64,000 nt of DNA, taken from an uncultured Rhodospirillaceae bacterium. GTDB lineage: Bacteria > Pseudomonadota > Alphaproteobacteria > Rhodospirillales > Magnetospirillaceae. A program made the translations under genes and the position numbers. The stretch is taken from contig CAJANL010000099.1 in NCBI GenBank assembly GCA_903941105.1, positions 1 through 64,000 of the forward strand. Direction: 5' to 3'. Positions 1 to 64,000 of the stretch are shown here, one piece after another. The notes beneath the pieces were generated by a model that did not search any database, was not told the DNA's origin, and worked only from the letters and a program-made list of their open reading frames with translations. Each line of letters opens with the position of its first letter. Within the stretch, counting starts at the first letter, position 1.

Positions 1-100
1 ACGGTAAATCTCGCACCGCTCATCCAAGCTGAGCTGATCGTAGGTCGTTCCCATCGCAACATCCCATCTTAAGGGTGTTGCACTTCAATCGTGAGTCTAG

Positions 101-215
101 GGGGTCCATGTTGGGGCAAGGACAGGCATTTGCCCCCATATGCTGTGCTGCAGGACGCATGGATTCCCGCCTTCGCGGGAATGACGAAAGGAAAGTTGAG
201 TGTTTCCGCACCTTG
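101..215. repeat. Dispersed repeat copy A (partial), matches 6621-6735
   Basis: Nearly identical to 6621-6735: ggggtcc(a/g)tgttggggcaaggac(a/t)ggcatttgcccccatatgctgtgctgc(a/c)ggacgcatggattcccgccttcgcgggaatgac, then (g/a)aaggaaagttgag...ccgcacc(t/c)tg. Confidence 0.9.
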
Positions 216-317
216 CTAATAACGGAGCACGTGGAGAGGAGAAACCGCGTCTAAGCCGCAATGAAGGCGTTGGATCAGCAGCTGGTGCGACAGGTGGCCG
301 ACGTTGCCGCCCGACCC

Positions 318-518
318 TCAGTGCCCGATCTCCTTGCCGCCCCTGGTGAGGCGCTCGATTTCGGTGAGAACGAGATAGGCTTCATCCTGGCGGCGAAGGT
401 CGCCGGTGCGCCCCAGTTCCACCGCCTCCTGGGTGACGATCTCGGCGGCGCCGACACCGTGACGACGAATCAAATGACGGGCCCTGAATGCGATGTCCTG
501 CGGGCTGGATGTCAACAT
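318..518 (-). CDS. Small hypothetical protein (66 aa)
   Basis: ORF MLTSSPQDIAFRARHLIRRHGVGAAEIVTQEAVELG...; GGAGGG-like ribosome binding site just upstream of ATG on the minus strand. Confidence 0.45.
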   Translation of the reverse strand: MLTSSPQDIAFRARHLIRRHGVGAAEIVTQEAVELGRTGDLRRQDEAYLVLTEIERLTRGGKEIGH

Positions 519-579
519 ATTGATGCCCTCCGCTCAGATTTCGCATTATTTAGCGCAACTGCGCTCAAATGCAAGAAAA

Positions 580-972
580 TCAGCGATTGGCCATCATGCG
601 AAACAGCGGCACGTCCACTTCCCGTTCGTGCTTGTCGATCATGGCGACGATGCGTTCCATTTCGGCCACGACCACACTGGCGTCCACCTGGCCAACCTGC
701 CGCGACAGGCTCTTCAATGCCTCCAATATCGCCAGATGATCCTCGCGCAGGATGGCGGCCGCCTCGCGGTCGTGCTTGAGCGCCAAGCGCTCCTCTGCGG
801 CGGTATGAAGTGCCAGCCGTTGATACAGGGTCTCCAAGGCCTCGCGGACGATGTGGGGGCTGACATCCACCCGCACCAGACCCAGCAGGCGGGTGGCGAT
901 CTCGAAGAATTTTTCGTGTTCCTGGTCCAACTCGACAGTGCCGGCCGTCCATTCGGGGTTGAGCTTCAGCAT
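580..972 (-). CDS. Bacteriohemerythrin / hemerythrin-like oxygen-binding protein
   Basis: LDQEHEKFFEI, LHTAAEERL (HxxxE), EDHLAIL and DKHEREVDVPL (HxxxxD) match the hemerythrin di-iron ligand pattern. Confidence 0.85.
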   Translation of the reverse strand: MLKLNPEWTAGTVELDQEHEKFFEIATRLLGLVRVDVSPHIVREALETLYQRLALHTAAEERLALKHDREAAAILREDHLAILEALKSLSRQVGQVDASVVVAEMERIVAMIDKHEREVDVPLFRMMANR

Positions 973-1175
973 GAATCCTCGGGGGGAATGAGCATGAACC
1001 CAGGGAGCATAGACTCAAAAGGAGACTGAATTTCATGCTCACCTTGAACCGGCGGTCACCGGATGATGAACCGGATGTTAACCGAGCGGCGATGTATCAA
1101 AATGGCATGGATACGCAGGTGATATTCCTCACTCCTTGGTGCAAGATAGCTACTCGCTTCGGCAGGAGGATCACG

Positions 1176-2315
1176 ATGGACGTCAGGCAGATACAGGTGA
1201 AATCGTTGCAGGGGGCGAATCTGGCAAGCGTCCAGGAGATCGCGCCCGGGCTGGTTCTGGTGTTCGGCGCCGTCGGACTGCTCGACGAGCCCGGAGTGTT
1301 CGACCTGCTTTCCACCGCCTTCCCGGGGGCGACCCTGGCCGGATGCTCCACCGCCGGCGAGATCACCGCCAAGGGCGTTTCGGACGGCACCTGCGTCGTC
1401 ACCGCCATCCGCTTCGACACCGTCCGCCACCGGGTGGTCGACGCCGCCGTGCCGGCCATGGCCGCCTCGGAGGGGGCCGGCCGCGAGGTCGGACGCGCCC
1501 TCGCCGCCCCCGACCTTGCCGCCATCCTGCTGTTCGGCAAGGGCGTCGATGTCAACGGCAGCGCCCTGATCGAGGGACTCATGGCCGAAGTCGGCCGCGC
1601 GGTGCCCATTTCCGGCGGGCTGGCCGGCGACGGCGGATCCTTTACCCGCACCCTGACGGTGACGCCGTCGGGCATTCTGCCCGACCGGGTGGTGGCGGTG
1701 GGCCTCTACGGCGACGGCCTGAAGATCGGCCATGGCAGCTTCGGCGGCTGGTCCGCCTTCGGCCCGCCGCGCAAGGTGACCCGCTCGGAAGGCAACGTTC
1801 TCTACGAACTGGACGGCCTGCCTGCCCTCGATCTCTACCGTGAGTACCTCGGCGAATACGCCAAGGACCTGCCGGCCTCCGGCCTGCTGTTTCCCTTCGA
1901 GATGCTCGACGAGGGCCACGCTTCGGTGGGCCTGATCCGCACCATCCTCGGCGTCGACGACGCCAAGGGGGCACTGATCCTGGCCGGCGACATCGATCCA
2001 ACAGGCTATCTGCGGCTGATGCACGCCAGCACCGACAACCTGGTGGACGGCGCCGAAGCCGCCGCCCGACGTATCTGCGATGCCCTGGGCGGCGAAGTCG
2101 GCGACGGCCTTGGCGTGCTGGTGTCGTGCGTCGGTCGCAAGCTGGTGATGGGTGACGCCGTCGACGAGGAGGTCGAGGCGGTGGCCGGCGTGTTGGGACG
2201 CTCGCTCAAGTTGACCGGCTTCTATTCGTACGGCGAGATCGCCCCGTTTTCCTCCACCACCGACTGCAAGCTGCATAATCAGACCATGACGGTGACCTTC
2301 CTCGGCGAGCACTGA
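1176..2315 (+). CDS. FIST domain (FIST_N/FIST_C) signal transduction protein
   Basis: ATG at 1176 after AGGAGG; VLVFGAVGLLDEP..FPGATLAGCSTAGEI and C-terminal GVLVSCVGRKLVMG..LGRSLKLTGFYSYGEIAPF typical of FIST_N/FIST_C. Confidence 0.85.
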   Translation: MDVRQIQVKSLQGANLASVQEIAPGLVLVFGAVGLLDEPGVFDLLSTAFPGATLAGCSTAGEITAKGVSDGTCVVTAIRFDTVRHRVVDAAVPAMAASEGAGREVGRALAAPDLAAILLFGKGVDVNGSALIEGLMAEVGRAVPISGGLAGDGGSFTRTLTVTPSGILPDRVVAVGLYGDGLKIGHGSFGGWSAFGPPRKVTRSEGNVLYELDGLPALDLYREYLGEYAKDLPASGLLFPFEMLDEGHASVGLIRTILGVDDAKGALILAGDIDPTGYLRLMHASTDNLVDGAEAAARRICDALGGEVGDGLGVLVSCVGRKLVMGDAVDEEVEAVAGVLGRSLKLTGFYSYGEIAPFSSTTDCKLHNQTMTVTFLGEH

Positions 2316-2317
2316 CC

Positions 2318-5300
2318 ATGCATCGCCTACTGCTTCGCCAACTGCGCCGAGCCTGCGGCGTGGATGGCGAAGCCGAAGTCCTGGCCATCATCGAGGGGTT
2401 CGCCACGGCCGACGTCGCGGCGCTGCCACCGGGCGTCGCGGCGGTGATCGGCGGACTGCCCGACCTGCTGCGCCGCGTCGGCGATACCTATGACCAGCAC
2501 GAGCGCGACCTCACCTTGCGCAATCGCTCGCTGGAGCTGAGTTCCGGCGAACTGGGCCGCGCCAACGCCAAATTGCGCGAGGAGGCGGCATCGCAGTCGC
2601 GGGTGATCCAATCGCTACGCCATACCGCCAACGAAATCGCCCTGTCCATGGGGCATCCCCGGACCCGCGACGACGACGCCGGACTGGAGAGCCTGACCAA
2701 CCTGATGGCGACGCTGGTGAGCGAACGCGGCACCTTTCAGCGTGAACTGGAGTGGCAGAAATTCGCGTTGGACCAGCACGCCATCGTCAGTATCACCGAT
2801 CGCGACGGCATCATTCTCTACGCCAACCGCAAATTCTGTGAGATCAGCGAGTTCACCGCCGATGAGCTGATCGGCCGCAACCACCGCATCGTCAAGTCGG
2901 GGGAGCACGATCCCAGCCTGTTCACCGAGATGTGGCAGACCATCACCGCCGGCCGTGTCTGGCATGGCGAGATCTGCAACAGGAAAAAGAGCGGCGGTCT
3001 CTATTGGGTCTCGGCCACCATCGTGCCCGTCAACGATGAGCATGGCCGCCCGCTGCAATATGTCGGCATCCGCACCGACATCACCGAGCGCAAGGTGATG
3101 GAGGCGGCCATGCGCGAGAGTGAAAACCGCCTGCAGATCGCGTTGCAGGCCGGGCGCATCGGCCTGTGGATCTGGAACCTGCAGACCGATCTTGCCTTCT
3201 TCAGCGACCAGTGGATGACCATGCTGGGCTATGGGGCCAATGAATTCGAGCACACCGGCGCCACCTGGCTGCATCTGCTATGCCCCGAAGACAAGGACAT
3301 CACCCAGGCAGCGCTGGAGCGCCACCTTGACGGCAACGACCCGGCCTACGAGGCCGAATTCCGCCTGCGCCACAAGGACGGCTCGTGGCGCTGGATCCTG
3401 GCTTCGGGCCGGGTGATCGACAGCGCCCCCGACGGCAGGCCGCAGCGCATGGCCGGTATCCACAAGGACATCACCGACCGCAAACAGGTCGAGGAACTGC
3501 TGAAGGTGGCGGTGGACAAGGCGGAGGCCGCCAACCGGGCCAAGAGCGACTTCCTCGCCACCATGAGCCACGAGATCCGCACCCCCATGAATGGCATCAT
3601 CGGCATGACCGGCCTGTTGCTGGACACCGAGATGAGCCCCGAGCAGCAGCACTTCGCCAACACGGTGCGCAACTCGTCCGAGGCGCTGCTGTCCATCATC
3701 AACGATATCCTCGATTTCTCGAAGATGGAGGCCGGGCGGCTGGAGTTCGAGGAAGGCCCGTTCGAGATCCGCCCGCTGGTGGAGGGCGTCATCGACATCC
3801 TGGTGCCGCGCCTGCGGGACAAGGACATCGACCTCTCCTACCTGGTGCCGCCCGAAGCGCGCGGCGTGTTCCGCGGCGATTCGGGACGGCTGCGCCAGGT
3901 ACTGCTGAACCTTGCCGGCAATGCCGTCAAGTTCACCGACAAGGGGACGGTGACCCTGGTGGTCTCGGTGCGCCGGCTGGAAGATGACCGGGCACGGCTC
4001 AGGGTCAAGGTGGTCGACACCGGCGTTGGTGTCCCCGAGGCCGCGCGCTCGCGGCTGTTCAACATGTTCAGCCAGGCCGATTCGTCGACGGCGCGCCGCT
4101 TTGGCGGCACCGGCCTCGGCCTGGCCATCAGCAAGCGCATCGTCGACATCATGGGGGGCGAGATCGGTTTCGACAGCGTCGAGGGCGTGGGCAGCACCTT
4201 CTGGTTCGAGGTGCCGCTGGGTGTCACCACCGACACCCCCAGTGACGAGATCACGGACTCCCCGCTGCGGGAGACCCGAATCCTGGTGGTGGACGACAAC
4301 GCCACCAACCGGGAAGTCTTCCAGCATCAGCTGGAGCAGTGGGGCGCCACGGTGGACATCGCCGAGGGTGCCGCCGTCGGCCTGATCGCAGTGCGGGCGG
4401 CCATCACCGCCGGACGGCCCTACAACCTCGCTTTGCTTGATCACCAGATGCCGGGGATGAGCGGCCTCGACCTCGCCGCCGTGCTGCGAGCCGACCCGGC
4501 CTGCGCCGTGACCCGGCTGATCATGGCCAGCTCAGCCAACCCGGCCGATATCAAGGCCAAGGCGGCCGCCGTAGTGGATCAGTTGCTGACCAAGCCGGTG
4601 CGCCAGAGCAGCCTGCTCGACAGCCTGATGCTGGTGCTTGGCCGCACCACCGCAGGCCCCGCCAGCACCCACGTCCCCTTCGACTTCTGCTCGCTGACCG
4701 CCGGTCCCAGCCTGCGCATCCTGGTCGCCGAGGACAACGCCATCAACCAGCAGGTGGCGGTGGGGCTGCTGGCCAAGCTGGGCCATCGCGCCGACGTGGC
4801 CGACGACGGCAGCGAGGCGGTCACCCTGGTGGAACAGGGCGACTACGATCTGGTGTTGATGGATATGCAGATGCCGCGCATGGACGGGCTGACCGCAACG
4901 CGGACGATCCGCGCCCTGTCCACGCCCAAGTGCAAGGTCACCATCATCGCCATGACCGCCAACGCCATGAGCGGCGACCGCGAAACCTGCCTCGCTGCCG
5001 GCATGGACGACTACATCGCCAAGCCGGTGGACCGCCACCGCCTGGGGGCCCTGCTGGAACGTTGGCAGGGGAAATTGACCGCCGGACGACACGATCGCCA
5101 ACCGGCGGCGCCGGTCGCCGCGCCCGAGCCGCCGCCGCCCCACCGTATGTTCGATCTTATCGACGAGGAGACGCAGGCCGACCTGCGCGATGCCTTGGGC
5201 GACGAGTCCTTCGACGATCTGGTGGCCGGCTTCCTCAAGGGTATTCCGTCTCGGCGGCAGGATATCCGGGCCGCCATCGAACGCGGCGACGGCAAGGCCG

Positions 5301-5479
5301 CCGCCGCGGTGGCCCATTCCCTGAAGGGGGCGGCACTCAATCTCGGCTTCACCCGCCTGGCCAACGCGGCCTCGCGGCTGGAGGAGGCCGGCAAGTCCGG
5401 CGAGGGCGACCTGCCCCCGCTGGGCGACGCGCTGGCCGAAGCCGCGGAAGCCACCATCACCCACCTCGCCCATACCTAG
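2318..5479 (+). CDS. Hybrid sensor histidine kinase (PAS-PAS-HisKA-HATPase-REC-REC-Hpt), no evident transmembrane segments
   Basis: PAS/PAC blocks, [20 protein letters not shown]-box, [14 protein letters not shown]-box, two receiver domains ([31 protein letters not shown]), C-terminal Hpt ([15 protein letters not shown]). Confidence 0.95.
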
Positions 5480-5489
5480 GAGCGTTGCC

Positions 5490-6563
5490 ATGTTGGTCCA
5501 TATCGTCGACGACAACGAGACCAACCTGATGCTGTTCGAGCAGATCGTCCGCAAGATCGGCGGCGAGCTGGAGATCGTCTGCTTCGCCGACCCGATCAAG
5601 GCTTTGGCCGCCTGCACCGCCGGGCTGCCCGACCTGGTGCTGGTGGACTACATGATGCCCGAGGTGGACGGCCATGAATACGTGCGTCGGGTGCGGGCCA
5701 TGCCGGGCTCGCGCGACGTTCCCATCGTCATGGTCACCGCCGCCAGCGAGCGCTCGGTCCGCCAAAAGGCCCTCGAACTGGGGGCGACGGATTTCCTGAC
5801 CAAGCCGGTGGACCCCAGCGAAGTCAAGGTCCGCCTGAGCAACCTGCTGGCCCTCCGGCGCGGCCATCTCCGGCTCAAGGACCAGAACCGCTGGCTGGCC
5901 GACGAAGTGCGCCAGGCCACCCGCATGGTGTTCGAACGCGAGCACGAGTTGATCGTGCGCCTGTCCAAGGCGGCGGAGTTCCGCGACCCCGAGACCGGCG
6001 GCCACATCCAGCGCATGGCCCATTTCTCGCGGCTGATCGCCGAGCGCCTCAACCTGCCGGACGACATCTGCGAGTTGCTGCTGAAGGCGGCGCCCATGCA
6101 CGACGTTGGCAAACTGGGCATCCCCGACAGCATCCTGCTGAAGCCGGGACGGCTCGACGTCGAACAGTTCGAGATCATGAAGCGCCACCCGGCCATCGGA
6201 CACGCCATCCTCAACGACAGCCCGTCGCACCTGATCCAGGCGGGCGCCGAAATCGCCCTGGCGCATCACGAGAAATGGGACGGCACCGGCTATCCCAACG
6301 GCCTGGCCGGCGAGGCCATTCCGCTGCACGGCCGCATCGTGGCGGTGGCCGATGTGTTCGACGCCCTCACCAGCGAGCGGCCCTACAAGCAGGCCTGGAG
6401 CATGGAGCGCGCCTGCACCTTCCTGACGGAGGCGCGCGGCAGCCATTTCGAGCCGGCTTGCGTCGACGCCTTTCTTCTCGCCTGGGACGAGGCCGTCGCC
6501 ATCCGCGCCAACTTCGTCGATCCGCCCATGCCCATGGAATCCATGGACCAGCTACTGGCTTAG
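5490..6563 (+). CDS. Response regulator with C-terminal HD-GYP phosphodiesterase domain
   Basis: REC (VDYMMPEVDGHEY), HD (APMHDVGKLGIPD), HHEKWDGTGYPNGLAGEAIPLHGRIVAVADVFDALTS HD-GYP signature. Confidence 0.95.
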   Translation: MLVHIVDDNETNLMLFEQIVRKIGGELEIVCFADPIKALAACTAGLPDLVLVDYMMPEVDGHEYVRRVRAMPGSRDVPIVMVTAASERSVRQKALELGATDFLTKPVDPSEVKVRLSNLLALRRGHLRLKDQNRWLADEVRQATRMVFEREHELIVRLSKAAEFRDPETGGHIQRMAHFSRLIAERLNLPDDICELLLKAAPMHDVGKLGIPDSILLKPGRLDVEQFEIMKRHPAIGHAILNDSPSHLIQAGAEIALAHHEKWDGTGYPNGLAGEAIPLHGRIVAVADVFDALTSERPYKQAWSMERACTFLTEARGSHFEPACVDAFLLAWDEAVAIRANFVDPPMPMESMDQLLA

Positions 6564-6735
6564 CAGGGTGCGGAAAACCTCTTCCCGCCGCCCTTCATCT
6601 CGTCACCCCCGCGAAGGCGGGGGGTCCGTGTTGGGGCAAGGACTGGCATTTGCCCCCATATGCTGTGCTGCCGGACGCATGGATTCCCGCCTTCGCGGGA
6701 ATGACGGAAGGAAAGTTGAGTTTTTCCGCACCCTG
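6564..6735. repeat. MITE-like element, copy B, with terminal inverted repeats and internal palindrome
   Basis: Left end cagggtgcggaaaa (6564-6577), right end tttttccgcaccctg (6721-6735) are inverted repeats; flanked by TTAG on both sides (6560-6563 and 6736-6739); inner arms cgtcacccccgcgaaggcggggggtcc (6601-6627) / ggattcccgccttcgcgggaatgacg (6681-6706). Confidence 0.85.
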
Positions 6736-6810
6736 TTAGAGCTCTGCGCCTGTGGGATCGGGCTGATTTATTCAGTGCCCTTGCCGGGTCCTTGCCGGGC
6801 GACCGGATGC

Positions 6811-7956
6811 TTACGTCCGGCTGGCGCCGGCCACCGCCGCCCGCACCTGGTCGACCACCCGGTCCACCCGGTCCATTCCCATGCCAGGCCAGAACGGCAG
6901 CGACAGCACGCTGTCGCCCCACTGCTCGGCCAGGGGGAAATCTCCAGGCCGGTAGCCGAAGCGCTCGCGGAAATACGCCGTGAGGTGGATGGGAAGGTAG
7001 TTCACCACCACCCCGCACCCGGCCTGCTGCAGGCGGGCGAGCAGGGTATCGCGGTCGAGTTCGAGGCTGCGGATGACGAACAGATGCCAGGCCGACTGCG
7101 ACCGCGGGCGCTGCGCCGGCACCATGATCCCCGGCACCGAGGCCAGCCCGCGGCAATAGCGCTCGGCCAGGGCCTGCCGGTCGGCCACCTTGCGCTCCAG
7201 CCGGAGAAACTGCGGCAGCAGGAATGCCGCCTGGATGTTGCTCATGTTGTACTTCCAGCCGAACACATCCATGTCCCAGTGCCGATAGCCCTCCTTGGCG
7301 CGGTCGGCGGCGGTCTTGGTCACGCCGTGGGTGGCGAGGCGCCTGATCAGGCCGGCGCGTTCGGCATCGTCGGTCACCAGGGCGCCGCCCTCGCCGCAGT
7401 TCAGGTTCTTGGTGGCGTAGAAGCTGAAGCAGGCGGCCTCCGACAGCATGCCGGGCCGCACCCCGTCGCGCTCGCCCTCGACGCAATGGGCGGCATCCTC
7501 GACGATGGCCAAGCCATGCCTGTCCGCCAAAGCCCGCAGGGGGCGCATGTCGACCATCTGGCCGTAGAGGTGAACCGGCAGGATGGCCCGGGTGCGCGGC
7601 GTGATCGCCGCCTCGACCAGGGTGACGTCCATGTTGCCGGTATCGGCTTCGATGTCGACGAACACCGGCACCGCGCCCGCCTGAAGGATCGCGGTGGCGG
7701 TGGCGACGAAGCTCATGGGGGTGGTGATGACCTCGTCCCCCGGACCGACGCCGAGGGCGGTCAGGGCAAGGTGGATTGCGCCGGTGGCGCTCGACAGGCC
7801 GATGGCATGGCGCCGGCCGAGATAGGCCGCGAAGCGCTGCTGGAACTCGTTGACCGTGTCGCCGGTGGTGAGGATCGGCGTCGCCAGGACGGCCCGGACC
7901 GCATCGAGTTCGGCCTCACCCAGGTCGTGGAGGTAGAAGGGGATCGCGTCCGTCAA
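6811..7956 (-). CDS. DegT/DnrJ/EryC1/StrS family sugar aminotransferase
   Basis: IPFYLHDLGEAELDAV..TGDTVNEFQQRFAAYLG, EDAAHCVEG, and SFYATKNLNCGEGG with the PLP lysine. Probable TTG start at 7956 overlapping the upstream stop. Confidence 0.9.
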   Translation of the reverse strand: MTDAIPFYLHDLGEAELDAVRAVLATPILTTGDTVNEFQQRFAAYLGRRHAIGLSSATGAIHLALTALGVGPGDEVITTPMSFVATATAILQAGAVPVFVDIEADTGNMDVTLVEAAITPRTRAILPVHLYGQMVDMRPLRALADRHGLAIVEDAAHCVEGERDGVRPGMLSEAACFSFYATKNLNCGEGGALVTDDAERAGLIRRLATHGVTKTAADRAKEGYRHWDMDVFGWKYNMSNIQAAFLLPQFLRLERKVADRQALAERYCRGLASVPGIMVPAQRPRSQSAWHLFVIRSLELDRDTLLARLQQAGCGVVVNYLPIHLTAYFRERFGYRPGDFPLAEQWGDSVLSLPFWPGMGMDRVDRVVDQVRAAVAGASRT

Positions 7957-9473
7957 AAATGGTCTCCCTGATGGGGCGCCACCGCCCGTCGTTGCTTTCG
8001 TCCGCTCAAGCGCCGCCACACGGCCGCGGCAAGCCGGGGATACTGCCGGACATCCCCCAGCATCCGCGCCAGCCGGTGACGGCGAATACGCGACATCAGG
8101 CGGGAGTGGGCGTCCCTGAGGTATTCGGGGTCGAACTGGTCGGTGCGGATGAGCCCCTGGCCGTTCAGCTGGGTGGCCACGGCCAGGCGCTCGGGGGTGA
8201 TGTCGGCGACCAGCAGCTTCTGCTCGACCACCACATCATACAGCTCGGTGCCATAGAGTGGCGTGGCGACCATCATCTGGGGCATCACATCGTATTTCGA
8301 ATACAGCATGAAGGCGAAATCCAGCGTCCGCTGGATCTGCTCGCGGGTTTCCCCGGGGAAGCCGATGATGAAGAAGCAGGACAAGGGCAATTCGTGTTCG
8401 AAGCACAGTTTCGCCGCATGGACGAGATGCTCAAGCTTGATCTTCTTCTTGACCAGCGTGTCGAGGACGGTCTGATCGCCGGATTCGGCTGCGATGATTA
8501 GCCCGACACAGCCCGATGCCTTCATGGCATCAAGCAATTCATCGTTGAGGGTGTCGGCCCGGATACCGTTGGGGGTGTCCCAGGTCAGCTTCAACCCGCG
8601 CTCGGTCAACCCCGCAACGATCGTCAGGCAGCGGCTGCGCTTGAAGGTGAAATTGTCATCCTCGAACGAGATGTGCCGCACGTCGTAGGTCGTCAGCACA
8701 TGCTCGATGTGGTTCAGGGTGTATTCCGGCGAATGGGCCCGCCAGTTGGAGCCCATGTGCAGGTTGATCGAGCAGAAGGTGCACGTATAGGGGCAGCCAC
8801 GGCTGGTGATCATGGAAATGGACCGCGCCCGCCGCACCCGGGTGGCGATCCCTTCGTCGATGCGCCGGAAATACAGGCCCATGTCGACCAAGTGATAGGC
8901 CGGCAGCGGCAGTTCGTCGAGATCCTTGATCGGAACCACCGGGTTGGCCACCACGCGGCCCTGGGGGTCGCGCCAGATCAGATTGGGCACCGCCCGCAGG
9001 TCGCCGCCATCCGCCAGGGCGCGGATGAGGTCGGGCAGCGCGTGCTCCCCCTCACCGGCGATGACGTAGTCGGCGAGTCCGCTCGCCGCCATGAAGTCCT
9101 TGCCGGTGACGGTGAAATGGGGGCCGCCGGCGACGATCACCGCCGCGGGCGCCGCGTCGCGGACCAGGGTCATGGCATGCAGGGCGTTGGCGGCCTGTGC
9201 CGTGAATGGCGCACCGACGCCGACGATATCGGGGGCCTCCTCACGCAGTCTGCGGCGGAACACGTCATCGTCGACGCCATGATGGATGATGCCGGCGGCC
9301 TCGCTGATCCGGGTCTCCTCGCACAGGAGGCAGTCGAAGATGCGGACCGCCATGCCGGCTCGCTCAAGCACGGCGGCGACGTACATCAGCCCGAGCGGCA
9401 GACCCAGCCGAACGCCCTTGGCGCCCCAGCCGTAGGTCCGCGACGGATTGATCAGCAGAACCCGCGCGGTCAT
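7953..9473 (-). CDS. B12-binding domain radical SAM protein
   Basis: N-terminal cobalamin-binding-like region (VGVGAPFTAQAANAL..VVAGGPHFT), radical SAM motif SRGCPYTCTFCSIN. Confidence 0.9.
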   Translation of the reverse strand: MTARVLLINPSRTYGWGAKGVRLGLPLGLMYVAAVLERAGMAVRIFDCLLCEETRISEAAGIIHHGVDDDVFRRRLREEAPDIVGVGAPFTAQAANALHAMTLVRDAAPAAVIVAGGPHFTVTGKDFMAASGLADYVIAGEGEHALPDLIRALADGGDLRAVPNLIWRDPQGRVVANPVVPIKDLDELPLPAYHLVDMGLYFRRIDEGIATRVRRARSISMITSRGCPYTCTFCSINLHMGSNWRAHSPEYTLNHIEHVLTTYDVRHISFEDDNFTFKRSRCLTIVAGLTERGLKLTWDTPNGIRADTLNDELLDAMKASGCVGLIIAAESGDQTVLDTLVKKKIKLEHLVHAAKLCFEHELPLSCFFIIGFPGETREQIQRTLDFAFMLYSKYDVMPQMMVATPLYGTELYDVVVEQKLLVADITPERLAVATQLNGQGLIRTDQFDPEYLRDAHSRLMSRIRRHRLARMLGDVRQYPRLAAAVWRRLSGRKQRRAVAPHQGDHF

Positions 9474-10123
9474 GGCGCATCCCACCAGATGAACGGCCGT
9501 TCCAGAAGGCCGGCGGAGCAGATCAGCTGGTCCAGCGTCTTGACGCGCTTGCCGGGATTGCCCGCCATCACCGAATAGGGCTCCACGTCGCGGGTGACCA
9601 CCGTGCCGGCATAGATCTGCGAGTGGTGGCCGATGCGGATGCCGGGGGCGATGACCACCATGGCGCCGATGGAGACGAAGGATTCGACCACGGTTCGCCC
9701 GACGCAGTCGGCCCGCCGCGGACAGACCGGGTGGATGTCATCGGTAAAGACGGTGCCGGGGCCGATGAACACGTCGTCGTGGATTTCCACCTTTTCGACG
9801 AATGCCTGGCTGCCCAGGCGGATGCGGTTGCCGAACCGGCAGCCATGCTTGACCACCGCCTTGGGGCCGATGCGGCACTGGTCGCCGAAAACATTGTCGA
9901 CGAAGACGGTGGACTGGTCGCTGAGATCGAAGTCATCGCCCGCGATCACCCCGTTATAGACCGTGCAGCGCGAGCCGATGAAGGCGTTGCGGCCGATCAC
10001 CACCGTGCCGGGGGGATGGAAGCGGTCCTGGATGCCGACGATGGCAAAGGGCTCGACAATGGCGTTCTCCCCAAGTGTTGCGCCTGGGTAGATGATGGCG
10101 GACCCGTCTATGCTCATGCGCAC
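9470..10123 (-). CDS. Left-handed beta-helix (hexapeptide) acyltransferase
   Basis: Hexapeptide repeats IYPGATLGENAIVEPFAIVG... VVIAPGIRIGHHSQIYAGTVVTRDVEPYSVMAGNPGKRVK; start may be ATG at 10117. Confidence 0.88.
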   Translation of the reverse strand: MRMSIDGSAIIYPGATLGENAIVEPFAIVGIQDRFHPPGTVVIGRNAFIGSRCTVYNGVIAGDDFDLSDQSTVFVDNVFGDQCRIGPKAVVKHGCRFGNRIRLGSQAFVEKVEIHDDVFIGPGTVFTDDIHPVCPRRADCVGRTVVESFVSIGAMVVIAPGIRIGHHSQIYAGTVVTRDVEPYSVMAGNPGKRVKTLDQLICSAGLLERPFIWWDAP

Positions 10124-10186
10124 CGAGTGAACTCTTTACAGTTGGGCCGGCGAGAGGTACAGCCCTACAAATTGCTGGAGAATGCG

Positions 10187-11341
10187 ATGCCGCCCGTCGC
10201 GGTCAGACTTGCCATAATACAACGCTACTTCCCTCATTACCGCAAGCCGGTATTCGACGGTCTGTGGGCGCGGCCCGGTATCGCTCTTTCGCTCCTTTAC
10301 GGACTGTTGCAGGAGCCACGGGCCGACCTCGGGATCTCGCAGCCGGCGCCGCCGATGCCCTACACCGTACCGCTCGGCAATCGCTACCTGCCGGGAACCC
10401 GGCTGATGTGGCAGTCGGGCGCCCTGCGCCACACCCTGTCGGGGGCCTGCGACGTGGTGATCCTGGAAGGCGACATGCACATCCTGTCCAATGTCGCCAT
10501 CCTGCTGCTGGCCCGCTTTCGGCGGGTGCCGGTGCTGCTGTGGCTGAAGGGGTGGTGGGGCGACGGTGCCGGCGAGGCCTCGTTGGGCGGCGGCCTGCGC
10601 GGGGTGGTGCGGCGGCTGTTCCTTGGGCTGGCGGACGGTGTCGTGTGCTATGGCGAGAGCACGCGGCGGCAGTTCCAGGCCGGTGGGCTGGCGCCGGACC
10701 GGCTGTTCGTCGCCCAGAACACGGTGATGGTGGAGACGCTGACCCAACCGGCGGCCAATGCCGCGCCCATGGCACCCGAGGTCGAACGGCTGCTGGCGTC
10801 GCCCCGCCCCTATGTCTTCACCATCGGCCGGATGGTTCGCGACAAGCGCATTCCCGAACTGATCCGCTCGTTCGTCGCCGCCGGTCTGGGCAAGGTGGAT
10901 CTGGTGGTGGCCGGGGATGGTCCCGAGCGTGATGCGGTGGCGGCGGCGGCGAAAGGGTACGGTAATGTTCATGTCGTCGGGCCGGTCAGCGACGCCGACG
11001 CCGACCGGCTGCTGCTGCGGGCGATGGCCTGCGCCTTCCCCGGCGCCGTCGGTCTGGCGGTCAATCAGGCCATGGCGGCCGGCGGCGTCGTCCTGTGCGC
11101 CGACGAACCCGGCCCCGATTCCGAGATCGTGGTCGACGGGGTCAACGGCATCCGCCTGCCCCATGGCGACGAGGCGGCGTGGACCGGGGCACTCGGCCGG
11201 GTCGCCGCGGATGCCGCCCTGCGGTCCCGGCTGGGGGCGGCGGCACGCGAGACGGTGATCGAGCGCGCCACGGTCGGGCGAATGGTTTCGGGGCTGGAGA
11301 ATGCCGCCCGCTCGATACTGCGGCTCAGAGAGGGTCGGTAA
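10187..11341 (+). CDS. Glycosyltransferase (GT4/GT1-like)
   Basis: VRLAIIQRYFPHYRKPVFDGL...PYVFTIGRMVRDKRIPELIRSFVAAG..LVVAGDGPERDAV; start inside longer ORF. Confidence 0.85.
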   Translation: MPPVAVRLAIIQRYFPHYRKPVFDGLWARPGIALSLLYGLLQEPRADLGISQPAPPMPYTVPLGNRYLPGTRLMWQSGALRHTLSGACDVVILEGDMHILSNVAILLLARFRRVPVLLWLKGWWGDGAGEASLGGGLRGVVRRLFLGLADGVVCYGESTRRQFQAGGLAPDRLFVAQNTVMVETLTQPAANAAPMAPEVERLLASPRPYVFTIGRMVRDKRIPELIRSFVAAGLGKVDLVVAGDGPERDAVAAAAKGYGNVHVVGPVSDADADRLLLRAMACAFPGAVGLAVNQAMAAGGVVLCADEPGPDSEIVVDGVNGIRLPHGDEAAWTGALGRVAADAALRSRLGAAARETVIERATVGRMVSGLENAARSILRLREGR

Positions 11342-12365
11342 TCGAGGTGATGAGCGCCGCCACATCGGCGGGGCGGTGTTCCGTCATGCAGACATGGGCG
11401 CGGCCCTCGCAGACACTGCCGCCGCAACCGACGCAATCCGTCAACGGATAGAGAATGCGGTCGGCGGTGCCGGCGGGAAACCAGATCCCCGGCTTGTTCC
11501 GGCCGCTGAACACGGCACAGACCGGGGTACCGGCCGCCGCCGCCAGATGCATCGGCCCGCTGTCGTGGCCGATGAAGACGCGCGCCCGCGCCAGCACCGC
11601 CGCCGTCACCCTGAGGGGCAGGCAACCGGCGAGGTTGAGCACCGGGCCGGACCAGGCGGTGGCGACGCGCTCCAACCGTTCGCGCTCGATCTCGGCGCCG
11701 ATCAGGGCGAGACCGAGCGAAGGCCTGTCCGCCGATCGCAAGGTCTCCATCCAGGCGTCGTCGCCCCAGTCATTGGCCTCGTGCTTGGTGCCGATGGCGA
11801 AGGCGGCGAAATTGTCGGCGCCCGGCCAGCCGGCCAGGACCGACCCGGCGGTGGCGCCTTCGTCGTCGCTGAGGTGCAGATCCCAGGCGGCGCGGTCGGT
11901 CAGGTCGATGGAGCCCAGGTCTTCGAGGCAACGGACCAGCCGTCCCGCCTCGGATTCCCAGCGCCCGTTCTGCGGACGGTGTCGGCGACGGTCGTCGGAC
12001 CACGGCAGCCCGATCATGCGGAAGATGCCGCAGGTGGCGAAGAAGCCCACGTCGCGGAGAAGGCTGGGGCGCGGCTTCGGCTCGGAGAGGTAGACCAGGG
12101 CCTCCGGCGACTCGGCGCGGATGCGCTGGCGCAGATCCCAAGCCTGACCGGGCGACCGCAGGGCGGGGGGGAATTCGATCACCCGGTGCAGCAGCCCGGT
12201 GCCGATCAGCAGTTCGGCCGCCGGGGCCGCCTGCGCCGACACCGGCTGATTGGTCAGCAGGATGCGCTCGGCCCCCGGCGTCGCCGCCGCCAGCAGATGC
12301 AGGGCCGGCAGGCTGACGACGGCGTCGCCCAGGCTGCCCAGACGGAAGACGAGGATGCGGCTCAT
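11325..12365 (-). CDS. Glycosyltransferase family 9 (heptosyltransferase-like)
   Basis: MSRILVFRLGSLGDAVVSLPALHLL...FIGHDSGPMHLAAAAGTPVCAVFSG; ATG at 12365. Confidence 0.88.
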   Translation of the reverse strand: MSRILVFRLGSLGDAVVSLPALHLLAAATPGAERILLTNQPVSAQAAPAAELLIGTGLLHRVIEFPPALRSPGQAWDLRQRIRAESPEALVYLSEPKPRPSLLRDVGFFATCGIFRMIGLPWSDDRRRHRPQNGRWESEAGRLVRCLEDLGSIDLTDRAAWDLHLSDDEGATAGSVLAGWPGADNFAAFAIGTKHEANDWGDDAWMETLRSADRPSLGLALIGAEIERERLERVATAWSGPVLNLAGCLPLRVTAAVLARARVFIGHDSGPMHLAAAAGTPVCAVFSGRNKPGIWFPAGTADRILYPLTDCVGCGGSVCEGRAHVCMTEHRPADVAALITSITDPL

Positions 12366-13297
12366 GGCTTGCGGGCCACCAGGAATGCGTTGGCGGTGCG
12401 GATGTCGTCGTCGTCGAACAGCGGCGACAGCTGCGGCGCCATGCGAGCCCGCTCCAGCCCTCCCTCCTGCCGCACGGTCTCGTGGGCGAGCAGCTCGAAA
12501 CCGGCCCGCCGGATCTCGCCCACATGGGCGGAGACCGGCTGGCGATTGAGCAGGAACGGCCGTGCCCCCCGGATCATCCGCCACAGCAGGGGCGAATGGG
12601 CGAGGTGGCCATTCCACAGCGGGTCGATGCCGTGGCTCTTGAAGTCGATCTGGTGGGTCATCCAGCCTCCCGGCCGCAGCCAGGCGGCGCAGGCGCCATA
12701 GGTTCCGGGCAGGTCGTCCACATGCTCCATCACCGCCTGGGAAAACACCCAGTCGATGCTGCTGTACCGGATGTTTTCCGCCTGCCACCAGGGGGCGCTG
12801 TACTCGACGGCTTCGCCGCTGCCCTGGACGAGGGCGGCGCGCAGGCGGGCGATCCGGTCGGGCGACAGGGCCGCGGCCAGATGCTCCTCGGGCAGCAGGT
12901 CGTGCGGGAACGTCCAGTCGTCGAGCCGCGGCTTCACCTTGAGCATGGTGGCGCCGCAGGGAATCGCCGTCCGGGCACGGAACAACTCGACCAGCCCGTC
13001 GAAGACCCCCAGATTGCGCTCACCGCAGGCATAGGCGCGCACGTCGAGGCCGAAATACCGTTCGGCCCCGGCGATCAGTCCCGCCAGCCCGATGCCGATG
13101 GAATCCCCAGGCCCCAGCTCGGCGATCACCCGGGGGAAGGGCATGCCGTTGCCCCGGGCGGCCTTCACGAGGTGGCGAAGGAACACCGAATAGCAGTAGG
13201 CGGCCTCGTCCGATCGTCCGGTGCGCCGGTTGCAGGCCGAGGCCGGCAGAACGAATGTCGCCAGCCCCTTGGCGACCGCCTTCAGTCGCGCGGTCAT
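12362..13297 (-). CDS. Class I SAM-dependent methyltransferase-like protein
   Basis: VIAELGPGDSIGIGLAGLIAGAERYFGLDVRAY; SSIDWVFSQAVMEHVDDLPGTYGACAAWLRPGGWMTHQIDF. Confidence 0.75.
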   Translation of the reverse strand: MTARLKAVAKGLATFVLPASACNRRTGRSDEAAYCYSVFLRHLVKAARGNGMPFPRVIAELGPGDSIGIGLAGLIAGAERYFGLDVRAYACGERNLGVFDGLVELFRARTAIPCGATMLKVKPRLDDWTFPHDLLPEEHLAAALSPDRIARLRAALVQGSGEAVEYSAPWWQAENIRYSSIDWVFSQAVMEHVDDLPGTYGACAAWLRPGGWMTHQIDFKSHGIDPLWNGHLAHSPLLWRMIRGARPFLLNRQPVSAHVGEIRRAGFELLAHETVRQEGGLERARMAPQLSPLFDDDDIRTANAFLVARKP

Positions 13298-14319
13298 CCC
13301 GGCCGCCTCGCCCAGGCCAGTCCGGGTCGGCTGTCGACCTCGGCCAGATCGAGCCCCTGCAGCAGGCCCGCCACCTGGCCATGGTCCTGGCACTGCTCGT
13401 AGCGCGGGCCGTACCAGTCGAAGGTATCGAGCAGGGTCCAGTCGTATTGCTGGCGCAGGGTCAGGGCCGGATTGTGCACGGCGGCAATGGGGATGAAGCG
13501 GACGAAGAACCGCAGCTTGGGAATCTTCGCCAGCACCAGGGTGAGCGGGAACAGCAGCGCCACCAGCACCCGGCAGAAGCCCAGCAAGGTGCCTTGCGGC
13601 CAGTCCGGCGTGGTTCGGCGCAGGCCGTACTTGATCACTTCCAGGCGGCGCAGCCAGTGCCATTCATAGAAATTGTAGGCCAGCGGCGCGCCGGCCTTGA
13701 GCAGGCGGGGCAAGGCCGACATCACGGCGGCGGGATCGGGGGTGTGCTGGATCACTCCCATGCAGAACAGGCCATCGAACACGCCGTCGCGGAAGGGCAG
13801 CCGCAACAGGTTGGCCTGGACCTGCGCCACCTCGCCGCGCCCGGGTGTGTGGCCCTGCGGATTGGCGCAGTTGACCCGGCAGGCGTCGATGGCCTCGGAG
13901 AGGTCCACCGCCACGACGCGCGCTCCGGCCTGGGCGGCGACGTCGGTGAAGCGCCCGGCACCGCAGCCGGCGTCGAGGATCAGCCTGCCCGGCAGCCACT
14001 CCGGCGGAAGCCGGCTGTCAGCGAAAAAGCGGGTCTGCGACAGGCGGTGCCCGGCCAGGCGATCCACCTGCAGGGTCTTCCAGCGATTCCATTGGAAGCC
14101 GAAATTGCCGGCATAGTCGTCCTGCTGCGGCACGAAGCGGGGAATACCGTTGCGGATCGGATAGGCGGCACCGCATCCGGGGCAGCCCAGTTCGCCGTCC
14201 TCGACCGCCGCCTCGCCTGTTCCAGCCAGGGTCAACCCCCGGGCGTCGCGGCATTCCGGGCAGACCAGGAGATCGAGAAGCCAGCGTTGCATCATCACGT
14301 CCGCAGGAAAAGCTGACAC
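13294..14319 (-). CDS. Methyltransferase with N-terminal Trm112-like zinc ribbon
   Basis: LLDLLVCPECRDARG...ELGCPGCGAAYPIRNGIPRFV zinc-ribbon, then LILDAGCGAGRFTDVAAQAGARVVAVDLS methyltransferase motif I; start may be ATG at 14295. Confidence 0.85.
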   Translation of the reverse strand: MSAFPADVMMQRWLLDLLVCPECRDARGLTLAGTGEAAVEDGELGCPGCGAAYPIRNGIPRFVPQQDDYAGNFGFQWNRWKTLQVDRLAGHRLSQTRFFADSRLPPEWLPGRLILDAGCGAGRFTDVAAQAGARVVAVDLSEAIDACRVNCANPQGHTPGRGEVAQVQANLLRLPFRDGVFDGLFCMGVIQHTPDPAAVMSALPRLLKAGAPLAYNFYEWHWLRRLEVIKYGLRRTTPDWPQGTLLGFCRVLVALLFPLTLVLAKIPKLRFFVRFIPIAAVHNPALTLRQQYDWTLLDTFDWYGPRYEQCQDHGQVAGLLQGLDLAEVDSRPGLAWARRPG

Positions 14320-14322
14320 GGT

Positions 14323-15699
14323 CTAGCAGGATTCATTCTTCCTGCCCAGCCCGCTGGTCCCGAAGCGGGCCACCACCGCCGCCGCCAGGGCCAGCAACGC
14401 CATTGGTAGCCACAAATGCGTGGCGAGACGCTCCATGTAGTTGTTGAACAGGCCGCAAATGACGAGATAGGCCGGTTCCATGGCGAGGGCGGCGGCGGCC
14501 ATGGCCAGGGCGAGAGCGCGCCGTTCCGCCGCCGCCGTGGCCGCCAGCACCAGGCCGGCGATGAACACCGCCGGCACGGCCAACGACAATCGGTTGCGAA
14601 GCGATTGCGAGGTCGCGGCCCGGACCACCGGCAGACGCAGGTAGTCCCAGGCCACCTCGGCGGCGCAGGCGATGAACACGGGCGGCATCAGCGCCAGGGC
14701 CCGGTTGCCTTGCTGCTGAAGGGCGGCCGAAATGGAATAGTTGTCGGTGGGCAGTCCCCGACGCGCGGCATAGGCCTCCGCCAGGGTCAGGATCTCGCGG
14801 CGCGGGAACGGGCAATAGCGGAACGACAGCCCCGACGGACGGCCGAACTCGTCGTCGAGGACGACACGGCCATGCAGGGCGCCCGAATTGGCCTCCCACA
14901 GCGGCCGCGCCACCTCGTCGAGGAACGCCGCGTCGAAGCCGCGCTCGGCCAGCCACGACGGCTCGGTCGAGGCGAGAATGCGGGCGGTCAGGTGTGAGGC
15001 GCTCCGTTCGCTCAGGCCGGCGAAGCCGGTGATCCGGCCATGCAGGGCCGAATAGGCCAGCGTCGGCCCCAGCAACGCCACCGCCGCCATGGCGACCACC
15101 CGCAGGCCGTGGCGGCGGCGCTCCGCCGGCTGGAGCAGGAGCCACACCATCATCCCGGTCAGGGCACCCAGCGGCACCGCCACGTCCGAGGGGCGGAGGA
15201 TCGGCACCAGCCCCAGCAGCACCAGCGCCACCGGCCATCGCCGGCGCCAGCCGCCCAGCACCAGCCAGAGGGCGAACAGCATCACCAGCTTGGAGGGTGC
15301 CTCGCTCTGGACGGTGGACATCCATTGCATGTCGAAGCGGTTGGCGGCGAACAGCAGCACGACCGCGGCAGCGCCCCACACGCCGGCCAGCCTTTCGAAG
15401 CGCCGGGCCAGCAGGGCGGCGACCACGACATAGAGCCCGACCTGGACCGCCGCCACCCAGCGCACCAGCCCATCCACGTCGGACCACGGCACCAGGACCG
15501 ACAGCCCCAGTATCAGGACGCGATAGCCCGGCTCGCGCTGCGCCGGGAAATTCAGCTCGCCGCCGCGATGAAATTCCAGGGCGGTGAACAAGTAGCTGGC
15601 GGAATCCGGTGTGGTTCCCGCCCGCAGTTGGGCAAGGTTGAAGACGAACAGGGCGGTGACGCAAAGCAGGAAAGCCCACGCTATTGCCCGCTTGACCAT
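14323..15699 (-). CDS. Multi-pass membrane glycosyltransferase-like protein
   Basis: Many hydrophobic helices; MVKRAIAWAFLLCVTALFVFNLAQLRAGTTPDSASYLFTALEF; internal ATG at 15699. Confidence 0.65.
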   Translation of the reverse strand: MVKRAIAWAFLLCVTALFVFNLAQLRAGTTPDSASYLFTALEFHRGGELNFPAQREPGYRVLILGLSVLVPWSDVDGLVRWVAAVQVGLYVVVAALLARRFERLAGVWGAAAVVLLFAANRFDMQWMSTVQSEAPSKLVMLFALWLVLGGWRRRWPVALVLLGLVPILRPSDVAVPLGALTGMMVWLLLQPAERRRHGLRVVAMAAVALLGPTLAYSALHGRITGFAGLSERSASHLTARILASTEPSWLAERGFDAAFLDEVARPLWEANSGALHGRVVLDDEFGRPSGLSFRYCPFPRREILTLAEAYAARRGLPTDNYSISAALQQQGNRALALMPPVFIACAAEVAWDYLRLPVVRAATSQSLRNRLSLAVPAVFIAGLVLAATAAAERRALALAMAAAALAMEPAYLVICGLFNNYMERLATHLWLPMALLALAAAVVARFGTSGLGRKNESC

Positions 15700-15840
15700 G
15701 ATCGCCCCCGCAGTTCGATGCCGCGGACTATTAGCATGGATCGCCATGGCCCGCTTACGTTTTCCAGGCGGGGCGGGCGGTTGCGCTCCCCCGGGATGCG
15801 CCGTATGGTGGCGCCCGTCATCCGCCATCGAGGGTTCACG

Positions 15841-16464
15841 GTGAAGTCGTTCGCGCACTGGACTCCCCGCTATGTGCTAGACCGGGCGAAGCAACACGCT
15901 TTCTCGGCCATGAACCCGGATGCGCCCTGGTTCACCCGCCACATGGTCGGGCTGCTCGATCAGTTGCTGCGGCCCGACGACCGCGCGCTGGAATGGGGCG
16001 CCGGTCGCAGCACCCTCTGGCTGACCCGCCGGGTGGCCCATCTGGTCAGCATCGAGCATGATCCCGACTGGTTCGAGCGGGTGCGCCGGCGGTGCCTCGC
16101 CGAACTCGCCGCCGGCCGGGTCGAGCTGCTGTTGCGGCGCCCGGCCGACGATGGCGGCGACTATGTGGCAGCGGCCTCGACCATCGCGCCGGACAGCCTC
16201 GGACTGGTGGTGGTGGACGGCAAGGTCCGCTCCCTCAGCGCCCTGGCGGCCCTGCCCCTGCTGCGGCCGGGCGGGCTGCTGGTGCTCGACAATGCCGAAC
16301 GCTACCTTCCCCGGGCCACGCCGTCACGGGCGCCCGGAGCCCGGCACGAGGCCGACGGCTACGGCGACGAGGCCTGGCGCGACTTTGCCGCCCGCGTCGC
16401 CGGCTGGCGCTGCCTGTGGACCACCGACGGGGTCACCGACACCGCCCTTTGGACGAAGCCATGA
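15841..16464 (+). CDS. SAM-dependent methyltransferase-like protein
   Basis: VKSFAHWTPRYVLDRAKQHAF...ALEWGAGRSTLWLTRRVAHLVSIEHDPDWF...VVDGKVR; GTG start at 15841. Confidence 0.7.
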   Translation: MKSFAHWTPRYVLDRAKQHAFSAMNPDAPWFTRHMVGLLDQLLRPDDRALEWGAGRSTLWLTRRVAHLVSIEHDPDWFERVRRRCLAELAAGRVELLLRRPADDGGDYVAAASTIAPDSLGLVVVDGKVRSLSALAALPLLRPGGLLVLDNAERYLPRATPSRAPGARHEADGYGDEAWRDFAARVAGWRCLWTTDGVTDTALWTKP

Positions 16465-17015
16465 CCACACGCCCCACCACCGCAGCGGAATTCCTGGCAC
16501 TCGACTATCGGGTGTCCATTTCCGAGACCGGCGGACGCTTCCATCTGCATGTGCCGCAGCTCGGCCTGATCGTCGACGACGCCGACCTTGCCACCGCCTG
16601 GGCCAATCTTTCCGCGGCGAAACGCGACTATTTCAAACGCCATGCCGCCATCGGCCGCCTTGACGCCATCCCCTTGCCCGCCGGGGATGCTCCCCGCGCC
16701 CTGGCCCTCGCCGTCGCACCATTCGCGGCCAAGGTCGGCATCGCGGCATTGGCGGTGGTGTGCCTGCTGCTGGCGGGGATCGCCGGCTTCGACCATGTGG
16801 TGCGCTCGCTGCCGGGGCGCCTGCTGCATCAGTTCACCGAGGTGTCGACGTCGGCGAAAGTGATGTCCCGCCAGATTTCGCCGGAACGCCTCGATCAGGC
16901 CAAGTCCGAGCTGCGGACCATGGTGGAGATGATAAAGCCGTTTGCCGACGAGCTGCGTCCCCTGTTCGCCGATCCCGCCTGCGGGCCGGCTCAGCCGCGG
17001 CAGACCTCCAGGTAG
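16461..17015 (+). CDS. Hypothetical single-pass membrane protein
   Basis: ORF with one hydrophobic segment (VGIAALAVVCLLLAGIAGF), ATGA overlap with upstream CDS. Confidence 0.65.
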   Translation: MTTRPTTAAEFLALDYRVSISETGGRFHLHVPQLGLIVDDADLATAWANLSAAKRDYFKRHAAIGRLDAIPLPAGDAPRALALAVAPFAAKVGIAALAVVCLLLAGIAGFDHVVRSLPGRLLHQFTEVSTSAKVMSRQISPERLDQAKSELRTMVEMIKPFADELRPLFADPACGPAQPRQTSR

Positions 17016-18454
17016 GGCGCGAGCTTGGGGATATAGGCGCGGACCTGTTCGCAGTCGGGCTGGGATGAGGGCGCCTGATAGGCCCGCCATTGCGGCGCCC
17101 ATTGCAGCGCGTCGGCCATGCCGAGCGCCGCGAACAGACCGGCGCCCGCCAGCAGGGCACCGCGCGTCGCCGGGCGGCGCGGTTCCAGCCCCAGTTCTCC
17201 GGCCGCCGTCGCCAGGCCGAGCAGGAGCCACGGCTCGATGAAAATGAAATACCACGGCCAGTAGTACAGACTGTGGTAGCGGCTGAGGAACGCCACCTCC
17301 GCCCCCACCGCCATGCCGGTGAACACCGCCATCAGCCCCAGCGCCCGCCACCGTCGCCGCCGGATCAACAGGGCGGCGCCGACGACGGCCAGGACATAGA
17401 ACAGGCGGAACGGGTAGGCGAAGGTGTCGACATGCAGCCCCTTGTCCACCACCAGCGTTCCGAGGTTGCGCGCCAGCTGCGACGGCCCCGGACGAGCCGA
17501 CGAGCCGAACTGGCTGAGATGCTCCAGCCAGTTCACCAGGGCGCCGGTATAGGCGGGGTCCCAGGCGATGAGGTGCAGGAGCTGGGCGGCCGCTACTCCC
17601 ACCGCCACCGCCGACGCGGCCAGGGCGACATCGCGCCACGACTGGCCACGGCGCCGCACCACGATGGCCATCGCCGCCAGCACCATCACCGCCAATGCCG
17701 GTTGGTAGGCGGCGCCCCGCCACGCCCCCACCAGCATGACCCACGCCGGCAGCGCGAACGCGGCGGCAAGGGGAATGGCGGCCATGGCACCGGTGGTCAC
17801 CACCGTCGGCCGAGGCCGGGCCAGCCATACCGTCAGCCATGGCATCGCCATCACCAGCAGCACCGCCTGCGATTTCTGCATCACCGCCAGGGTGCCGAAG
17901 GCGGCGACCAGCATCAGGTATCCGAGCCCCGGCAGGCCATCCGCCTCCATCGCGGCGAACAACAGCCGGCAGGCGGCCAGCAGGAACAGCCCCGAGGCCA
18001 TTTCTCCGGCGACGAACGTCACATGGGCGCCGAGCCCGAGGCTTCCCCCGAACACCACCGTCAGCGCCACCGCCGTCCATGGCGGCGACAGCCGGCGGGC
18101 GATGCCGTGGAACAGCAGGACGGCGGCTCCGGCCATCACCGCCTGAAGCGCCAGTGCCGCGGCGATGACATCGCGAAATGAAGCCGCGTCGACCAGCCCC
18201 TGCGGCGCCGCCATGGCCAACAATCCGGCCGCATGCAGCAGCCGATACCACCAGCCCAGCAGGATGAACCACGGATAGCCATAGAGCTTGAAGTCGGGCG
18301 TGAAGCCGTCCGCCGCCAGCAGGCCTTGGCCGGCAAGATAGATATCCTCGACCCGCCCCAGGTCGGGTGGCCGGATCCCGAAGGCGATGGCCAGCACCGC
18401 CGGCAACGTTGCCGCCAGGAGGACGGCTGGATACAAGGCGAACGGAGCTTTCAT
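16991..18454 (-). CDS. Multi-pass membrane protein, glycosyltransferase 39/87-like
   Basis: Multiple transmembrane segments; LGRVEDIYLAGQGLLAADGFTPDFKLYGYPWFILLGWWYRLL. Confidence 0.65.
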   Translation of the reverse strand: MKAPFALYPAVLLAATLPAVLAIAFGIRPPDLGRVEDIYLAGQGLLAADGFTPDFKLYGYPWFILLGWWYRLLHAAGLLAMAAPQGLVDAASFRDVIAAALALQAVMAGAAVLLFHGIARRLSPPWTAVALTVVFGGSLGLGAHVTFVAGEMASGLFLLAACRLLFAAMEADGLPGLGYLMLVAAFGTLAVMQKSQAVLLVMAMPWLTVWLARPRPTVVTTGAMAAIPLAAAFALPAWVMLVGAWRGAAYQPALAVMVLAAMAIVVRRRGQSWRDVALAASAVAVGVAAAQLLHLIAWDPAYTGALVNWLEHLSQFGSSARPGPSQLARNLGTLVVDKGLHVDTFAYPFRLFYVLAVVGAALLIRRRRWRALGLMAVFTGMAVGAEVAFLSRYHSLYYWPWYFIFIEPWLLLGLATAAGELGLEPRRPATRGALLAGAGLFAALGMADALQWAPQWRAYQAPSSQPDCEQVRAYIPKLAPYLEVCRG

Positions 18455-18544
18455 CGTGCGCCATCCTAACCAAGGTGCTGACGCAGTGCAAACTCACGCA
18501 TCCGCCTTGTGTGGCCGCCAAATTGTCACGTATATACTTGCCGG

Positions 18545-19237
18545 ATGGACTTCGATGAACATGCTGCGGACTATTTAGCCACAGTCCGGCGTAGCGTGGC
18601 TTTCTCCGGACAGGACGGCGCATTCTTCGCGCAAGTGAAGGCCGACGTCATCGTCGAGCTGACCGCCGGCATTCTTGGTCATCCCTCCGAACTCGCGGCG
18701 CTGGACGTAGGCTGCGGCGTCGGACTGCTCACCGGCCTGGTGGCGCCGGCGTTCCGTGCCATCTCGGGATCGGATGTCTCGGCCAAGTCGCTGGCGCTGG
18801 CGGCGGAGCAGGTGCCGTCGGCCGAGTTTCGCGCCGGCTCGGGCACGGCCCTGCCCTTCGCCGATGACAGCTTCGACGTGGTCTACGCCGTCTGCGTCTT
18901 TCATCATGTGGAGATGGGCGACCGCGAGGCCCTGGCGCGAGAGATGGCGCGGGTGGCGAGGCCGGGCGGGCTGGTGATGATCCTCGAACACAATCCATGG
19001 AATCCGCTCGCCCGATGGGTGGTCAGCCGGTGCCCGCTGGATCGCGATGCGCGCCTGCTGTCGGCGGGGGTGGCCGAGACGCTGCTGCGGCGGGCGTCGC
19101 TGCGGCCGGTGGCGCGCCGCTACGTCGCGCTGTTGCCCCTCGGCGCCGGCTGGGCCAGGGGTGTCGAACGAACCTTGGCAGGCCTGCCGCTCGGTGCGCA
19201 ATATGCGGTGGCCGCAGTCAAGGGAAAGCCGGCATGA
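18545..19237 (+). CDS. Class I SAM-dependent methyltransferase
   Basis: ALDVGCGVGLLTGLVAPAFRAISGSDVSAKSL...LPFADDSFDVVYAVCVFHHV. Confidence 0.88.
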   Translation: MDFDEHAADYLATVRRSVAFSGQDGAFFAQVKADVIVELTAGILGHPSELAALDVGCGVGLLTGLVAPAFRAISGSDVSAKSLALAAEQVPSAEFRAGSGTALPFADDSFDVVYAVCVFHHVEMGDREALAREMARVARPGGLVMILEHNPWNPLARWVVSRCPLDRDARLLSAGVAETLLRRASLRPVARRYVALLPLGAGWARGVERTLAGLPLGAQYAVAAVKGKPA

Positions 19238-20307
19238 CCGCCCGTCCGAGTTTCAATGTCTGGAAGAACCGCCGGGTTCTGGTGACCGGCCACACCGGCT
19301 TCAAGGGTGGCTGGCTGGCGGCCTGGCTCGGCCTGCTCGGCGCCGAGGTCTCGGGATTCGCCCTGGCCCCCGACACCGATCCGAACCTGTTCGGGGTTCT
19401 CGGCCTCGACCGCAGGATGCGCTCGATCCTGGGCGATGTCAGGGACGCCGAAGCCCTCGCCCACGCGGTGGCCGAGACGCGGCCCGAAGTGGTGTTCCAT
19501 CTGGCGGCACAGCCGCTGGTGCGCCGCTCGTACCGCTGCCCGTCGGCGACCTTTGCCGTCAACGTCCAAGGTACCGTCAACCTGCTCGAAGCGATCCGCG
19601 CCCAGCCGTCGGTCAAGGCGGTGCTGGTGGTCACCAGCGACAAGGTCTACGCCAACGACGAGCTCGGGCGCCCCTTCCGCGAGGGCGATCCCCTGGGCGG
19701 CCACGACCCCTACAGCGCCAGCAAGGCCTGCGCCGAGATCGTCTGCGCCAGCTGGCGCGATTCCTTCCTGGCCGAGGCCGGCATCCTGTTGGCCAGCGCG
19801 CGGGCCGGCAACGTCATCGGCGGCGGTGATTGGTCGGAGGACCGTCTGGTTCCCGACATCGCCCGGACCATCGGCAGCGGCCGTCCGGTGGTGCTGCGCA
19901 ATCCCGATTCGGTGCGGCCGTGGCAACACGTGCTCGATGCGACGCAGGGCTACCTCAATCTGGCCGCCCGCCTCCTGGACGGCGACCGGTCCGCCGCGCG
20001 CGGCTGGAACTTCGGGCCTGGTGCCGGCCTGGTGCCGGTTCGCGAGGTCGCGAACACCATGATCGCCGCCTGGGGGCAGGGATCGTCCATCGCCCTGCCG
20101 CAGGAAGGCGCCCCCCATGAGGCCGCCCTGCTGATGCTGGACAGCTCCGAGGCCGGCCGGGCGCTGGGCTGGATGCCGGTTCTGTCCATCACCGAGGCGC
20201 TGCACTGGACCGCCGAGTGGTACCGTGCCCACGCCGCCGAGCCGGCGCACGCCGCCGCCCTGACCCAGGAACAGCTTCAACGCATGATGGACCGCCTGTC
20301 GTCATGA
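19234..20307 (+). CDS. rfbG: CDP-glucose 4,6-dehydratase
   Basis: FNVWKNRRVLVTGHTGFKGGWLAAWLGLLGAEVSGFALAPDTDPNLF; DKVYAN; GDPLGGHDPYSASKACAE; GNVIGGGDWSEDRLVPD. Confidence 0.93.
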   Translation: MTARPSFNVWKNRRVLVTGHTGFKGGWLAAWLGLLGAEVSGFALAPDTDPNLFGVLGLDRRMRSILGDVRDAEALAHAVAETRPEVVFHLAAQPLVRRSYRCPSATFAVNVQGTVNLLEAIRAQPSVKAVLVVTSDKVYANDELGRPFREGDPLGGHDPYSASKACAEIVCASWRDSFLAEAGILLASARAGNVIGGGDWSEDRLVPDIARTIGSGRPVVLRNPDSVRPWQHVLDATQGYLNLAARLLDGDRSAARGWNFGPGAGLVPVREVANTMIAAWGQGSSIALPQEGAPHEAALLMLDSSEAGRALGWMPVLSITEALHWTAEWYRAHAAEPAHAAALTQEQLQRMMDRLSS

Positions 20308-21323
20308 CCGCCACCGCCCTCCCTCCGCGGCCCCTGATCTCGGTGATCGTCCCCGTCTACGATGAGGAGGACAACGTCGTCGCCTGCTACGAGGCCGTGA
20401 CGGCCGTGCTGGCGACGGTCGCCGACCGCTACGACTGGGAATTCGTCTTCACCGACAACCACAGGAGCGACCGGACCTTCGAGCTTCTCGCCGAGCTGGC
20501 GGTGCGCGACCGCCGCGTCAGGGTGTTCCGCTTCTCGCGCAATTTCGGCTTCCAGCGTTCGATCATGACCGGCTACCTGATGGCGCGCGGTGACGCGGCG
20601 GTGCAGCTCGACTGTGACCTCCAGGACCCGCCGGCGATGATTCTCGACTTCCTGGCGCGCTGGGAGGAGGGCTTCAAGGTCGTCTACGGCATCCGCCGCT
20701 CCCGCCCCGAGGCGGCGTGGCTGCGGGGCGCCCGGCGGATGTTCTATCGCCTCGTCGACACCCTGAGCGAACAGCCGCTGCCGCACGATGCCGGCGATTT
20801 CCGGCTGGTGGACCGCCGGGTGATCGACGAACTGCGTCACCACCACGACATGCACCCCTATCTGCGCGGCATGATCGCCGGCATGGGCTTCGCCCAGACC
20901 GGCATCCCCTACGACCGCGAGGCGCGACGGGGCGGCCGCAGCAAGTTCAACCTGTTCTCGCTGAGCCTACTGGCCCTCGACGGCATCGTCGGCCAGTCGC
21001 ACCAGCCGCTGCGGGTGGCCAGCTATATCGGGGTGGGGGCGGGGGCCTTGGCGGTCGTCACCGCCCTGGTGCTGGTGTTCGAGAAACTGTTCCTGGGTGC
21101 CAGCTGGCCGTCCGGGTGGGCGTTCCTGGTGGTGCTGGTGCTGGCCTCGTTGGCGATCAACGCCTTCCTGCTCGGAATCATCGGCGAGTATATCGGCCGC
21201 ACCTACAGCCAGGTACGGCCGCAGCCGCTCACCATCATCGAGAACGCCATCGACGCGGCCACCGTGGCCGACGGAGGCACCCCCCCGAAGCGGGTGACCT
21301 TCGGCAGTGGAGGAGAGGCATGA
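20304..21323 (+). CDS. Glycosyltransferase family 2 (GtrB/DPM1-like, C-terminal two TM helices)
   Basis: LISVIVPVYDEEDNVV; DCDLQDPPAMILDFL; DAGDFRLVDRRV; C-terminal hydrophobic pair then NAFLLGIIGEYIGRTYSQVR. Confidence 0.92.
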   Translation: MTATALPPRPLISVIVPVYDEEDNVVACYEAVTAVLATVADRYDWEFVFTDNHRSDRTFELLAELAVRDRRVRVFRFSRNFGFQRSIMTGYLMARGDAAVQLDCDLQDPPAMILDFLARWEEGFKVVYGIRRSRPEAAWLRGARRMFYRLVDTLSEQPLPHDAGDFRLVDRRVIDELRHHHDMHPYLRGMIAGMGFAQTGIPYDREARRGGRSKFNLFSLSLLALDGIVGQSHQPLRVASYIGVGAGALAVVTALVLVFEKLFLGASWPSGWAFLVVLVLASLAINAFLLGIIGEYIGRTYSQVRPQPLTIIENAIDAATVADGGTPPKRVTFGSGGEA

Positions 21324-22090
21324 AGGCTGTGATTCTGGCCGGAGGCCGCGGCACCCGCCTGGCCGAGGAAACCTCGGTGCGCCCCAAGCCGATGGTGGAG
21401 ATCGGCGGCCTGCCCATGCTGGTCCACATCATGGACGGCTATGCCCGCCACGGCATCGCCGACTTCGTCGTCGCCTGCGGCTACAAGGGCGACGTCATCA
21501 AGTCGTGGTTCCGCGACTTCTCGCTGGCATCGGGCGACCTTGAGATCGATCTCGCCAGCGGCCGGGTGGACGCGGTGGCGGCCAACGCCCGCGATTGGCG
21601 CGTCTCCCTGGTCGACACCGGCCTCGACACCTTTACCGGCGGGCGGCTGAAGCGCCTGGCGCCGCGCCTGTGCGACGGGACCTTCCTGGCGACCTACGGC
21701 GACGGGCTGGCGGATGTCGATATCGCCCGGCTGGTGCAGTTTCACCGCGCCCATGGCCGGCTGGCAACGGTGACGGCGGTGCACCCGCCGGCCCGCTTCG
21801 GCGCCCTGGACCTGGACGGCGACCGCGTCACCGATTTCGCCGAGAAGGTGCAGGCCCGCGAGGGGTGGATCAACGGCGGCTTCTTCGTGTTCGAGCCGGC
21901 GGTGCTCGACCGCATCGGTGGCGACGGCTCGTCGCTGGAGCATGACCTGCTGGCGACCCTGACCGCCGAGGGCGAGCTGATGGCCTATCGCCACGAGGGC
22001 TTCTGGCATCCGGTCGACACTCTCCGCGACAAGCTGGCCCTGCAGGCGCTGTGGGAGTCCGGCCAGGCGCCGTGGGCGCAGGGCCGTTGA
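21320..22090 (+). CDS. rfbF: Glucose-1-phosphate cytidylyltransferase
   Basis: MKAVILAGGRGTRLAEETSVRPKPMVEIGGLPMLVHIMDGYARHGIADFVVACGYKGDVIKSWF; TYGDGLADVDI. Confidence 0.93.
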   Translation: MKAVILAGGRGTRLAEETSVRPKPMVEIGGLPMLVHIMDGYARHGIADFVVACGYKGDVIKSWFRDFSLASGDLEIDLASGRVDAVAANARDWRVSLVDTGLDTFTGGRLKRLAPRLCDGTFLATYGDGLADVDIARLVQFHRAHGRLATVTAVHPPARFGALDLDGDRVTDFAEKVQAREGWINGGFFVFEPAVLDRIGGDGSSLEHDLLATLTAEGELMAYRHEGFWHPVDTLRDKLALQALWESGQAPWAQGR

Positions 22091-22932
22091 GCCGCCCCGT
22101 CCTGCTGTTCGGCGCATCCGGCCGGCTGGGCCGGGCGGTCGTGAGTCGGGGCGGGCGTCCGCTGCGGCGGATCGCCTGGGAGAACGCGAAGGCGTGGACG
22201 GCCGGCGAGGCCCGGGCGGCGGTGGGCGATGCGCTGGACTGGGCGCGGGCCGCCGGAGGCGACGGGCTCGATGTCGTCCTGGCCTCGGGGCTGATCAGCC
22301 CGTCATGTTCCGCCGCCGAGATCGAAGCCGGCAACGTCGCCTTCCCGCTCATGGTGGCGCGCGCGGCGCTCGCCGTCGCCGGGGTCCGCTGCCTGACCTT
22401 CGGCACCATCCTCGAACACTTCGCCGATATCGCGGCGGTGAACCGCTATGTCCGGTCCAAGCGGTCGCTGGCGGCGGGCCTGACCGCGCCGGGGCGCCTG
22501 ATGCACCTGCGGCTTCACACCCTCTACGGCGGCGGGGCGCCGTCGCCGCACATGTTCACCGGCCAGATGGCGGCGGCGCTGGCGGCGCGGACACCCTTCG
22601 CCATGACCTCGGGCCGGCAGTTGCGCGAATACCACCACGTCGACGACGTCGCGGCCAGCATGGCCGCCCTTCTCGACCGGGATTGGGGCGGCCTGGGGGC
22701 CAGCCTCGACCTCAGCTCGGGACAGCCGGTTGCCCTGAGGGTGCTGGCGGAAGCCGTCTTCGGCCGCCTGGGCCGCCTGGGCGACCTGCGGCTGGGCGAG
22801 GCCGGTGAGGCCGGACCGGACAATGACGGCCGCATCTTCCCCCGCTCACCCGACTGGTTGCTGCCCGCCGGCCGCGAGCCGGTCGCCGGGGTCTGCCGAT
22901 GGCTGTGCGATTGCCTGGAGGCGCGGACGTGA
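22087..22932 (+). CDS. NAD-dependent epimerase/dehydratase (SDR) family protein
   Basis: VLLFGASGRLGRAV; YVRSKRSL; YHHVDDVAASMAALL; TTG start overlapping rfbF stop. Confidence 0.78.
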   Translation: MSRPVLLFGASGRLGRAVVSRGGRPLRRIAWENAKAWTAGEARAAVGDALDWARAAGGDGLDVVLASGLISPSCSAAEIEAGNVAFPLMVARAALAVAGVRCLTFGTILEHFADIAAVNRYVRSKRSLAAGLTAPGRLMHLRLHTLYGGGAPSPHMFTGQMAAALAARTPFAMTSGRQLREYHHVDDVAASMAALLDRDWGGLGASLDLSSGQPVALRVLAEAVFGRLGRLGDLRLGEAGEAGPDNDGRIFPRSPDWLLPAGREPVAGVCRWLCDCLEART

Positions 22933-24053
22933 AGCGGGCGGCGACGGCGGTGGTGGTGACGGTCCTCTGCGTCCTGCTCTACGAGGCCTCGGTTCGCGGC
23001 CTCTACCGCCTGGGGGCCGAGGTTCCCGCCCTGCGCGGCATCCAGGGTGCGGTGGGCTTCTTCGTGCAGGAAAACGCCATCCTCGAATCCGGATGGGAGA
23101 AGGACTTCCTCGGCCGCTGGCGTAACGGCGCCACCTTCAGCAGCCGCATCGGCGGGCTGTTCGCGCCGCACCCGACGCGCGGCTGGAGCACGGTGGCCGA
23201 CCGGCGCGAGACCATCGCCGGCATCCCCTACGCAACCAACAACATGGGGCACCGCTCGCCCGACGACTGGAGCTTTGCGCCGGAACGCTTCCGCATCCTG
23301 GCGCTCGGCGATTCCTTCACCTTCAACCACGACCACGGCGACCGCGAGGACTGGCCCTATCGCCTCGGCCTGCTGGATGGCCGCTATCAGGTGGTCAATC
23401 TCGGAGTCAGCGGCTATGGCATCGACCAGATGCTGGTGACGCTGGAGGAGACCATCGACCTCTACCGGCCCCACATGGTGGTGATGGCATTCATCGGCGA
23501 CGACATGGCCCGGGCGCTTCTGTCGTTCCGCGACTACGCCAAGCCCCGGTTCCGCGTCGACGACGGCATTCTGCGGCAGGTCGGCGAACCGATCCCGCCC
23601 CCTGGAGACTTGGCACGCGGGCTTGAAGGGCGCGGCTTCGTCACCGACCGGCCGGTGTTCCAGCTCAAGACCGTCTTCACCGGCTGGGTGCTGGCGCGGC
23701 TCGCCCGCGACGCCGCCGAACGCGAGCCCTTGGCCAGCGCCATCCTGGACCGCACGCTGGTCCTCACCCGGGAGCGCGGTGCCGGCTTCCTGCCGGCCTA
23801 TCTCGGCGCCAACGAGGAGTTGGAGCGGCCGGCCACGACCACGGCATGGGGCGAACGCCTGTTCGAGCGATGGCGCCAGGCAAACGGCGGCAACGGCGTC
23901 AATGCCCGGCAGGCGTTCCTGACGCTAATGGATTCCACCCTGACCGGGGCGGGCCATTATGACGCCGCCCAGAACGCGGCCGTCGCGCGAATGGTCCGCG
24001 ACGCGGTCGCCGGCAGCCCGGAATGGCGGCGGTGGCGGTCAGAAACCCATTGA
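22929..24053 (+). CDS. Membrane-anchored SGNH-hydrolase-like protein
   Basis: N-terminal hydrophobic segment; ILALGDSFTFNHDHGDREDWPYRL and VVNLGVSGYGIDQMLVTLEE (SGNH block I/II-like). Confidence 0.7.
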   Translation: MKRAATAVVVTVLCVLLYEASVRGLYRLGAEVPALRGIQGAVGFFVQENAILESGWEKDFLGRWRNGATFSSRIGGLFAPHPTRGWSTVADRRETIAGIPYATNNMGHRSPDDWSFAPERFRILALGDSFTFNHDHGDREDWPYRLGLLDGRYQVVNLGVSGYGIDQMLVTLEETIDLYRPHMVVMAFIGDDMARALLSFRDYAKPRFRVDDGILRQVGEPIPPPGDLARGLEGRGFVTDRPVFQLKTVFTGWVLARLARDAAEREPLASAILDRTLVLTRERGAGFLPAYLGANEELERPATTTAWGERLFERWRQANGGNGVNARQAFLTLMDSTLTGAGHYDAAQNAAVARMVRDAVAGSPEWRRWRSETH

Positions 24054-24109
24054 CAGTGCCGGCTTGAGCAGCCTCAATCTCCCCCAATTCGAGACACTCC
24101 CGGAATCCC

Positions 24110-25375
<1,266 letters not shown>

Positions 25376-25385
25376 GCGAGGTCCC

Positions 25386-26339
25386 TTGGCCCGCCGCATC
25401 CTGTTCGTCACCGCCAGCCGCATCGGCGACGCGGTGCTGTCGACCGGGGTGCTGGCCCACCTCGCCGCCAGCCATCCCGACGCGAAATTCACCGTGGCCT
25501 GCGGCGCCCCGGCGGCGGCGCTGTTCGCCCCCGCTCCCTTCGTCGAGCGCGTCATTCCCATGGTCAAGCGGCGGCGCGCCGGCCATTGGTTCGACCTGTG
25601 GAAGGCGACCGCCGGAACCTGGTGGTCCATGGTGGTCGACCTGCGCGGCTCGGCCCTGGCCTGGGCGGTGCCGACGGCGAAGCGCCGCGTCCTGAAATCA
25701 TCCTGGGCACCCAAGCACCGCCTGGCCCACCTGGCCTCCGCCCTCGGGATGACCGAACCGCTGCCGCCGGTGCTGTGGAATACCCCCGCCCAGACCGCCC
25801 TGGCCGAGCGCCTGGTCCCCACCGGTTCACCGGTACTGGCGGTGGGGCCGACCGCCAATTGGGGCGCCAAGCAATGGCCGGCGGAGCGTTTCGCCGAGGT
25901 CGCGGCCCGTCTTACCGCCCTAGACGGCGTGCTGCCGGGAGCACGGGTGGCGGTGTTCGCCTCCGAGGCCGAGCGGGCCGCCGCCGCCCCCCTGCTGGCC
26001 TCGCTGCCGGCCGAGCGCCGGCTCGATCTGGTTGGCATGCCCGATCTGGCCATGGTGCATGCCTGCCTCACGCGCTGCGCCCTTTACCTCGGCAATGATT
26101 CCGGGCTGATGCATATCGCCGCCGCCGCCGGCATTCCGACGCTGGGGGTGTTCGGGCCATCGTCGGAGCTGTTCTATGGCCCGTTCGGGCGGCGCTGCGC
26201 CAGCGTGCGCGGCCCACGGTCGTTCGAGGACATCTGCCACGCCGCCGACTACGACTACCGCAGCCATGACTGCATGATGCTGGACCTGGATGCCGCCCGG
26301 GTGACGGCGGCGGCCGAAGCGTTGTGGCGCGACCGCTAG
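25386..26339 (+). CDS. Glycosyltransferase family 9 (heptosyltransferase-like)
   Basis: ARRILFVTASRIGDAVLSTGVLAHLAASHPDAKFTVA; YLGNDSGLMHIAAAAGIPTLGVFGPS; TTG start. Confidence 0.9.
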   Translation: MARRILFVTASRIGDAVLSTGVLAHLAASHPDAKFTVACGAPAAALFAPAPFVERVIPMVKRRRAGHWFDLWKATAGTWWSMVVDLRGSALAWAVPTAKRRVLKSSWAPKHRLAHLASALGMTEPLPPVLWNTPAQTALAERLVPTGSPVLAVGPTANWGAKQWPAERFAEVAARLTALDGVLPGARVAVFASEAERAAAAPLLASLPAERRLDLVGMPDLAMVHACLTRCALYLGNDSGLMHIAAAAGIPTLGVFGPSSELFYGPFGRRCASVRGPRSFEDICHAADYDYRSHDCMMLDLDAARVTAAAEALWRDR

Positions 26340-26343
26340 GCAT

Positions 26344-26372
26344 TTGGTCGCTATTGACGTTCGTGCTATAGG
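26344..26372 (+). promoter_or_regulatory. Candidate sigma70-type promoter upstream of the 26403 CDS
   Basis: TTGGTC - 17 nt - TATAGG, 30 nt upstream of GTG start; visual match only. Confidence 0.3.
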
Positions 26373-26402
26373 GTGCACTCCCTGTCAGGAGAGGATCGCC
26401 CG

Positions 26403-27554
26403 GTGCGTCACCCCCGTCGCAGACGTAATCGAGGCAGCTCCGGGGCACTCGCTTCAGTGCTGAAGAACCTCTTCCTTGTCCTGCTCTCCTGCGCGGTGGG
26501 GCTGGGCTTGGCCGAGGCCGTCGCCTGGCAGTTCCAGCCGCCGCCACGGCCGGCCATTCCGCAGAACATGCTTGAGGTCTCGGGCGGCGTGTGGCGGATG
26601 ACCCCCAATTTCAGCGGCGTCATGGATAATCGGGTGGATTTCCGCGATGCCGCCGTCTCGTCCGACACCCAGGGCAACCGCATCGTTCCCGCCGCGCCGG
26701 CCGAGGCGCCGCGCCGCCTTCTGGTGATCGGCGACAGCCAGACCTTCGGCCACGGACTATCCAACGAGGAGTCGTGGCCCAACTGGCTGCAGAACGATCT
26801 CAACCGCCGCAACGCCGGGGTCCGGGTGGTCAACATGGGGGTGCCCGGCATCAACATCGACCAGTACCTGGAACGGATTAAGGCCATCGCCGAGGACATC
26901 CGGCCCACCGACGTGGTGCTGATCGGGGTGTCGTGGAACGACCTGATCACCCCGCCGTCGCAGGTGCAAGTCAACGCGGTGGTCGAGGGCTATCTGGTCA
27001 ATGCCGCCAGCACCGGCAACATCGAGGACGCCCGGGCGAAGATCCGGATCTTCGAGTTCACCGGCCTGGTCGTGCCGCCGTTGCAGAACGTCAAGGACTT
27101 CCTCGATTCGCTCAGCCAGACCTCGGCCCTGGTCGGCCTGATGTATCCCCGCGCCCGAGCGATCTATTACCGTCTGCGCGACCATTCGCCGGTGGCCAAT
27201 CTGGTGGCCGAGGGCGTTCCCGAGGCCAATGTGGTGCTGTTGCGCAAGATCGCCGACAAGGTGGCGGAGCGGGGAGGCCGCACGGTGGTGGCACTGCTGC
27301 CCGAGCGCATGTTCTTCGACGACGCGGCCTACGCCGTCTATTCGGTCAACGGACGCGATTTCCCCACCCCCGACTATCAGGCACACCTGGCGCAGCCCAT
27401 GTGCCAGCGACTGGAGCTGACCTGTCTGAACCTGTTCCCGGTGCTGCACGAGCATCACCGCGAGGGCGTGGTATTCAAGGTCGATGGCCATTACAACCCC
27501 AGGGGGGCCGCTGTGATCGGTCCCTGGCTGGCGGGAGAAGTGTTCCCGCAATAG
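26403..27554 (+). CDS. Membrane-anchored SGNH-hydrolase-like protein
   Basis: Basic N-terminus then LFLVLLSCAVGLGLAEAVAW; LLVIGDSQTFGHGLSNEESWPNWL; VVNMGVPGINIDQYLERIKAI. Confidence 0.72.
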   Translation: MRHPRRRRNRGSSGALASVLKNLFLVLLSCAVGLGLAEAVAWQFQPPPRPAIPQNMLEVSGGVWRMTPNFSGVMDNRVDFRDAAVSSDTQGNRIVPAAPAEAPRRLLVIGDSQTFGHGLSNEESWPNWLQNDLNRRNAGVRVVNMGVPGINIDQYLERIKAIAEDIRPTDVVLIGVSWNDLITPPSQVQVNAVVEGYLVNAASTGNIEDARAKIRIFEFTGLVVPPLQNVKDFLDSLSQTSALVGLMYPRARAIYYRLRDHSPVANLVAEGVPEANVVLLRKIADKVAERGGRTVVALLPERMFFDDAAYAVYSVNGRDFPTPDYQAHLAQPMCQRLELTCLNLFPVLHEHHREGVVFKVDGHYNPRGAAVIGPWLAGEVFPQ

Positions 27555-27628
27555 GCCGGTGAAAGCCCTGCCCACTCCCTGTCATTCGTGATATACCGCG
27601 CCGTTCGCCGCCTTCCCCGGAGCCCCCC

Positions 27629-29209
27629 ATGTCCGACCGCCCCATCCGCCGCGCCCTGCTGTCCGTTTCCGACAAGACCGGGCTGGTCGAGTTCGCCCGT
27701 TTCCTGGCCGGCCAGGGGGTGGAACTGCTGTCCACCGGCGGCACCGCCAAGGCCATGCGCGAGGCCGGACTGACGGTCATCGAGGTCGCCGACTACACCG
27801 GCTTCCCCGAGATGCTGGATGGCCGGGTCAAGACGCTGCATCCCAAGGTGCATGGCGGCCTGCTCGGCATCCGCGGCAGCGCCGAACATGAGGCGGCCAT
27901 GGCCGCCCACGGCATCGCGCCCATCGACCTGCTGGTGGTCAACCTCTACCCGTTCGAGGAAACCGTCGCCAAGGGCGCCGACTGGGAAACCTGCGTCGAG
28001 AACATCGACATCGGCGGCCCGGCCATGATCCGCGCCGCCTCGAAGAACCACGACGCCGTCACCGTGGTGGTGGACGTCGAGGACTACGCCGTGGTCACCG
28101 GGGAGATGACGGCCAACGGCGGCGCCACTTCGCTGGGCTTGCGCAAGCGCCTGGCCGCCACCGCCTACGCTCGCACCGGCGCCTATGACGCCGCCATCTC
28201 GTCGTGGTTCGCCCGCGAACTGGGCGACACCTTCCCGCGCCGTATCGTGGTGGCGGGCGAGCTGAAGCAGTCGTGCCGCTATGGCGAGAACCCGCACCAG
28301 CAGGCGGCCTACTACACCTCGGGCGTCAAGCTGCGCCCCGGCGTCGCCACCGCGCGGCAGATTCAGGGCAAGGAGCTGTCGTACAACAACCTCAACGACA
28401 CCGATGCCGCCTTCGAGCTGGCGGCCGAATTCGACCAGCCGGCGGTGGCCATCATCAAGCACGCCAACCCGTGCGGCGTGGCGGCGGGGTCCGACATGGT
28501 CTCGGCCTACAAGGCGGCCTTGGCCTGCGACCCGGTCTCGGCCTTCGGCGGCATCATCGCCCTCAACCGCAGGCTCGACGGCGCCACCGCCGAGGAGATC
28601 TGCAAGCTGTTCACCGAGGTGGTGATCGCCCCCGAGGCCGACGACGCGGCCATCGCCGCCTTCGCCGCCAAGAAGAACCTGCGCCTGCTGGTCACCGGCG
28701 GCATGCCCGACCCGGCCGAGCCCGGCATGACCCTGAAGGCCATCGCCGGCGGCTACCTGTTCCAGAGCCGCGACAGCGGCCGCGTCTCGCTGCAGGAGTT
28801 GAAGGTGGTGACCAAGCGGGCACCCACCGATCAGGAACTGGCCGACCTGCTGTTCGCCTTCCGCGTCTGCAAACACGTCAAGTCCAACGCCATCGTCTAC
28901 GTCAAGAACGGCGTCACCGTCGGCATCGGCGCCGGCCAGATGAGCCGCGTCGACTCCAGCCGCATCGCCGCCTGGAAGAGCAAGGAGGCGGCCGACGCCG
29001 CCGGCCAGGCCGAAGCCGGCACCATCGGGTCGGTGGTGGCCTCGGATGCCTTCTTCCCCTTCGCCGACGGACTGCTGGCGGCGGCGGCGGCGGGTGCCAC
29101 CGCGGTGATCCAGCCCGGCGGCTCCATGCGCGACGCCGAGGTCATTGCCGCCGCCGACGAGAAGGGCCTGGCCATGGTGCTGACCGGAATGCGTCATTTC
29201 CGGCATTGA
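27629..29209 (+). CDS. purH: Bifunctional AICAR formyltransferase/IMP cyclohydrolase
   Basis: [66 protein letters not shown]-like [24 protein letters not shown]. Confidence 0.98.
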
Positions 29210-29214
29210 GCGGC

Positions 29215-29757
29215 ATGAACGGATCGCGCCGCTTCGTCCTGGTCGACCGCGACGGCACCATCAACGTCGAGAAGGACTACCTGTCCGACCCGGCGGGGCT
29301 CGAACTGATTCCCGGCGCCGCCGCTGCCATCCGCGATCTCAAGCAGGCCGGGTTCGGCGTGGTGGTGATCACCAATCAGTCGGGCATCGGGCGGGGGTAT
29401 TTCACCCTTGAGCAACTGGCCGCGGTCCATGACCGCCTGGTGCAACTGCTGGCCGCCGAGGGGGCGACGGTGGACGGCATCCACATCTGTCCGCACGGCC
29501 CCGGCGACGCTTGCGCCTGCCGCAAGCCGCTGCCCGGCATGGTCGAGCAGGCGGTCGCCGAGCACGGCTTCGACCCGGCGCAGGGCTTCATGATCGGCGA
29601 CAAGGAAGTGGACGTGGAACTCGGCCACGCGGTCGGCGCCACCACCTTTCTCGTCCGCACCGGCTATGGCCGCAAATACGAGGCTTCCACCAAGGCCGAC
29701 CACGTGGTCGACGATCTCGCCGCCGCGGTTGCCGTCATTCGGGCCGACCAGCCTTAA
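29215..29757 (+). CDS. gmhB: D-glycero-beta-D-manno-heptose 1,7-bisphosphate 7-phosphatase (HAD family)
   Basis: FVLVDRDGTINVEKDYLSDP; VVVITNQSGIGRGYFT; CPHGPGDACACRKPLPGM; MIGDKEVDVELG. Confidence 0.92.
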   Translation: MNGSRRFVLVDRDGTINVEKDYLSDPAGLELIPGAAAAIRDLKQAGFGVVVITNQSGIGRGYFTLEQLAAVHDRLVQLLAAEGATVDGIHICPHGPGDACACRKPLPGMVEQAVAEHGFDPAQGFMIGDKEVDVELGHAVGATTFLVRTGYGRKYEASTKADHVVDDLAAAVAVIRADQP

Positions 29758-29789
29758 CCATTGCGGAGGCGCCCGCCCGGCGAATCAAG

Positions 29790-30806
29790 TCATTCGCTTC
29801 CAGACATCGGCACCTGACGGTCGCGGGTCAGCCAGGCGATGCCGCCGATCAGGGCGGCGATCAGCCCGAAGCCTCGGAAGGTGAGGAAAATGGTCGCGAA
29901 GGGGGCCTGCCCGTCCGGCGCCAGCAGGCGACAGATTTGGGCGAAAGCGCCTTCGCCGACACCCAAGCCCCCCGGGGTCAACGGCACCTGATTGGCGAGG
30001 ATGGCCAGCGGGGTGGCAAGGGCATAATCCAGCGCTCCGACCCCCTGGGCGGCGAAGATCGACGCGGTGACGATCACCGCCGCAATGGTGAAGGCCTGGC
30101 CCATGATGGAAATCACCATGCCGCCCGCCAGGGTCGGCAGGGCATGGCGGAACAGGGCGACGTCCTTGGCGGCGGCGGCGAAAAGGCCGCGGAGCCGCCC
30201 CAGCCGGCCGGTGGCCTCAGGCACTCCCGCCAGCGCGGAGCGGCCGAGGAACAACATCAGGCCGGCGACCGCCGCCAGGCCGGCGACCGTCACCACCAAT
30301 ACCGCCAGGCCGTATTGCTGCAGGATCGGCGGCAGGGAGCCGGCCGCCATCTGCCAGACGAACACGCCAAGGGCCACGACCAGCAGTCCGCCTAAGCCGA
30401 GCAGACGGTCGATCAGCAAGGTGGCCGCGGCCGTCACCCCGCGACCGGGAGCGGCCTTGGCGACATAAAACAGCCGCACCACATCGCCGCCGACGCCCCC
30501 CGGCAGGAAGACGCCGCTGAAGACGCCGATGGCCACCAGCCGGCAAACGAACGCGAACGGCAGGCGCACCCCCACCACCCCCAACAGCATCCGCCAGCGC
30601 CAGGCGACCAGCGGCAGCGGCAACAGCAGGACGAGAACCACCAGCCCGGCCCGACCGGGCGCATCGGCCATCCGCGCCGGCAAATCGGCGGACAGGCTCT
30701 CGCCCCGGACCAGCCAGACGACGAGCGCCGCGGCAATCGCCGCCTTGAGACTGAGGACGAGGCGCCCTCGCCAGACCCGCCTGTCGGGTTCGGGCGACGC
30801 CGCCAC
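29790..30806 (-). CDS. Lysylphosphatidylglycerol synthase TM region/UPF0104-like flippase family membrane protein
   Basis: Multi-TM; GVFLPGGVGGDVVRLFYVAKAAPGRGVTAAATLLIDRLLGL; NQVPLTPGGLGVGEGAF typical motifs. Confidence 0.87.
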   Translation of the reverse strand: MAASPEPDRRVWRGRLVLSLKAAIAAALVVWLVRGESLSADLPARMADAPGRAGLVVLVLLLPLPLVAWRWRMLLGVVGVRLPFAFVCRLVAIGVFSGVFLPGGVGGDVVRLFYVAKAAPGRGVTAAATLLIDRLLGLGGLLVVALGVFVWQMAAGSLPPILQQYGLAVLVVTVAGLAAVAGLMLFLGRSALAGVPEATGRLGRLRGLFAAAAKDVALFRHALPTLAGGMVISIMGQAFTIAAVIVTASIFAAQGVGALDYALATPLAILANQVPLTPGGLGVGEGAFAQICRLLAPDGQAPFATIFLTFRGFGLIAALIGGIAWLTRDRQVPMSGSE

Positions 30807-30810
30807 CGCC

Positions 30811-32334
30811 CTAGGCCTCCCCGTTCAGACCCGTCGCCGGGGCGCGCAGCCCCGCCATTCCCGCCTGCCCCTTCCGCTTGCCCCCGGCTTGCAGATAGCG
30901 AAGGCTGCGCCAGACATGGGTCACGATGCTCTTGAGGTCGCGGGGGCGTGCGCCTGGGAAAATGCGGGTTGCCAGCATGTAGGAGAAGAACAGGGAGCCC
31001 CAGAACTTATAGAGGTAATCCAGCGGCAGCCGGATCAGTACCTTCAGGACCGGGATCATGAAATCCGGCAACAGGCAGAACAAGGTGCCGAGATGGGCTA
31101 GGCGCACCTGCATGCGCTTTTCCTCAGCGGTGAAATTGGTCAGAACGGACTGCTCCCATCCCGACACCGTATTGTAGTCGAAGTCTGCCGGCAGGGCGCC
31201 CAGCTCGATGGCCTGCTTGGTGAGGTCGGTGTTGGGGAACGGGCAGAATATGCTGAAGGTGGGAACGGCGGCCTTCGCCTTCTTGGCGAACAGAAAGCTG
31301 TCCCAATCGTCCTGGAATGTGGTTCCCGGCAAGGCCAGGATGCTGTTCGCGAAGGCGTTCAGGCCGTATTGCCGGGCATGATCGAAGGCCGACAACACCA
31401 TCTCGTCCGGCATGTTGCGCTTCATGATTTCGTTGCGCACCCGGGAGGTCCCCGCCTCGATGGACATGGCGATGGAGACGCATCCGGCGTGCTGTAGCAG
31501 GCGCGCCACCGGCTCGGTCAGGGCATTGCAGCGGATGAGGCAATAGAACGGAATGCCGATTTCCTTGCGATAACGCTCGGCGAATTCGTGCAGCCATTCG
31601 TCCTCGTGAATGACGAAGACATCGTCGCCGAAACGCAATACCCGCGCGGTGGGATAGCGCTCAACCACGCCGCGGATTTCGGTGAGAAGATTGTCCACCG
31701 ACCGGCGGCGGATCAATTTGCGCCCCTCGCCCTTGAACATACGGTTGTACGCGTGGTTGAAGCAGTAGGTGCACTTGTGCGGGCAGCCGCGCTGGGTCAT
31801 GAACGAGCGGATGCCATGCTTGAGCATGTCGGGGGCGCGGTCGTAGAGGAGGTCTCGGTCGGCGAAGGCAATCGAATCCATGTCCTCGACCACCTCCTTG
31901 ATGAAGTCCGAGGCACCGGCGGGGACCACATTGGGGATGCCCGTCAACGGGCGCCCCTCCGCCAGGGCGTCGAGAATGCGCAGGATGGCGCGGTCGCCGT
32001 CGCCGCAGCAGATGGCATCCAGGCCGAAGTTCGTGAGCACGTCGGGGAAGTAGGTGGGATGGGGGCCGCCCATGACCCGCACCAGTCGCCGGCCGCGCTG
32101 CGCCGCCCAGGCCTGGGCGACCCGGTCGGCGTCGGCGAACAGGTGCTCGTCGGGGGTCATGGCGCTATAGGCCAGCAGGTCGGGCTCGAACGCGTCGAGA
32201 TCCGCCGCCATGTCGCCGCCCTTCAACACGGACAGGCGGGTGACGTGCCCGGCCGCCTTGCATACGGCACTGAGGATCATCGCGCCGAGCGGCTCGCTGA
32301 AGAACAGGTCGGACACGACAAACAGCACCTTCAT
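30811..32334 (-). CDS. B12-binding domain radical SAM protein
   Basis: MKVLFVVSDLFFSEPLGAMILSAVCKAAGH; MGGPHPTYFPDVL; TQRGCPHKCTYCFNH. Confidence 0.92.
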   Translation of the reverse strand: MKVLFVVSDLFFSEPLGAMILSAVCKAAGHVTRLSVLKGGDMAADLDAFEPDLLAYSAMTPDEHLFADADRVAQAWAAQRGRRLVRVMGGPHPTYFPDVLTNFGLDAICCGDGDRAILRILDALAEGRPLTGIPNVVPAGASDFIKEVVEDMDSIAFADRDLLYDRAPDMLKHGIRSFMTQRGCPHKCTYCFNHAYNRMFKGEGRKLIRRRSVDNLLTEIRGVVERYPTARVLRFGDDVFVIHEDEWLHEFAERYRKEIGIPFYCLIRCNALTEPVARLLQHAGCVSIAMSIEAGTSRVRNEIMKRNMPDEMVLSAFDHARQYGLNAFANSILALPGTTFQDDWDSFLFAKKAKAAVPTFSIFCPFPNTDLTKQAIELGALPADFDYNTVSGWEQSVLTNFTAEEKRMQVRLAHLGTLFCLLPDFMIPVLKVLIRLPLDYLYKFWGSLFFSYMLATRIFPGARPRDLKSIVTHVWRSLRYLQAGGKRKGQAGMAGLRAPATGLNGEA

Positions 32335-33479
32335 GTCGAACTCCTGATCGGTCCTCTCGCAACGGCCGGCTGACCCGTCACGACTCTCGCCAACGTCCGG
32401 AAATAGGCTTGTGGATTGAGAACGAAATTATTGATCTGAGCGCATTCGAATGTGCACCAGCATCGGTTGTCGCCGACGAATTCGCGAATCGCACCGGCCC
32501 GCGGGCTGTTGAGCATTCCATCCAGGTCGAAGTCCCACTCCCGCAGGTTGCCCAGACTGAAGTCGCCCAATTCCGGGGCGTCGGTCAGCCCCTGGCTGGC
32601 CAAGACCTTGAGGATTTCGCACGGCAGGACATTAGCCCGCTCGTCGATGATCAACAGCTTCTTGCCGGCCAGGCAGGGGTCGGCCATGCGTTGTTGCCGC
32701 AGGGTGTCGATCCGGCTCTGGGTGAGCTGATCGACGATCGCCTCGCCGACCCGGGCATCGGTCCTGGCCATGCGGCGGAGCAACAGCATGTTCTCGATGA
32801 ACAGGTCGGTGGTGCCGGCCTCACCCTCGGGGGAACGGACCTCGCCACGGGCGAGCATCAGGCCGTGCGCGGCAATGCTCATGTTGTCGCGTACCCATTC
32901 GAGCAGCGCCGGAACCTCGTGGCTGTTGCTGACGGTGATGACGCTGGCGGTGGCGAGGAACAGCCGAGGATTGTCCCGCTGCCGGTCGCGGACGGCGCCG
33001 TAGCTCTCCTGCAGGCGCGCGAAGCTGCCGGGAACGCCGCGGATGCGGTCATGGGTTTCGCCGATCCCGTCGATGGACATGTTGATGGACAGGATGAGGT
33101 CGGGACAGCTCACCGACACCCGGTCCACCAATGCGGCGATACGGTCGGGGTAATAACCGTTGGTGGGAATGGTGATCCGCCGCACCCCCGCCCGCCGGTA
33201 GAAGATCTCGATGATGTCGGCAAGGTCCTGGCGGAGGGTCGGCTCACCCCCGGTCAGGGTCAGTTGATAGAGATCGGGAAGACGATCGGCCATGCGCTCG
33301 ATCTCTTCCAGGGACCATTCCTCGCTCCGCTTGAGGGTGTTCAAGCTTCGCCAAAGGAAACACATATTGCAGCGCTGATTGCAGTGCGACGTCACATAAA
33401 GAACAACGTACCAGGGCTTCGAACTGAGCGCCCTGCGCAATAGCGACACTGGACGAACCTGGGCGAGCAGACTGCTCAT
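32331..33479 (-). CDS. Radical SAM protein (MoaA/SPASM-like)
   Basis: LYVTSHCNQRCNMCFLWRSLN; LTLTGGEPTLRQDLADII; C-terminal cysteines (ANVLPCEIL, NRCWCTFEC). Confidence 0.9.
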   Translation of the reverse strand: MSSLLAQVRPVSLLRRALSSKPWYVVLYVTSHCNQRCNMCFLWRSLNTLKRSEEWSLEEIERMADRLPDLYQLTLTGGEPTLRQDLADIIEIFYRRAGVRRITIPTNGYYPDRIAALVDRVSVSCPDLILSINMSIDGIGETHDRIRGVPGSFARLQESYGAVRDRQRDNPRLFLATASVITVSNSHEVPALLEWVRDNMSIAAHGLMLARGEVRSPEGEAGTTDLFIENMLLLRRMARTDARVGEAIVDQLTQSRIDTLRQQRMADPCLAGKKLLIIDERANVLPCEILKVLASQGLTDAPELGDFSLGNLREWDFDLDGMLNSPRAGAIREFVGDNRCWCTFECAQINNFVLNPQAYFRTLARVVTGQPAVARGPIRSST

Positions 33480-33834
33480 GAAGACGCCTTCAATTGGTCG
33501 CCGGGCGATGTAAGAGGCTGTTCTGCCGAGCCATTCGGGCGCACGTCATCCTCAAATGCACGGACGCTGAAACCTCCGCGCTGCGGGTGCGCCACATTTG
33601 CACCGCCATGGGGGGGAGCACTACCACGGCCTGCCGATGAAAATCAACATCACCGGATTTAAGGCCCTTCGAACACACGGAGTCAGTCCGCAAATGGTCC
33701 GGCTTCGCAGGTCCAGGACAGCCAGGCACCCCTTGAATTCCCTGGAATCGCCGCCTATAGTGCGCTGCCAAGACGGCTGCGAACCACACAGCCCTCGGGC
33801 AATTTTTCTACTCTGGCTGGTCGGCATTCTGCTC

Positions 33835-34866
33835 ATGAATCTGCTGGTTACTGGTGGCGCCGGCTTTATCGGCTCGAATTTCGTCCGCTATTGGACGGAG
33901 AAGTTTCCCGAAGACCGGATCACGGTACTGGATGCCTTCACCTATGCCGGGTCCATCGACAACCTGCCCCCCGGCGCCTACGAGGACCTGTGCGGAACGC
34001 TGCGCGTCTGGTACGGCAATGTCTGCAATGCCGAACTGGTGGACTCGCTGGTCGAGGATGCCGACGTGGTGGTGCACTTCGCGGCCGAGACCCATGTCAC
34101 GCGGTCGATCTTCGACAACATGCAGTTCTTCCACACCGACGTCATCGGCACCCAGACGGTTGCCAACGCCATCGTCAAGGCCGGCGACCGGGTAAAGCTG
34201 TTCCTTCACATCTCGACGTCGGAAGTCTACGGCACGGCCTTGGATGCCGCCATGGACGAGGATCACCCCCTCAACCCCATGAGCCCCTACGCCGCCGCGA
34301 AATGCGGTGCCGACCGCTTGGTGTATTCCTATTGGAAGACCTACGGCCTGCCGGCGGTGATCGTGCGCCCGTTCAACAACTACGGCCCCCGCCAGCACCT
34401 GGAAAAGGTGGTGCCACGCTTCGTCACCAGCGTCATCCTGGGCGAGGACATCACGGTGCACGGCGACGGTTCCGCCGCACGCGATTTCATCCATGTGGAC
34501 GACACCTGCCGGGCGCTCGACGCCATCATCAACGCGCCCTCCGAGAAGGTGGTCGGAGACGTGTTCAATCTGGCGTCCGGGGAACACCGGTCCATCGCCG
34601 AGATTGCGCAGGCGATGGTCGAGGAGATGGATTGCGACCCCGCCAAGATCAAATTCATCGGCGATCGCCCGGGCCAGGTGTTCCGCCATACCGGGGATTC
34701 CACCAAGATCCTCGACCGGTTGGGCTGGAAGCCGATCGTGCCGTGGAGCGAGGGGCTGCGAAGCACCATCGACTGGTTCCAGAACAACCGGCCGTGGTGG
34801 GAAAAGCAGATATGGCTGCGTCGCATTCCCATCAAGACGAAATCGGGAAAAGTCGAATTCCATTGA
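33835..34866 (+). CDS. dTDP-glucose 4,6-dehydratase-like NAD-dependent epimerase/dehydratase
   Basis: MNLLVTGGAGFIGSNFVRYWTEKFPEDRITVLDAFTYAGSIDNL; STSEVYG; PMSPYAAAKCGADRLVYSYWKTYGLPAVIVRPFNNYGPRQ. Confidence 0.9.
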   Translation: MNLLVTGGAGFIGSNFVRYWTEKFPEDRITVLDAFTYAGSIDNLPPGAYEDLCGTLRVWYGNVCNAELVDSLVEDADVVVHFAAETHVTRSIFDNMQFFHTDVIGTQTVANAIVKAGDRVKLFLHISTSEVYGTALDAAMDEDHPLNPMSPYAAAKCGADRLVYSYWKTYGLPAVIVRPFNNYGPRQHLEKVVPRFVTSVILGEDITVHGDGSAARDFIHVDDTCRALDAIINAPSEKVVGDVFNLASGEHRSIAEIAQAMVEEMDCDPAKIKFIGDRPGQVFRHTGDSTKILDRLGWKPIVPWSEGLRSTIDWFQNNRPWWEKQIWLRRIPIKTKSGKVEFH

Positions 34867-34901
34867 GCCGAGCCGGTTCGGTTCGTATTTAGGTCGCTGT
34901 C

Positions 34902-35903
34902 ATGTCATTTGCTCGGCTCCAGAAGCATCTTGAGGACGAGGATCGGCGCCGGCAGCTTCTCGAAATCGAGAAGAACCTGGTCGAGCATCCTTTTCCGCCC
35001 CAGTTGGTCATCGAGAACACCTCGTGGTGCAACCTGACCTGCATCCACTGCGCCCACCGCGATCTACAGCGGCCGCACGCCCACATGCCCCGCGCCCTCT
35101 GGGACAAGCTGGTGGAGGAGGTCGGACGCACCTCCCCCGACTGCGAGGTCTGGCCGACCTTCTATGGCGAGGCGCTGCTGCTGGGAAACGAGCTGTGGGA
35201 CCGTCTCGGCCATGCGGCCAGGGTGGGCTGCCGCAATCTGGTGCTCAATTCCAACGGCACCGCGCTGGGCGCCAAGGACAATATCGAGCGGGTGCTGGCC
35301 TCGCCCCTGCGGCGGTTCATCCTCAGCCTCGACGGCCTGTCGCAGGCCAGTTTCGAGAAGATCCGCCGCAAGGCCAAATGGCACAAGGTCTATCCCGCGG
35401 TGGAGGAGCTTTGCCGCCGCCGCCTGGAGCGCGGCATCACCTATCCCACCATCACGGCGCAGTTCTCGGTGATGCCGGACAACGCCCATGAAGTGGAAGA
35501 CTTCCGCGCCTACTGGTCGGCCCTGGGGGCCGAGGTGAAGGTCAGGCCGATGATGGAGTGGACCGCGTCCGGGGCGGTGGCGACGGAGACCATCATCCAC
35601 GGCCACGATTTCCGCATCGCCTGCCCATGGGCCAACAACACCATGGCAATCCATCAGGACGGCCGGGTGGTCACCTGCGCCGTCGATTACGAGGGCTTTT
35701 TCGTCGTCGGCAACGCCAGCGACATGTCCATCGCCGAGGCCTGGCGCCTGCTGCGCGACAAGGTGCGGAGTCCCCATCGGGAGCATCGCTGGGATGATAT
35801 GCCCGAGGTCTGCCGGCGGTGCGGTGACTGGCAGACGGCCGGGGCGCAGTACGAGACCTCGACCGTCGAAGGCACCCGTCCGTTCTGGTTCAGGAATGAG
35901 TGA
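34902..35903 (+). CDS. Radical SAM protein with SPASM-like C-terminus
   Basis: LVIENTSWCNLTCIHCAHRDLQRPHAHMP; CPWANNTMAIHQDGRVVTCAVDYEGFFVVGNASDMSIAEAW; CRRCGDW. Confidence 0.92.
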   Translation: MSFARLQKHLEDEDRRRQLLEIEKNLVEHPFPPQLVIENTSWCNLTCIHCAHRDLQRPHAHMPRALWDKLVEEVGRTSPDCEVWPTFYGEALLLGNELWDRLGHAARVGCRNLVLNSNGTALGAKDNIERVLASPLRRFILSLDGLSQASFEKIRRKAKWHKVYPAVEELCRRRLERGITYPTITAQFSVMPDNAHEVEDFRAYWSALGAEVKVRPMMEWTASGAVATETIIHGHDFRIACPWANNTMAIHQDGRVVTCAVDYEGFFVVGNASDMSIAEAWRLLRDKVRSPHREHRWDDMPEVCRRCGDWQTAGAQYETSTVEGTRPFWFRNE

Positions 35904-36915
35904 GATGACCAAGGCATCGCCGCCGCCCCAGACCTATGCCATGCGATCGGACGCGGCCGATTACCCGATGATGCTGGTGCTGTCCTTCGTGTTTCCGTGC
36001 AATGCCAAATGCCCGCATTGCCCCTACACGAATTCGGACATCCGCAAGGAATATGCCGACATGCCCTTCATGCCGGCCGAGACCTTTCGCAAGATCGCCG
36101 ACGAATCGGGGCCGCATGGCGCCTTCCTGCGCATCTCGGGCGGCGGCGAACCCATGCTGCATCCCGAGGCGGTGGAGCTGTTTCTCTACGCCAAGGCCCG
36201 GGGCTGCCGCGTCGGCCTGATCACCAACGGCTCGAAATTCGATGCCGACAACAGCCGCGCCCTGATCGAGGCCGGCATCGACATGATCGAATTCTCCGTC
36301 GATGCCTCGACGGCGGAGGGCTATGCCGTGGCGCGGGCCGGGCTGGAGTGGGACACCCTGCTCACCAACGTCCGCCGCATGATCCAGTTGCGCAAGGCCG
36401 GCAACAGCACGACCAAGATCGTGGCGTCGGCGGTCCATCAGGCCGGCGTCGACATCGACGAAGTCGAGCGGTTCTGGGTCGAGGATATCGGCGTCGACTA
36501 TGTCATCAAGCGCAAGTTCCTCACCTGGGGCATCAACACCAATCTCGACGGCGCCCGTTCGGGCGATCCCGGCGCCTATCTCGACACCGAGGTCGAACCC
36601 TGCCCGTTCCTGTTCGAGCGCCTGAACATCGACACGCGCGGCAATATCATGGTGTGCGGCTACGACATCTCGGCCAATACCGAGATGGGCAACTGCAACA
36701 GTCAGAACATCAGCGAGATCTGGCACGGGCCGGGCTTCGAGTGGTACCGCGGGATGCATCTCAAGGGGAAGGGCAAGGATATTCCCCTGTGCGCCGGTTG
36801 CCCCGATTGGCAATATCGCTCGTGGCATCACAACTACTGGAAAGTGGTGGCCAATGCCGAGGAAGCACGTCAGCGCAAGCTGACCGGCGTGCCCGCCCGA
36901 CTGGAAGAGCAATGA
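35896..36915 (+). CDS. Radical SAM protein with SPASM-like C-terminus
   Basis: LVLSFVFPCNAKCPHCPYTNSDIRKEYADMPFMP; ISGGGEPMLHPEAVELF; CPFLFERLNIDTRGNIMVCGYDIS...CAGCPDW. Confidence 0.93.
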   Translation: MSEMTKASPPPQTYAMRSDAADYPMMLVLSFVFPCNAKCPHCPYTNSDIRKEYADMPFMPAETFRKIADESGPHGAFLRISGGGEPMLHPEAVELFLYAKARGCRVGLITNGSKFDADNSRALIEAGIDMIEFSVDASTAEGYAVARAGLEWDTLLTNVRRMIQLRKAGNSTTKIVASAVHQAGVDIDEVERFWVEDIGVDYVIKRKFLTWGINTNLDGARSGDPGAYLDTEVEPCPFLFERLNIDTRGNIMVCGYDISANTEMGNCNSQNISEIWHGPGFEWYRGMHLKGKGKDIPLCAGCPDWQYRSWHHNYWKVVANAEEARQRKLTGVPARLEEQ

Positions 36916-37262
36916 GCCTCAAGATCTCCGGCCGCCTGTTTTCCGGCCCCTATCCGCTGGCCACCACGGCACTGAACAAGCGGCGCCCCCCCGTCGTCTT
37001 CGTCATCATCAGCAAGGAGGGGGTGCCGTGGAACCCGACCTTCCGCGTCCTCGACTGCGGTGACGGCGGCGAGGACGGGATCGACTTCGCGGCGCATCCC
37101 GACCGCCCCGCCTGGGAGAGCGCCGCCGAGGGGGCGGTGGGGGTCTATCTGCTGGAAATGCCGCGCGACCAGGCGAGCGTCGACGACCGGAGCGCCGTGG
37201 TCGCCGAGTTGCGGCAGCGCTATTCCCCGCCTCACGGCAGTGTCGCCATCTCGGGAATCTGA
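36912..37262 (+). CDS. Small hypothetical protein (116 aa), possibly a divergent GIY-YIG-like fold
   Basis: ATGA overlap with upstream radical SAM; FSGPYPLATTALNKRRPPVVFVIISKEG...FRVLDCGDGGEDGID...VVAELRQRYSPPHG. Confidence 0.7.
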   Translation: MSLKISGRLFSGPYPLATTALNKRRPPVVFVIISKEGVPWNPTFRVLDCGDGGEDGIDFAAHPDRPAWESAAEGAVGVYLLEMPRDQASVDDRSAVVAELRQRYSPPHGSVAISGI

Positions 37263-37289
37263 GCAACCCTGACCGACATGAGGGGCTGA

Positions 37290-39170
37290 ATGTGCGGGAT
37301 CTGCGGCTATATGGGCGATGGCCCGCCCGCCCTTCAGGCGATGAATGCCACCCTTGTCCACCGCGGTCCCGATGATGACGGCCATGTCGACCGCCCGCCT
37401 TGCCATCTGGCCATGCGGCGCCTGGCCATCGTCGACGTGGATGCCGGGCAACAGCCGGTCGCCAACGAGGACCAGACCGTCCTCGCGGTCTTCAACGGCG
37501 AGATCTACAACCACGTCGAGCTGCGTCAGCGGCTTCAATCGCGTGGCCACGTCTTCCGCTCCCACCACAGCGACAGCGAGACCATAGTCCACCTCTATGA
37601 GGAATACGGCGACGACTGGCCCGAAGCCGGCGGTGTCAACGGCATGTTCGCGGTCGCCCTGTGGGATTCCCGGCGCGGCCGGCTGCTGCTCTACCGCGAC
37701 CGCCTCGGCAAGAAGCCGCTTTACTATGCCGAGGCCGGTACGGCCCTGATCTTCGCCAGCGAGCAAAAGGCGATCCTGGCGCATCCGGCTGTGTCCCGCG
37801 ACGTGGACCACGGCAGCCTCTATCACTACTTCTCGCTCAAGAACGTCGGCGCCCCGGGCAGCGCCTGGGCCGCCATACGGCAACTACCGCCCGGCCACCT
37901 GATGATCCGCGAGAACGGCCGGACGGCGGTGCGGCCTTATTGGCGCCCCACCTTCGCGCCGGTTCTGCCCGACATCACCCCCGACGAAGCCGCCCGCGAA
38001 ATCCTGCGCCTGCTGGACGATGCGGTGCGGCTGCGCATGCGGTGCGACGCCGCCTATGGCGCCTATCTGTCGGGCGGAGTGGATTCCTCGGCGGTCGTCA
38101 CCCTGATGGCCCGCCACACCGACAAGCCCATCCAGACCTTCTGCCTCGGCTACGAGGACGGGCCGGGGGAGCAACTGGCGGCCAAGGCGCAGGATATCGC
38201 CATGGCCCGCGAGGTCGCCCGCCGCCTGGGAACCGAGCACCGCGAGCACATCATCCGCCCGGTCGACTTCATCGAGGCCATGCCGGCGGTCATGGCGAGT
38301 TTCGACGCGCCCTATTCGGGCACCATTTCGACCTTCTTCCTGTCCAGCGTCATGAAGCGCCACATCAAGGTCGCCCTGTCGGGAGACGGTGCCGATGAAC
38401 TGTTCGGCAGCTACCTGGCTCATCGGTTGGCATGGCCGATCCACCACTTCCTGCGCCTGCGGCCGACCTCGCTGGAGGCCCTGAGCGATGCCGACCGTTC
38501 GCTGCTGCAGCCGTTCGATTTCGCCACCCTGTCGCGGCTGGCGCACCCGTCGCAGGCGCATTGGCGGATGGGCCTTGCCGTCTTCAACGACGCGGAAAAG
38601 TGCCAGCTTCTGACACCGGCCTTCCTGGCGGCCGCCGGGCAGGACGGCACCCGGGCCTATTACGACGGTCTGGAGCGCGGCGCCACCGCCCTCGACCCGC
38701 TCAACGCCGTGCTGGAGATGGACCAGCGCGAGCTTCTCGCCAATCAGGTGCTGCCATTCATGGACCGGCTGTCCATGGCGCATTCGGTGGAGGTCCGCTC
38801 TCCCTTTCTCGACCACCGCATCGTCGACTTCGTCAACCGCCTGCCCGGCTCGATGAAGATCCACAATGGCATCACCAAATACGTCCACCGCCTCGCCATG
38901 GAGCCGCTGCTGCCTCGCGAGATCCTCGACCGCCCCAAGGAAGGCTTCGTTCAACCGGTCTATTCCTGGATGCGGACCTCCCTGCGCCCCTGGCTGGAGG
39001 CGCTGCTGGCGCCCGAGCGGGTCCGGCGGCACGGGTTCCTGAGGACGGAGGGCGTGGCCGCCGTTCTTGCGGCCCATCTGGCGGCCGAACCGGGCAGCGA
39101 TGCCAAGATCTGGAATTTGGCGTGCTTTCAGGTCTGGTGCGACACCGTCCTCGGCGGAGGCGGCCCGTGA
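37290..39170 (+). CDS. asnB: Asparagine synthase (glutamine-hydrolysing)
   Basis: MCGICGYMGDG N-terminal Cys nucleophile; LVHRGPDDDGH; AYLSGGVDSSAVVTLMA; LSGDGADELFGSY. Confidence 0.96.
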   Translation: MCGICGYMGDGPPALQAMNATLVHRGPDDDGHVDRPPCHLAMRRLAIVDVDAGQQPVANEDQTVLAVFNGEIYNHVELRQRLQSRGHVFRSHHSDSETIVHLYEEYGDDWPEAGGVNGMFAVALWDSRRGRLLLYRDRLGKKPLYYAEAGTALIFASEQKAILAHPAVSRDVDHGSLYHYFSLKNVGAPGSAWAAIRQLPPGHLMIRENGRTAVRPYWRPTFAPVLPDITPDEAAREILRLLDDAVRLRMRCDAAYGAYLSGGVDSSAVVTLMARHTDKPIQTFCLGYEDGPGEQLAAKAQDIAMAREVARRLGTEHREHIIRPVDFIEAMPAVMASFDAPYSGTISTFFLSSVMKRHIKVALSGDGADELFGSYLAHRLAWPIHHFLRLRPTSLEALSDADRSLLQPFDFATLSRLAHPSQAHWRMGLAVFNDAEKCQLLTPAFLAAAGQDGTRAYYDGLERGATALDPLNAVLEMDQRELLANQVLPFMDRLSMAHSVEVRSPFLDHRIVDFVNRLPGSMKIHNGITKYVHRLAMEPLLPREILDRPKEGFVQPVYSWMRTSLRPWLEALLAPERVRRHGFLRTEGVAAVLAAHLAAEPGSDAKIWNLACFQVWCDTVLGGGGP

Positions 39171-39991
39171 CCGGCATCGTGCTGTTCGCCGGCGGCGAGG
39201 CCGGCCGCATCGCCGCCGAGAGGCTGGCCGCAATGGCACCATGCTGCCTGTCGGCCATGGTGTGGGATCACCAGACCGGACCGGCGCCCGAGATCGAAGG
39301 GATCGGCCTCGTCGATGAAGAGCGGGCGGCGGATTGCGGCGACACCCTGTTCTGCTCCGGTTACGGCAGCATCATCGGGCCGACGGTTCTCGCCCATTTC
39401 GGGGCCAGGGCGTTCAACGCCCATCCATCGCTGCTTCCCGCCTATCGCGGCCGGCATGCCATCCAGTGGGCGATCGCCAAGGGTGAGGCCGTGATGGGCG
39501 TCACCATCCATCGCCTGACCAGCGCCATCGACCACGGCGAGATCCTCGCCCAGGAGGCATGGGAGTTCGGCGCCGAGACCTCGCTGCCGCAGGTCGCCGC
39601 GTGTCTGGCCTCGGTCGCCGCCACCATGCTGTGCGATCTGGCCGCCGCACTGGCGCGAGGGGAGGAGCCGGCCGCCCGCCAGACCCCGGCGGCGCTTCCC
39701 TATTGGCGCCGTCGTCGCGCCTCGGACAGTGCCGTCGACTGGGCCGCTCCGGCCGCCGCCATCATCAATCAGGTAAGGGCCGGAGGGCCGGGCTACTGGG
39801 CCAAGGCCCGCCGCCGCGACGGCAGCGAGGTTCGGTTTCTGGCCCACAAGGCGGGCGGTGCTCCCGGCACCGTCCTGCTGTCCACGCCGCAGGGATGCCT
39901 GGTCAGCACCGTCACCGGGGTCGTCTGGCTGGTTCCCGACCGTCCGCTGATCGAAGGCGAAGTCCTTGGCGACGGAGACGCAACCGCATGA
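39167..39991 (+). CDS. Formyltransferase family protein (Fmt/ArnA-N-like)
   Basis: AFNAHPSLLPAYRGRHAIQWAIAKGEAVMGVTIHRLTSAIDHGEILAQ; Fmt C-terminal-like DWAAPAAAIINQVRAGGPG. Confidence 0.87.
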   Translation: MTGIVLFAGGEAGRIAAERLAAMAPCCLSAMVWDHQTGPAPEIEGIGLVDEERAADCGDTLFCSGYGSIIGPTVLAHFGARAFNAHPSLLPAYRGRHAIQWAIAKGEAVMGVTIHRLTSAIDHGEILAQEAWEFGAETSLPQVAACLASVAATMLCDLAAALARGEEPAARQTPAALPYWRRRRASDSAVDWAAPAAAIINQVRAGGPGYWAKARRRDGSEVRFLAHKAGGAPGTVLLSTPQGCLVSTVTGVVWLVPDRPLIEGEVLGDGDATA

Positions 39992-40692
39992 CCACGGTCG
40001 TCATCCTCCAGCCCAGCTACCTGCCGTGGCTGGGATTCTTCGACCAGTTCGACCGAAGCGACGTGTTCGTCTTCTACGACGACGTTCAATTCGACAAGAA
40101 CGGATGGCGCAATCGCAATCGCATCAAGGGGCCGATGGGGGCCACCTGGCTGACGGTGCCGGTGCGGCAGTCGGGCCGGGCCGGCCAGGCCATCATGGAC
40201 GTCGAGATCGACCAATCCCGCCCGTGGGCGGTCAAGCATCTGCGATCGCTACGGCAGTTCTATGCCCGCAGTCCGTTCCTCGGCCGCTATATGGACGGGA
40301 TCGAGGAGGTCCTGTGCCGCCCGTGGTCGAGGCTGGTCGACCTGGACATCGAGCTTTCGCTACGCCTGTGCGGCATGATCGGTCTCGACCGCGAGGTCCA
40401 CCGGGCATCCGCGCTCGGCATCGGCGGCGACCGCAGCAGCCGCCTCGTCAACATCTGCCGCCATTTCGGCGCCACGCGCTACCTGTCGGGCATGGCCGCC
40501 ATCTCCTATCTGCAAGGCGATCTGTTCGCCGAGGCCGGCATCGAGATCCAGTTCCAGGATTATCTCCACCCGGTCTACCCGCAGCAGTTCGGCGAGTTCG
40601 TCAGCCATCTGGCCGTCGTCGACCTGCTGTTCAATGCCGGCCCCGACGCACTTCGCCTGATCCGCGCCGGGGCAGCCGCATTACCGGGATGA
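39988..40692 (+). CDS. WbqC-like family protein
   Basis: TTVVILQPSYLPWLGFFDQFDRSDVFVFYDDVQFDKNGWRNRNRIKGPMGATWLTVPV; YLSGMAAISYL; FQDYLHPVYPQ. Confidence 0.92.
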   Translation: MTTVVILQPSYLPWLGFFDQFDRSDVFVFYDDVQFDKNGWRNRNRIKGPMGATWLTVPVRQSGRAGQAIMDVEIDQSRPWAVKHLRSLRQFYARSPFLGRYMDGIEEVLCRPWSRLVDLDIELSLRLCGMIGLDREVHRASALGIGGDRSSRLVNICRHFGATRYLSGMAAISYLQGDLFAEAGIEIQFQDYLHPVYPQQFGEFVSHLAVVDLLFNAGPDALRLIRAGAAALPG

Positions 40693-40809
40693 CACCGCCC
40701 TATCGGGCTGTATAAGATTTGGGTGTATTCATCAGCTACGCGCCGGGATTGACGAGCGGCCCTTCCTATGCCAACCCTGATGCGCAACTTTCTCGGGGGA
40801 GAAATTTCA

Positions 40810-41085
40810 ATGAACAAGACCGATCTCGTAAACAGCGTCGCCGAACTCGCCGGCTTGACCAAGGTCGACGCCGACAAGGCCACGGATGCCGTCCTTTCCG
40901 CCATCACCACCGCCTTGAAGTCCGGCGAGGATGTGCGGCTGGTGGGCTTCGGCGCCTTCTCCGTCAGCGCCCGGGCCGCCCGTGAAGGCCGCAACCCGCA
41001 GACCGGCAAGACCATCACCATCGCCGCCGCCAAGGCCGCCAAGTTCACCGCCGGCAAGGGGTTGAAGGACGCGATCAATGGCTGA
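40810..41085 (+). CDS. HU family DNA-binding protein
   Basis: MNKTDLVNSVAELAGLTKVDADKATDAVLSAIT; GFGAFSVSARAAREGRNPQTGKTITI. Confidence 0.97.
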   Translation: MNKTDLVNSVAELAGLTKVDADKATDAVLSAITTALKSGEDVRLVGFGAFSVSARAAREGRNPQTGKTITIAAAKAAKFTAGKGLKDAING

Positions 41086-41133
41086 AGCCCCGGCTGGCTT
41101 GGCAGCGCAGTGAGGGGGAGAAGGTGAGAGACC

Positions 41134-41361
41134 ATGGATGAAGCTGATCTCGCGAACGACAGGGCAGAGCAGTTCACCGCCGATGCCGTGCTTGCGGCAC
41201 GGGCCAAGATGGACACGGCGCCATCGACCGGGATCTGTCAGGCCTGCCATGAGGGCATCGAGCCCGAACGCATTCAGGCCAATCCCACCGCGCAACTGTG
41301 TCGGGATTGCGCCGCCGAGGCCGAGGCGGCGAGGAAACGATCCCAGCGCGTCGGCGGCTGA
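41134..41361 (+). CDS. DksA/TraR-type C4 zinc-finger protein
   Basis: MDEADLANDRAEQFTADAVLAARA...GICQACHEGIEPERIQANPTAQLCRDCAAEAE. Confidence 0.85.
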   Translation: MDEADLANDRAEQFTADAVLAARAKMDTAPSTGICQACHEGIEPERIQANPTAQLCRDCAAEAEAARKRSQRVGG

Positions 41362-41436
41362 AACCGGTGCAGTGGCACGGCCGATTGAGGTGCGTGCCGC
41401 TGGACTCGGGGCCCGCGTCGCCCATATAACCCAGCC

Positions 41437-42276
41437 ATGAACAATCATGGCCACCCCTTCGTCAAGATGCACGGGCTGGGGAACGATTTCGTCGTCCTCG
41501 ACGCCCGCGCGCGCGCCGTTCCGCTCAGCCCGTTGCGCATCCGTGCCATCTCGGACCGTCGCACCGGCGTGGGCTGCGACCAGTTGATCGTGGTGGCACC
41601 GCCCACCAGCGCGACCGCCGACGCCGCCATGCTGATCTACAACGCCGACGGCACCGAAGTCGGGGCCTGCGGCAACGCCAGCCGCTGCGTCGCCTGGATG
41701 CTGATGCGCGAGAGAGGCTGCGACCGGGTGGTCATCGAGACCAAGGCCGGCCTGCTCGACGCCGAGAGCCGCGGCCCCAGCCTGGTGGCGGTGGATATGG
41801 GCCGCGCCCGGCTCGACTGGCGCGACATTCCGCTCGCCCGTGCCGCCGATACCCTGCACCTGGACCTCACGGTCGGCACGCTGTCCGATCCGGTTGGCGT
41901 CAGCATGGGCAATCCGCACGCCGTGTTCTTCGTCGACGATGCCGAGGCGGTCGACTTGGCGGCGTTGGGGCCGGTGCTCGAACACCACCCCCTGTTCCCC
42001 GAGCGCGCCAATATCGAGGTGGCGGAAGTCCTGTCGCGCGAGCGCATCCGCATGCGGGTGTGGGAACGCGGCTCCGGCATCACCATGGCCTGCGGCACCG
42101 GCGCCTGCGCCACGCTGGTGGCGGCGGCGCGGCGCGGTCTGACCGGACGCAAGGCCGAGATCGTGCTGGATGGCGGCATGCTGGCCATCGAATGGCTGCC
42201 CGACGACCACGTGCTGATGACCGGGCCGGTGGCGATGAGCTTCGCGGGGGAGTTCGATCCTTCGCTGTTCCCATGA
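41437..42276 (+). CDS. dapF: Diaminopimelate epimerase
   Basis: [54 protein letters not shown]. Confidence 0.97.
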
Positions 42277-43532
42277 GCGAGCCGCACATCCTGACCTTCG
42301 GCTGCCGCCTCAACGCCTATGAATCCGAAGTGATGCGCGCGCACGCCGCCGCCACCGCCTCGGGGGTCGAGACGGTGATCATCAACACCTGCGCCGTCAC
42401 CGCCGAAGCCGAGCGCCAGGCCCGCCAGGCCATCCGCAAGCTCCGCCGCGAGCGTCCCGACGCCCGCATCGTGGTCACCGGCTGCGCCGCCCAGGTTCAC
42501 CCGGAAAAATTCGCCGCCATGGCCGAGGTCGACCAAGTCCTGGGCAATGTCGACAAGATGCAGCCGGATGCCTTCCAGGCGCCGGCTTCCGACCGCCCGG
42601 CTTCCGACCGTATCGTCGTCACCGACATCATGCAGGTGCGCGAGGTGGCCTCGCATCTGGTGTCGGGCTTCGAGGGACGGGCGCGGGCCTTCGTCGAGGT
42701 GCAGCAGGGCTGCGATCACCGCTGCACCTTCTGCATCATCCCGTTCGGCCGCGGCCCCAACCGCTCGGTGCCGGTGGCGCGGGTGGTGGGGCAGGTGCGC
42801 GAGCTGGTGGCCCAGGGCTTCAACGAGGTGGTGCTGACCGGCGTCGATATCACCTCCTATGGCGGCGACCTGCCGGAACGGCCCGGCCTGGGAACCCTGG
42901 TGCGCCGCCTGCTGGCCGAGGTGCCGGAGTTGCCGCGGCTGCGGCTGTCGTCGCTCGACCCGGTGGGCGTGGACGCGGTGCTGCTGGCGGCGGTGGCCGA
43001 GGAGGCGCGGCTGATGCCGCATTTCCATCTCTCGGTGCAGGCCGGCGACGATATGGTCCTGAAGCGCATGAAGCGCCGCCACAGCCGCGACGATGTGCTG
43101 CGGCTGGCCGAGAGACTGCGGGACTTGCGCGGTGACGTGGCATTGGGTGCCGACCTCATCGCCGGCTTCCCCACCGAGGACGACGACATGTTCCGCCAGT
43201 CCCTCGACCTGGTGGACGAGGCCGGCTTCAGCCACCTGCACGTCTTCCCGTTCAGCCCACGCCCCGGCACCCCGGCGGCCCGCATGCCGCAGGTCAACGG
43301 CGCCGTCGCCAAGGAGCGCGCCGCCGTGCTTCGGACTCGCGGCGAGGCGACCATGGCGGCCTTTCTGGCCTCCCGCATCGGACGCGAGGCCCACGTGCTG
43401 GTGGAGGGCGATGGCGAGGGCTTTTGCGAGCACTATCTGCCGGTGACGGTGGCGAACGGCCGCCCCGGAGAGTTGATGACGGTACGAATTGGCGGGGTCG
43501 CGAACGGCCGGCTTGAGGGGCAAAGACCATGA
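42273..43532 (+). CDS. mtaB: tRNA (N6-threonylcarbamoyladenosine(37)-C2)-methylthiotransferase
   Basis: [72 protein letters not shown]. Confidence 0.95.
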
Positions 43533-43742
43533 GCGAGCCGCAGGCGAGCGCGCGAGCGTTGAGCGAGCCGGAGCGCAGCGCAGGAAAGCCAAGGGACGCG
43601 GATGCGCCCCGCCCGGCGCTTGAGGGGCAAAGATGATGAGCGAGCCGCAGGCGAGCGCGCGAGCGTTGAGCGAGCCGGAGCGCAGCGCAGGAAAGCCAAG
43701 GGACGCGGATGCGCCCCGCCCGGCGCTTGAGGGGCAAGAACC
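43529..43742 (+). repeat. Direct tandem duplication, 2 x 107 bp
   Basis: Unit atgagcgagccgcaggcgagcgcgcgagcgttgagcgagccggagcgcagcgcaggaaagccaagggacgcggatgcgccccgcccggcgcttgaggggcaa.. starts at 43529 and 43636; downstream junction at 43743. Confidence 0.95.
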
Positions 43743-44726
43743 ATGAGCAAAAAATTCTTCGGCCTGTTCGGTGGCAAGAATGAACCGGCACCCGAACCCG
43801 AAGTGCCGACCGAGGGCTGGTTCGACCGCCTCAAGTCGGGGCTGTCGAAATCCTCGGGCAAGCTGTCGCAGGGCATCGGCGACCTGTTCACCAAGCGCAA
43901 GCTCGACGACGCGGCGCTGGAAGAGCTGGAGGAGCTGCTGATCACCGCCGACCTCGGCGTCGCCACCGCCGGACGCGTCACCAAGCGGCTGGCCAAGAGC
44001 CGGTTCGGCCAGGATGTCGGGCCGGAGGAAATCCGCGCCGCCCTGGCCGAGGAGATCGCCGAGATCCTGGCTCCCCTCGCCCGTCCCCTGGCACCCGACT
44101 CCGGCCGCAAGCCGCATGTGGTGCTGGTGGTGGGCGTCAACGGCTCGGGCAAGACCACCACCATCGGCAAGCTGGCCAAGCGCTTCCACGAGGACGGGCT
44201 GGCGGTGACCCTGGCGGCCGGCGATACCTTCCGTGCCGCCGCCGTCGAGCAGTTGAAGGTGTGGGGCGAGCGCACCGGCTGCCCGGTGATCGCCCGCGAG
44301 ACCGGCTCCGACGCCGCCGGGCTGGTGTTCGACGCCATGGTAGAGTCGGCGCGGCGTGGCGACGACCTGCTGTTCATCGACACCGCCGGCCGGCTGCAGA
44401 ACAAGACCGACCTGATGGCCGAGTTGCAGAAGGTGGTGCGCTCCATCAAGAAGAACGACGAAACCGCGCCGCACGACGTCCTGCTGGTGCTCGACGCCAC
44501 CGTCGGCCAGAACGCCCACAGTCAGGTGGAGATCTTCCAGGACATGATCGGCGTCACCGGCCTGGTGCTGACCAAGCTGGACGGCACGGCGCGCGGCGGC
44601 GTGCTGGTGGCGCTGGCCGAGAAGTTCAAGCTGCCGGTGCACGCCATCGGGGTCGGCGAAACGGCCGACGACCTGCGCCCCTTCGAGGCCGAAGCCTTCG
44701 CCCGTAGCCTGGTGGGGGTTGAGTAG
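43743..44726 (+). CDS. ftsY: Signal recognition particle receptor FtsY
   Basis: VVLVVGVNGSGKTTTIGKLAKRF; LAAGDTFRAAAVEQL; FIDTAGRLQNKTDLMAEL; LTKLDGTARGGVLVALA. Confidence 0.97.
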   Translation: MSKKFFGLFGGKNEPAPEPEVPTEGWFDRLKSGLSKSSGKLSQGIGDLFTKRKLDDAALEELEELLITADLGVATAGRVTKRLAKSRFGQDVGPEEIRAALAEEIAEILAPLARPLAPDSGRKPHVVLVVGVNGSGKTTTIGKLAKRFHEDGLAVTLAAGDTFRAAAVEQLKVWGERTGCPVIARETGSDAAGLVFDAMVESARRGDDLLFIDTAGRLQNKTDLMAELQKVVRSIKKNDETAPHDVLLVLDATVGQNAHSQVEIFQDMIGVTGLVLTKLDGTARGGVLVALAEKFKLPVHAIGVGETADDLRPFEAEAFARSLVGVE

Positions 44727-44773
44727 GCCTCCCCTCTCCCCCATGTGAACAGTGCAGTCTTGGAGTGACCCGC

Positions 44774-45178
44774 ATGCGTACGGCCATGCTTCTGTTCGGT
44801 CTGTTGCTGGGCGCGGCGCCCGCCCTGGCCCAAGCGACCTATTCCAACGTCGACAGCGCCGCTTTGCAGGCGCTGATGGATCGCGGCGTGGCGGTGATCG
44901 ACATCCGCACCCCCGGCGAGTGGAAGGAAACCGGCACCGTCAAGGGAGCGCACCGCATCACCGCCTTCGACGACAGCGGCCGCCCGGTGCCCGACTTCAC
45001 CGCCCGCCTGGCGGCGGTGGCCAAGCCCGGCGACGAGGTGGCGCTGATCTGCCGCTCGGGCAACCGCACCAAGGTGACCGCCGACGCCCTGACCCGCCAA
45101 CTGGGCTACGCCCGCGTCTATAACGTGGAACGGGGCATGCGGTCCTGGCTGGCCGAGAACCGCCCGGTGGAGCGGTAG
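44774..45178 (+). CDS. Secreted rhodanese-like domain protein
   Basis: Signal peptide MRTAMLLFGLLLGAAPALAQA; VAVIDIRTPGEWKETGTVKGAHRI; VALICRSGNRTKVTADAL. Confidence 0.88.
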   Translation: MRTAMLLFGLLLGAAPALAQATYSNVDSAALQALMDRGVAVIDIRTPGEWKETGTVKGAHRITAFDDSGRPVPDFTARLAAVAKPGDEVALICRSGNRTKVTADALTRQLGYARVYNVERGMRSWLAENRPVER

Positions 45179-45316
45179 AATCTGGCGCGTGGGCGTCCCG
45201 CCTCATCCCCTATCTCGCGGATCGTAACCGATCAGCGAAGCCCTCAGGCGCCGGGCGGGATTCTCCGAATCCCTTGGCTGCCGCGCCACGAGGCGCGCGG
45301 CCGCAGTCGCGGCCGA

Positions 45317-45351
45317 CCAAGCCTCGATGACTCTGGTTCATCAAGGCTTGG
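45317..45351 (-). terminator. Strong hairpin immediately after prfC stop (terminator-like or REP-like)
   Basis: CCAAGCCTCGATGA-CTCTGG-TTCATCAAGGCTTGG inverted repeat 2 nt past the prfC stop; no T-tract seen. Confidence 0.5.
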
Positions 45352-45353
45352 TA

Positions 45354-46940
45354 TCAGTGCTGCTCGCGGATGGCGGTGAAGCGGATCTTGGGGAAGTCCT
45401 GCTCGGCGCGACCCAACTGCCACGAATTGCGGGCGAGATAGACCAGGGCACCGTCGCGGTCCTCGGCCATGTTGGTCTTGTTGGAGTCCATGAAGCGCTT
45501 CAGCTCGGCCTCGTCGTCGGCGGCCACCCAGCGGGCGGTGACGAAGGGCGCGTCCTCGAAGCCGGCCTTGATATTGTACTCGCTCTCGATGCGGGTGGTC
45601 AGCACGTCGAACTGCAGCGGCCCCACCACGCCGACGATCCAGGTCGAGCCATCCAGCGGTTTGAACACCTGGCTGACGCCTTCCTCGGCCAGATCCTCGA
45701 TGGCCTTCCTGAGCTGCTTGGCCTTCATGGGATCATCCAGCCGCACCCGGCGCAGCACTTCGGGCGCGAAGGTGGGGATGCCGAGGAAGTTGAGATCCTC
45801 GCTTTCCGACAGGGTGTCGCCGATGCGCAACTGGCCGTGGTTGGGGATGCCGAGGATGTCGCCGGGAAAGGCCTCTTCCGCCAGCTCGCGGTCGCGGGCG
45901 AGGAAGAACACCGGGTTGTAGACCGCCATCACCTTGCCGGTGCGCACATGCTTCAGCTTCATGCCACGGCGGAACTGCCCTGAGCACAACCGGGTGAAGG
46001 CGATGCGGTCGCGGTGGTTGGGGTCCATGTTGGCCTGGACCTTGAAGACGAAGCCGGTGACTTTCTCCTCGTGGGGATCGACGACGCGGCTGGCAGCCTT
46101 GCGGGCCAGCGGCGTCGGCGCCACCCGGCCGACGCCGCGCAGCAGTTCCTGCACGCCGAAGGTCTTCAGGGCGCTGCCGAAATAGACCGGCGTCAGGTGC
46201 CCGGCCAGATAGGACTCCAGGTCGAACTCGGGACAGGCGCCGCGCACCAGCTCGATCTCCTCGCGCAGCTTGTCGGCGGCGGCGGCCCCTACCGCCTTGT
46301 CCAGCAGGTCGGAGTCGAGCTCGGCGTCGACGGAAATCTCGGCGATGTGGTCGCCGCGACCGGGATCGAACAGGATGATCCGGTTGCGGATCAGGTCGAA
46401 CACGCCCTTGAGGTCGCGACCCATGCCGATGGGCCAGGTCACCGGCGTGACGTCGAGCGCCAGGGTCTTCTCGATCTCGTCCAGCAGGTCGAAGGTTTCG
46501 CGGCCCTCGCGGTCCACCTTGTTGATGAAGGTGGTGATGGGCATGTCGCGCAGGCGGCAAACTTCGAACAGCTTGCGGGTCTGGGTCTCGATGCCCTTGG
46601 CGGCGTCGAGCACCATCACCGCCGAGTCGACTGCGGTCAGGGTGCGGTAGGTGTCCTCGGAGAAGTCCTCGTGGCCGGGAGTGTCGAGCAGGTTGAAGGT
46701 CAGCCCCTCATGCTCGAAGGTCATCACCGCCGACGACACCGAGATGCCGCGTTCCTTCTCGATGGCCATCCAGTCCGAGCGGGTGCGGCGCTGCTCGCCG
46801 CGGGCGCGCACCGCGCCGGCCTGCTGGATGGCGCCGCCGAACAGCAACAGCTTCTCGGTCAGCGTCGTCTTGCCGGCGTCGGGGTGCGAGATGATGGCGA
46901 AGGTGCGCCGGAGCGCAAGCTGGTCGGTGAGCGCATTCAT
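45354..46940 (-). CDS. prfC: Peptide chain release factor 3
   Basis: RRTFAIISHPDAGKTTLTEKLLLFGGAIQQAGAVRARGEQRRTRSDWMAIEKERGISVSSAVM; LLDTPGHEDFSEDTYRTL. Confidence 0.97.
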   Translation of the reverse strand: MNALTDQLALRRTFAIISHPDAGKTTLTEKLLLFGGAIQQAGAVRARGEQRRTRSDWMAIEKERGISVSSAVMTFEHEGLTFNLLDTPGHEDFSEDTYRTLTAVDSAVMVLDAAKGIETQTRKLFEVCRLRDMPITTFINKVDREGRETFDLLDEIEKTLALDVTPVTWPIGMGRDLKGVFDLIRNRIILFDPGRGDHIAEISVDAELDSDLLDKAVGAAAADKLREEIELVRGACPEFDLESYLAGHLTPVYFGSALKTFGVQELLRGVGRVAPTPLARKAASRVVDPHEEKVTGFVFKVQANMDPNHRDRIAFTRLCSGQFRRGMKLKHVRTGKVMAVYNPVFFLARDRELAEEAFPGDILGIPNHGQLRIGDTLSESEDLNFLGIPTFAPEVLRRVRLDDPMKAKQLRKAIEDLAEEGVSQVFKPLDGSTWIVGVVGPLQFDVLTTRIESEYNIKAGFEDAPFVTARWVAADDEAELKRFMDSNKTNMAEDRDGALVYLARNSWQLGRAEQDFPKIRFTAIREQH

Positions 46941-47002
46941 GGGCGCGGTTCTTCCCCGTATCGGATAAAGAATCAAGTGAATTGACGGAAGGAGGCCTCG
47001 CA

Positions 47003-47203
47003 ATGCTGCGCATCGAGCTGGACGGAGAACTGGAATCGCGCTTGCGCATGGCGGCGGCCCGACTCAAGCGCGCCCCCGACGACTGCGTGCGGAGCGCCGT
47101 GCGGGCCTTCGTCGAGGACTGCGAGGAAGCCGTCCGTCACGCCCTGCAACTCAGCCAGGGCGAGAGCTTCGTGCGGAATGGCGACGAGTGGGGGGTGGAT
47201 TGA
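47003..47203 (+). CDS. Small ribbon-helix-helix/CopG-like protein
   Basis: MLRIELDGELESRLRMAAARLKRAPDDCVRSAVRAFVEDCEEAVRHALQ; GGAGG upstream. Confidence 0.65.
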   Translation: MLRIELDGELESRLRMAAARLKRAPDDCVRSAVRAFVEDCEEAVRHALQLSQGESFVRNGDEWGVD

Positions 47204-47242
47204 CTGACTCGTTCGCCGGCATCTCGCGGAGCGATCAAGGCA

Positions 47243-48325
47243 TCAGATCATCAGCCGCACCGGCTGACGCTTGCGGCCCCAGGTGCCGGGCCGGGCCTCG
47301 AACAGCCCGGCGGGCCGGGCGCCGCACGTGCGGCAGCCTCCCTCGGGCGTCAGGTTCCACGCCGTCAGTTCATACCAGTCGCGGCCGATGACAAGGTCCC
47401 CGCAGGCGTGGCACCAGGTGCTGCCGCCGTTGGCATCGTGGACGTTGCCGGTATAGACATGCCTCACCCCGTTGGCCTTGGCGATGGACCGGGCGGAGAC
47501 AAGTGTCGAAGATGCCGTGGGGGGCTTTTCGCGCATCTTCCAGTCGGGGTGGAAGGCAGAAAAATGCAACGGCACGTCGGGGCCGAGAGATTCGACCACC
47601 CACCGGCTGAGTGCATCGATTTCGGCGGCGGAATCGTTCTCTCCCGGAATGATCAAAGTCGTGATTTCGAACCATGTACTCGTGTGATGCTTGAGGTATT
47701 TCAGGGTGTCCAGCACGGCCTCCAGATGCCCGCCGCACAGCCGGTGATAGAAGTCCTCGGTGAATGCCTTCAGGTCGACATTGGCCGCGTCCATATGGGC
47801 GTAGAATTCTTCGCGGGCCTCCGGCGCCATATAGCCGGCGGTGACCGCCACCGTCTTCAGCCCCCGCGCCCGGCAGGCCTTGGCGACGTCGATGGCATAC
47901 TCCAGAAAGATGACCGGATCGTTATAGGTGAAGGCCACCGAACGGCAGCCCAGCTGCACGGCGGCGCGGGCGATGTCGTCGGGAGCGGCGAAGTCGTTGA
48001 GTCGGTCGACCTCGCGCGCCTTCGAGATGTCCCAGTTCTGGCAGAACTTGCAGGTCAGGTTGCAGCCCGCCGTGCCGAATGACAGGACCGGCGTGCCGGG
48101 CAGGAAGTGGTTCAGCGGCTTCTTCTCGATGGGATCGACGCAGAACCCCGACGAGCGGCCGTAGGTGGTCAGCACCATCTGCTCGCCGGAGCGCGCCCGC
48201 ACGAAGCACAAGCCGCGCTGGCCGTCGCCCAGCTTGCAGAAGCGCGGGCAGACGTCGCACTGGATGCGGCCGTCCTCCAACCGATGCCAGTGCCTCCCCG
48301 GGAATTGCGAGCCTTCGACCTGCAT
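47243..48325 (-). CDS. amrS: AmmeMemoRadiSam system radical SAM enzyme
   Basis: RWHRLEDGRIQCDVCPRFCKLGDGQRGLCFVR; LSFGTAGCNLTCKFCQNWDISKA; HFSAFHPDWKM. Confidence 0.95.
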   Translation of the reverse strand: MQVEGSQFPGRHWHRLEDGRIQCDVCPRFCKLGDGQRGLCFVRARSGEQMVLTTYGRSSGFCVDPIEKKPLNHFLPGTPVLSFGTAGCNLTCKFCQNWDISKAREVDRLNDFAAPDDIARAAVQLGCRSVAFTYNDPVIFLEYAIDVAKACRARGLKTVAVTAGYMAPEAREEFYAHMDAANVDLKAFTEDFYHRLCGGHLEAVLDTLKYLKHHTSTWFEITTLIIPGENDSAAEIDALSRWVVESLGPDVPLHFSAFHPDWKMREKPPTASSTLVSARSIAKANGVRHVYTGNVHDANGGSTWCHACGDLVIGRDWYELTAWNLTPEGGCRTCGARPAGLFEARPGTWGRKRQPVRLMI

Positions 48326-48464
48326 GGCAAGAGCCTAGACCTCCGGCCGGTGCCGTTCAACCGGGGCATGACCGCCCCTCCTCCCTCGACCTGGCCTAAC
48401 CCTTTACATGGGCACCCGCGCGGGTCTTACCTATAGGGAGGTACAGAGCTTCGAGGCCGCCGCC

Positions 48465-49826
48465 ATGACCGCCATCCGCCCCACCGCCGTGGCCGGGATG
48501 TTCTATCCCGCCGACCCGGCGGAACTGAAAGCCCAACTCGACCTTTTCCTCGGGCAGGCGCGCGCCGCAGCACTCGCAGGGCCGGCGCCCAAGGCCATCA
48601 TCGCCCCCCATGCCGGCTACCTCTATTCCGGCCCGGTGGCGGCCAGCGCCTATGTGCGGGTGCAGCCGGCGGCGGCGAGCATCTCGCGGGTGGTGCTGCT
48701 CGGCCCCTCGCACCGGGTCGCCTTCCGCGGCCTGGCGGTGGGCACGGCGACGGCCTGGGCTTCGCCGCTGGGACCGGTGGCCATCGACCGCGAGGCGGCG
48801 GCCGGGCTGCTGGCCCGTGGCCTGGTGGCGCAACTCGACGCCGCCCACGCCCAGGAACATTCGCTGGAGGTGCACGTTCCCTTCCTTCAGGCGGTACTGG
48901 GCGAGTTCACCCTGCTGCCCATCGTGGTGGGCGATGCCTCGGCCGGCGAGGTCGCTGCGGTGATCGAGGCGGTGTGGGGCGGGCCGGAGACGCTGATCGT
49001 GGTCTCCACCGACCTGTCGCATTTCCTGGGCTACGAGGCCTGCCGCACCCTCGACGCCGCCACCGTCGCCGCCATCGAGCACCTGGAGCCAGCCCTGGGA
49101 CGCGACAGCGCCTGTGGCCGGGTGCCGGTGGGGGGGCTGCTGGTGGCGGCCAAACGGCGCGGCATGGCCATCACTACCCTCGACGTGCGCAATTCCGGCG
49201 ACACCGCCGGCAGCCGCGACCGCGTGGTGGGCTACGGCGCCTGGGCGCTGTTCGAGGGCGACGAGGAGTCCGGGATCCGCGCCCTCGGCCCCACCCTGAC
49301 CGATCTGGCGTGGCGTGCCCTGCGTCTGGCGGTCGAGACCGGCCAGCCGCCCAAGGTGGGACTCGGCCCCAATGCGCCGGCCCGGCTGCGGCAACCGGGA
49401 GCGGTGTTCGTCACCCTGAAGAAGAACGGCAATCTGCGCGGCTGCATCGGCTCGGTCACCGCCTGGCGACCGCTGGCCGAGGATATCGCCGACAACGCCC
49501 GCAAGGCGGCGCTGAACGATCCCCGCTTCCCGCCGGTCACCGCCGCCGAGTTGGCGGCGCTCAGCCTGTCGGTCTCGGTGCTGACGCCGCCCGTGGCCAT
49601 GAGCTTCACCGCCGAGGCCGACCTGCTGGACCAGCTCCGCCCCCGCATCGACGGCCTGATCATCGAGGATGGCGGCCGGCGCGCCCTGTTCCTGCCCTCG
49701 GTATGGGAGCAACTGCCCGACAAGCGCGCCTTCCTCGAACACCTCAAGGCCAAGGCGGGCATGCCCCCGGGCCACTGGTCCACCGGCTTCACGGCCAGCC
49801 GCTTCCAGGCGGTGGAACTCCAGTGA
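48465..49826 (+). CDS. AmmeMemoRadiSam system protein B-A fusion (MEMO1-like + AMMECR1-like)
   Basis: MEMO-like N-half (TAVAGMFYPADPAEL; IAPHAGYLYSGPVAASAY; VLLGPSHRV; VVSTDLSHFLGYE) and AMMECR1-like C-half (GAVFVTLKKNGNLRGCIGSVTAWRPLAEDIADNARKAALNDPRFPPVTAAEL). Confidence 0.95.
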   Translation: MTAIRPTAVAGMFYPADPAELKAQLDLFLGQARAAALAGPAPKAIIAPHAGYLYSGPVAASAYVRVQPAAASISRVVLLGPSHRVAFRGLAVGTATAWASPLGPVAIDREAAAGLLARGLVAQLDAAHAQEHSLEVHVPFLQAVLGEFTLLPIVVGDASAGEVAAVIEAVWGGPETLIVVSTDLSHFLGYEACRTLDAATVAAIEHLEPALGRDSACGRVPVGGLLVAAKRRGMAITTLDVRNSGDTAGSRDRVVGYGAWALFEGDEESGIRALGPTLTDLAWRALRLAVETGQPPKVGLGPNAPARLRQPGAVFVTLKKNGNLRGCIGSVTAWRPLAEDIADNARKAALNDPRFPPVTAAELAALSLSVSVLTPPVAMSFTAEADLLDQLRPRIDGLIIEDGGRRALFLPSVWEQLPDKRAFLEHLKAKAGMPPGHWSTGFTASRFQAVELQ

Positions 49827-50254
49827 CGCGCTGGGTCGACGAATTCCGCGCCGAGATCGCCGACGACCGCCGGGAATTGCTGCGGCTGGTGGACGGGTTG
49901 GTAGTGGCGACCATGCCGAACGCTCCTCTGGCCACTGTCGCCATGGAAAAAATTCTTCTCTATCTGCTCGCCGAGACCCATCCCGCCGGACGCAGCAAGG
50001 CCACCTTCTTCATTCGTCATGGCTTCAGCCCATCTTCGTGGCAGGTGTTGAAGGATGCATTGATCGACTTGGCACAACAGGGCACCATCGCGGCGGCGGT
50101 CGAAACCGAATTCGGGACAAAGTATATTGTGGAGGGTGGGCTGCGCGTTCCTCGGGAGGCTTCCCCCTGGGCCCGAACGGTGTGGTTCGTCTCCCAGGGC
50201 GAACTTCACCCCCGATTGGTGACCGCCTATCCGGCGCAAGGAGACAAGGGATGA
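49823..50254 (+). CDS. DUF6883-like hypothetical protein
   Basis: KILLYLLAETHPAGRSKATFFIRHGFSPSSWQVLKDALIDLAQQGTIAAAVETEFGTKYIVEGGLRVP; GTG start overlapping upstream stop. Confidence 0.65.
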   Translation: MTRWVDEFRAEIADDRRELLRLVDGLVVATMPNAPLATVAMEKILLYLLAETHPAGRSKATFFIRHGFSPSSWQVLKDALIDLAQQGTIAAAVETEFGTKYIVEGGLRVPREASPWARTVWFVSQGELHPRLVTAYPAQGDKG

Positions 50255-50475
50255 TCAAGGAACTGGACCCCGTCGTCCTGACCGAGAACCTGCCCGACGA
50301 GGGCCTGGAAGCCGGCGATGTCGGATGGGTGGTCATGGTCCATGGTGAAGGCGCTGGATTCGAGGTGGAATTCCTCACCCTGGCCGGCGAAACCGTGTCG
50401 GTGGTGACGGTGGCCGACCGATCTGTCCGCCCCGTCGCGCCGAAGGAAATCGCGCACGCCCGCAAGGTCGCCTGA
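50251..50475 (+). CDS. DUF4926-like small protein
   Basis: IKELDPVVLTENLPDEGLEAGDVGWVVMVHGEGAGFEVEFLTLAGETVSVVTVADRSVRPV; ATGA overlap with upstream CDS. Confidence 0.8.
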   Translation: MIKELDPVVLTENLPDEGLEAGDVGWVVMVHGEGAGFEVEFLTLAGETVSVVTVADRSVRPVAPKEIAHARKVA

Positions 50476-50478
50476 GAC

Positions 50479-52695
50479 ATGCCCCGCTTCGGCCTCGGCC
50501 AATCGTTCACGCGCGTCGAGGACCGCCGCTTCCTCACCGGAAGCGGCCGTTTCACCGATGACATCAGCCTGCCCGGACAGGCCCATGCCGTGGTGGTGCG
50601 CTCGCTGGAGGCCCATGCCGACATCCGCCTCGACGTGGCGGCCGCCCGCGCCGCTCCCGGCGTGCTGCTGGTCCTCACCGGGGCCGACGATTTGGGCAGC
50701 CTGCCCTGCGACTTCATGCCCAAGAACCGTGATGGCTCGACCTCGACGCCGCGCCTGCGCCCGGTGCTGGCCTATGGCCGCGTGCGCTATGTCGGCGAGG
50801 CCGTCGCCTTCGTGGTGGCCGAGACCCTGGAGCAGGCCCGCGACGCCGCCGAACTGGCGACGGTGGACGCGGCGCCGCTGCCCACCATCGGCGCCACCGC
50901 CGCCGGTGAGACCGCCTTCGACTGGGAAATGGGTGACGCCGCCGCCGTGGCCGCCGCTTTCGCCGCCGCCGCCCGGGTGGTCGAGCTGGATCTGGTCAAC
51001 AATCGCCTCGCCCCCACCGCCCTGGAGCCGCGCGGCTGCCTCGCCCGCCCGCTGGAGGGGGGGCGGCTGGAACTGGTCGCCGGCAGCCAGGGGGTTCACG
51101 AAGTCCGCGACGGTCTGTGCCGCGTGCTCGGCCTCGGCCACGACCGATTGCAGGTCATCACCCCCGACGTGGGGGGCGGCTTCGGCCTCAAGATCAGCCC
51201 CTTCCCCGAGGAGGCCATGGCGCTGGTGGCGGCCCGCCGACTGGGCCGCCCGGTGAAGTGGACCGCCGACCGCAGCGAGAGCTTTCTCTCGGACACCCAC
51301 GGCCGCGACCATGTCAGCCATGCCCGGCTGGCGCTGGACGCCGATGGCCGTTTCCTCGCCCTCCAGGTGGAGACCACCGCCAATCTCGGCGCCTATGCCT
51401 CGCACTATGGCGCCTTCGTGCCCAGCTTCGCCGGCACCGCCATGCTGCCGGGCGTCTACGCCATCGGCGCCTTCCACGCCCGGGTCACGGGCGTCTACAC
51501 CAACACCACCCCGGTGGATGCCTATCGCGGCGCCGGCCGGCCCGAGGCCAGCTACCTGATCGAGCGGCTGGTGGATGTCGCCGCCCACGACCTTGGCATG
51601 GCGCCCGAGGCGCTACGCCGGCTGAACTTCATCCCGCCCGAGGCGATGCCGTTCCGCACCATCGGCGGCAAGACCTATGATTCCGGCGAGTTCGCCCGGG
51701 TGATGGATGCGGCCCTGGCCCGCGCCGACTGGGCCGGCTTCCCCGCCCGCCGGGCCGAGGCGGCGGCGCGGCGGCGCCTGCGCGGCATCGGGCTGGCTTA
51801 TTATATCGAGGTCTGCGGCGGCACCAGCGGCGAGGATGTCGAACTCGCCATCACCCCCGAGGGTGGCGCCCTGCTGGTGGTGGGCACCCAGTCCACCGGC
51901 CAGGGCCACGAGACCGCCTTCCCCCAGATGGTGGCGGCCGAATTGGGCCTCGCCCTCGACAAGGTGCGCTTCCTCCAGGGCGACAGCGACCGCATCGCCA
52001 GCGGCGGCGGCACCGGCGGCTCGCGCTCGCTGAGCCAGCAGGGCGGCGCCATCGCCCAGGCGCTGGACGCCATCATCGCCGCCGCCAGGCCCACCGCCGC
52101 CCGCCTGTTGCAGGCCGAGGACGGCGAGGTCGCCTTCGCCGCCGGCCGCTTCACCGCCGGAGCCCGTTCGGTCGACTTCTCCGAGGTGGTGAAGGATTGC
52201 GGGCCGCTGAGTTCGTCGTTGCGCTTCAAGCCCAAGGCCAACACCTTCCCCAATGGCTGCCACGTCTGCGAGGTCGAGGTCGATCCCGACACCGGCGAGC
52301 CCGAGATCCTGCGCTACACCATCGTCGACGATGTCGGCGTGGTGCTCAATCCACTGCTGCTGAAGGGCCAGATCGTCGGCGGCGCGGTGCAAGGCATCGG
52401 CCAGGCGCTACTGGAGCACGCCCGCTACGACACCGACACCGCCCAGCCGCTGACCGCCAGCCTGGTGGATTACGCCCTGCCGCGCGCCACGCATATCCCG
52501 CCCATCGACTTCACCACGGTGGAGATCCCCTGCCGCGCCCACCCGCTGGGGATCAAGGGCGCCGGCGAGGCCGGCACCATCGGTGCCGCACCGGCGGTGA
52601 TCAACGCCTTGTGCGACGCGCTCCATCTCCGCCACCTCGACATGCCGGCGACGCCGCTGGCGTTGTGGACCCGGTTGCAAGGCGCCACGCCGTGA
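50479..52695 (+). CDS. Xanthine dehydrogenase-family molybdopterin-binding (large) subunit
   Basis: FTRVEDRRFLTGSGRFTDDI; VRYVGEAVAFVVAET; DVGGGFGLKISPFPEEAMALVAARRLGRPVKW; YRGAGRPEASYLIERL; GAGEAGTIGAAPAVINAL. Confidence 0.94.
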   Translation: MPRFGLGQSFTRVEDRRFLTGSGRFTDDISLPGQAHAVVVRSLEAHADIRLDVAAARAAPGVLLVLTGADDLGSLPCDFMPKNRDGSTSTPRLRPVLAYGRVRYVGEAVAFVVAETLEQARDAAELATVDAAPLPTIGATAAGETAFDWEMGDAAAVAAAFAAAARVVELDLVNNRLAPTALEPRGCLARPLEGGRLELVAGSQGVHEVRDGLCRVLGLGHDRLQVITPDVGGGFGLKISPFPEEAMALVAARRLGRPVKWTADRSESFLSDTHGRDHVSHARLALDADGRFLALQVETTANLGAYASHYGAFVPSFAGTAMLPGVYAIGAFHARVTGVYTNTTPVDAYRGAGRPEASYLIERLVDVAAHDLGMAPEALRRLNFIPPEAMPFRTIGGKTYDSGEFARVMDAALARADWAGFPARRAEAAARRRLRGIGLAYYIEVCGGTSGEDVELAITPEGGALLVVGTQSTGQGHETAFPQMVAAELGLALDKVRFLQGDSDRIASGGGTGGSRSLSQQGGAIAQALDAIIAAARPTAARLLQAEDGEVAFAAGRFTAGARSVDFSEVVKDCGPLSSSLRFKPKANTFPNGCHVCEVEVDPDTGEPEILRYTIVDDVGVVLNPLLLKGQIVGGAVQGIGQALLEHARYDTDTAQPLTASLVDYALPRATHIPPIDFTTVEIPCRAHPLGIKGAGEAGTIGAAPAVINALCDALHLRHLDMPATPLALWTRLQGATP

Positions 52696-53645
52696 GCATC
52701 GACACCGCCACCATCACCGAGGCCGGACGCCTGCTGGCCGCGGGACAGCTGGTGGCGTTTCCCACCGAGACGGTCTACGGGCTGGGCGGCGACGCCACCA
52801 ACGACCACGCCGTGGCCGCCATCTTCGCCGCCAAGGGCCGGCCGACCTTCAACCCGCTGATCGTCCATGTCGCCCGGGTCGAACAGGCCGAGGACCTGGT
52901 GGTGGTCGACCCGCGGGCGCGGCGGCTGATGGCGCGGTTCTGGCCGGGGCCGCTGACCCTGGTGCTGCCGAGGCGGCCCGGCTCGCCGGTATCGCTGCTG
53001 GCCAGCGCCGGGCTCGACACCATCGCCATCCGCCTGCCCGACCACGCCATCGCCCGCGCCCTGATCGAGGCGGCAGGACGCCCCCTGGCCGCTCCCTCGG
53101 CCAACCGCTCCGGCGGGGTCAGTCCGACGCGGGCCGAACATGTCGACGCGGACCTCGCCGCCCTGGTGCTGGACGGCGGCCCCTGTCGGGTGGGGGTGGA
53201 GTCCACCGTGCTCGATCTCTCCGGCGACCACCCCGCCCTGCTGCGCCCCGGCGGAATCCCGCTGGAGGAGCTGGAGCGCGAGCTGGGCCCCCTGCTGCGG
53301 ACAGAGAACCCCACCGCCCCCAAATCCCCCGGCCAGCTGGAAAGCCATTACGCCCCCGGGCTGCCGGTGCGGCTCGACGCCGAGGAACCACATCCCGGCG
53401 AGGCGCTGCTGGGCTTCGGGCCGGGCGCCGCCGAGCTCAACCTGTCCCCCTCCGGCGACGTGGCCGAGGCCGCCGCCAACCTGTTCGCCATGCTGCGGGC
53501 GCTGGACCGCCCCGGCTTCAGCGGCATCGCGGTGCGTCCGATCCCCGAACACGGCCTCGGCCTCGCCATCAACGACCGCCTGCGCCGCGCCGCCGCCCCG
53601 AGGCTCCAGCCCCCGAAGCACCAGCCCCCGAAGCACCAGCCATGA
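52692..53645 (+). CDS. L-threonylcarbamoyladenylate synthase (Sua5/TsaC family)
   Basis: AGRLLAAGQLVAFPTETVYGLGGDATND; KGRPTFNPLIVHV; APSANRSGGVSPTRAEHV; SPGQLESHYAP. Confidence 0.95.
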   Translation: MSIDTATITEAGRLLAAGQLVAFPTETVYGLGGDATNDHAVAAIFAAKGRPTFNPLIVHVARVEQAEDLVVVDPRARRLMARFWPGPLTLVLPRRPGSPVSLLASAGLDTIAIRLPDHAIARALIEAAGRPLAAPSANRSGGVSPTRAEHVDADLAALVLDGGPCRVGVESTVLDLSGDHPALLRPGGIPLEELERELGPLLRTENPTAPKSPGQLESHYAPGLPVRLDAEEPHPGEALLGFGPGAAELNLSPSGDVAEAAANLFAMLRALDRPGFSGIAVRPIPEHGLGLAINDRLRRAAAPRLQPPKHQPPKHQP

Positions 53646-55039
53646 GCATCACCGAACGTCTGGCCGCCATCGTCGGCGCCGGCAACCTGCTGACCGAGGC
53701 GGCCGACCTCGCCCCCTATCTCTCGGAGGAGCGCGGCCTGTTCCACGGCGCCGCCCTGGCGGTGGCGCGGCCCGGCTCGACCGCCGAGGTGGCGGCGGTG
53801 GTGCGCCTGCTGGCCGCGGAGGGAGTCGCCGTGGTGCCCCAGGGCGGCAATACCGGCCTGTGCGGCGGCGGCGTGCCGGCGGCGGGGGCGGTGGTGGTCT
53901 CCACCGAGCGGCTGAACCGCATCCGTGATGTGGACGCCATCGACTTCACCCTGACCGCCGAGGCCGGCTGCGTCCTGGCGACGGTGCAGGAGGCGGCCGC
54001 CGGGGCCGGCTGCCTGTTTCCGCTCAGCCTGGGGGCCGAGGGCAGTTGCCGCATCGGCGGCAATCTTTCCACCAATGCCGGCGGCGTCAACGTGCTGCGC
54101 TACGGCAACACCCGCGATCTGGTGCTCGGCCTCGAAGTGGTGCTGCCCGACGGCCGGGTGTGGAACGGGCTGAAGCGGCTGCGCAAGGACAACGCCGGCT
54201 ACGACCTGAAGCAGCTGTTCATCGGCGCCGAGGGCACCCTGGGCATCGTCACCGCCTGCGTCCTCAAGCTGTTCCCCCGCCCGCAGGAGGTGCAGACCGC
54301 CCTGGTGGCCATCGCCGAGCCCGAGGCCGCCGTGGTGATCCTGGCGCGGACCCGCCGGGCCAGTGGCGACGCCGTCACCGCCTGCGAGCTGGTGCCGCGC
54401 ATCGGGTTGGAGCTTGGACTGAAGCATGTCCCCGGCGTACGCGATCCCTTCGCCAGGCCCCACCCGTGGTACCTGCTGGTGGAACTGTCGTCGTCCCGCC
54501 CCGGTGGCCTGCGCGAGGCACTGGAAGGCGTACTGGCCGAAGCCCTCGACGAAGGACTCGCCATCGATGCGGTGCTGGCCGAGAGTGGCGAACAGCGCAA
54601 AAGCCTGTGGCGCATCCGCGAAGGCGTCCCTGAGGCGCAGAAGAAGGAAGGCGGCAGTATCAAGCACGACGTGGCGGTGGCGGTGTCACGCGTCCCCGAA
54701 CTGATCGCCCGCGCCACCGCAGCGGTCGAGGCGGCGCTTCCGGGAGTGCGGGTGGTGGCGTTCGGCCACCTCGGCGACGGCAACATCCACTTCAACCTGA
54801 CCCAGCCCCACGGTGCCGACAAGCAGACCTTCCTGGCGGAATGGGAACGGCTCAACCGGGTGGTCCACGACATTGTCGTCGCGATGGAAGGCAGCATCTC
54901 GGCCGAACACGGCATCGGCCGGCTCAAGCGGGGTGAACTGGCCCACTACAAGGACGCGGTGGACATCGACCTGATGCGCCGCATCAAGACGGCCCTCGAC
55001 CCCCGGGGGCTGATGAATCCGGGCAAGGTAGTGCCGTAA
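53642..55039 (+). CDS. FAD-binding oxidase/dehydrogenase (GlcD / D-2-hydroxyglutarate dehydrogenase-like)
   Basis: GVAVVPQGGNTGLCGGGVP; GSCRIGGNLSTNAGGVNVLRYGNTRDLVLGLEVVLPDG; GNIHFNL; SAEHGIGRLKR. Confidence 0.94.
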   Translation: MSITERLAAIVGAGNLLTEAADLAPYLSEERGLFHGAALAVARPGSTAEVAAVVRLLAAEGVAVVPQGGNTGLCGGGVPAAGAVVVSTERLNRIRDVDAIDFTLTAEAGCVLATVQEAAAGAGCLFPLSLGAEGSCRIGGNLSTNAGGVNVLRYGNTRDLVLGLEVVLPDGRVWNGLKRLRKDNAGYDLKQLFIGAEGTLGIVTACVLKLFPRPQEVQTALVAIAEPEAAVVILARTRRASGDAVTACELVPRIGLELGLKHVPGVRDPFARPHPWYLLVELSSSRPGGLREALEGVLAEALDEGLAIDAVLAESGEQRKSLWRIREGVPEAQKKEGGSIKHDVAVAVSRVPELIARATAAVEAALPGVRVVAFGHLGDGNIHFNLTQPHGADKQTFLAEWERLNRVVHDIVVAMEGSISAEHGIGRLKRGELAHYKDAVDIDLMRRIKTALDPRGLMNPGKVVP

Positions 55040-55116
55040 GTTCAGGTGGGCTTGACGCCATCCCCGCAACGTCCTTCACTTGGCGGCACAAAAAAGAATC
55101 GCCGAGGAACGCCCCC

Positions 55117-56877
55117 ATGCCCGTCTTCACGCCGCCCGTCGTCGACATGCTGTTCGCCATCGAGGAAGCGGGTGAGCTTGCCCGGGTCTCCTCCCTGCCC
55201 GACTACGAGGAAGCGACGCCCGATCTGGTCACCGCCGTGCTGGCCGAGGCCGGACGGTTCGGGGCCGAGGTGCTGGCACCGCTGAACGCCATCGGCGACC
55301 GCGAGGGCTGCCACCTCGACAACGGCCGCGTCACCCTGCCCAACGGCTTTGCCGCCGCCTATCGCCAATTCGTCGACGGCGGCTGGAACGCGGTGCCGTT
55401 CAATCCCGACCACGGCGGCCAGGGGCTGCCCTGGCTGGTGGCGACGGCGGTGCAGGAAATCTGGCACGCCGCCAATATGTCGTTCGGCCTGATCCCCATG
55501 CTGACCCAGGGTGCGGTGGAGTGCCTGAACGAGCACGCGACGCCCGCGATCAAGGCGATGTTCCTCGACAAGCTGGTGTCGGGCGAGTGGACCGGCACCA
55601 TGAACCTCACCGAGCCCGCGGCCGGTTCCGACGTCGGCGCGCTTCGCTCCAAGGCCGAGCCCGACGGCGACCGCTGGCGCATTCGTGGCCAGAAGATCTT
55701 CATCACCGGCGGCGAGCACGACGCGCCGAGCAACATCATCCATCTGGTGCTGGCCCGCGTCCCCGACGCGCCGACCGGAGTGAAGGGCATCTCGCTGTTC
55801 GCGGTGCCGAAATACCTCGTCAACCCCGACGGCTCGCTGGGCCGGCGCAACGACGTCAAGTGCATCAAGATCGAGGAGAAGCTGGGCATCCACGGCAGTC
55901 CCACCTGCGTCATGGCCTTCGGCGAGGACGAGGGCGCGGTGGGCTGGCTGCTGGGCAAGGAGAACCAGGGCCTCACCCTGATGTTCACCATGATGAACAA
56001 CGCTCGCCTGGCGGTGGGCCTCGAAGGCATCGCGGTGGGCGAGCGCGCCTACCAGAAGGCCGTCGCCTACGCCCGCGAGCGGGTCCAGCACGTGGCCATC
56101 ATCAACCATCCCGACGTGCGGCGCACCCTGCTGACCTCGCGGGCGCTGGTGGAGGCGACGCGGGCGCTGGCCTACTACACCGCATCGCGCATCGACATCT
56201 CCAAGCGCCATCCCGACGCCGACCTGCGCGCGCACACCCATGCCCGCGTCGAGCTGCTGACCCCGGTGGTCAAGGCCTGGGGCACCGCCTCGGGCATCCA
56301 GGTCGCCGACATGGCCATACAGGTGTTCGGCGGCATGGGCTACATCGAGGAGTCGGGGGTCGCTCAACACCTGCGCGACGCCCGCATCACCGCCATCTAC
56401 GAGGGGACCAACGGCATCCAGGCCATGGACCTGGTCAATCGCAAGCTGCTGCGCGATGGCGGCGCCGCCTTCCGCGACCTGTTGAATGAGATCCGCACCC
56501 TCGACGCCGAGCTGGCGGCGGCCGGGAGCGAATCCTGCACCGTGATCCGGCACGCCCTGGAGCAAGCGGTATCGGCCGCCACGCGGGCCGCCGATTTCAT
56601 TCACGCCGGCCACGGTGGCGACGCGGCACTGGCCGGCGCCGCGGCCTCGCCCTTCCTCGAACTGGTGGGCATCACCTGCGGCGGCTGGATGATGGCCCGG
56701 CTGGCGCTGGCGGCACACCGGCGCATGGCGGACGGCGCCGATGACCCGTTCCTGCCCGCCAAGATCGCCACCGCCCGCTTCTTCGCCGAGGCGCTGTTGC
56801 CGAAGACGGGAGCGCTGCTGGCCGCCGTCCAGGCCGGTTCCGGCAGCATCCAGGCCTTCCGCGACGACTGGTTCTGA
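55117..56877 (+). CDS. Acyl-CoA dehydrogenase (large, DmdC-like)
   Basis: MNLTEPAAGSDVGALRSKAEPDGDRWRIRGQKIFITGGEHD; VFGGMGYIEESGVAQHLRDARITAIYEGTNGIQAMDLVNRKL. Confidence 0.94.
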   Translation: MPVFTPPVVDMLFAIEEAGELARVSSLPDYEEATPDLVTAVLAEAGRFGAEVLAPLNAIGDREGCHLDNGRVTLPNGFAAAYRQFVDGGWNAVPFNPDHGGQGLPWLVATAVQEIWHAANMSFGLIPMLTQGAVECLNEHATPAIKAMFLDKLVSGEWTGTMNLTEPAAGSDVGALRSKAEPDGDRWRIRGQKIFITGGEHDAPSNIIHLVLARVPDAPTGVKGISLFAVPKYLVNPDGSLGRRNDVKCIKIEEKLGIHGSPTCVMAFGEDEGAVGWLLGKENQGLTLMFTMMNNARLAVGLEGIAVGERAYQKAVAYARERVQHVAIINHPDVRRTLLTSRALVEATRALAYYTASRIDISKRHPDADLRAHTHARVELLTPVVKAWGTASGIQVADMAIQVFGGMGYIEESGVAQHLRDARITAIYEGTNGIQAMDLVNRKLLRDGGAAFRDLLNEIRTLDAELAAAGSESCTVIRHALEQAVSAATRAADFIHAGHGGDAALAGAAASPFLELVGITCGGWMMARLALAAHRRMADGADDPFLPAKIATARFFAEALLPKTGALLAAVQAGSGSIQAFRDDWF

Positions 56878-56878
56878 A

Positions 56879-56905
56879 CCCTCCCCGCCCCAACGGGGGA
56901 GGGAG
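56879..56905. terminator. Inverted repeat between acyl-CoA dehydrogenase and lptF (terminator-like)
   Basis: ccctccccg-ccccaa-cgggggaggg hairpin 2-3 nt after stop; T-tract weak. Confidence 0.45.
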
Positions 56906-56945
56906 GTTGCCGCCGGGCATAATGGATGGCTATAATCCGGCCGCA

Positions 56946-58070
56946 ATGAACGGGATCACACGCTACATTTTGCGCCAGCTGACAGTGGGGATGCTACTCG
57001 TCTCCATTGCGCTGACGCTTGTGCTGTGGCTGACCCAGTCGCTGCGCTTCATCGAAATGATCGTCAACAAGGGACTCTCGATCATCGGCTTCCTGACGTT
57101 GACCATGCTGCTGATGCCGACCTTCCTGGTGGTGATCATTCCGATTTCCCTTTTCGCTGTGGTGCTTTTCACCTACAACAAACTCAATGCCGACCGCGAA
57201 CTGGTGGTATTGCGCGCGGCGGGTTTGAGCCATTGGGCGCTGGGCCGGCCGGCCCTCATCCTGGCCTTGGCAGCGACGGTGCTGGGCTTCATGTTGACGA
57301 CCTGGATCATACCCAACACGGTGCGCTCGTTCCGCGAGATCCAGTGGACGGTCCGCAACGACCTCACCAACGTGTTGCTGCAGGAAGGCACCTTCAACAA
57401 GTTCGGCGAAGGCCTGACCATCTATGTGCGCTCGCGCAGCGCCAGCGGCGAACTGATGGGCCTGCTGGTCCACGACCGCCGCAACCCCACCAAGGCGGTG
57501 ACCCTGATGGCCGAGCGCGGCGCCCTGGTCTACACCGATGCCGGCCCCCGCGTGCTGATGGCCAACGGCAATCGCCAGGAGGTCACGCCGGGCACCGGCA
57601 AGTTCTCGCTGCTCTATTTCGACAGCTACACCGTGGATTTCGCCACCGCCTCCGGCACCAAGGCCGACCGCTTCCGCGATGCCCGCGAGCGCAGCATCGG
57701 CGAATTGATAAGTGTCGATGAGCGGGAGGTCGGCAGCAGCGAATACCGCCGCTTCAAGGTCGAGTTGCACCAACGGGTGACCTCGCCGCTCTACAATCTC
57801 GGCTATACCCTGATCGCGCTTGCCGTGCTGCTGACGGCCTCATTCAGTCGGCGCGGCCAGGGCGCGCACGTGATGCTGGCGGTGGGGCTGATGATCGCCA
57901 CCCAGGCCGCCGCGCTGGGAGCGTCCAATCTGACCACCTCCAGACTTGCCTTCCTGCCGCTAATGTACCTGAATGCCCTGTTACCGGTCTGTGCCGGCAT
58001 CTGGGTGTTGTTGAATCCGCCGCGCCGACGTTCCCGGGCGCCGGCCGTCAACCGTCCCGTCGAGACCTGA
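56946..58070 (+). CDS. lptF: LPS export ABC transporter permease LptF
   Basis: ITRYILRQLTVGMLLVSIALTLVLWLTQSLRFIEMIVNKGLS; YNKLNADRELVVLRAAGLSHWAL; EGTFNKFGEGLTIYVRSR. Confidence 0.93.
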   Translation: MNGITRYILRQLTVGMLLVSIALTLVLWLTQSLRFIEMIVNKGLSIIGFLTLTMLLMPTFLVVIIPISLFAVVLFTYNKLNADRELVVLRAAGLSHWALGRPALILALAATVLGFMLTTWIIPNTVRSFREIQWTVRNDLTNVLLQEGTFNKFGEGLTIYVRSRSASGELMGLLVHDRRNPTKAVTLMAERGALVYTDAGPRVLMANGNRQEVTPGTGKFSLLYFDSYTVDFATASGTKADRFRDARERSIGELISVDEREVGSSEYRRFKVELHQRVTSPLYNLGYTLIALAVLLTASFSRRGQGAHVMLAVGLMIATQAAALGASNLTTSRLAFLPLMYLNALLPVCAGIWVLLNPPRRRSRAPAVNRPVET

Positions 58071-58091
58071 GCGAGAGCGAGAGCCCATCCC

Positions 58092-60704
58092 GTGCCCCGT
58101 CCCCCCCGCCTCCTGGTTGCCACGCTTGCCGCCACGGCCCTGTCTGCCGGAACAGTGCGGGCCGAGACCCTGTTCGGCGAGCACTGGCCGGAAAGTGGCG
58201 GCTGGGGCCAGGCCTGGGTCGACGAGGCAGCACCCGGCCGCCCCGCCTCCGGCCAGACTCTGCCCCCGGCGCCCACCGGGGTGGAAACGGTGTTCGGCCA
58301 GTCCTGGCCCGAAGTGGGTGGCTGGGGCAATGCCTGGGGCGACGACGAAGCGCCGGCCGCTCCGATACGCGACCGCCGCGCCCCCGTGCCGGTGCCCGTG
58401 GCGGCGGCGCAGCCCGGCGCGGCTCCCGTGGCTCAGCCGGCTCCCCAGCCGGTGGCCGCCGACGATCGCGCCGCCGCTGCCCAGGCGCCCCGGTCCGCGC
58501 AAGCGGACGGCGAGCGCCCCGACGCCGCCCGTCAGCAGCCCCCGGGCATGCGCAAGGGTAAGGCGCGGAAATTCGACACCGCTACGGAAGATTCGCCGAT
58601 CCAGCTGACCGCCGACCAGGTGGTGCACGACCGCGACCTGGGAATCGTGACGGCGGCGGGCAGGGTCGAGATCATCCATGAGGGGCGCACGCTGACGGCG
58701 GACAGCATCAGCTACAACCTCAAGCAGGATGTGATGGCCGCCTCGGGCAGCGTCACCCTGATCGATCCGACCGGCGACGTCACCTTCACCGACTATTTCG
58801 AGATCACCGGCGATTTCAAGAACGGCGTCGCCCAGGAAATCCGGGTGCTGCTGGCCGACCATTCCCGCATCGCCGCACTTTCGGCCCAGCGGATCGGCGG
58901 CGAACGCACCGAATTCAACCGCGCGGTCTACACCGCCTGCGAGCCGTGCCGCAGCGACCCCAAGCGCAGCCCCATCTGGACCGCCAAGGCCGAGCGGGTC
59001 GCCCATAACCAGTCGGAACGGACCATCGAATACCGCGATGCCTGGATCGAACTGGGCGGCGTGCCGATCATGTACACGCCATACCTGTCCCACCCGGATC
59101 CCACGGTGAAGCGCCAGACCGGCTTCCTCGCCCCCACGGCGGGAATGAACAGCAACCTAGGCGCCTCGGCGACCATCCCCTATTTCTGGGCCATCAGCGA
59201 TAACGAGGACCTGACCGTCAGCCCCCGCTTCTTCTTCCCGCAGACCGCGACCACCCAGCGGGTGGGCGTCGAGGACACCGACACCACCATCATGAAATCG
59301 GTTCTGCTGGCGGCGCAGCATCGCTGGGTCGGTAACGGCGGCGAGACCAAGACCACCGCCAGCCTGACCGGCGACCGCAATTCGGGCGACATGCGGGGCC
59401 ACATCGACGCCCGCGGGCAGTTCGACCTCAACCGCACCTGGCGCACCGGCTACCAGCTGCAGCGGACCAGTTCCGACAATTATTCGAACCTTTACGGCAT
59501 GCGGTTCGAATCCGAGCGCCCCTGGCTGACCACCCGGCCCTACCTGGAAGGGTTCGGGCGCCGCAACTACGCCATGGCCGAGGGCTATTCGTTCCAGGGC
59601 CAGCGCAACACCGACGATCCCGGCAACTCGCCCTTGGTCCTGCCGCACGCCCTGTATTCGTACATCGGCGATCCCGGTTGGCGGGGCAGCTTCTGGACGG
59701 TGGACAGCGACGTCCTGGCCTACAGCCGCGCCGAAGGCACCGATGCCCAGCGGCTGTCCATGGAGAGCGCCTGGAACCTGCCGTGGACCACCCGGTTCGG
59801 CGAGGTCTATCTTCTGCGCGCCTCCATGCGCGGCGACGGATACCACGCCAACGACCTGGACAGCACGGTCGCGGGCTCGCAAAGCGCCACCAGCGGCCGG
59901 GCGGTGCCGCAGGTATCGCTCAATTGGCGCATGCCGTTCGCCAACTCCAGCGGCATGCCGCAGACCATCGAGCCCATGGGAATGATGGCGGCGGGACCCA
60001 ACGGCGGCAACCCGGCCAAGATCCCCAACGAGGACTCGCTGTCGTTCGCGCTGGATGAGAACAACGTACTGCGGCCGAACCGGCTGGTTGGACTCGACCG
60101 CGTCGAGGGCGGTGTCCGCGGCGGCTACGGCCTGCGCTGGGTCGGCTACCCGGCTCGCGGCGGGGCGATGACGGCGCAGGTGGCACAGGGATGGCGCGGC
60201 CATGCCGACAGCACCTTCGGCCGCAACTCGGGGTTCACCGAGAATTTCTCCGACTACGTCGGCCGGGTGGGCTTCATCCCCAATTCCAACCTGTCCCTCA
60301 ACAGCCGGGCGCGCCTGGACAAGGACACCGGCGAGATGCGCAGCAATGTGAGCTCGATGAACCTGGGGCCGCCGGCGCTGCGGGCCGGCCTTTCCTACGC
60401 CTGGGTCGATCAGGTCCGGAGCGATGTGGGCGTCATCTACCCGAAACGTCAGTACGTGCTCTATTCGCTGTCATCGGCCCTGTCCCAGTATTGGCAGGTG
60501 AGCGGCACGACCAATTACGACCTTACCGATGAGGGTGGAAATCTCGGCTGGACGGCGAATATGACCTACAATGACGAGTGCTTTGCCTTCGTCACCCGCA
60601 TGCGCCGTTTCAATACCACCGACGAAACGCTTCTCTCAGGCTTCGACGTGACGTTCAACCTGGTATTCAAGACCCTCGCCGACGTCCCGATCAACTTGTT
60701 CTAG
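58092..60704 (+). CDS. lptD: LPS assembly protein LptD
   Basis: Signal peptide; OstA-like (PIQLTADQVVHDRDLGIVTAAGRVEIIHEGRTLTADSISYN); C-terminal barrel (LTPYFWAISDNEDLTVSPRFF). Confidence 0.95.
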   Translation: MPRPPRLLVATLAATALSAGTVRAETLFGEHWPESGGWGQAWVDEAAPGRPASGQTLPPAPTGVETVFGQSWPEVGGWGNAWGDDEAPAAPIRDRRAPVPVPVAAAQPGAAPVAQPAPQPVAADDRAAAAQAPRSAQADGERPDAARQQPPGMRKGKARKFDTATEDSPIQLTADQVVHDRDLGIVTAAGRVEIIHEGRTLTADSISYNLKQDVMAASGSVTLIDPTGDVTFTDYFEITGDFKNGVAQEIRVLLADHSRIAALSAQRIGGERTEFNRAVYTACEPCRSDPKRSPIWTAKAERVAHNQSERTIEYRDAWIELGGVPIMYTPYLSHPDPTVKRQTGFLAPTAGMNSNLGASATIPYFWAISDNEDLTVSPRFFFPQTATTQRVGVEDTDTTIMKSVLLAAQHRWVGNGGETKTTASLTGDRNSGDMRGHIDARGQFDLNRTWRTGYQLQRTSSDNYSNLYGMRFESERPWLTTRPYLEGFGRRNYAMAEGYSFQGQRNTDDPGNSPLVLPHALYSYIGDPGWRGSFWTVDSDVLAYSRAEGTDAQRLSMESAWNLPWTTRFGEVYLLRASMRGDGYHANDLDSTVAGSQSATSGRAVPQVSLNWRMPFANSSGMPQTIEPMGMMAAGPNGGNPAKIPNEDSLSFALDENNVLRPNRLVGLDRVEGGVRGGYGLRWVGYPARGGAMTAQVAQGWRGHADSTFGRNSGFTENFSDYVGRVGFIPNSNLSLNSRARLDKDTGEMRSNVSSMNLGPPALRAGLSYAWVDQVRSDVGVIYPKRQYVLYSLSSALSQYWQVSGTTNYDLTDEGGNLGWTANMTYNDECFAFVTRMRRFNTTDETLLSGFDVTFNLVFKTLADVPINLF

Positions 60705-60772
60705 CCCTCCGCCACACCTGCGCCGTGTGCGGGGTTCAAACCGGGCGCTCCGACGCCCATGGGGATTTTAGG

Positions 60773-62044
60773 ATGATGCTCCGCTCCGCCGCAGTTGTGG
60801 CCTCGCTGTGTCTTACGCTGCTGCTTGCCGCGGCGCCGACGGGGGCCCAGGAGGTGGACCGCATCGCCGCCGTCGTCAACGACGAGATCATCTCCGTTCA
60901 GGATGTCGATATGCGCGCCCGGCTGGCGCTGATCATGTCGAAACTGCCCGATACCATCGACGCGCGGCGCCGGGTGGTGCCGCAGGTCATTCGCAAGATG
61001 ATCGACGAGCGCCTGCAGATGCAGGAGGCGGGCCGCCTCAAGATCAGCCTCACCACCGCCGAACTGGACAACGCCATCGCCAACCTTGAGCGGCAGAACC
61101 GCATGAACAAGGGCCAGTTGATCGGTCAGTTGCAGCAGACCGGCATCGATCCCGAGGCGGTGCGTGCCCAGATCCGGGCCGACGTCACCTGGATGAAGCT
61201 GTCGAGCCGGGTGCTGCTGCCGGCGGTGCGCATCGGCGAGGAGGAAATCAACGACCGCCTGGAGACCATCAAGAGCCGCCAGGGACTGCCCGAGTTCCTG
61301 GTCTCGGAAATCTTCCTGGCGGTGGATAGCCCGCGCCAGGACGAGGAGGCGCACCGCCTCGCCGACCGCCTGCTCGAACAGTTGCGCTCCGGAACCCCCT
61401 TCCCCGCCCTGGCCGGCCAGTTCTCGCAAAGCCCCACGGCCGCCAGCGGCGGCAGCATGGGATGGGTGGCGGAAGGCGCCCTCGAAGACGAACTCAACGC
61501 CATCCTGGCGCGGATGCAGCCGGGGACGATTTCCAGCCCGATCCGCACCGCGAACGGATACACCATCCTCGCCCTGGCCGACCGGCGCATCGCCGGGGCA
61601 CAGACGGCGGCCGACACCACCATCGAGCTGTCGCAGATTCTCTTCCCGGTGCCGCCCAAGGACGGGCCGCCGCGGGCGGTGCTGGTCCAGAAGGCGGCGG
61701 ACATTTCTCGCGGCGCCCGCAACTGTACCGAGCTGGAGAACCTGGGCAAGCAAATCAATCCCCAAAAATCCGGCCGGATCGGCACGGTTCGGCCGAGCGA
61801 TCTTCCCGGTCCCATCCGTAAGGCCGCCGCCGACCTGGCGGTCAATGCGGTCAGCGCTCCGGTGGAAATCGCCGAGGGCATCCTGGTGCTGATGGTCTGC
61901 AACCGCGAGACCACGGTTGCCAAGATCGAGGCGCCATCCCGCGAGACGGTGCGCCGTTCCATCGAGGACGAGCGCGTCGAGATGATGGCGCGCCGCTATC
62001 TGCGCGACCTGCGGCGGGCCGCCTTCGTCGACGTCCGGATGTGA
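60773..62044 (+). CDS. surA: Peptidylprolyl isomerase SurA
   Basis: Signal peptide; [26 protein letters not shown]; parvulin segment [21 protein letters not shown]...[22 protein letters not shown]. Confidence 0.93.
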
Positions 62045-63069
62045 GCATGACGGCGGACGGAGTCCCCCGCCTGCCGCCACTCGCCCTGACCATGGGAGAG
62101 CCCGCCGGCATCGGCGGTGACATTTGCCTTGCCGCCTGGTCACGTCGAGCCGAGGGCATTCCCCCATTCTTCGCCATCGACGATCCGGCGCGGCTGGCGG
62201 CCCTGGCCGAGCGGCTGGGGCTGGCCGTTCCCATCCACACGATTTCCGCCCCCGCCGAGGCGGCCGAGGCATTTTCCAAGGCGCTGCCGGTGTTGCCGCA
62301 GCCGCTGGCCCATGCGGTGGTCGCCGGGCGCCCCGATCCGGCCAACGCCGCCACCGTGGCCGCCGCCATTGAACGCGCCGTCCGACTGGTCATGGCCGGC
62401 GAAGCGGCGGCGGTGGTGACCAATCCCATCCACAAACAGGCCATGTACGAGGGCGGCTTCCGCTTTCCCGGCCACACCGAGTTCCTCGCCGAATTGGTCG
62501 GCCTCGGTGGACGCGAGGTGATGATGCTGGCCTGCCCGGGGCTGCGGGTGGTCCCGGTCACCGTCCATGTGGCGCTGGCCGAGGCGGTGCGCTCGCTGAC
62601 CACCGCCGCCATCGTCGCCGCCGGCCGCACCACCGCGGCGGCACTGGGGCGCGACTTCGCCATCGCTTCGCCGCGGCTGGCGGTGGCGGGACTCAACCCC
62701 CACGCCGGCGAGGGCGGCGCCATGGGCGGCGAGGAGGCCGAGATCATCGCCCCGGCGGTGGCGCAACTGCGGGCGGAGGGCATCGACGCCTTCGGGCCGC
62801 TGCCGCCCGACACCCTGTTCCACACCGCGGCCCGAGCCGGCTATGACGCGGTGCTGTGCATGTATCACGACCAGGCGCTGATCCCGCTCAAGACCATCGA
62901 TTTCGACCGCGGCGTCAACATCACCCTCGGGCTACCCTTCGTGCGAACCTCACCGGACCATGGCACCGCCTGCGACCTCGCCGGCAGCGGCACGGCCAGT
63001 CCGACCAGCCTGATGGCCGCCCTGACCACCGCCGCCGTCATCGCGGCCAACCGCCAAGGCGCGGCATGA
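62041..63069 (+). CDS. pdxA: 4-hydroxythreonine-4-phosphate dehydrogenase
   Basis: [113 protein letters not shown]. Confidence 0.97.
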
Positions 63070-63905
63070 CCGGGTTGCCGCCGCTGCGTGAGGTCATCGC
63101 CGCCCACGGCCTCGCGGCCCGCAAGTCGCTGGGGCAACACTTCCTGCTCGACCTCAACCTTACCGGCCGCATCGCCCGCTCGGCGGGTGACCTGACGGAA
63201 GGCAGCGTCATCGAGATCGGCCCCGGCCCCGGCGGCCTGACCCGCGCCTTGCTGGATGCCGGCGCCACCCATGTGGTGGCGGTGGAGCGCGACGATCGCG
63301 CCGTGGTCATCCAGCACGAGATCGCGGCGGCTTATCCCGGGCGGCTGGAGATCATCGCCGCCGACGCCCTTGAAGTTGATTGCGCCGCACTGGGTTCGGC
63401 ACCGCGCCGGGTGGTGGCCAACCTGCCCTACAACATCTCGACAGTGCTGCTGCTGGCCTTCCTGCGCCGGATCAACGCCTTCGAGACCCTGGTGCTGATG
63501 TTCCAGAAGGAGGTGGTGGACCGCCTCGGTGCCGTGCCGCGCAGCCCCGATTATGGCCGGCTGTCGGTGATCACCCAATGGCTGTGCGCCGTCCGTCCCC
63601 TGTTCAATGTGGACCGGCGCGCCTTCACCCCGCCGCCGACGGTGACCTCGACGGTGGTGCGGCTCGATCCCCGGCCCGAGCCGCTGGCGCCCGCCCGGTT
63701 CGCCACCCTGGAACGAGTCACCGCCGCCGCCTTCGGGCAACGCCGCAAGATGCTTCGCTCCAGCCTGAAGTCGTTGGGCGATTCCGAAGCCTTGATCGAC
63801 GCTGCCGGCCTGCTTCCCACCGCGCGCGCCGAGGAGATCGATGTCGCCGGTTTTTGCGCCCTGGCACAGGCGCTGGACGCAGCCGAGGCGAGTGCTTTAC
63901 GGTGA
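63066..63905 (+). CDS. rsmA: 16S rRNA (adenine(1518)-N6/adenine(1519)-N6)-dimethyltransferase
   Basis: [69 protein letters not shown]. Confidence 0.97.
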
Positions 63906-63909
63906 TGGA

Positions 63910-64000
63910 ATGAGCCTGCATCAGCCCGATATCATCGATCTTCCCAGCGACCGCTTCGCCGACATGCTGGGCAAGGTGCTGGCTGCCCAGGCACGGCTGG
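63910..64000 (+). CDS. 5' fragment of a CDS running off the window
   Basis: MSLHQPDIIDLPSDRFADMLGKVLAAQARL...; start at 63910, no stop before window end. Confidence 0.5.
   Translation, partial: MSLHQPDIIDLPSDRFADMLGKVLAAQARL

Follow-up and report, generated by a model that had tools for sequence, protein, structure and literature searches.

What do radical SAM enzymes do among the sugar genes of a bacterium? The question is raised by the window analyzed here, a stretch of 64,000 nucleotides from an uncultured Rhodospirillaceae bacterium that is, in its entirety, a large glycan island. A sequence-only reading had proposed that four radical SAM genes and their neighbors make up one system for modifying surface glycans. 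Its nine open reading frames were recovered where it had placed them or a few bases away, with the CX3CX2C motifs that it had listed. Pfam bore out its family calls as well: radical SAM in four proteins, B12-binding in the one at 30811-32334, the dehydratase, AsnB, Formyl_trans and WbqC, and no family for the gene at 36912. The features, with the labels used below, are as follows.

33835 to 34866, plus strand: DH, an NDP-hexose 4,6-dehydratase-like SDR protein (Pfam GDP_Man_Dehyd/Epimerase; motifs TSEVYG and SPYAAAK)
34902 to 35903, plus strand: rSAM3, a Twitch-type radical SAM protein of the cassette core (CNLTCIHC; C241-x17-C259, C304-x2-C307)
35896 to 36915, plus strand: rSAM4, a Twitch-type radical SAM protein of the cassette core (CNAKCPHC; C236-x17-C254, C299-x2-C302)
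36912 to 37262, plus strand: 116-aa protein without a Pfam family, predicted to be a folded domain
37290 to 39170, plus strand: AsnB-like glutamine amidotransferase (Pfam Asn_synthase and GATase; Cys2 glutaminase and SGGVDS ATP site intact)
39167 to 39991, plus strand: formyltransferase in an exchangeable acyl position (Pfam Formyl_trans)
39988 to 40692, plus strand: WbqC family protein (PF08889)
6811 to 8019, minus strand: DegT, a DegT/PseC/ArnB-like aminotransferase, the missing member of the cassette
29790 to 30806, minus strand: LPG_synthase_TM/flippase-like membrane protein, a recurrent but not universal neighbor of the cassette
30811 to 32334, minus strand: rSAM1, a radical SAM protein with a B12-binding domain, in the divergent unit and outside the core
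32331 to 33479, minus strand: rSAM2, a MoaA-like radical SAM protein with a possible Twitch-like cysteine set, in the divergent unit

The plus-strand genes from DH to WbqC (33835-40692) are likely a single transcription unit. Successive junctions measure 35, -8, -4, 27, -4 and -4 bp, so the description of this run as having mostly 4-8 bp overlaps holds at four of six junctions and fails at the two gaps. On the other strand, rSAM2, rSAM1 and the flippase-like gene form a separate unit, divergent from the plus-strand operon and not conserved along with it. This unit, including its flippase-like gene, had been overlooked, as had DegT.

Conservation of gene content was assessed in 22 named loci, fetched after a search with rSAM4 alone as the query. 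The plus-strand set together with DegT recurs in these loci, which span several classes of Proteobacteria as well as other phyla, often with the gene order unchanged. The dehydratase (orthologs at 58-68%) and AsnB are each present in 20 of 22 loci, rSAM3 in 18, and WbqC and DegT in 17. Four loci (L040, L041, L042 and L046) share the order rSAM3-rSAM4-AsnB-acyl-WbqC-DH-DegT and a fifth (L045) differs by one extra gene, while two independent genomes found later (L063 and L064) also carry the set. All or most of it is found in Magnetospirillum sp. SS-4, Methylocapsa acidiphila B2 and Roseomonas genomospecies 6 ATCC 49961. Conservation is not uniform: rSAM3 is only about 31% identical in L049, L050, L052 and L054, and DegT and WbqC are absent within the fetched DNA of L051 and L053. 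Among 10 paralogous loci, none has rSAM3 and one has AsnB. Recurrence across phyla indicates that the grouping reflects more than chance, and the plus-strand set plus DegT is, as judged from sequence, a conserved cassette. The finding that the sequence-only reading had named as its refutation, unrelated characterized families for the radical SAM genes and a set not conserved together, did not materialize: rSAM3 and rSAM4 are accompanied across phyla by AsnB, WbqC, dehydratase and DegT. Its claim that all four radical SAM genes belong to one system did not survive, since an rSAM2 ortholog occurs in one of 22 cassette loci (63% identical, adjoining rSAM3 in Methylobacter, L045), a close relative of rSAM1 likewise in one of 22, and rSAM1 and rSAM2 are encoded on the strand opposite to the operon. 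Horizontal spread of the cassette is part of the explanation that we favor, with somewhat better than even confidence; no plasmid copies were found in PLSDB at E 1e-40.

The accompanying enzymes point to an amino sugar, as had been suspected. The closest solved structure to DH is TDP-glucose 4,6-dehydratase (1r66, E 3e-72), although its score against the dTDP-glucose 4,6-dehydratase model TIGR01181 (327.3 bits) lies below the equivalog cut-off of 365.1. Nearly all DH orthologs carry the motif T-S-E (or S-S-E), whereas that of RmlB is T-D-E. DegT is PseC-like and also matches the DesI model, scoring under the NCBIfam equivalog cut-offs for PseC (334.5 of 423.5 bits), ArnB (307.8 of 631) and LegC (206 of 420). 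Catalytic motifs are preserved in DH, AsnB and DegT. At other loci the formyltransferase is replaced by a PseH-like GNAT protein or a carbamoyltransferase, and this exchange of formyl-, acetyl- and carbamoyltransferases at one position supports the earlier suggestion of N-formylation. With dehydratase, DegT and N-acyltransferase all present and their catalytic residues in place, the cassette has the makings of a pathway to an N-acylated NDP-4-amino-4,6-dideoxyhexose, the substrates being predicted.

Alignment of 16 rSAM3 and 21 rSAM4 sequences revealed exactly seven invariant cysteines in each set: the three of the CX3CX2C radical SAM motif, and four more arranged as C-x17-C and C-x2-C. This is the pattern of a Twitch enzyme with one auxiliary cluster. 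The SPASM-like label proposed earlier does not fit this count: Pfam SPASM matches rSAM3 and rSAM4 only, and both are of Twitch type by their cysteines. Two-cluster, peptide-acting SPASM enzymes would be expected to have at least seven C-terminal cysteines and a precursor gene; here four C-terminal cysteines are invariant and a precursor has no space. BlsE is a sugar decarboxylase that acts on a sugar nucleoside; it is the second closest solved structure to rSAM4 (E 2e-9), and BtrN is the closest to both rSAM3 (E 7e-17) and rSAM4 (E 7e-13). In HMM alignments, all four auxiliary cysteines of rSAM3 fall on BtrN cysteines, as do the last three of rSAM4, whose first lies outside the aligned stretch. 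The BtrN matches are remote and partial, limited to the radical SAM core and the region of the auxiliary cluster. An auxiliary cluster held by four cysteines is the arrangement in BtrN, where it is likely the electron acceptor (PMC9012708). By these features rSAM3 and rSAM4 resemble BtrN-like Twitch enzymes, with putative dehydrogenase activity.

Two members of the plus-strand unit yielded less. The 116-aa protein, present in 6 of 22 fetched loci including Magnetospirillum sp. SS-4, looked GIY-YIG-like to us from its sequence, but no PDB fold match was better than E 0.39. Similarly, our guess that WbqC has a PanC- or nucleotidyltransferase-like HUP fold found no significant match; several of its low-probability matches are HUP proteins (USP, PPAT, TyrRS), which remains a lead.

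Taken together, co-conservation, catalytic residues, cluster type and the exchangeable acyl position suggest that the cassette makes one activated, rare N-acylated amino-deoxy sugar for a surface polysaccharide or glycolipid, an explanation that we think holds rather than not. We lean to a similar degree toward rSAM3 and rSAM4 as tailoring enzymes of the amino-sugar building block. Going by family membership, the dehydratase would form an NDP-4-keto-6-deoxyhexose, DegT would aminate C4, and the acyl enzyme would cap an amine, using formyl in this genome and acetyl or carbamoyl at other loci. Each radical enzyme might then remove hydrogen from a ring C-H, with the electron going to its auxiliary cluster, and a carbinol could become a ketone open to renewed amination, as with BtrN in 2-deoxystreptamine synthesis. 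Finally, AsnB may add a glutamine-dependent amide and WbqC may complete or ligate a substituent. The target of AsnB is unexplained, as the enzyme needs a carboxylate and a 6-deoxy amino sugar has none; uronic acids made by the dehydrogenase at 24110-25375 would be candidate acids for it. The specific sequence of BtrN-type oxidation followed by amination is possible but doubtful. Against the explanation as a whole are the remoteness of the BtrN matches, the lack of a carboxylate for AsnB, the divergent rSAM3 of four loci, the two loci whose fetched DNA has neither DegT nor WbqC, mirror correlations between cassette genes that differ from pair to pair and come close to zero for DH-DegT, and the 27 kb that separate DegT from the operon in this genome.

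The two radical enzymes could be read in other ways. One might act as DesII does, removing the amine or hydroxyl beside the abstracted C-H of a TDP-4-amino sugar to leave a 3-keto-4-deoxy sugar that the other would tailor further. The substrate of DesII is TDP-4-amino-4,6-dideoxyglucose, and a changed substrate turns DesII into a dehydrogenase (PMC11434129); furthermore, the nearest relative of the cassette dehydratase and the DesI match of its aminotransferase would suit such a route. Yet DesII has a single cluster (PMC11434129), whereas rSAM3 and rSAM4 have four invariant auxiliary cysteines, and no DesII model is found among the NCBIfam matches of rSAM3 or the best 25 of rSAM4. The N-acyltransferases also suggest that an amine is kept. 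On balance this reading is quite unlikely. We consider it improbable, too, that the enzymes are epimerases like NeoN or HygY, inverting stereocenters of the sugar or the finished glycan. Epimerization is a frequent difference among polysaccharide sugars, and radical SAM epimerases acting on aminoglycosides are known (PMC10991966), but enzymes of the NeoN kind donate hydrogen from a cysteine (Cys249 in NeoN). No cysteine beyond the seven ligands is invariant in rSAM3 or rSAM4, the nearest being C110 of rSAM3 (10 of 16) and C104 of rSAM4 (about two thirds), which speaks against a thiol-quenched epimerase.

Peptides are the substrates of most characterized SPASM enzymes, and AsnB homologs occur in lasso peptide pathways, one of which is among the AsnB model matches. 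It is nevertheless highly improbable that the radical enzymes mature a peptide that escaped detection, or else the 116-aa protein, with AsnB as a lactam- or amide-forming cyclase. The gaps are too small for a precursor gene (10, 6, 7, -4, 2 and -4 in L046), the 116-aa protein has a confidently predicted fold (pLDDT 89.7) and occurs in few loci, and the neighbors are dehydratase, DegT and acyltransferase. In addition, an amino-cyclitol and a sugar nucleoside are the substrates of the closest solved structures, in keeping with the earlier preference for a sugar over a peptide as substrate. Lastly, this could be an ordinary mixed LPS/EPS island in which neighboring genes serve separate residues and radical SAM genes were shuffled in independently. 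The size of the island, the distant DegT and the unconserved minus-strand radical SAM genes fit such an origin, as does the failure of DH distances to mirror those of DegT. Colinear seven-gene blocks in distant taxa, repetition of the set in independently found genomes, and paralogous loci that lack an equivalent set all weigh against it, and we give it little credence.

The amino-sugar cassette, some seven genes that recur in unrelated bacteria, joins two iron-sulfur radical enzymes to enzymes for the assembly and capping of an amino sugar, and its carriers therefore probably owe an undescribed cell-surface sugar to radical chemistry. Radical SAM sugar chemistry is known mainly from antibiotic pathways, and its presence in LPS/EPS islands, as a compact and transferable cassette, would extend it to cell-surface glycan biosynthesis. 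The cassette would also be an initial setting in which to assign WbqC and the 116-aa family, and with its genes defined, the sugar that they make can be looked for. More generally, though we think it unlikely, there may be a radical SAM route to the di- or tri-amino deoxysugars of bacterial surface glycans: BtrN-like enzymes would re-open hydroxyls on the ring of an amino sugar, itself NDP- or lipid-linked, the same aminotransferase would add further amines, and interchangeable formyl, acetyl and carbamoyl transferases would cap these, with WbqC as partner protein of a wider sugar-modifying Twitch class.

A description of the cassette was not found in the literature, a weak absence given that open-license papers only were covered, and radical SAM goes unmentioned in a 2025 review of microbial rare sugars. 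Among plasmid-borne LOS genes of Brachyspira hyodysenteriae, uncharacterized radical SAM genes lie among rfb sugar genes; AsnB, WbqC, DegT and formyltransferase are not named in the parts of that report consulted (PMC4267127). With the PseB/PseC/PseH and ArnA/ArnB pathways, the cassette shares a PseC/ArnB-like DegT, a PseH-like GNAT variant and an ArnA-like formyltransferase variant, but those pathways have no radical SAM, AsnB or WbqC, and the cassette proteins score under their equivalog cut-offs. The DesIV-DesI-DesII route to TDP-desosamine has the same succession of 4,6-dehydratase, C4 aminotransferase and radical SAM enzyme acting on an amino sugar. DesII, however, deaminates with its one cluster, while the cassette has two auxiliary-cluster enzymes together with acylation, AsnB and WbqC. 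The closest solved relative of both remains BtrN, the 2-deoxy-scyllo-inosamine dehydrogenase of the butirosin pathway, with which rSAM3 and rSAM4 align in the radical SAM core and at cysteines of the auxiliary cluster. The substrate of BtrN is an amino-cyclitol supplied by an aminotransferase, and the cassette likewise has an aminotransferase. BtrN belongs to an antibiotic pathway and is some 60-70 residues shorter than rSAM3 and rSAM4, whereas the cassette places two such enzymes in a nucleotide-sugar and surface-glycan setting, together with AsnB and WbqC.

Every open reading frame named in the sequence-only reading, which had grouped nine genes, four of them for radical SAM proteins, was found in the window, and the families match its labels or come close. 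The plus-strand genes, from the dehydratase to WbqC, follow one another with successive gaps of 35, -8, -4, 27, -4, and -4 bp. Divergent from this unit, the minus strand carries rSAM2, B12-rSAM1, and a flippase-like protein.

Genes referred to in the text
6811-8019 (-), DegT aminotransferase
29790-30806 (-), flippase-like protein (PF03706)
30811-32334 (-), B12-rSAM1 (rSAM1), B12-binding radical SAM protein
32331-33479 (-), rSAM2, radical SAM protein
33835-34866 (+), dehydratase
34902-35903 (+), rSAM3, radical SAM protein
35896-36915 (+), rSAM4, radical SAM protein
36912-37262 (+), p116, 116-aa protein
37290-39170 (+), AsnB
39167-39991 (+), formyltransferase
39988-40692 (+), WbqC

Our results reveal a cassette, consisting of the plus-strand set and DegT, whose members recur together. 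A single pattern-based contig scan of genomes with rSAM4 as the sole query, its E-values being relative to the candidates, returned 22 loci, some on partial contigs. In the co-occurrence analysis that this reading had called for, rSAM4 is accompanied by AsnB (20/22 loci), rSAM3 (18/22), and WbqC (17/22), along with the dehydratase (20/22) and DegT (17/22). The conservation of the minus-strand radical SAM genes differs from that of the plus-strand unit, with rSAM2 (Methylobacter, 63%) and a close B12-rSAM1 (Nitrospinaceae, 45%) each found at one locus. Among 199 genomes of the order, the sole rSAM2 homologue was at 37%; rSAM1 homologues (54-57%) occurred in two other genomes, with no cassette genes beside them in the short flanks covered. 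Mirror correlations between cassette proteins, as raw values with species kinship left in, ranged from 0.03 to 0.84.

Named hosts, mostly metagenome-assembled genomes taken as binned, span alpha-, beta-, gamma-, delta-, and epsilonproteobacteria, Nitrospirae, Nitrospinaceae, and one Melainabacteria contig. Orthologues of rSAM4 are rare: counting the host's own genome each time, they turned up in 2 of 385 genomes from the class and in 3 of 399 from the phylum. These surveys gave three further rSAM4 genomes, one a copy of locus L047 and two new (L063 and L064); both new genomes have rSAM3, rSAM4, AsnB, a GNAT, WbqC, and DegT, and one has the dehydratase. Because L044 and L046 are identical to genomes G047 and G016, they add no witnesses. 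We took as controls ten loci centred on rSAM4 paralogues of lower identity (25-31%) and found rSAM3 at none, AsnB at one, WbqC at five, and DegT-like genes at seven. These counts mark the full cassette set as specific; WbqC paired with a Twitch-like radical SAM protein is a broader pattern.

L040, L041, L042, and L046 share the gene order rSAM3, rSAM4, AsnB, acyl enzyme, WbqC, dehydratase, DegT; L045 has the same rSAM3-to-DegT order with one gene extra, and the L046 genes overlap or lie a few bases apart. The window's DegT is 64% identical to the aminotransferase within the cassette of Magnetospirillum sp. SS-4 (L044), a family relative of the host, and 63% to its G016 counterpart. The cassette is rearranged in the window, with DegT 27 kb off.

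The acyl slot lies between AsnB and WbqC, or close by, and holds one of three enzyme types.

Enzyme in the acyl slot, by locus
Formyltransferase: window, L040, L041, L045, L049, L057 (L041 and L045 matches partial)
GNAT: L037, L046, L048, L050, L051, L054, L063, L064 (L054 assigned by eye)
Carbamoyltransferase: L042, L055

Since the acyl donors are exchanged while the core is constant, these sequences suggest that the slot enzymes decorate one amine or hydroxyl. Catalytic motifs are kept across the set in AsnB (Cys2, SGGxDS), DegT (catalytic lysine), and the dehydratase (YxxxK and T-S-E); the AsnB N-terminal Cys was not found in L051 and L053.

The p116 model (pLDDT 89.7) had no match among PDB folds, and as predicted it looks like a folded domain, not a leader-core peptide. 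The WbqC model (pLDDT 92.7) had no significant PDB match. In relatives' other glycan loci (L065, L066, L068, L069, L072), WbqC genes have more distant Twitch-like radical SAM genes next to them or close by, which suggests a general role for WbqC as partner to radical SAM enzymes that act on sugars. One such radical SAM gene adjoining WbqC (L065:8905-10473) has an N-terminal extension of ~220 residues and a cytidylyltransferase gene close by, making a CMP-nonulosonate pathway possible. Immediately upstream of rSAM4, SS-4 carries a second, divergent WbqC (L044:9291-10007; 37%, the cassette copy being 56%).

The cassette region belongs to a long glycan island that also encodes glycosyltransferases, SGNH proteins, a UDP-sugar dehydrogenase, and a CDP-glucose 4,6-dehydratase. 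The last of these (18997-20307, +) scores 447 bits against a cut-off of 278, so the island also makes a CDP-deoxysugar. At 20217-21323 (+) lies a GT2 with C-terminal membrane helices that by eye resembles GtrB/DPM1. Two large polytopic proteins with no Pfam hit (14323-15858, -; 16991-18454, -) are possibly GT-C lipid-linked sugar transferases. Of the 37 radical SAM matches in the host's 4.48-Mb draft genome, seven fall within the window. At 7953-9485 (-) the window encodes another B12-binding radical SAM protein, whose gene overlaps both that of the cassette DegT and that of a hexapeptide acyltransferase (9470-10123, -); the stretch 7953-10123 is a radical SAM-aminotransferase-acyltransferase block of its own. 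Outside the cassette, there are two more proteins with Pfam radical SAM matches (47243-48325, -; 42060-43532, +); judged by eye, the first is of the AmmeMemoRadiSam type and the second is an MtaB-like methylthiotransferase. The PF03706 protein occurs in the window and several other cassettes, and some cassettes have a GT2 resembling polyprenyl-phosphate sugar synthases; both features fit export of the sugar in lipid-linked form.

Alignments of 16 rSAM3 and 21 rSAM4 sequences hold exactly seven invariant cysteines (CX3CX2C, C-x17-C, and C-x2-C). BtrN was the top PDB match in profile searches (E 7e-17 for rSAM3, 7e-13 for rSAM4), and BlsE came second for rSAM4 and was weak for rSAM3. BtrN binds a single auxiliary [4Fe-4S] cluster through four Cys ligands and carries out the two-electron oxidation of 2-deoxy-scyllo-inosamine (PMC9012708); DesII is a single-cluster enzyme (PMC11434129). 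The thiol donor that NeoN uses (PMC10991966) has no conserved equivalent in the aligned sequences. By analogy with 2-deoxystreptamine synthesis, the dehydratase and DegT would set a first amine, a Twitch enzyme would then oxidise a hydroxyl, the oxidised position could receive a second amination, and the acyl enzymes would cap the amines.
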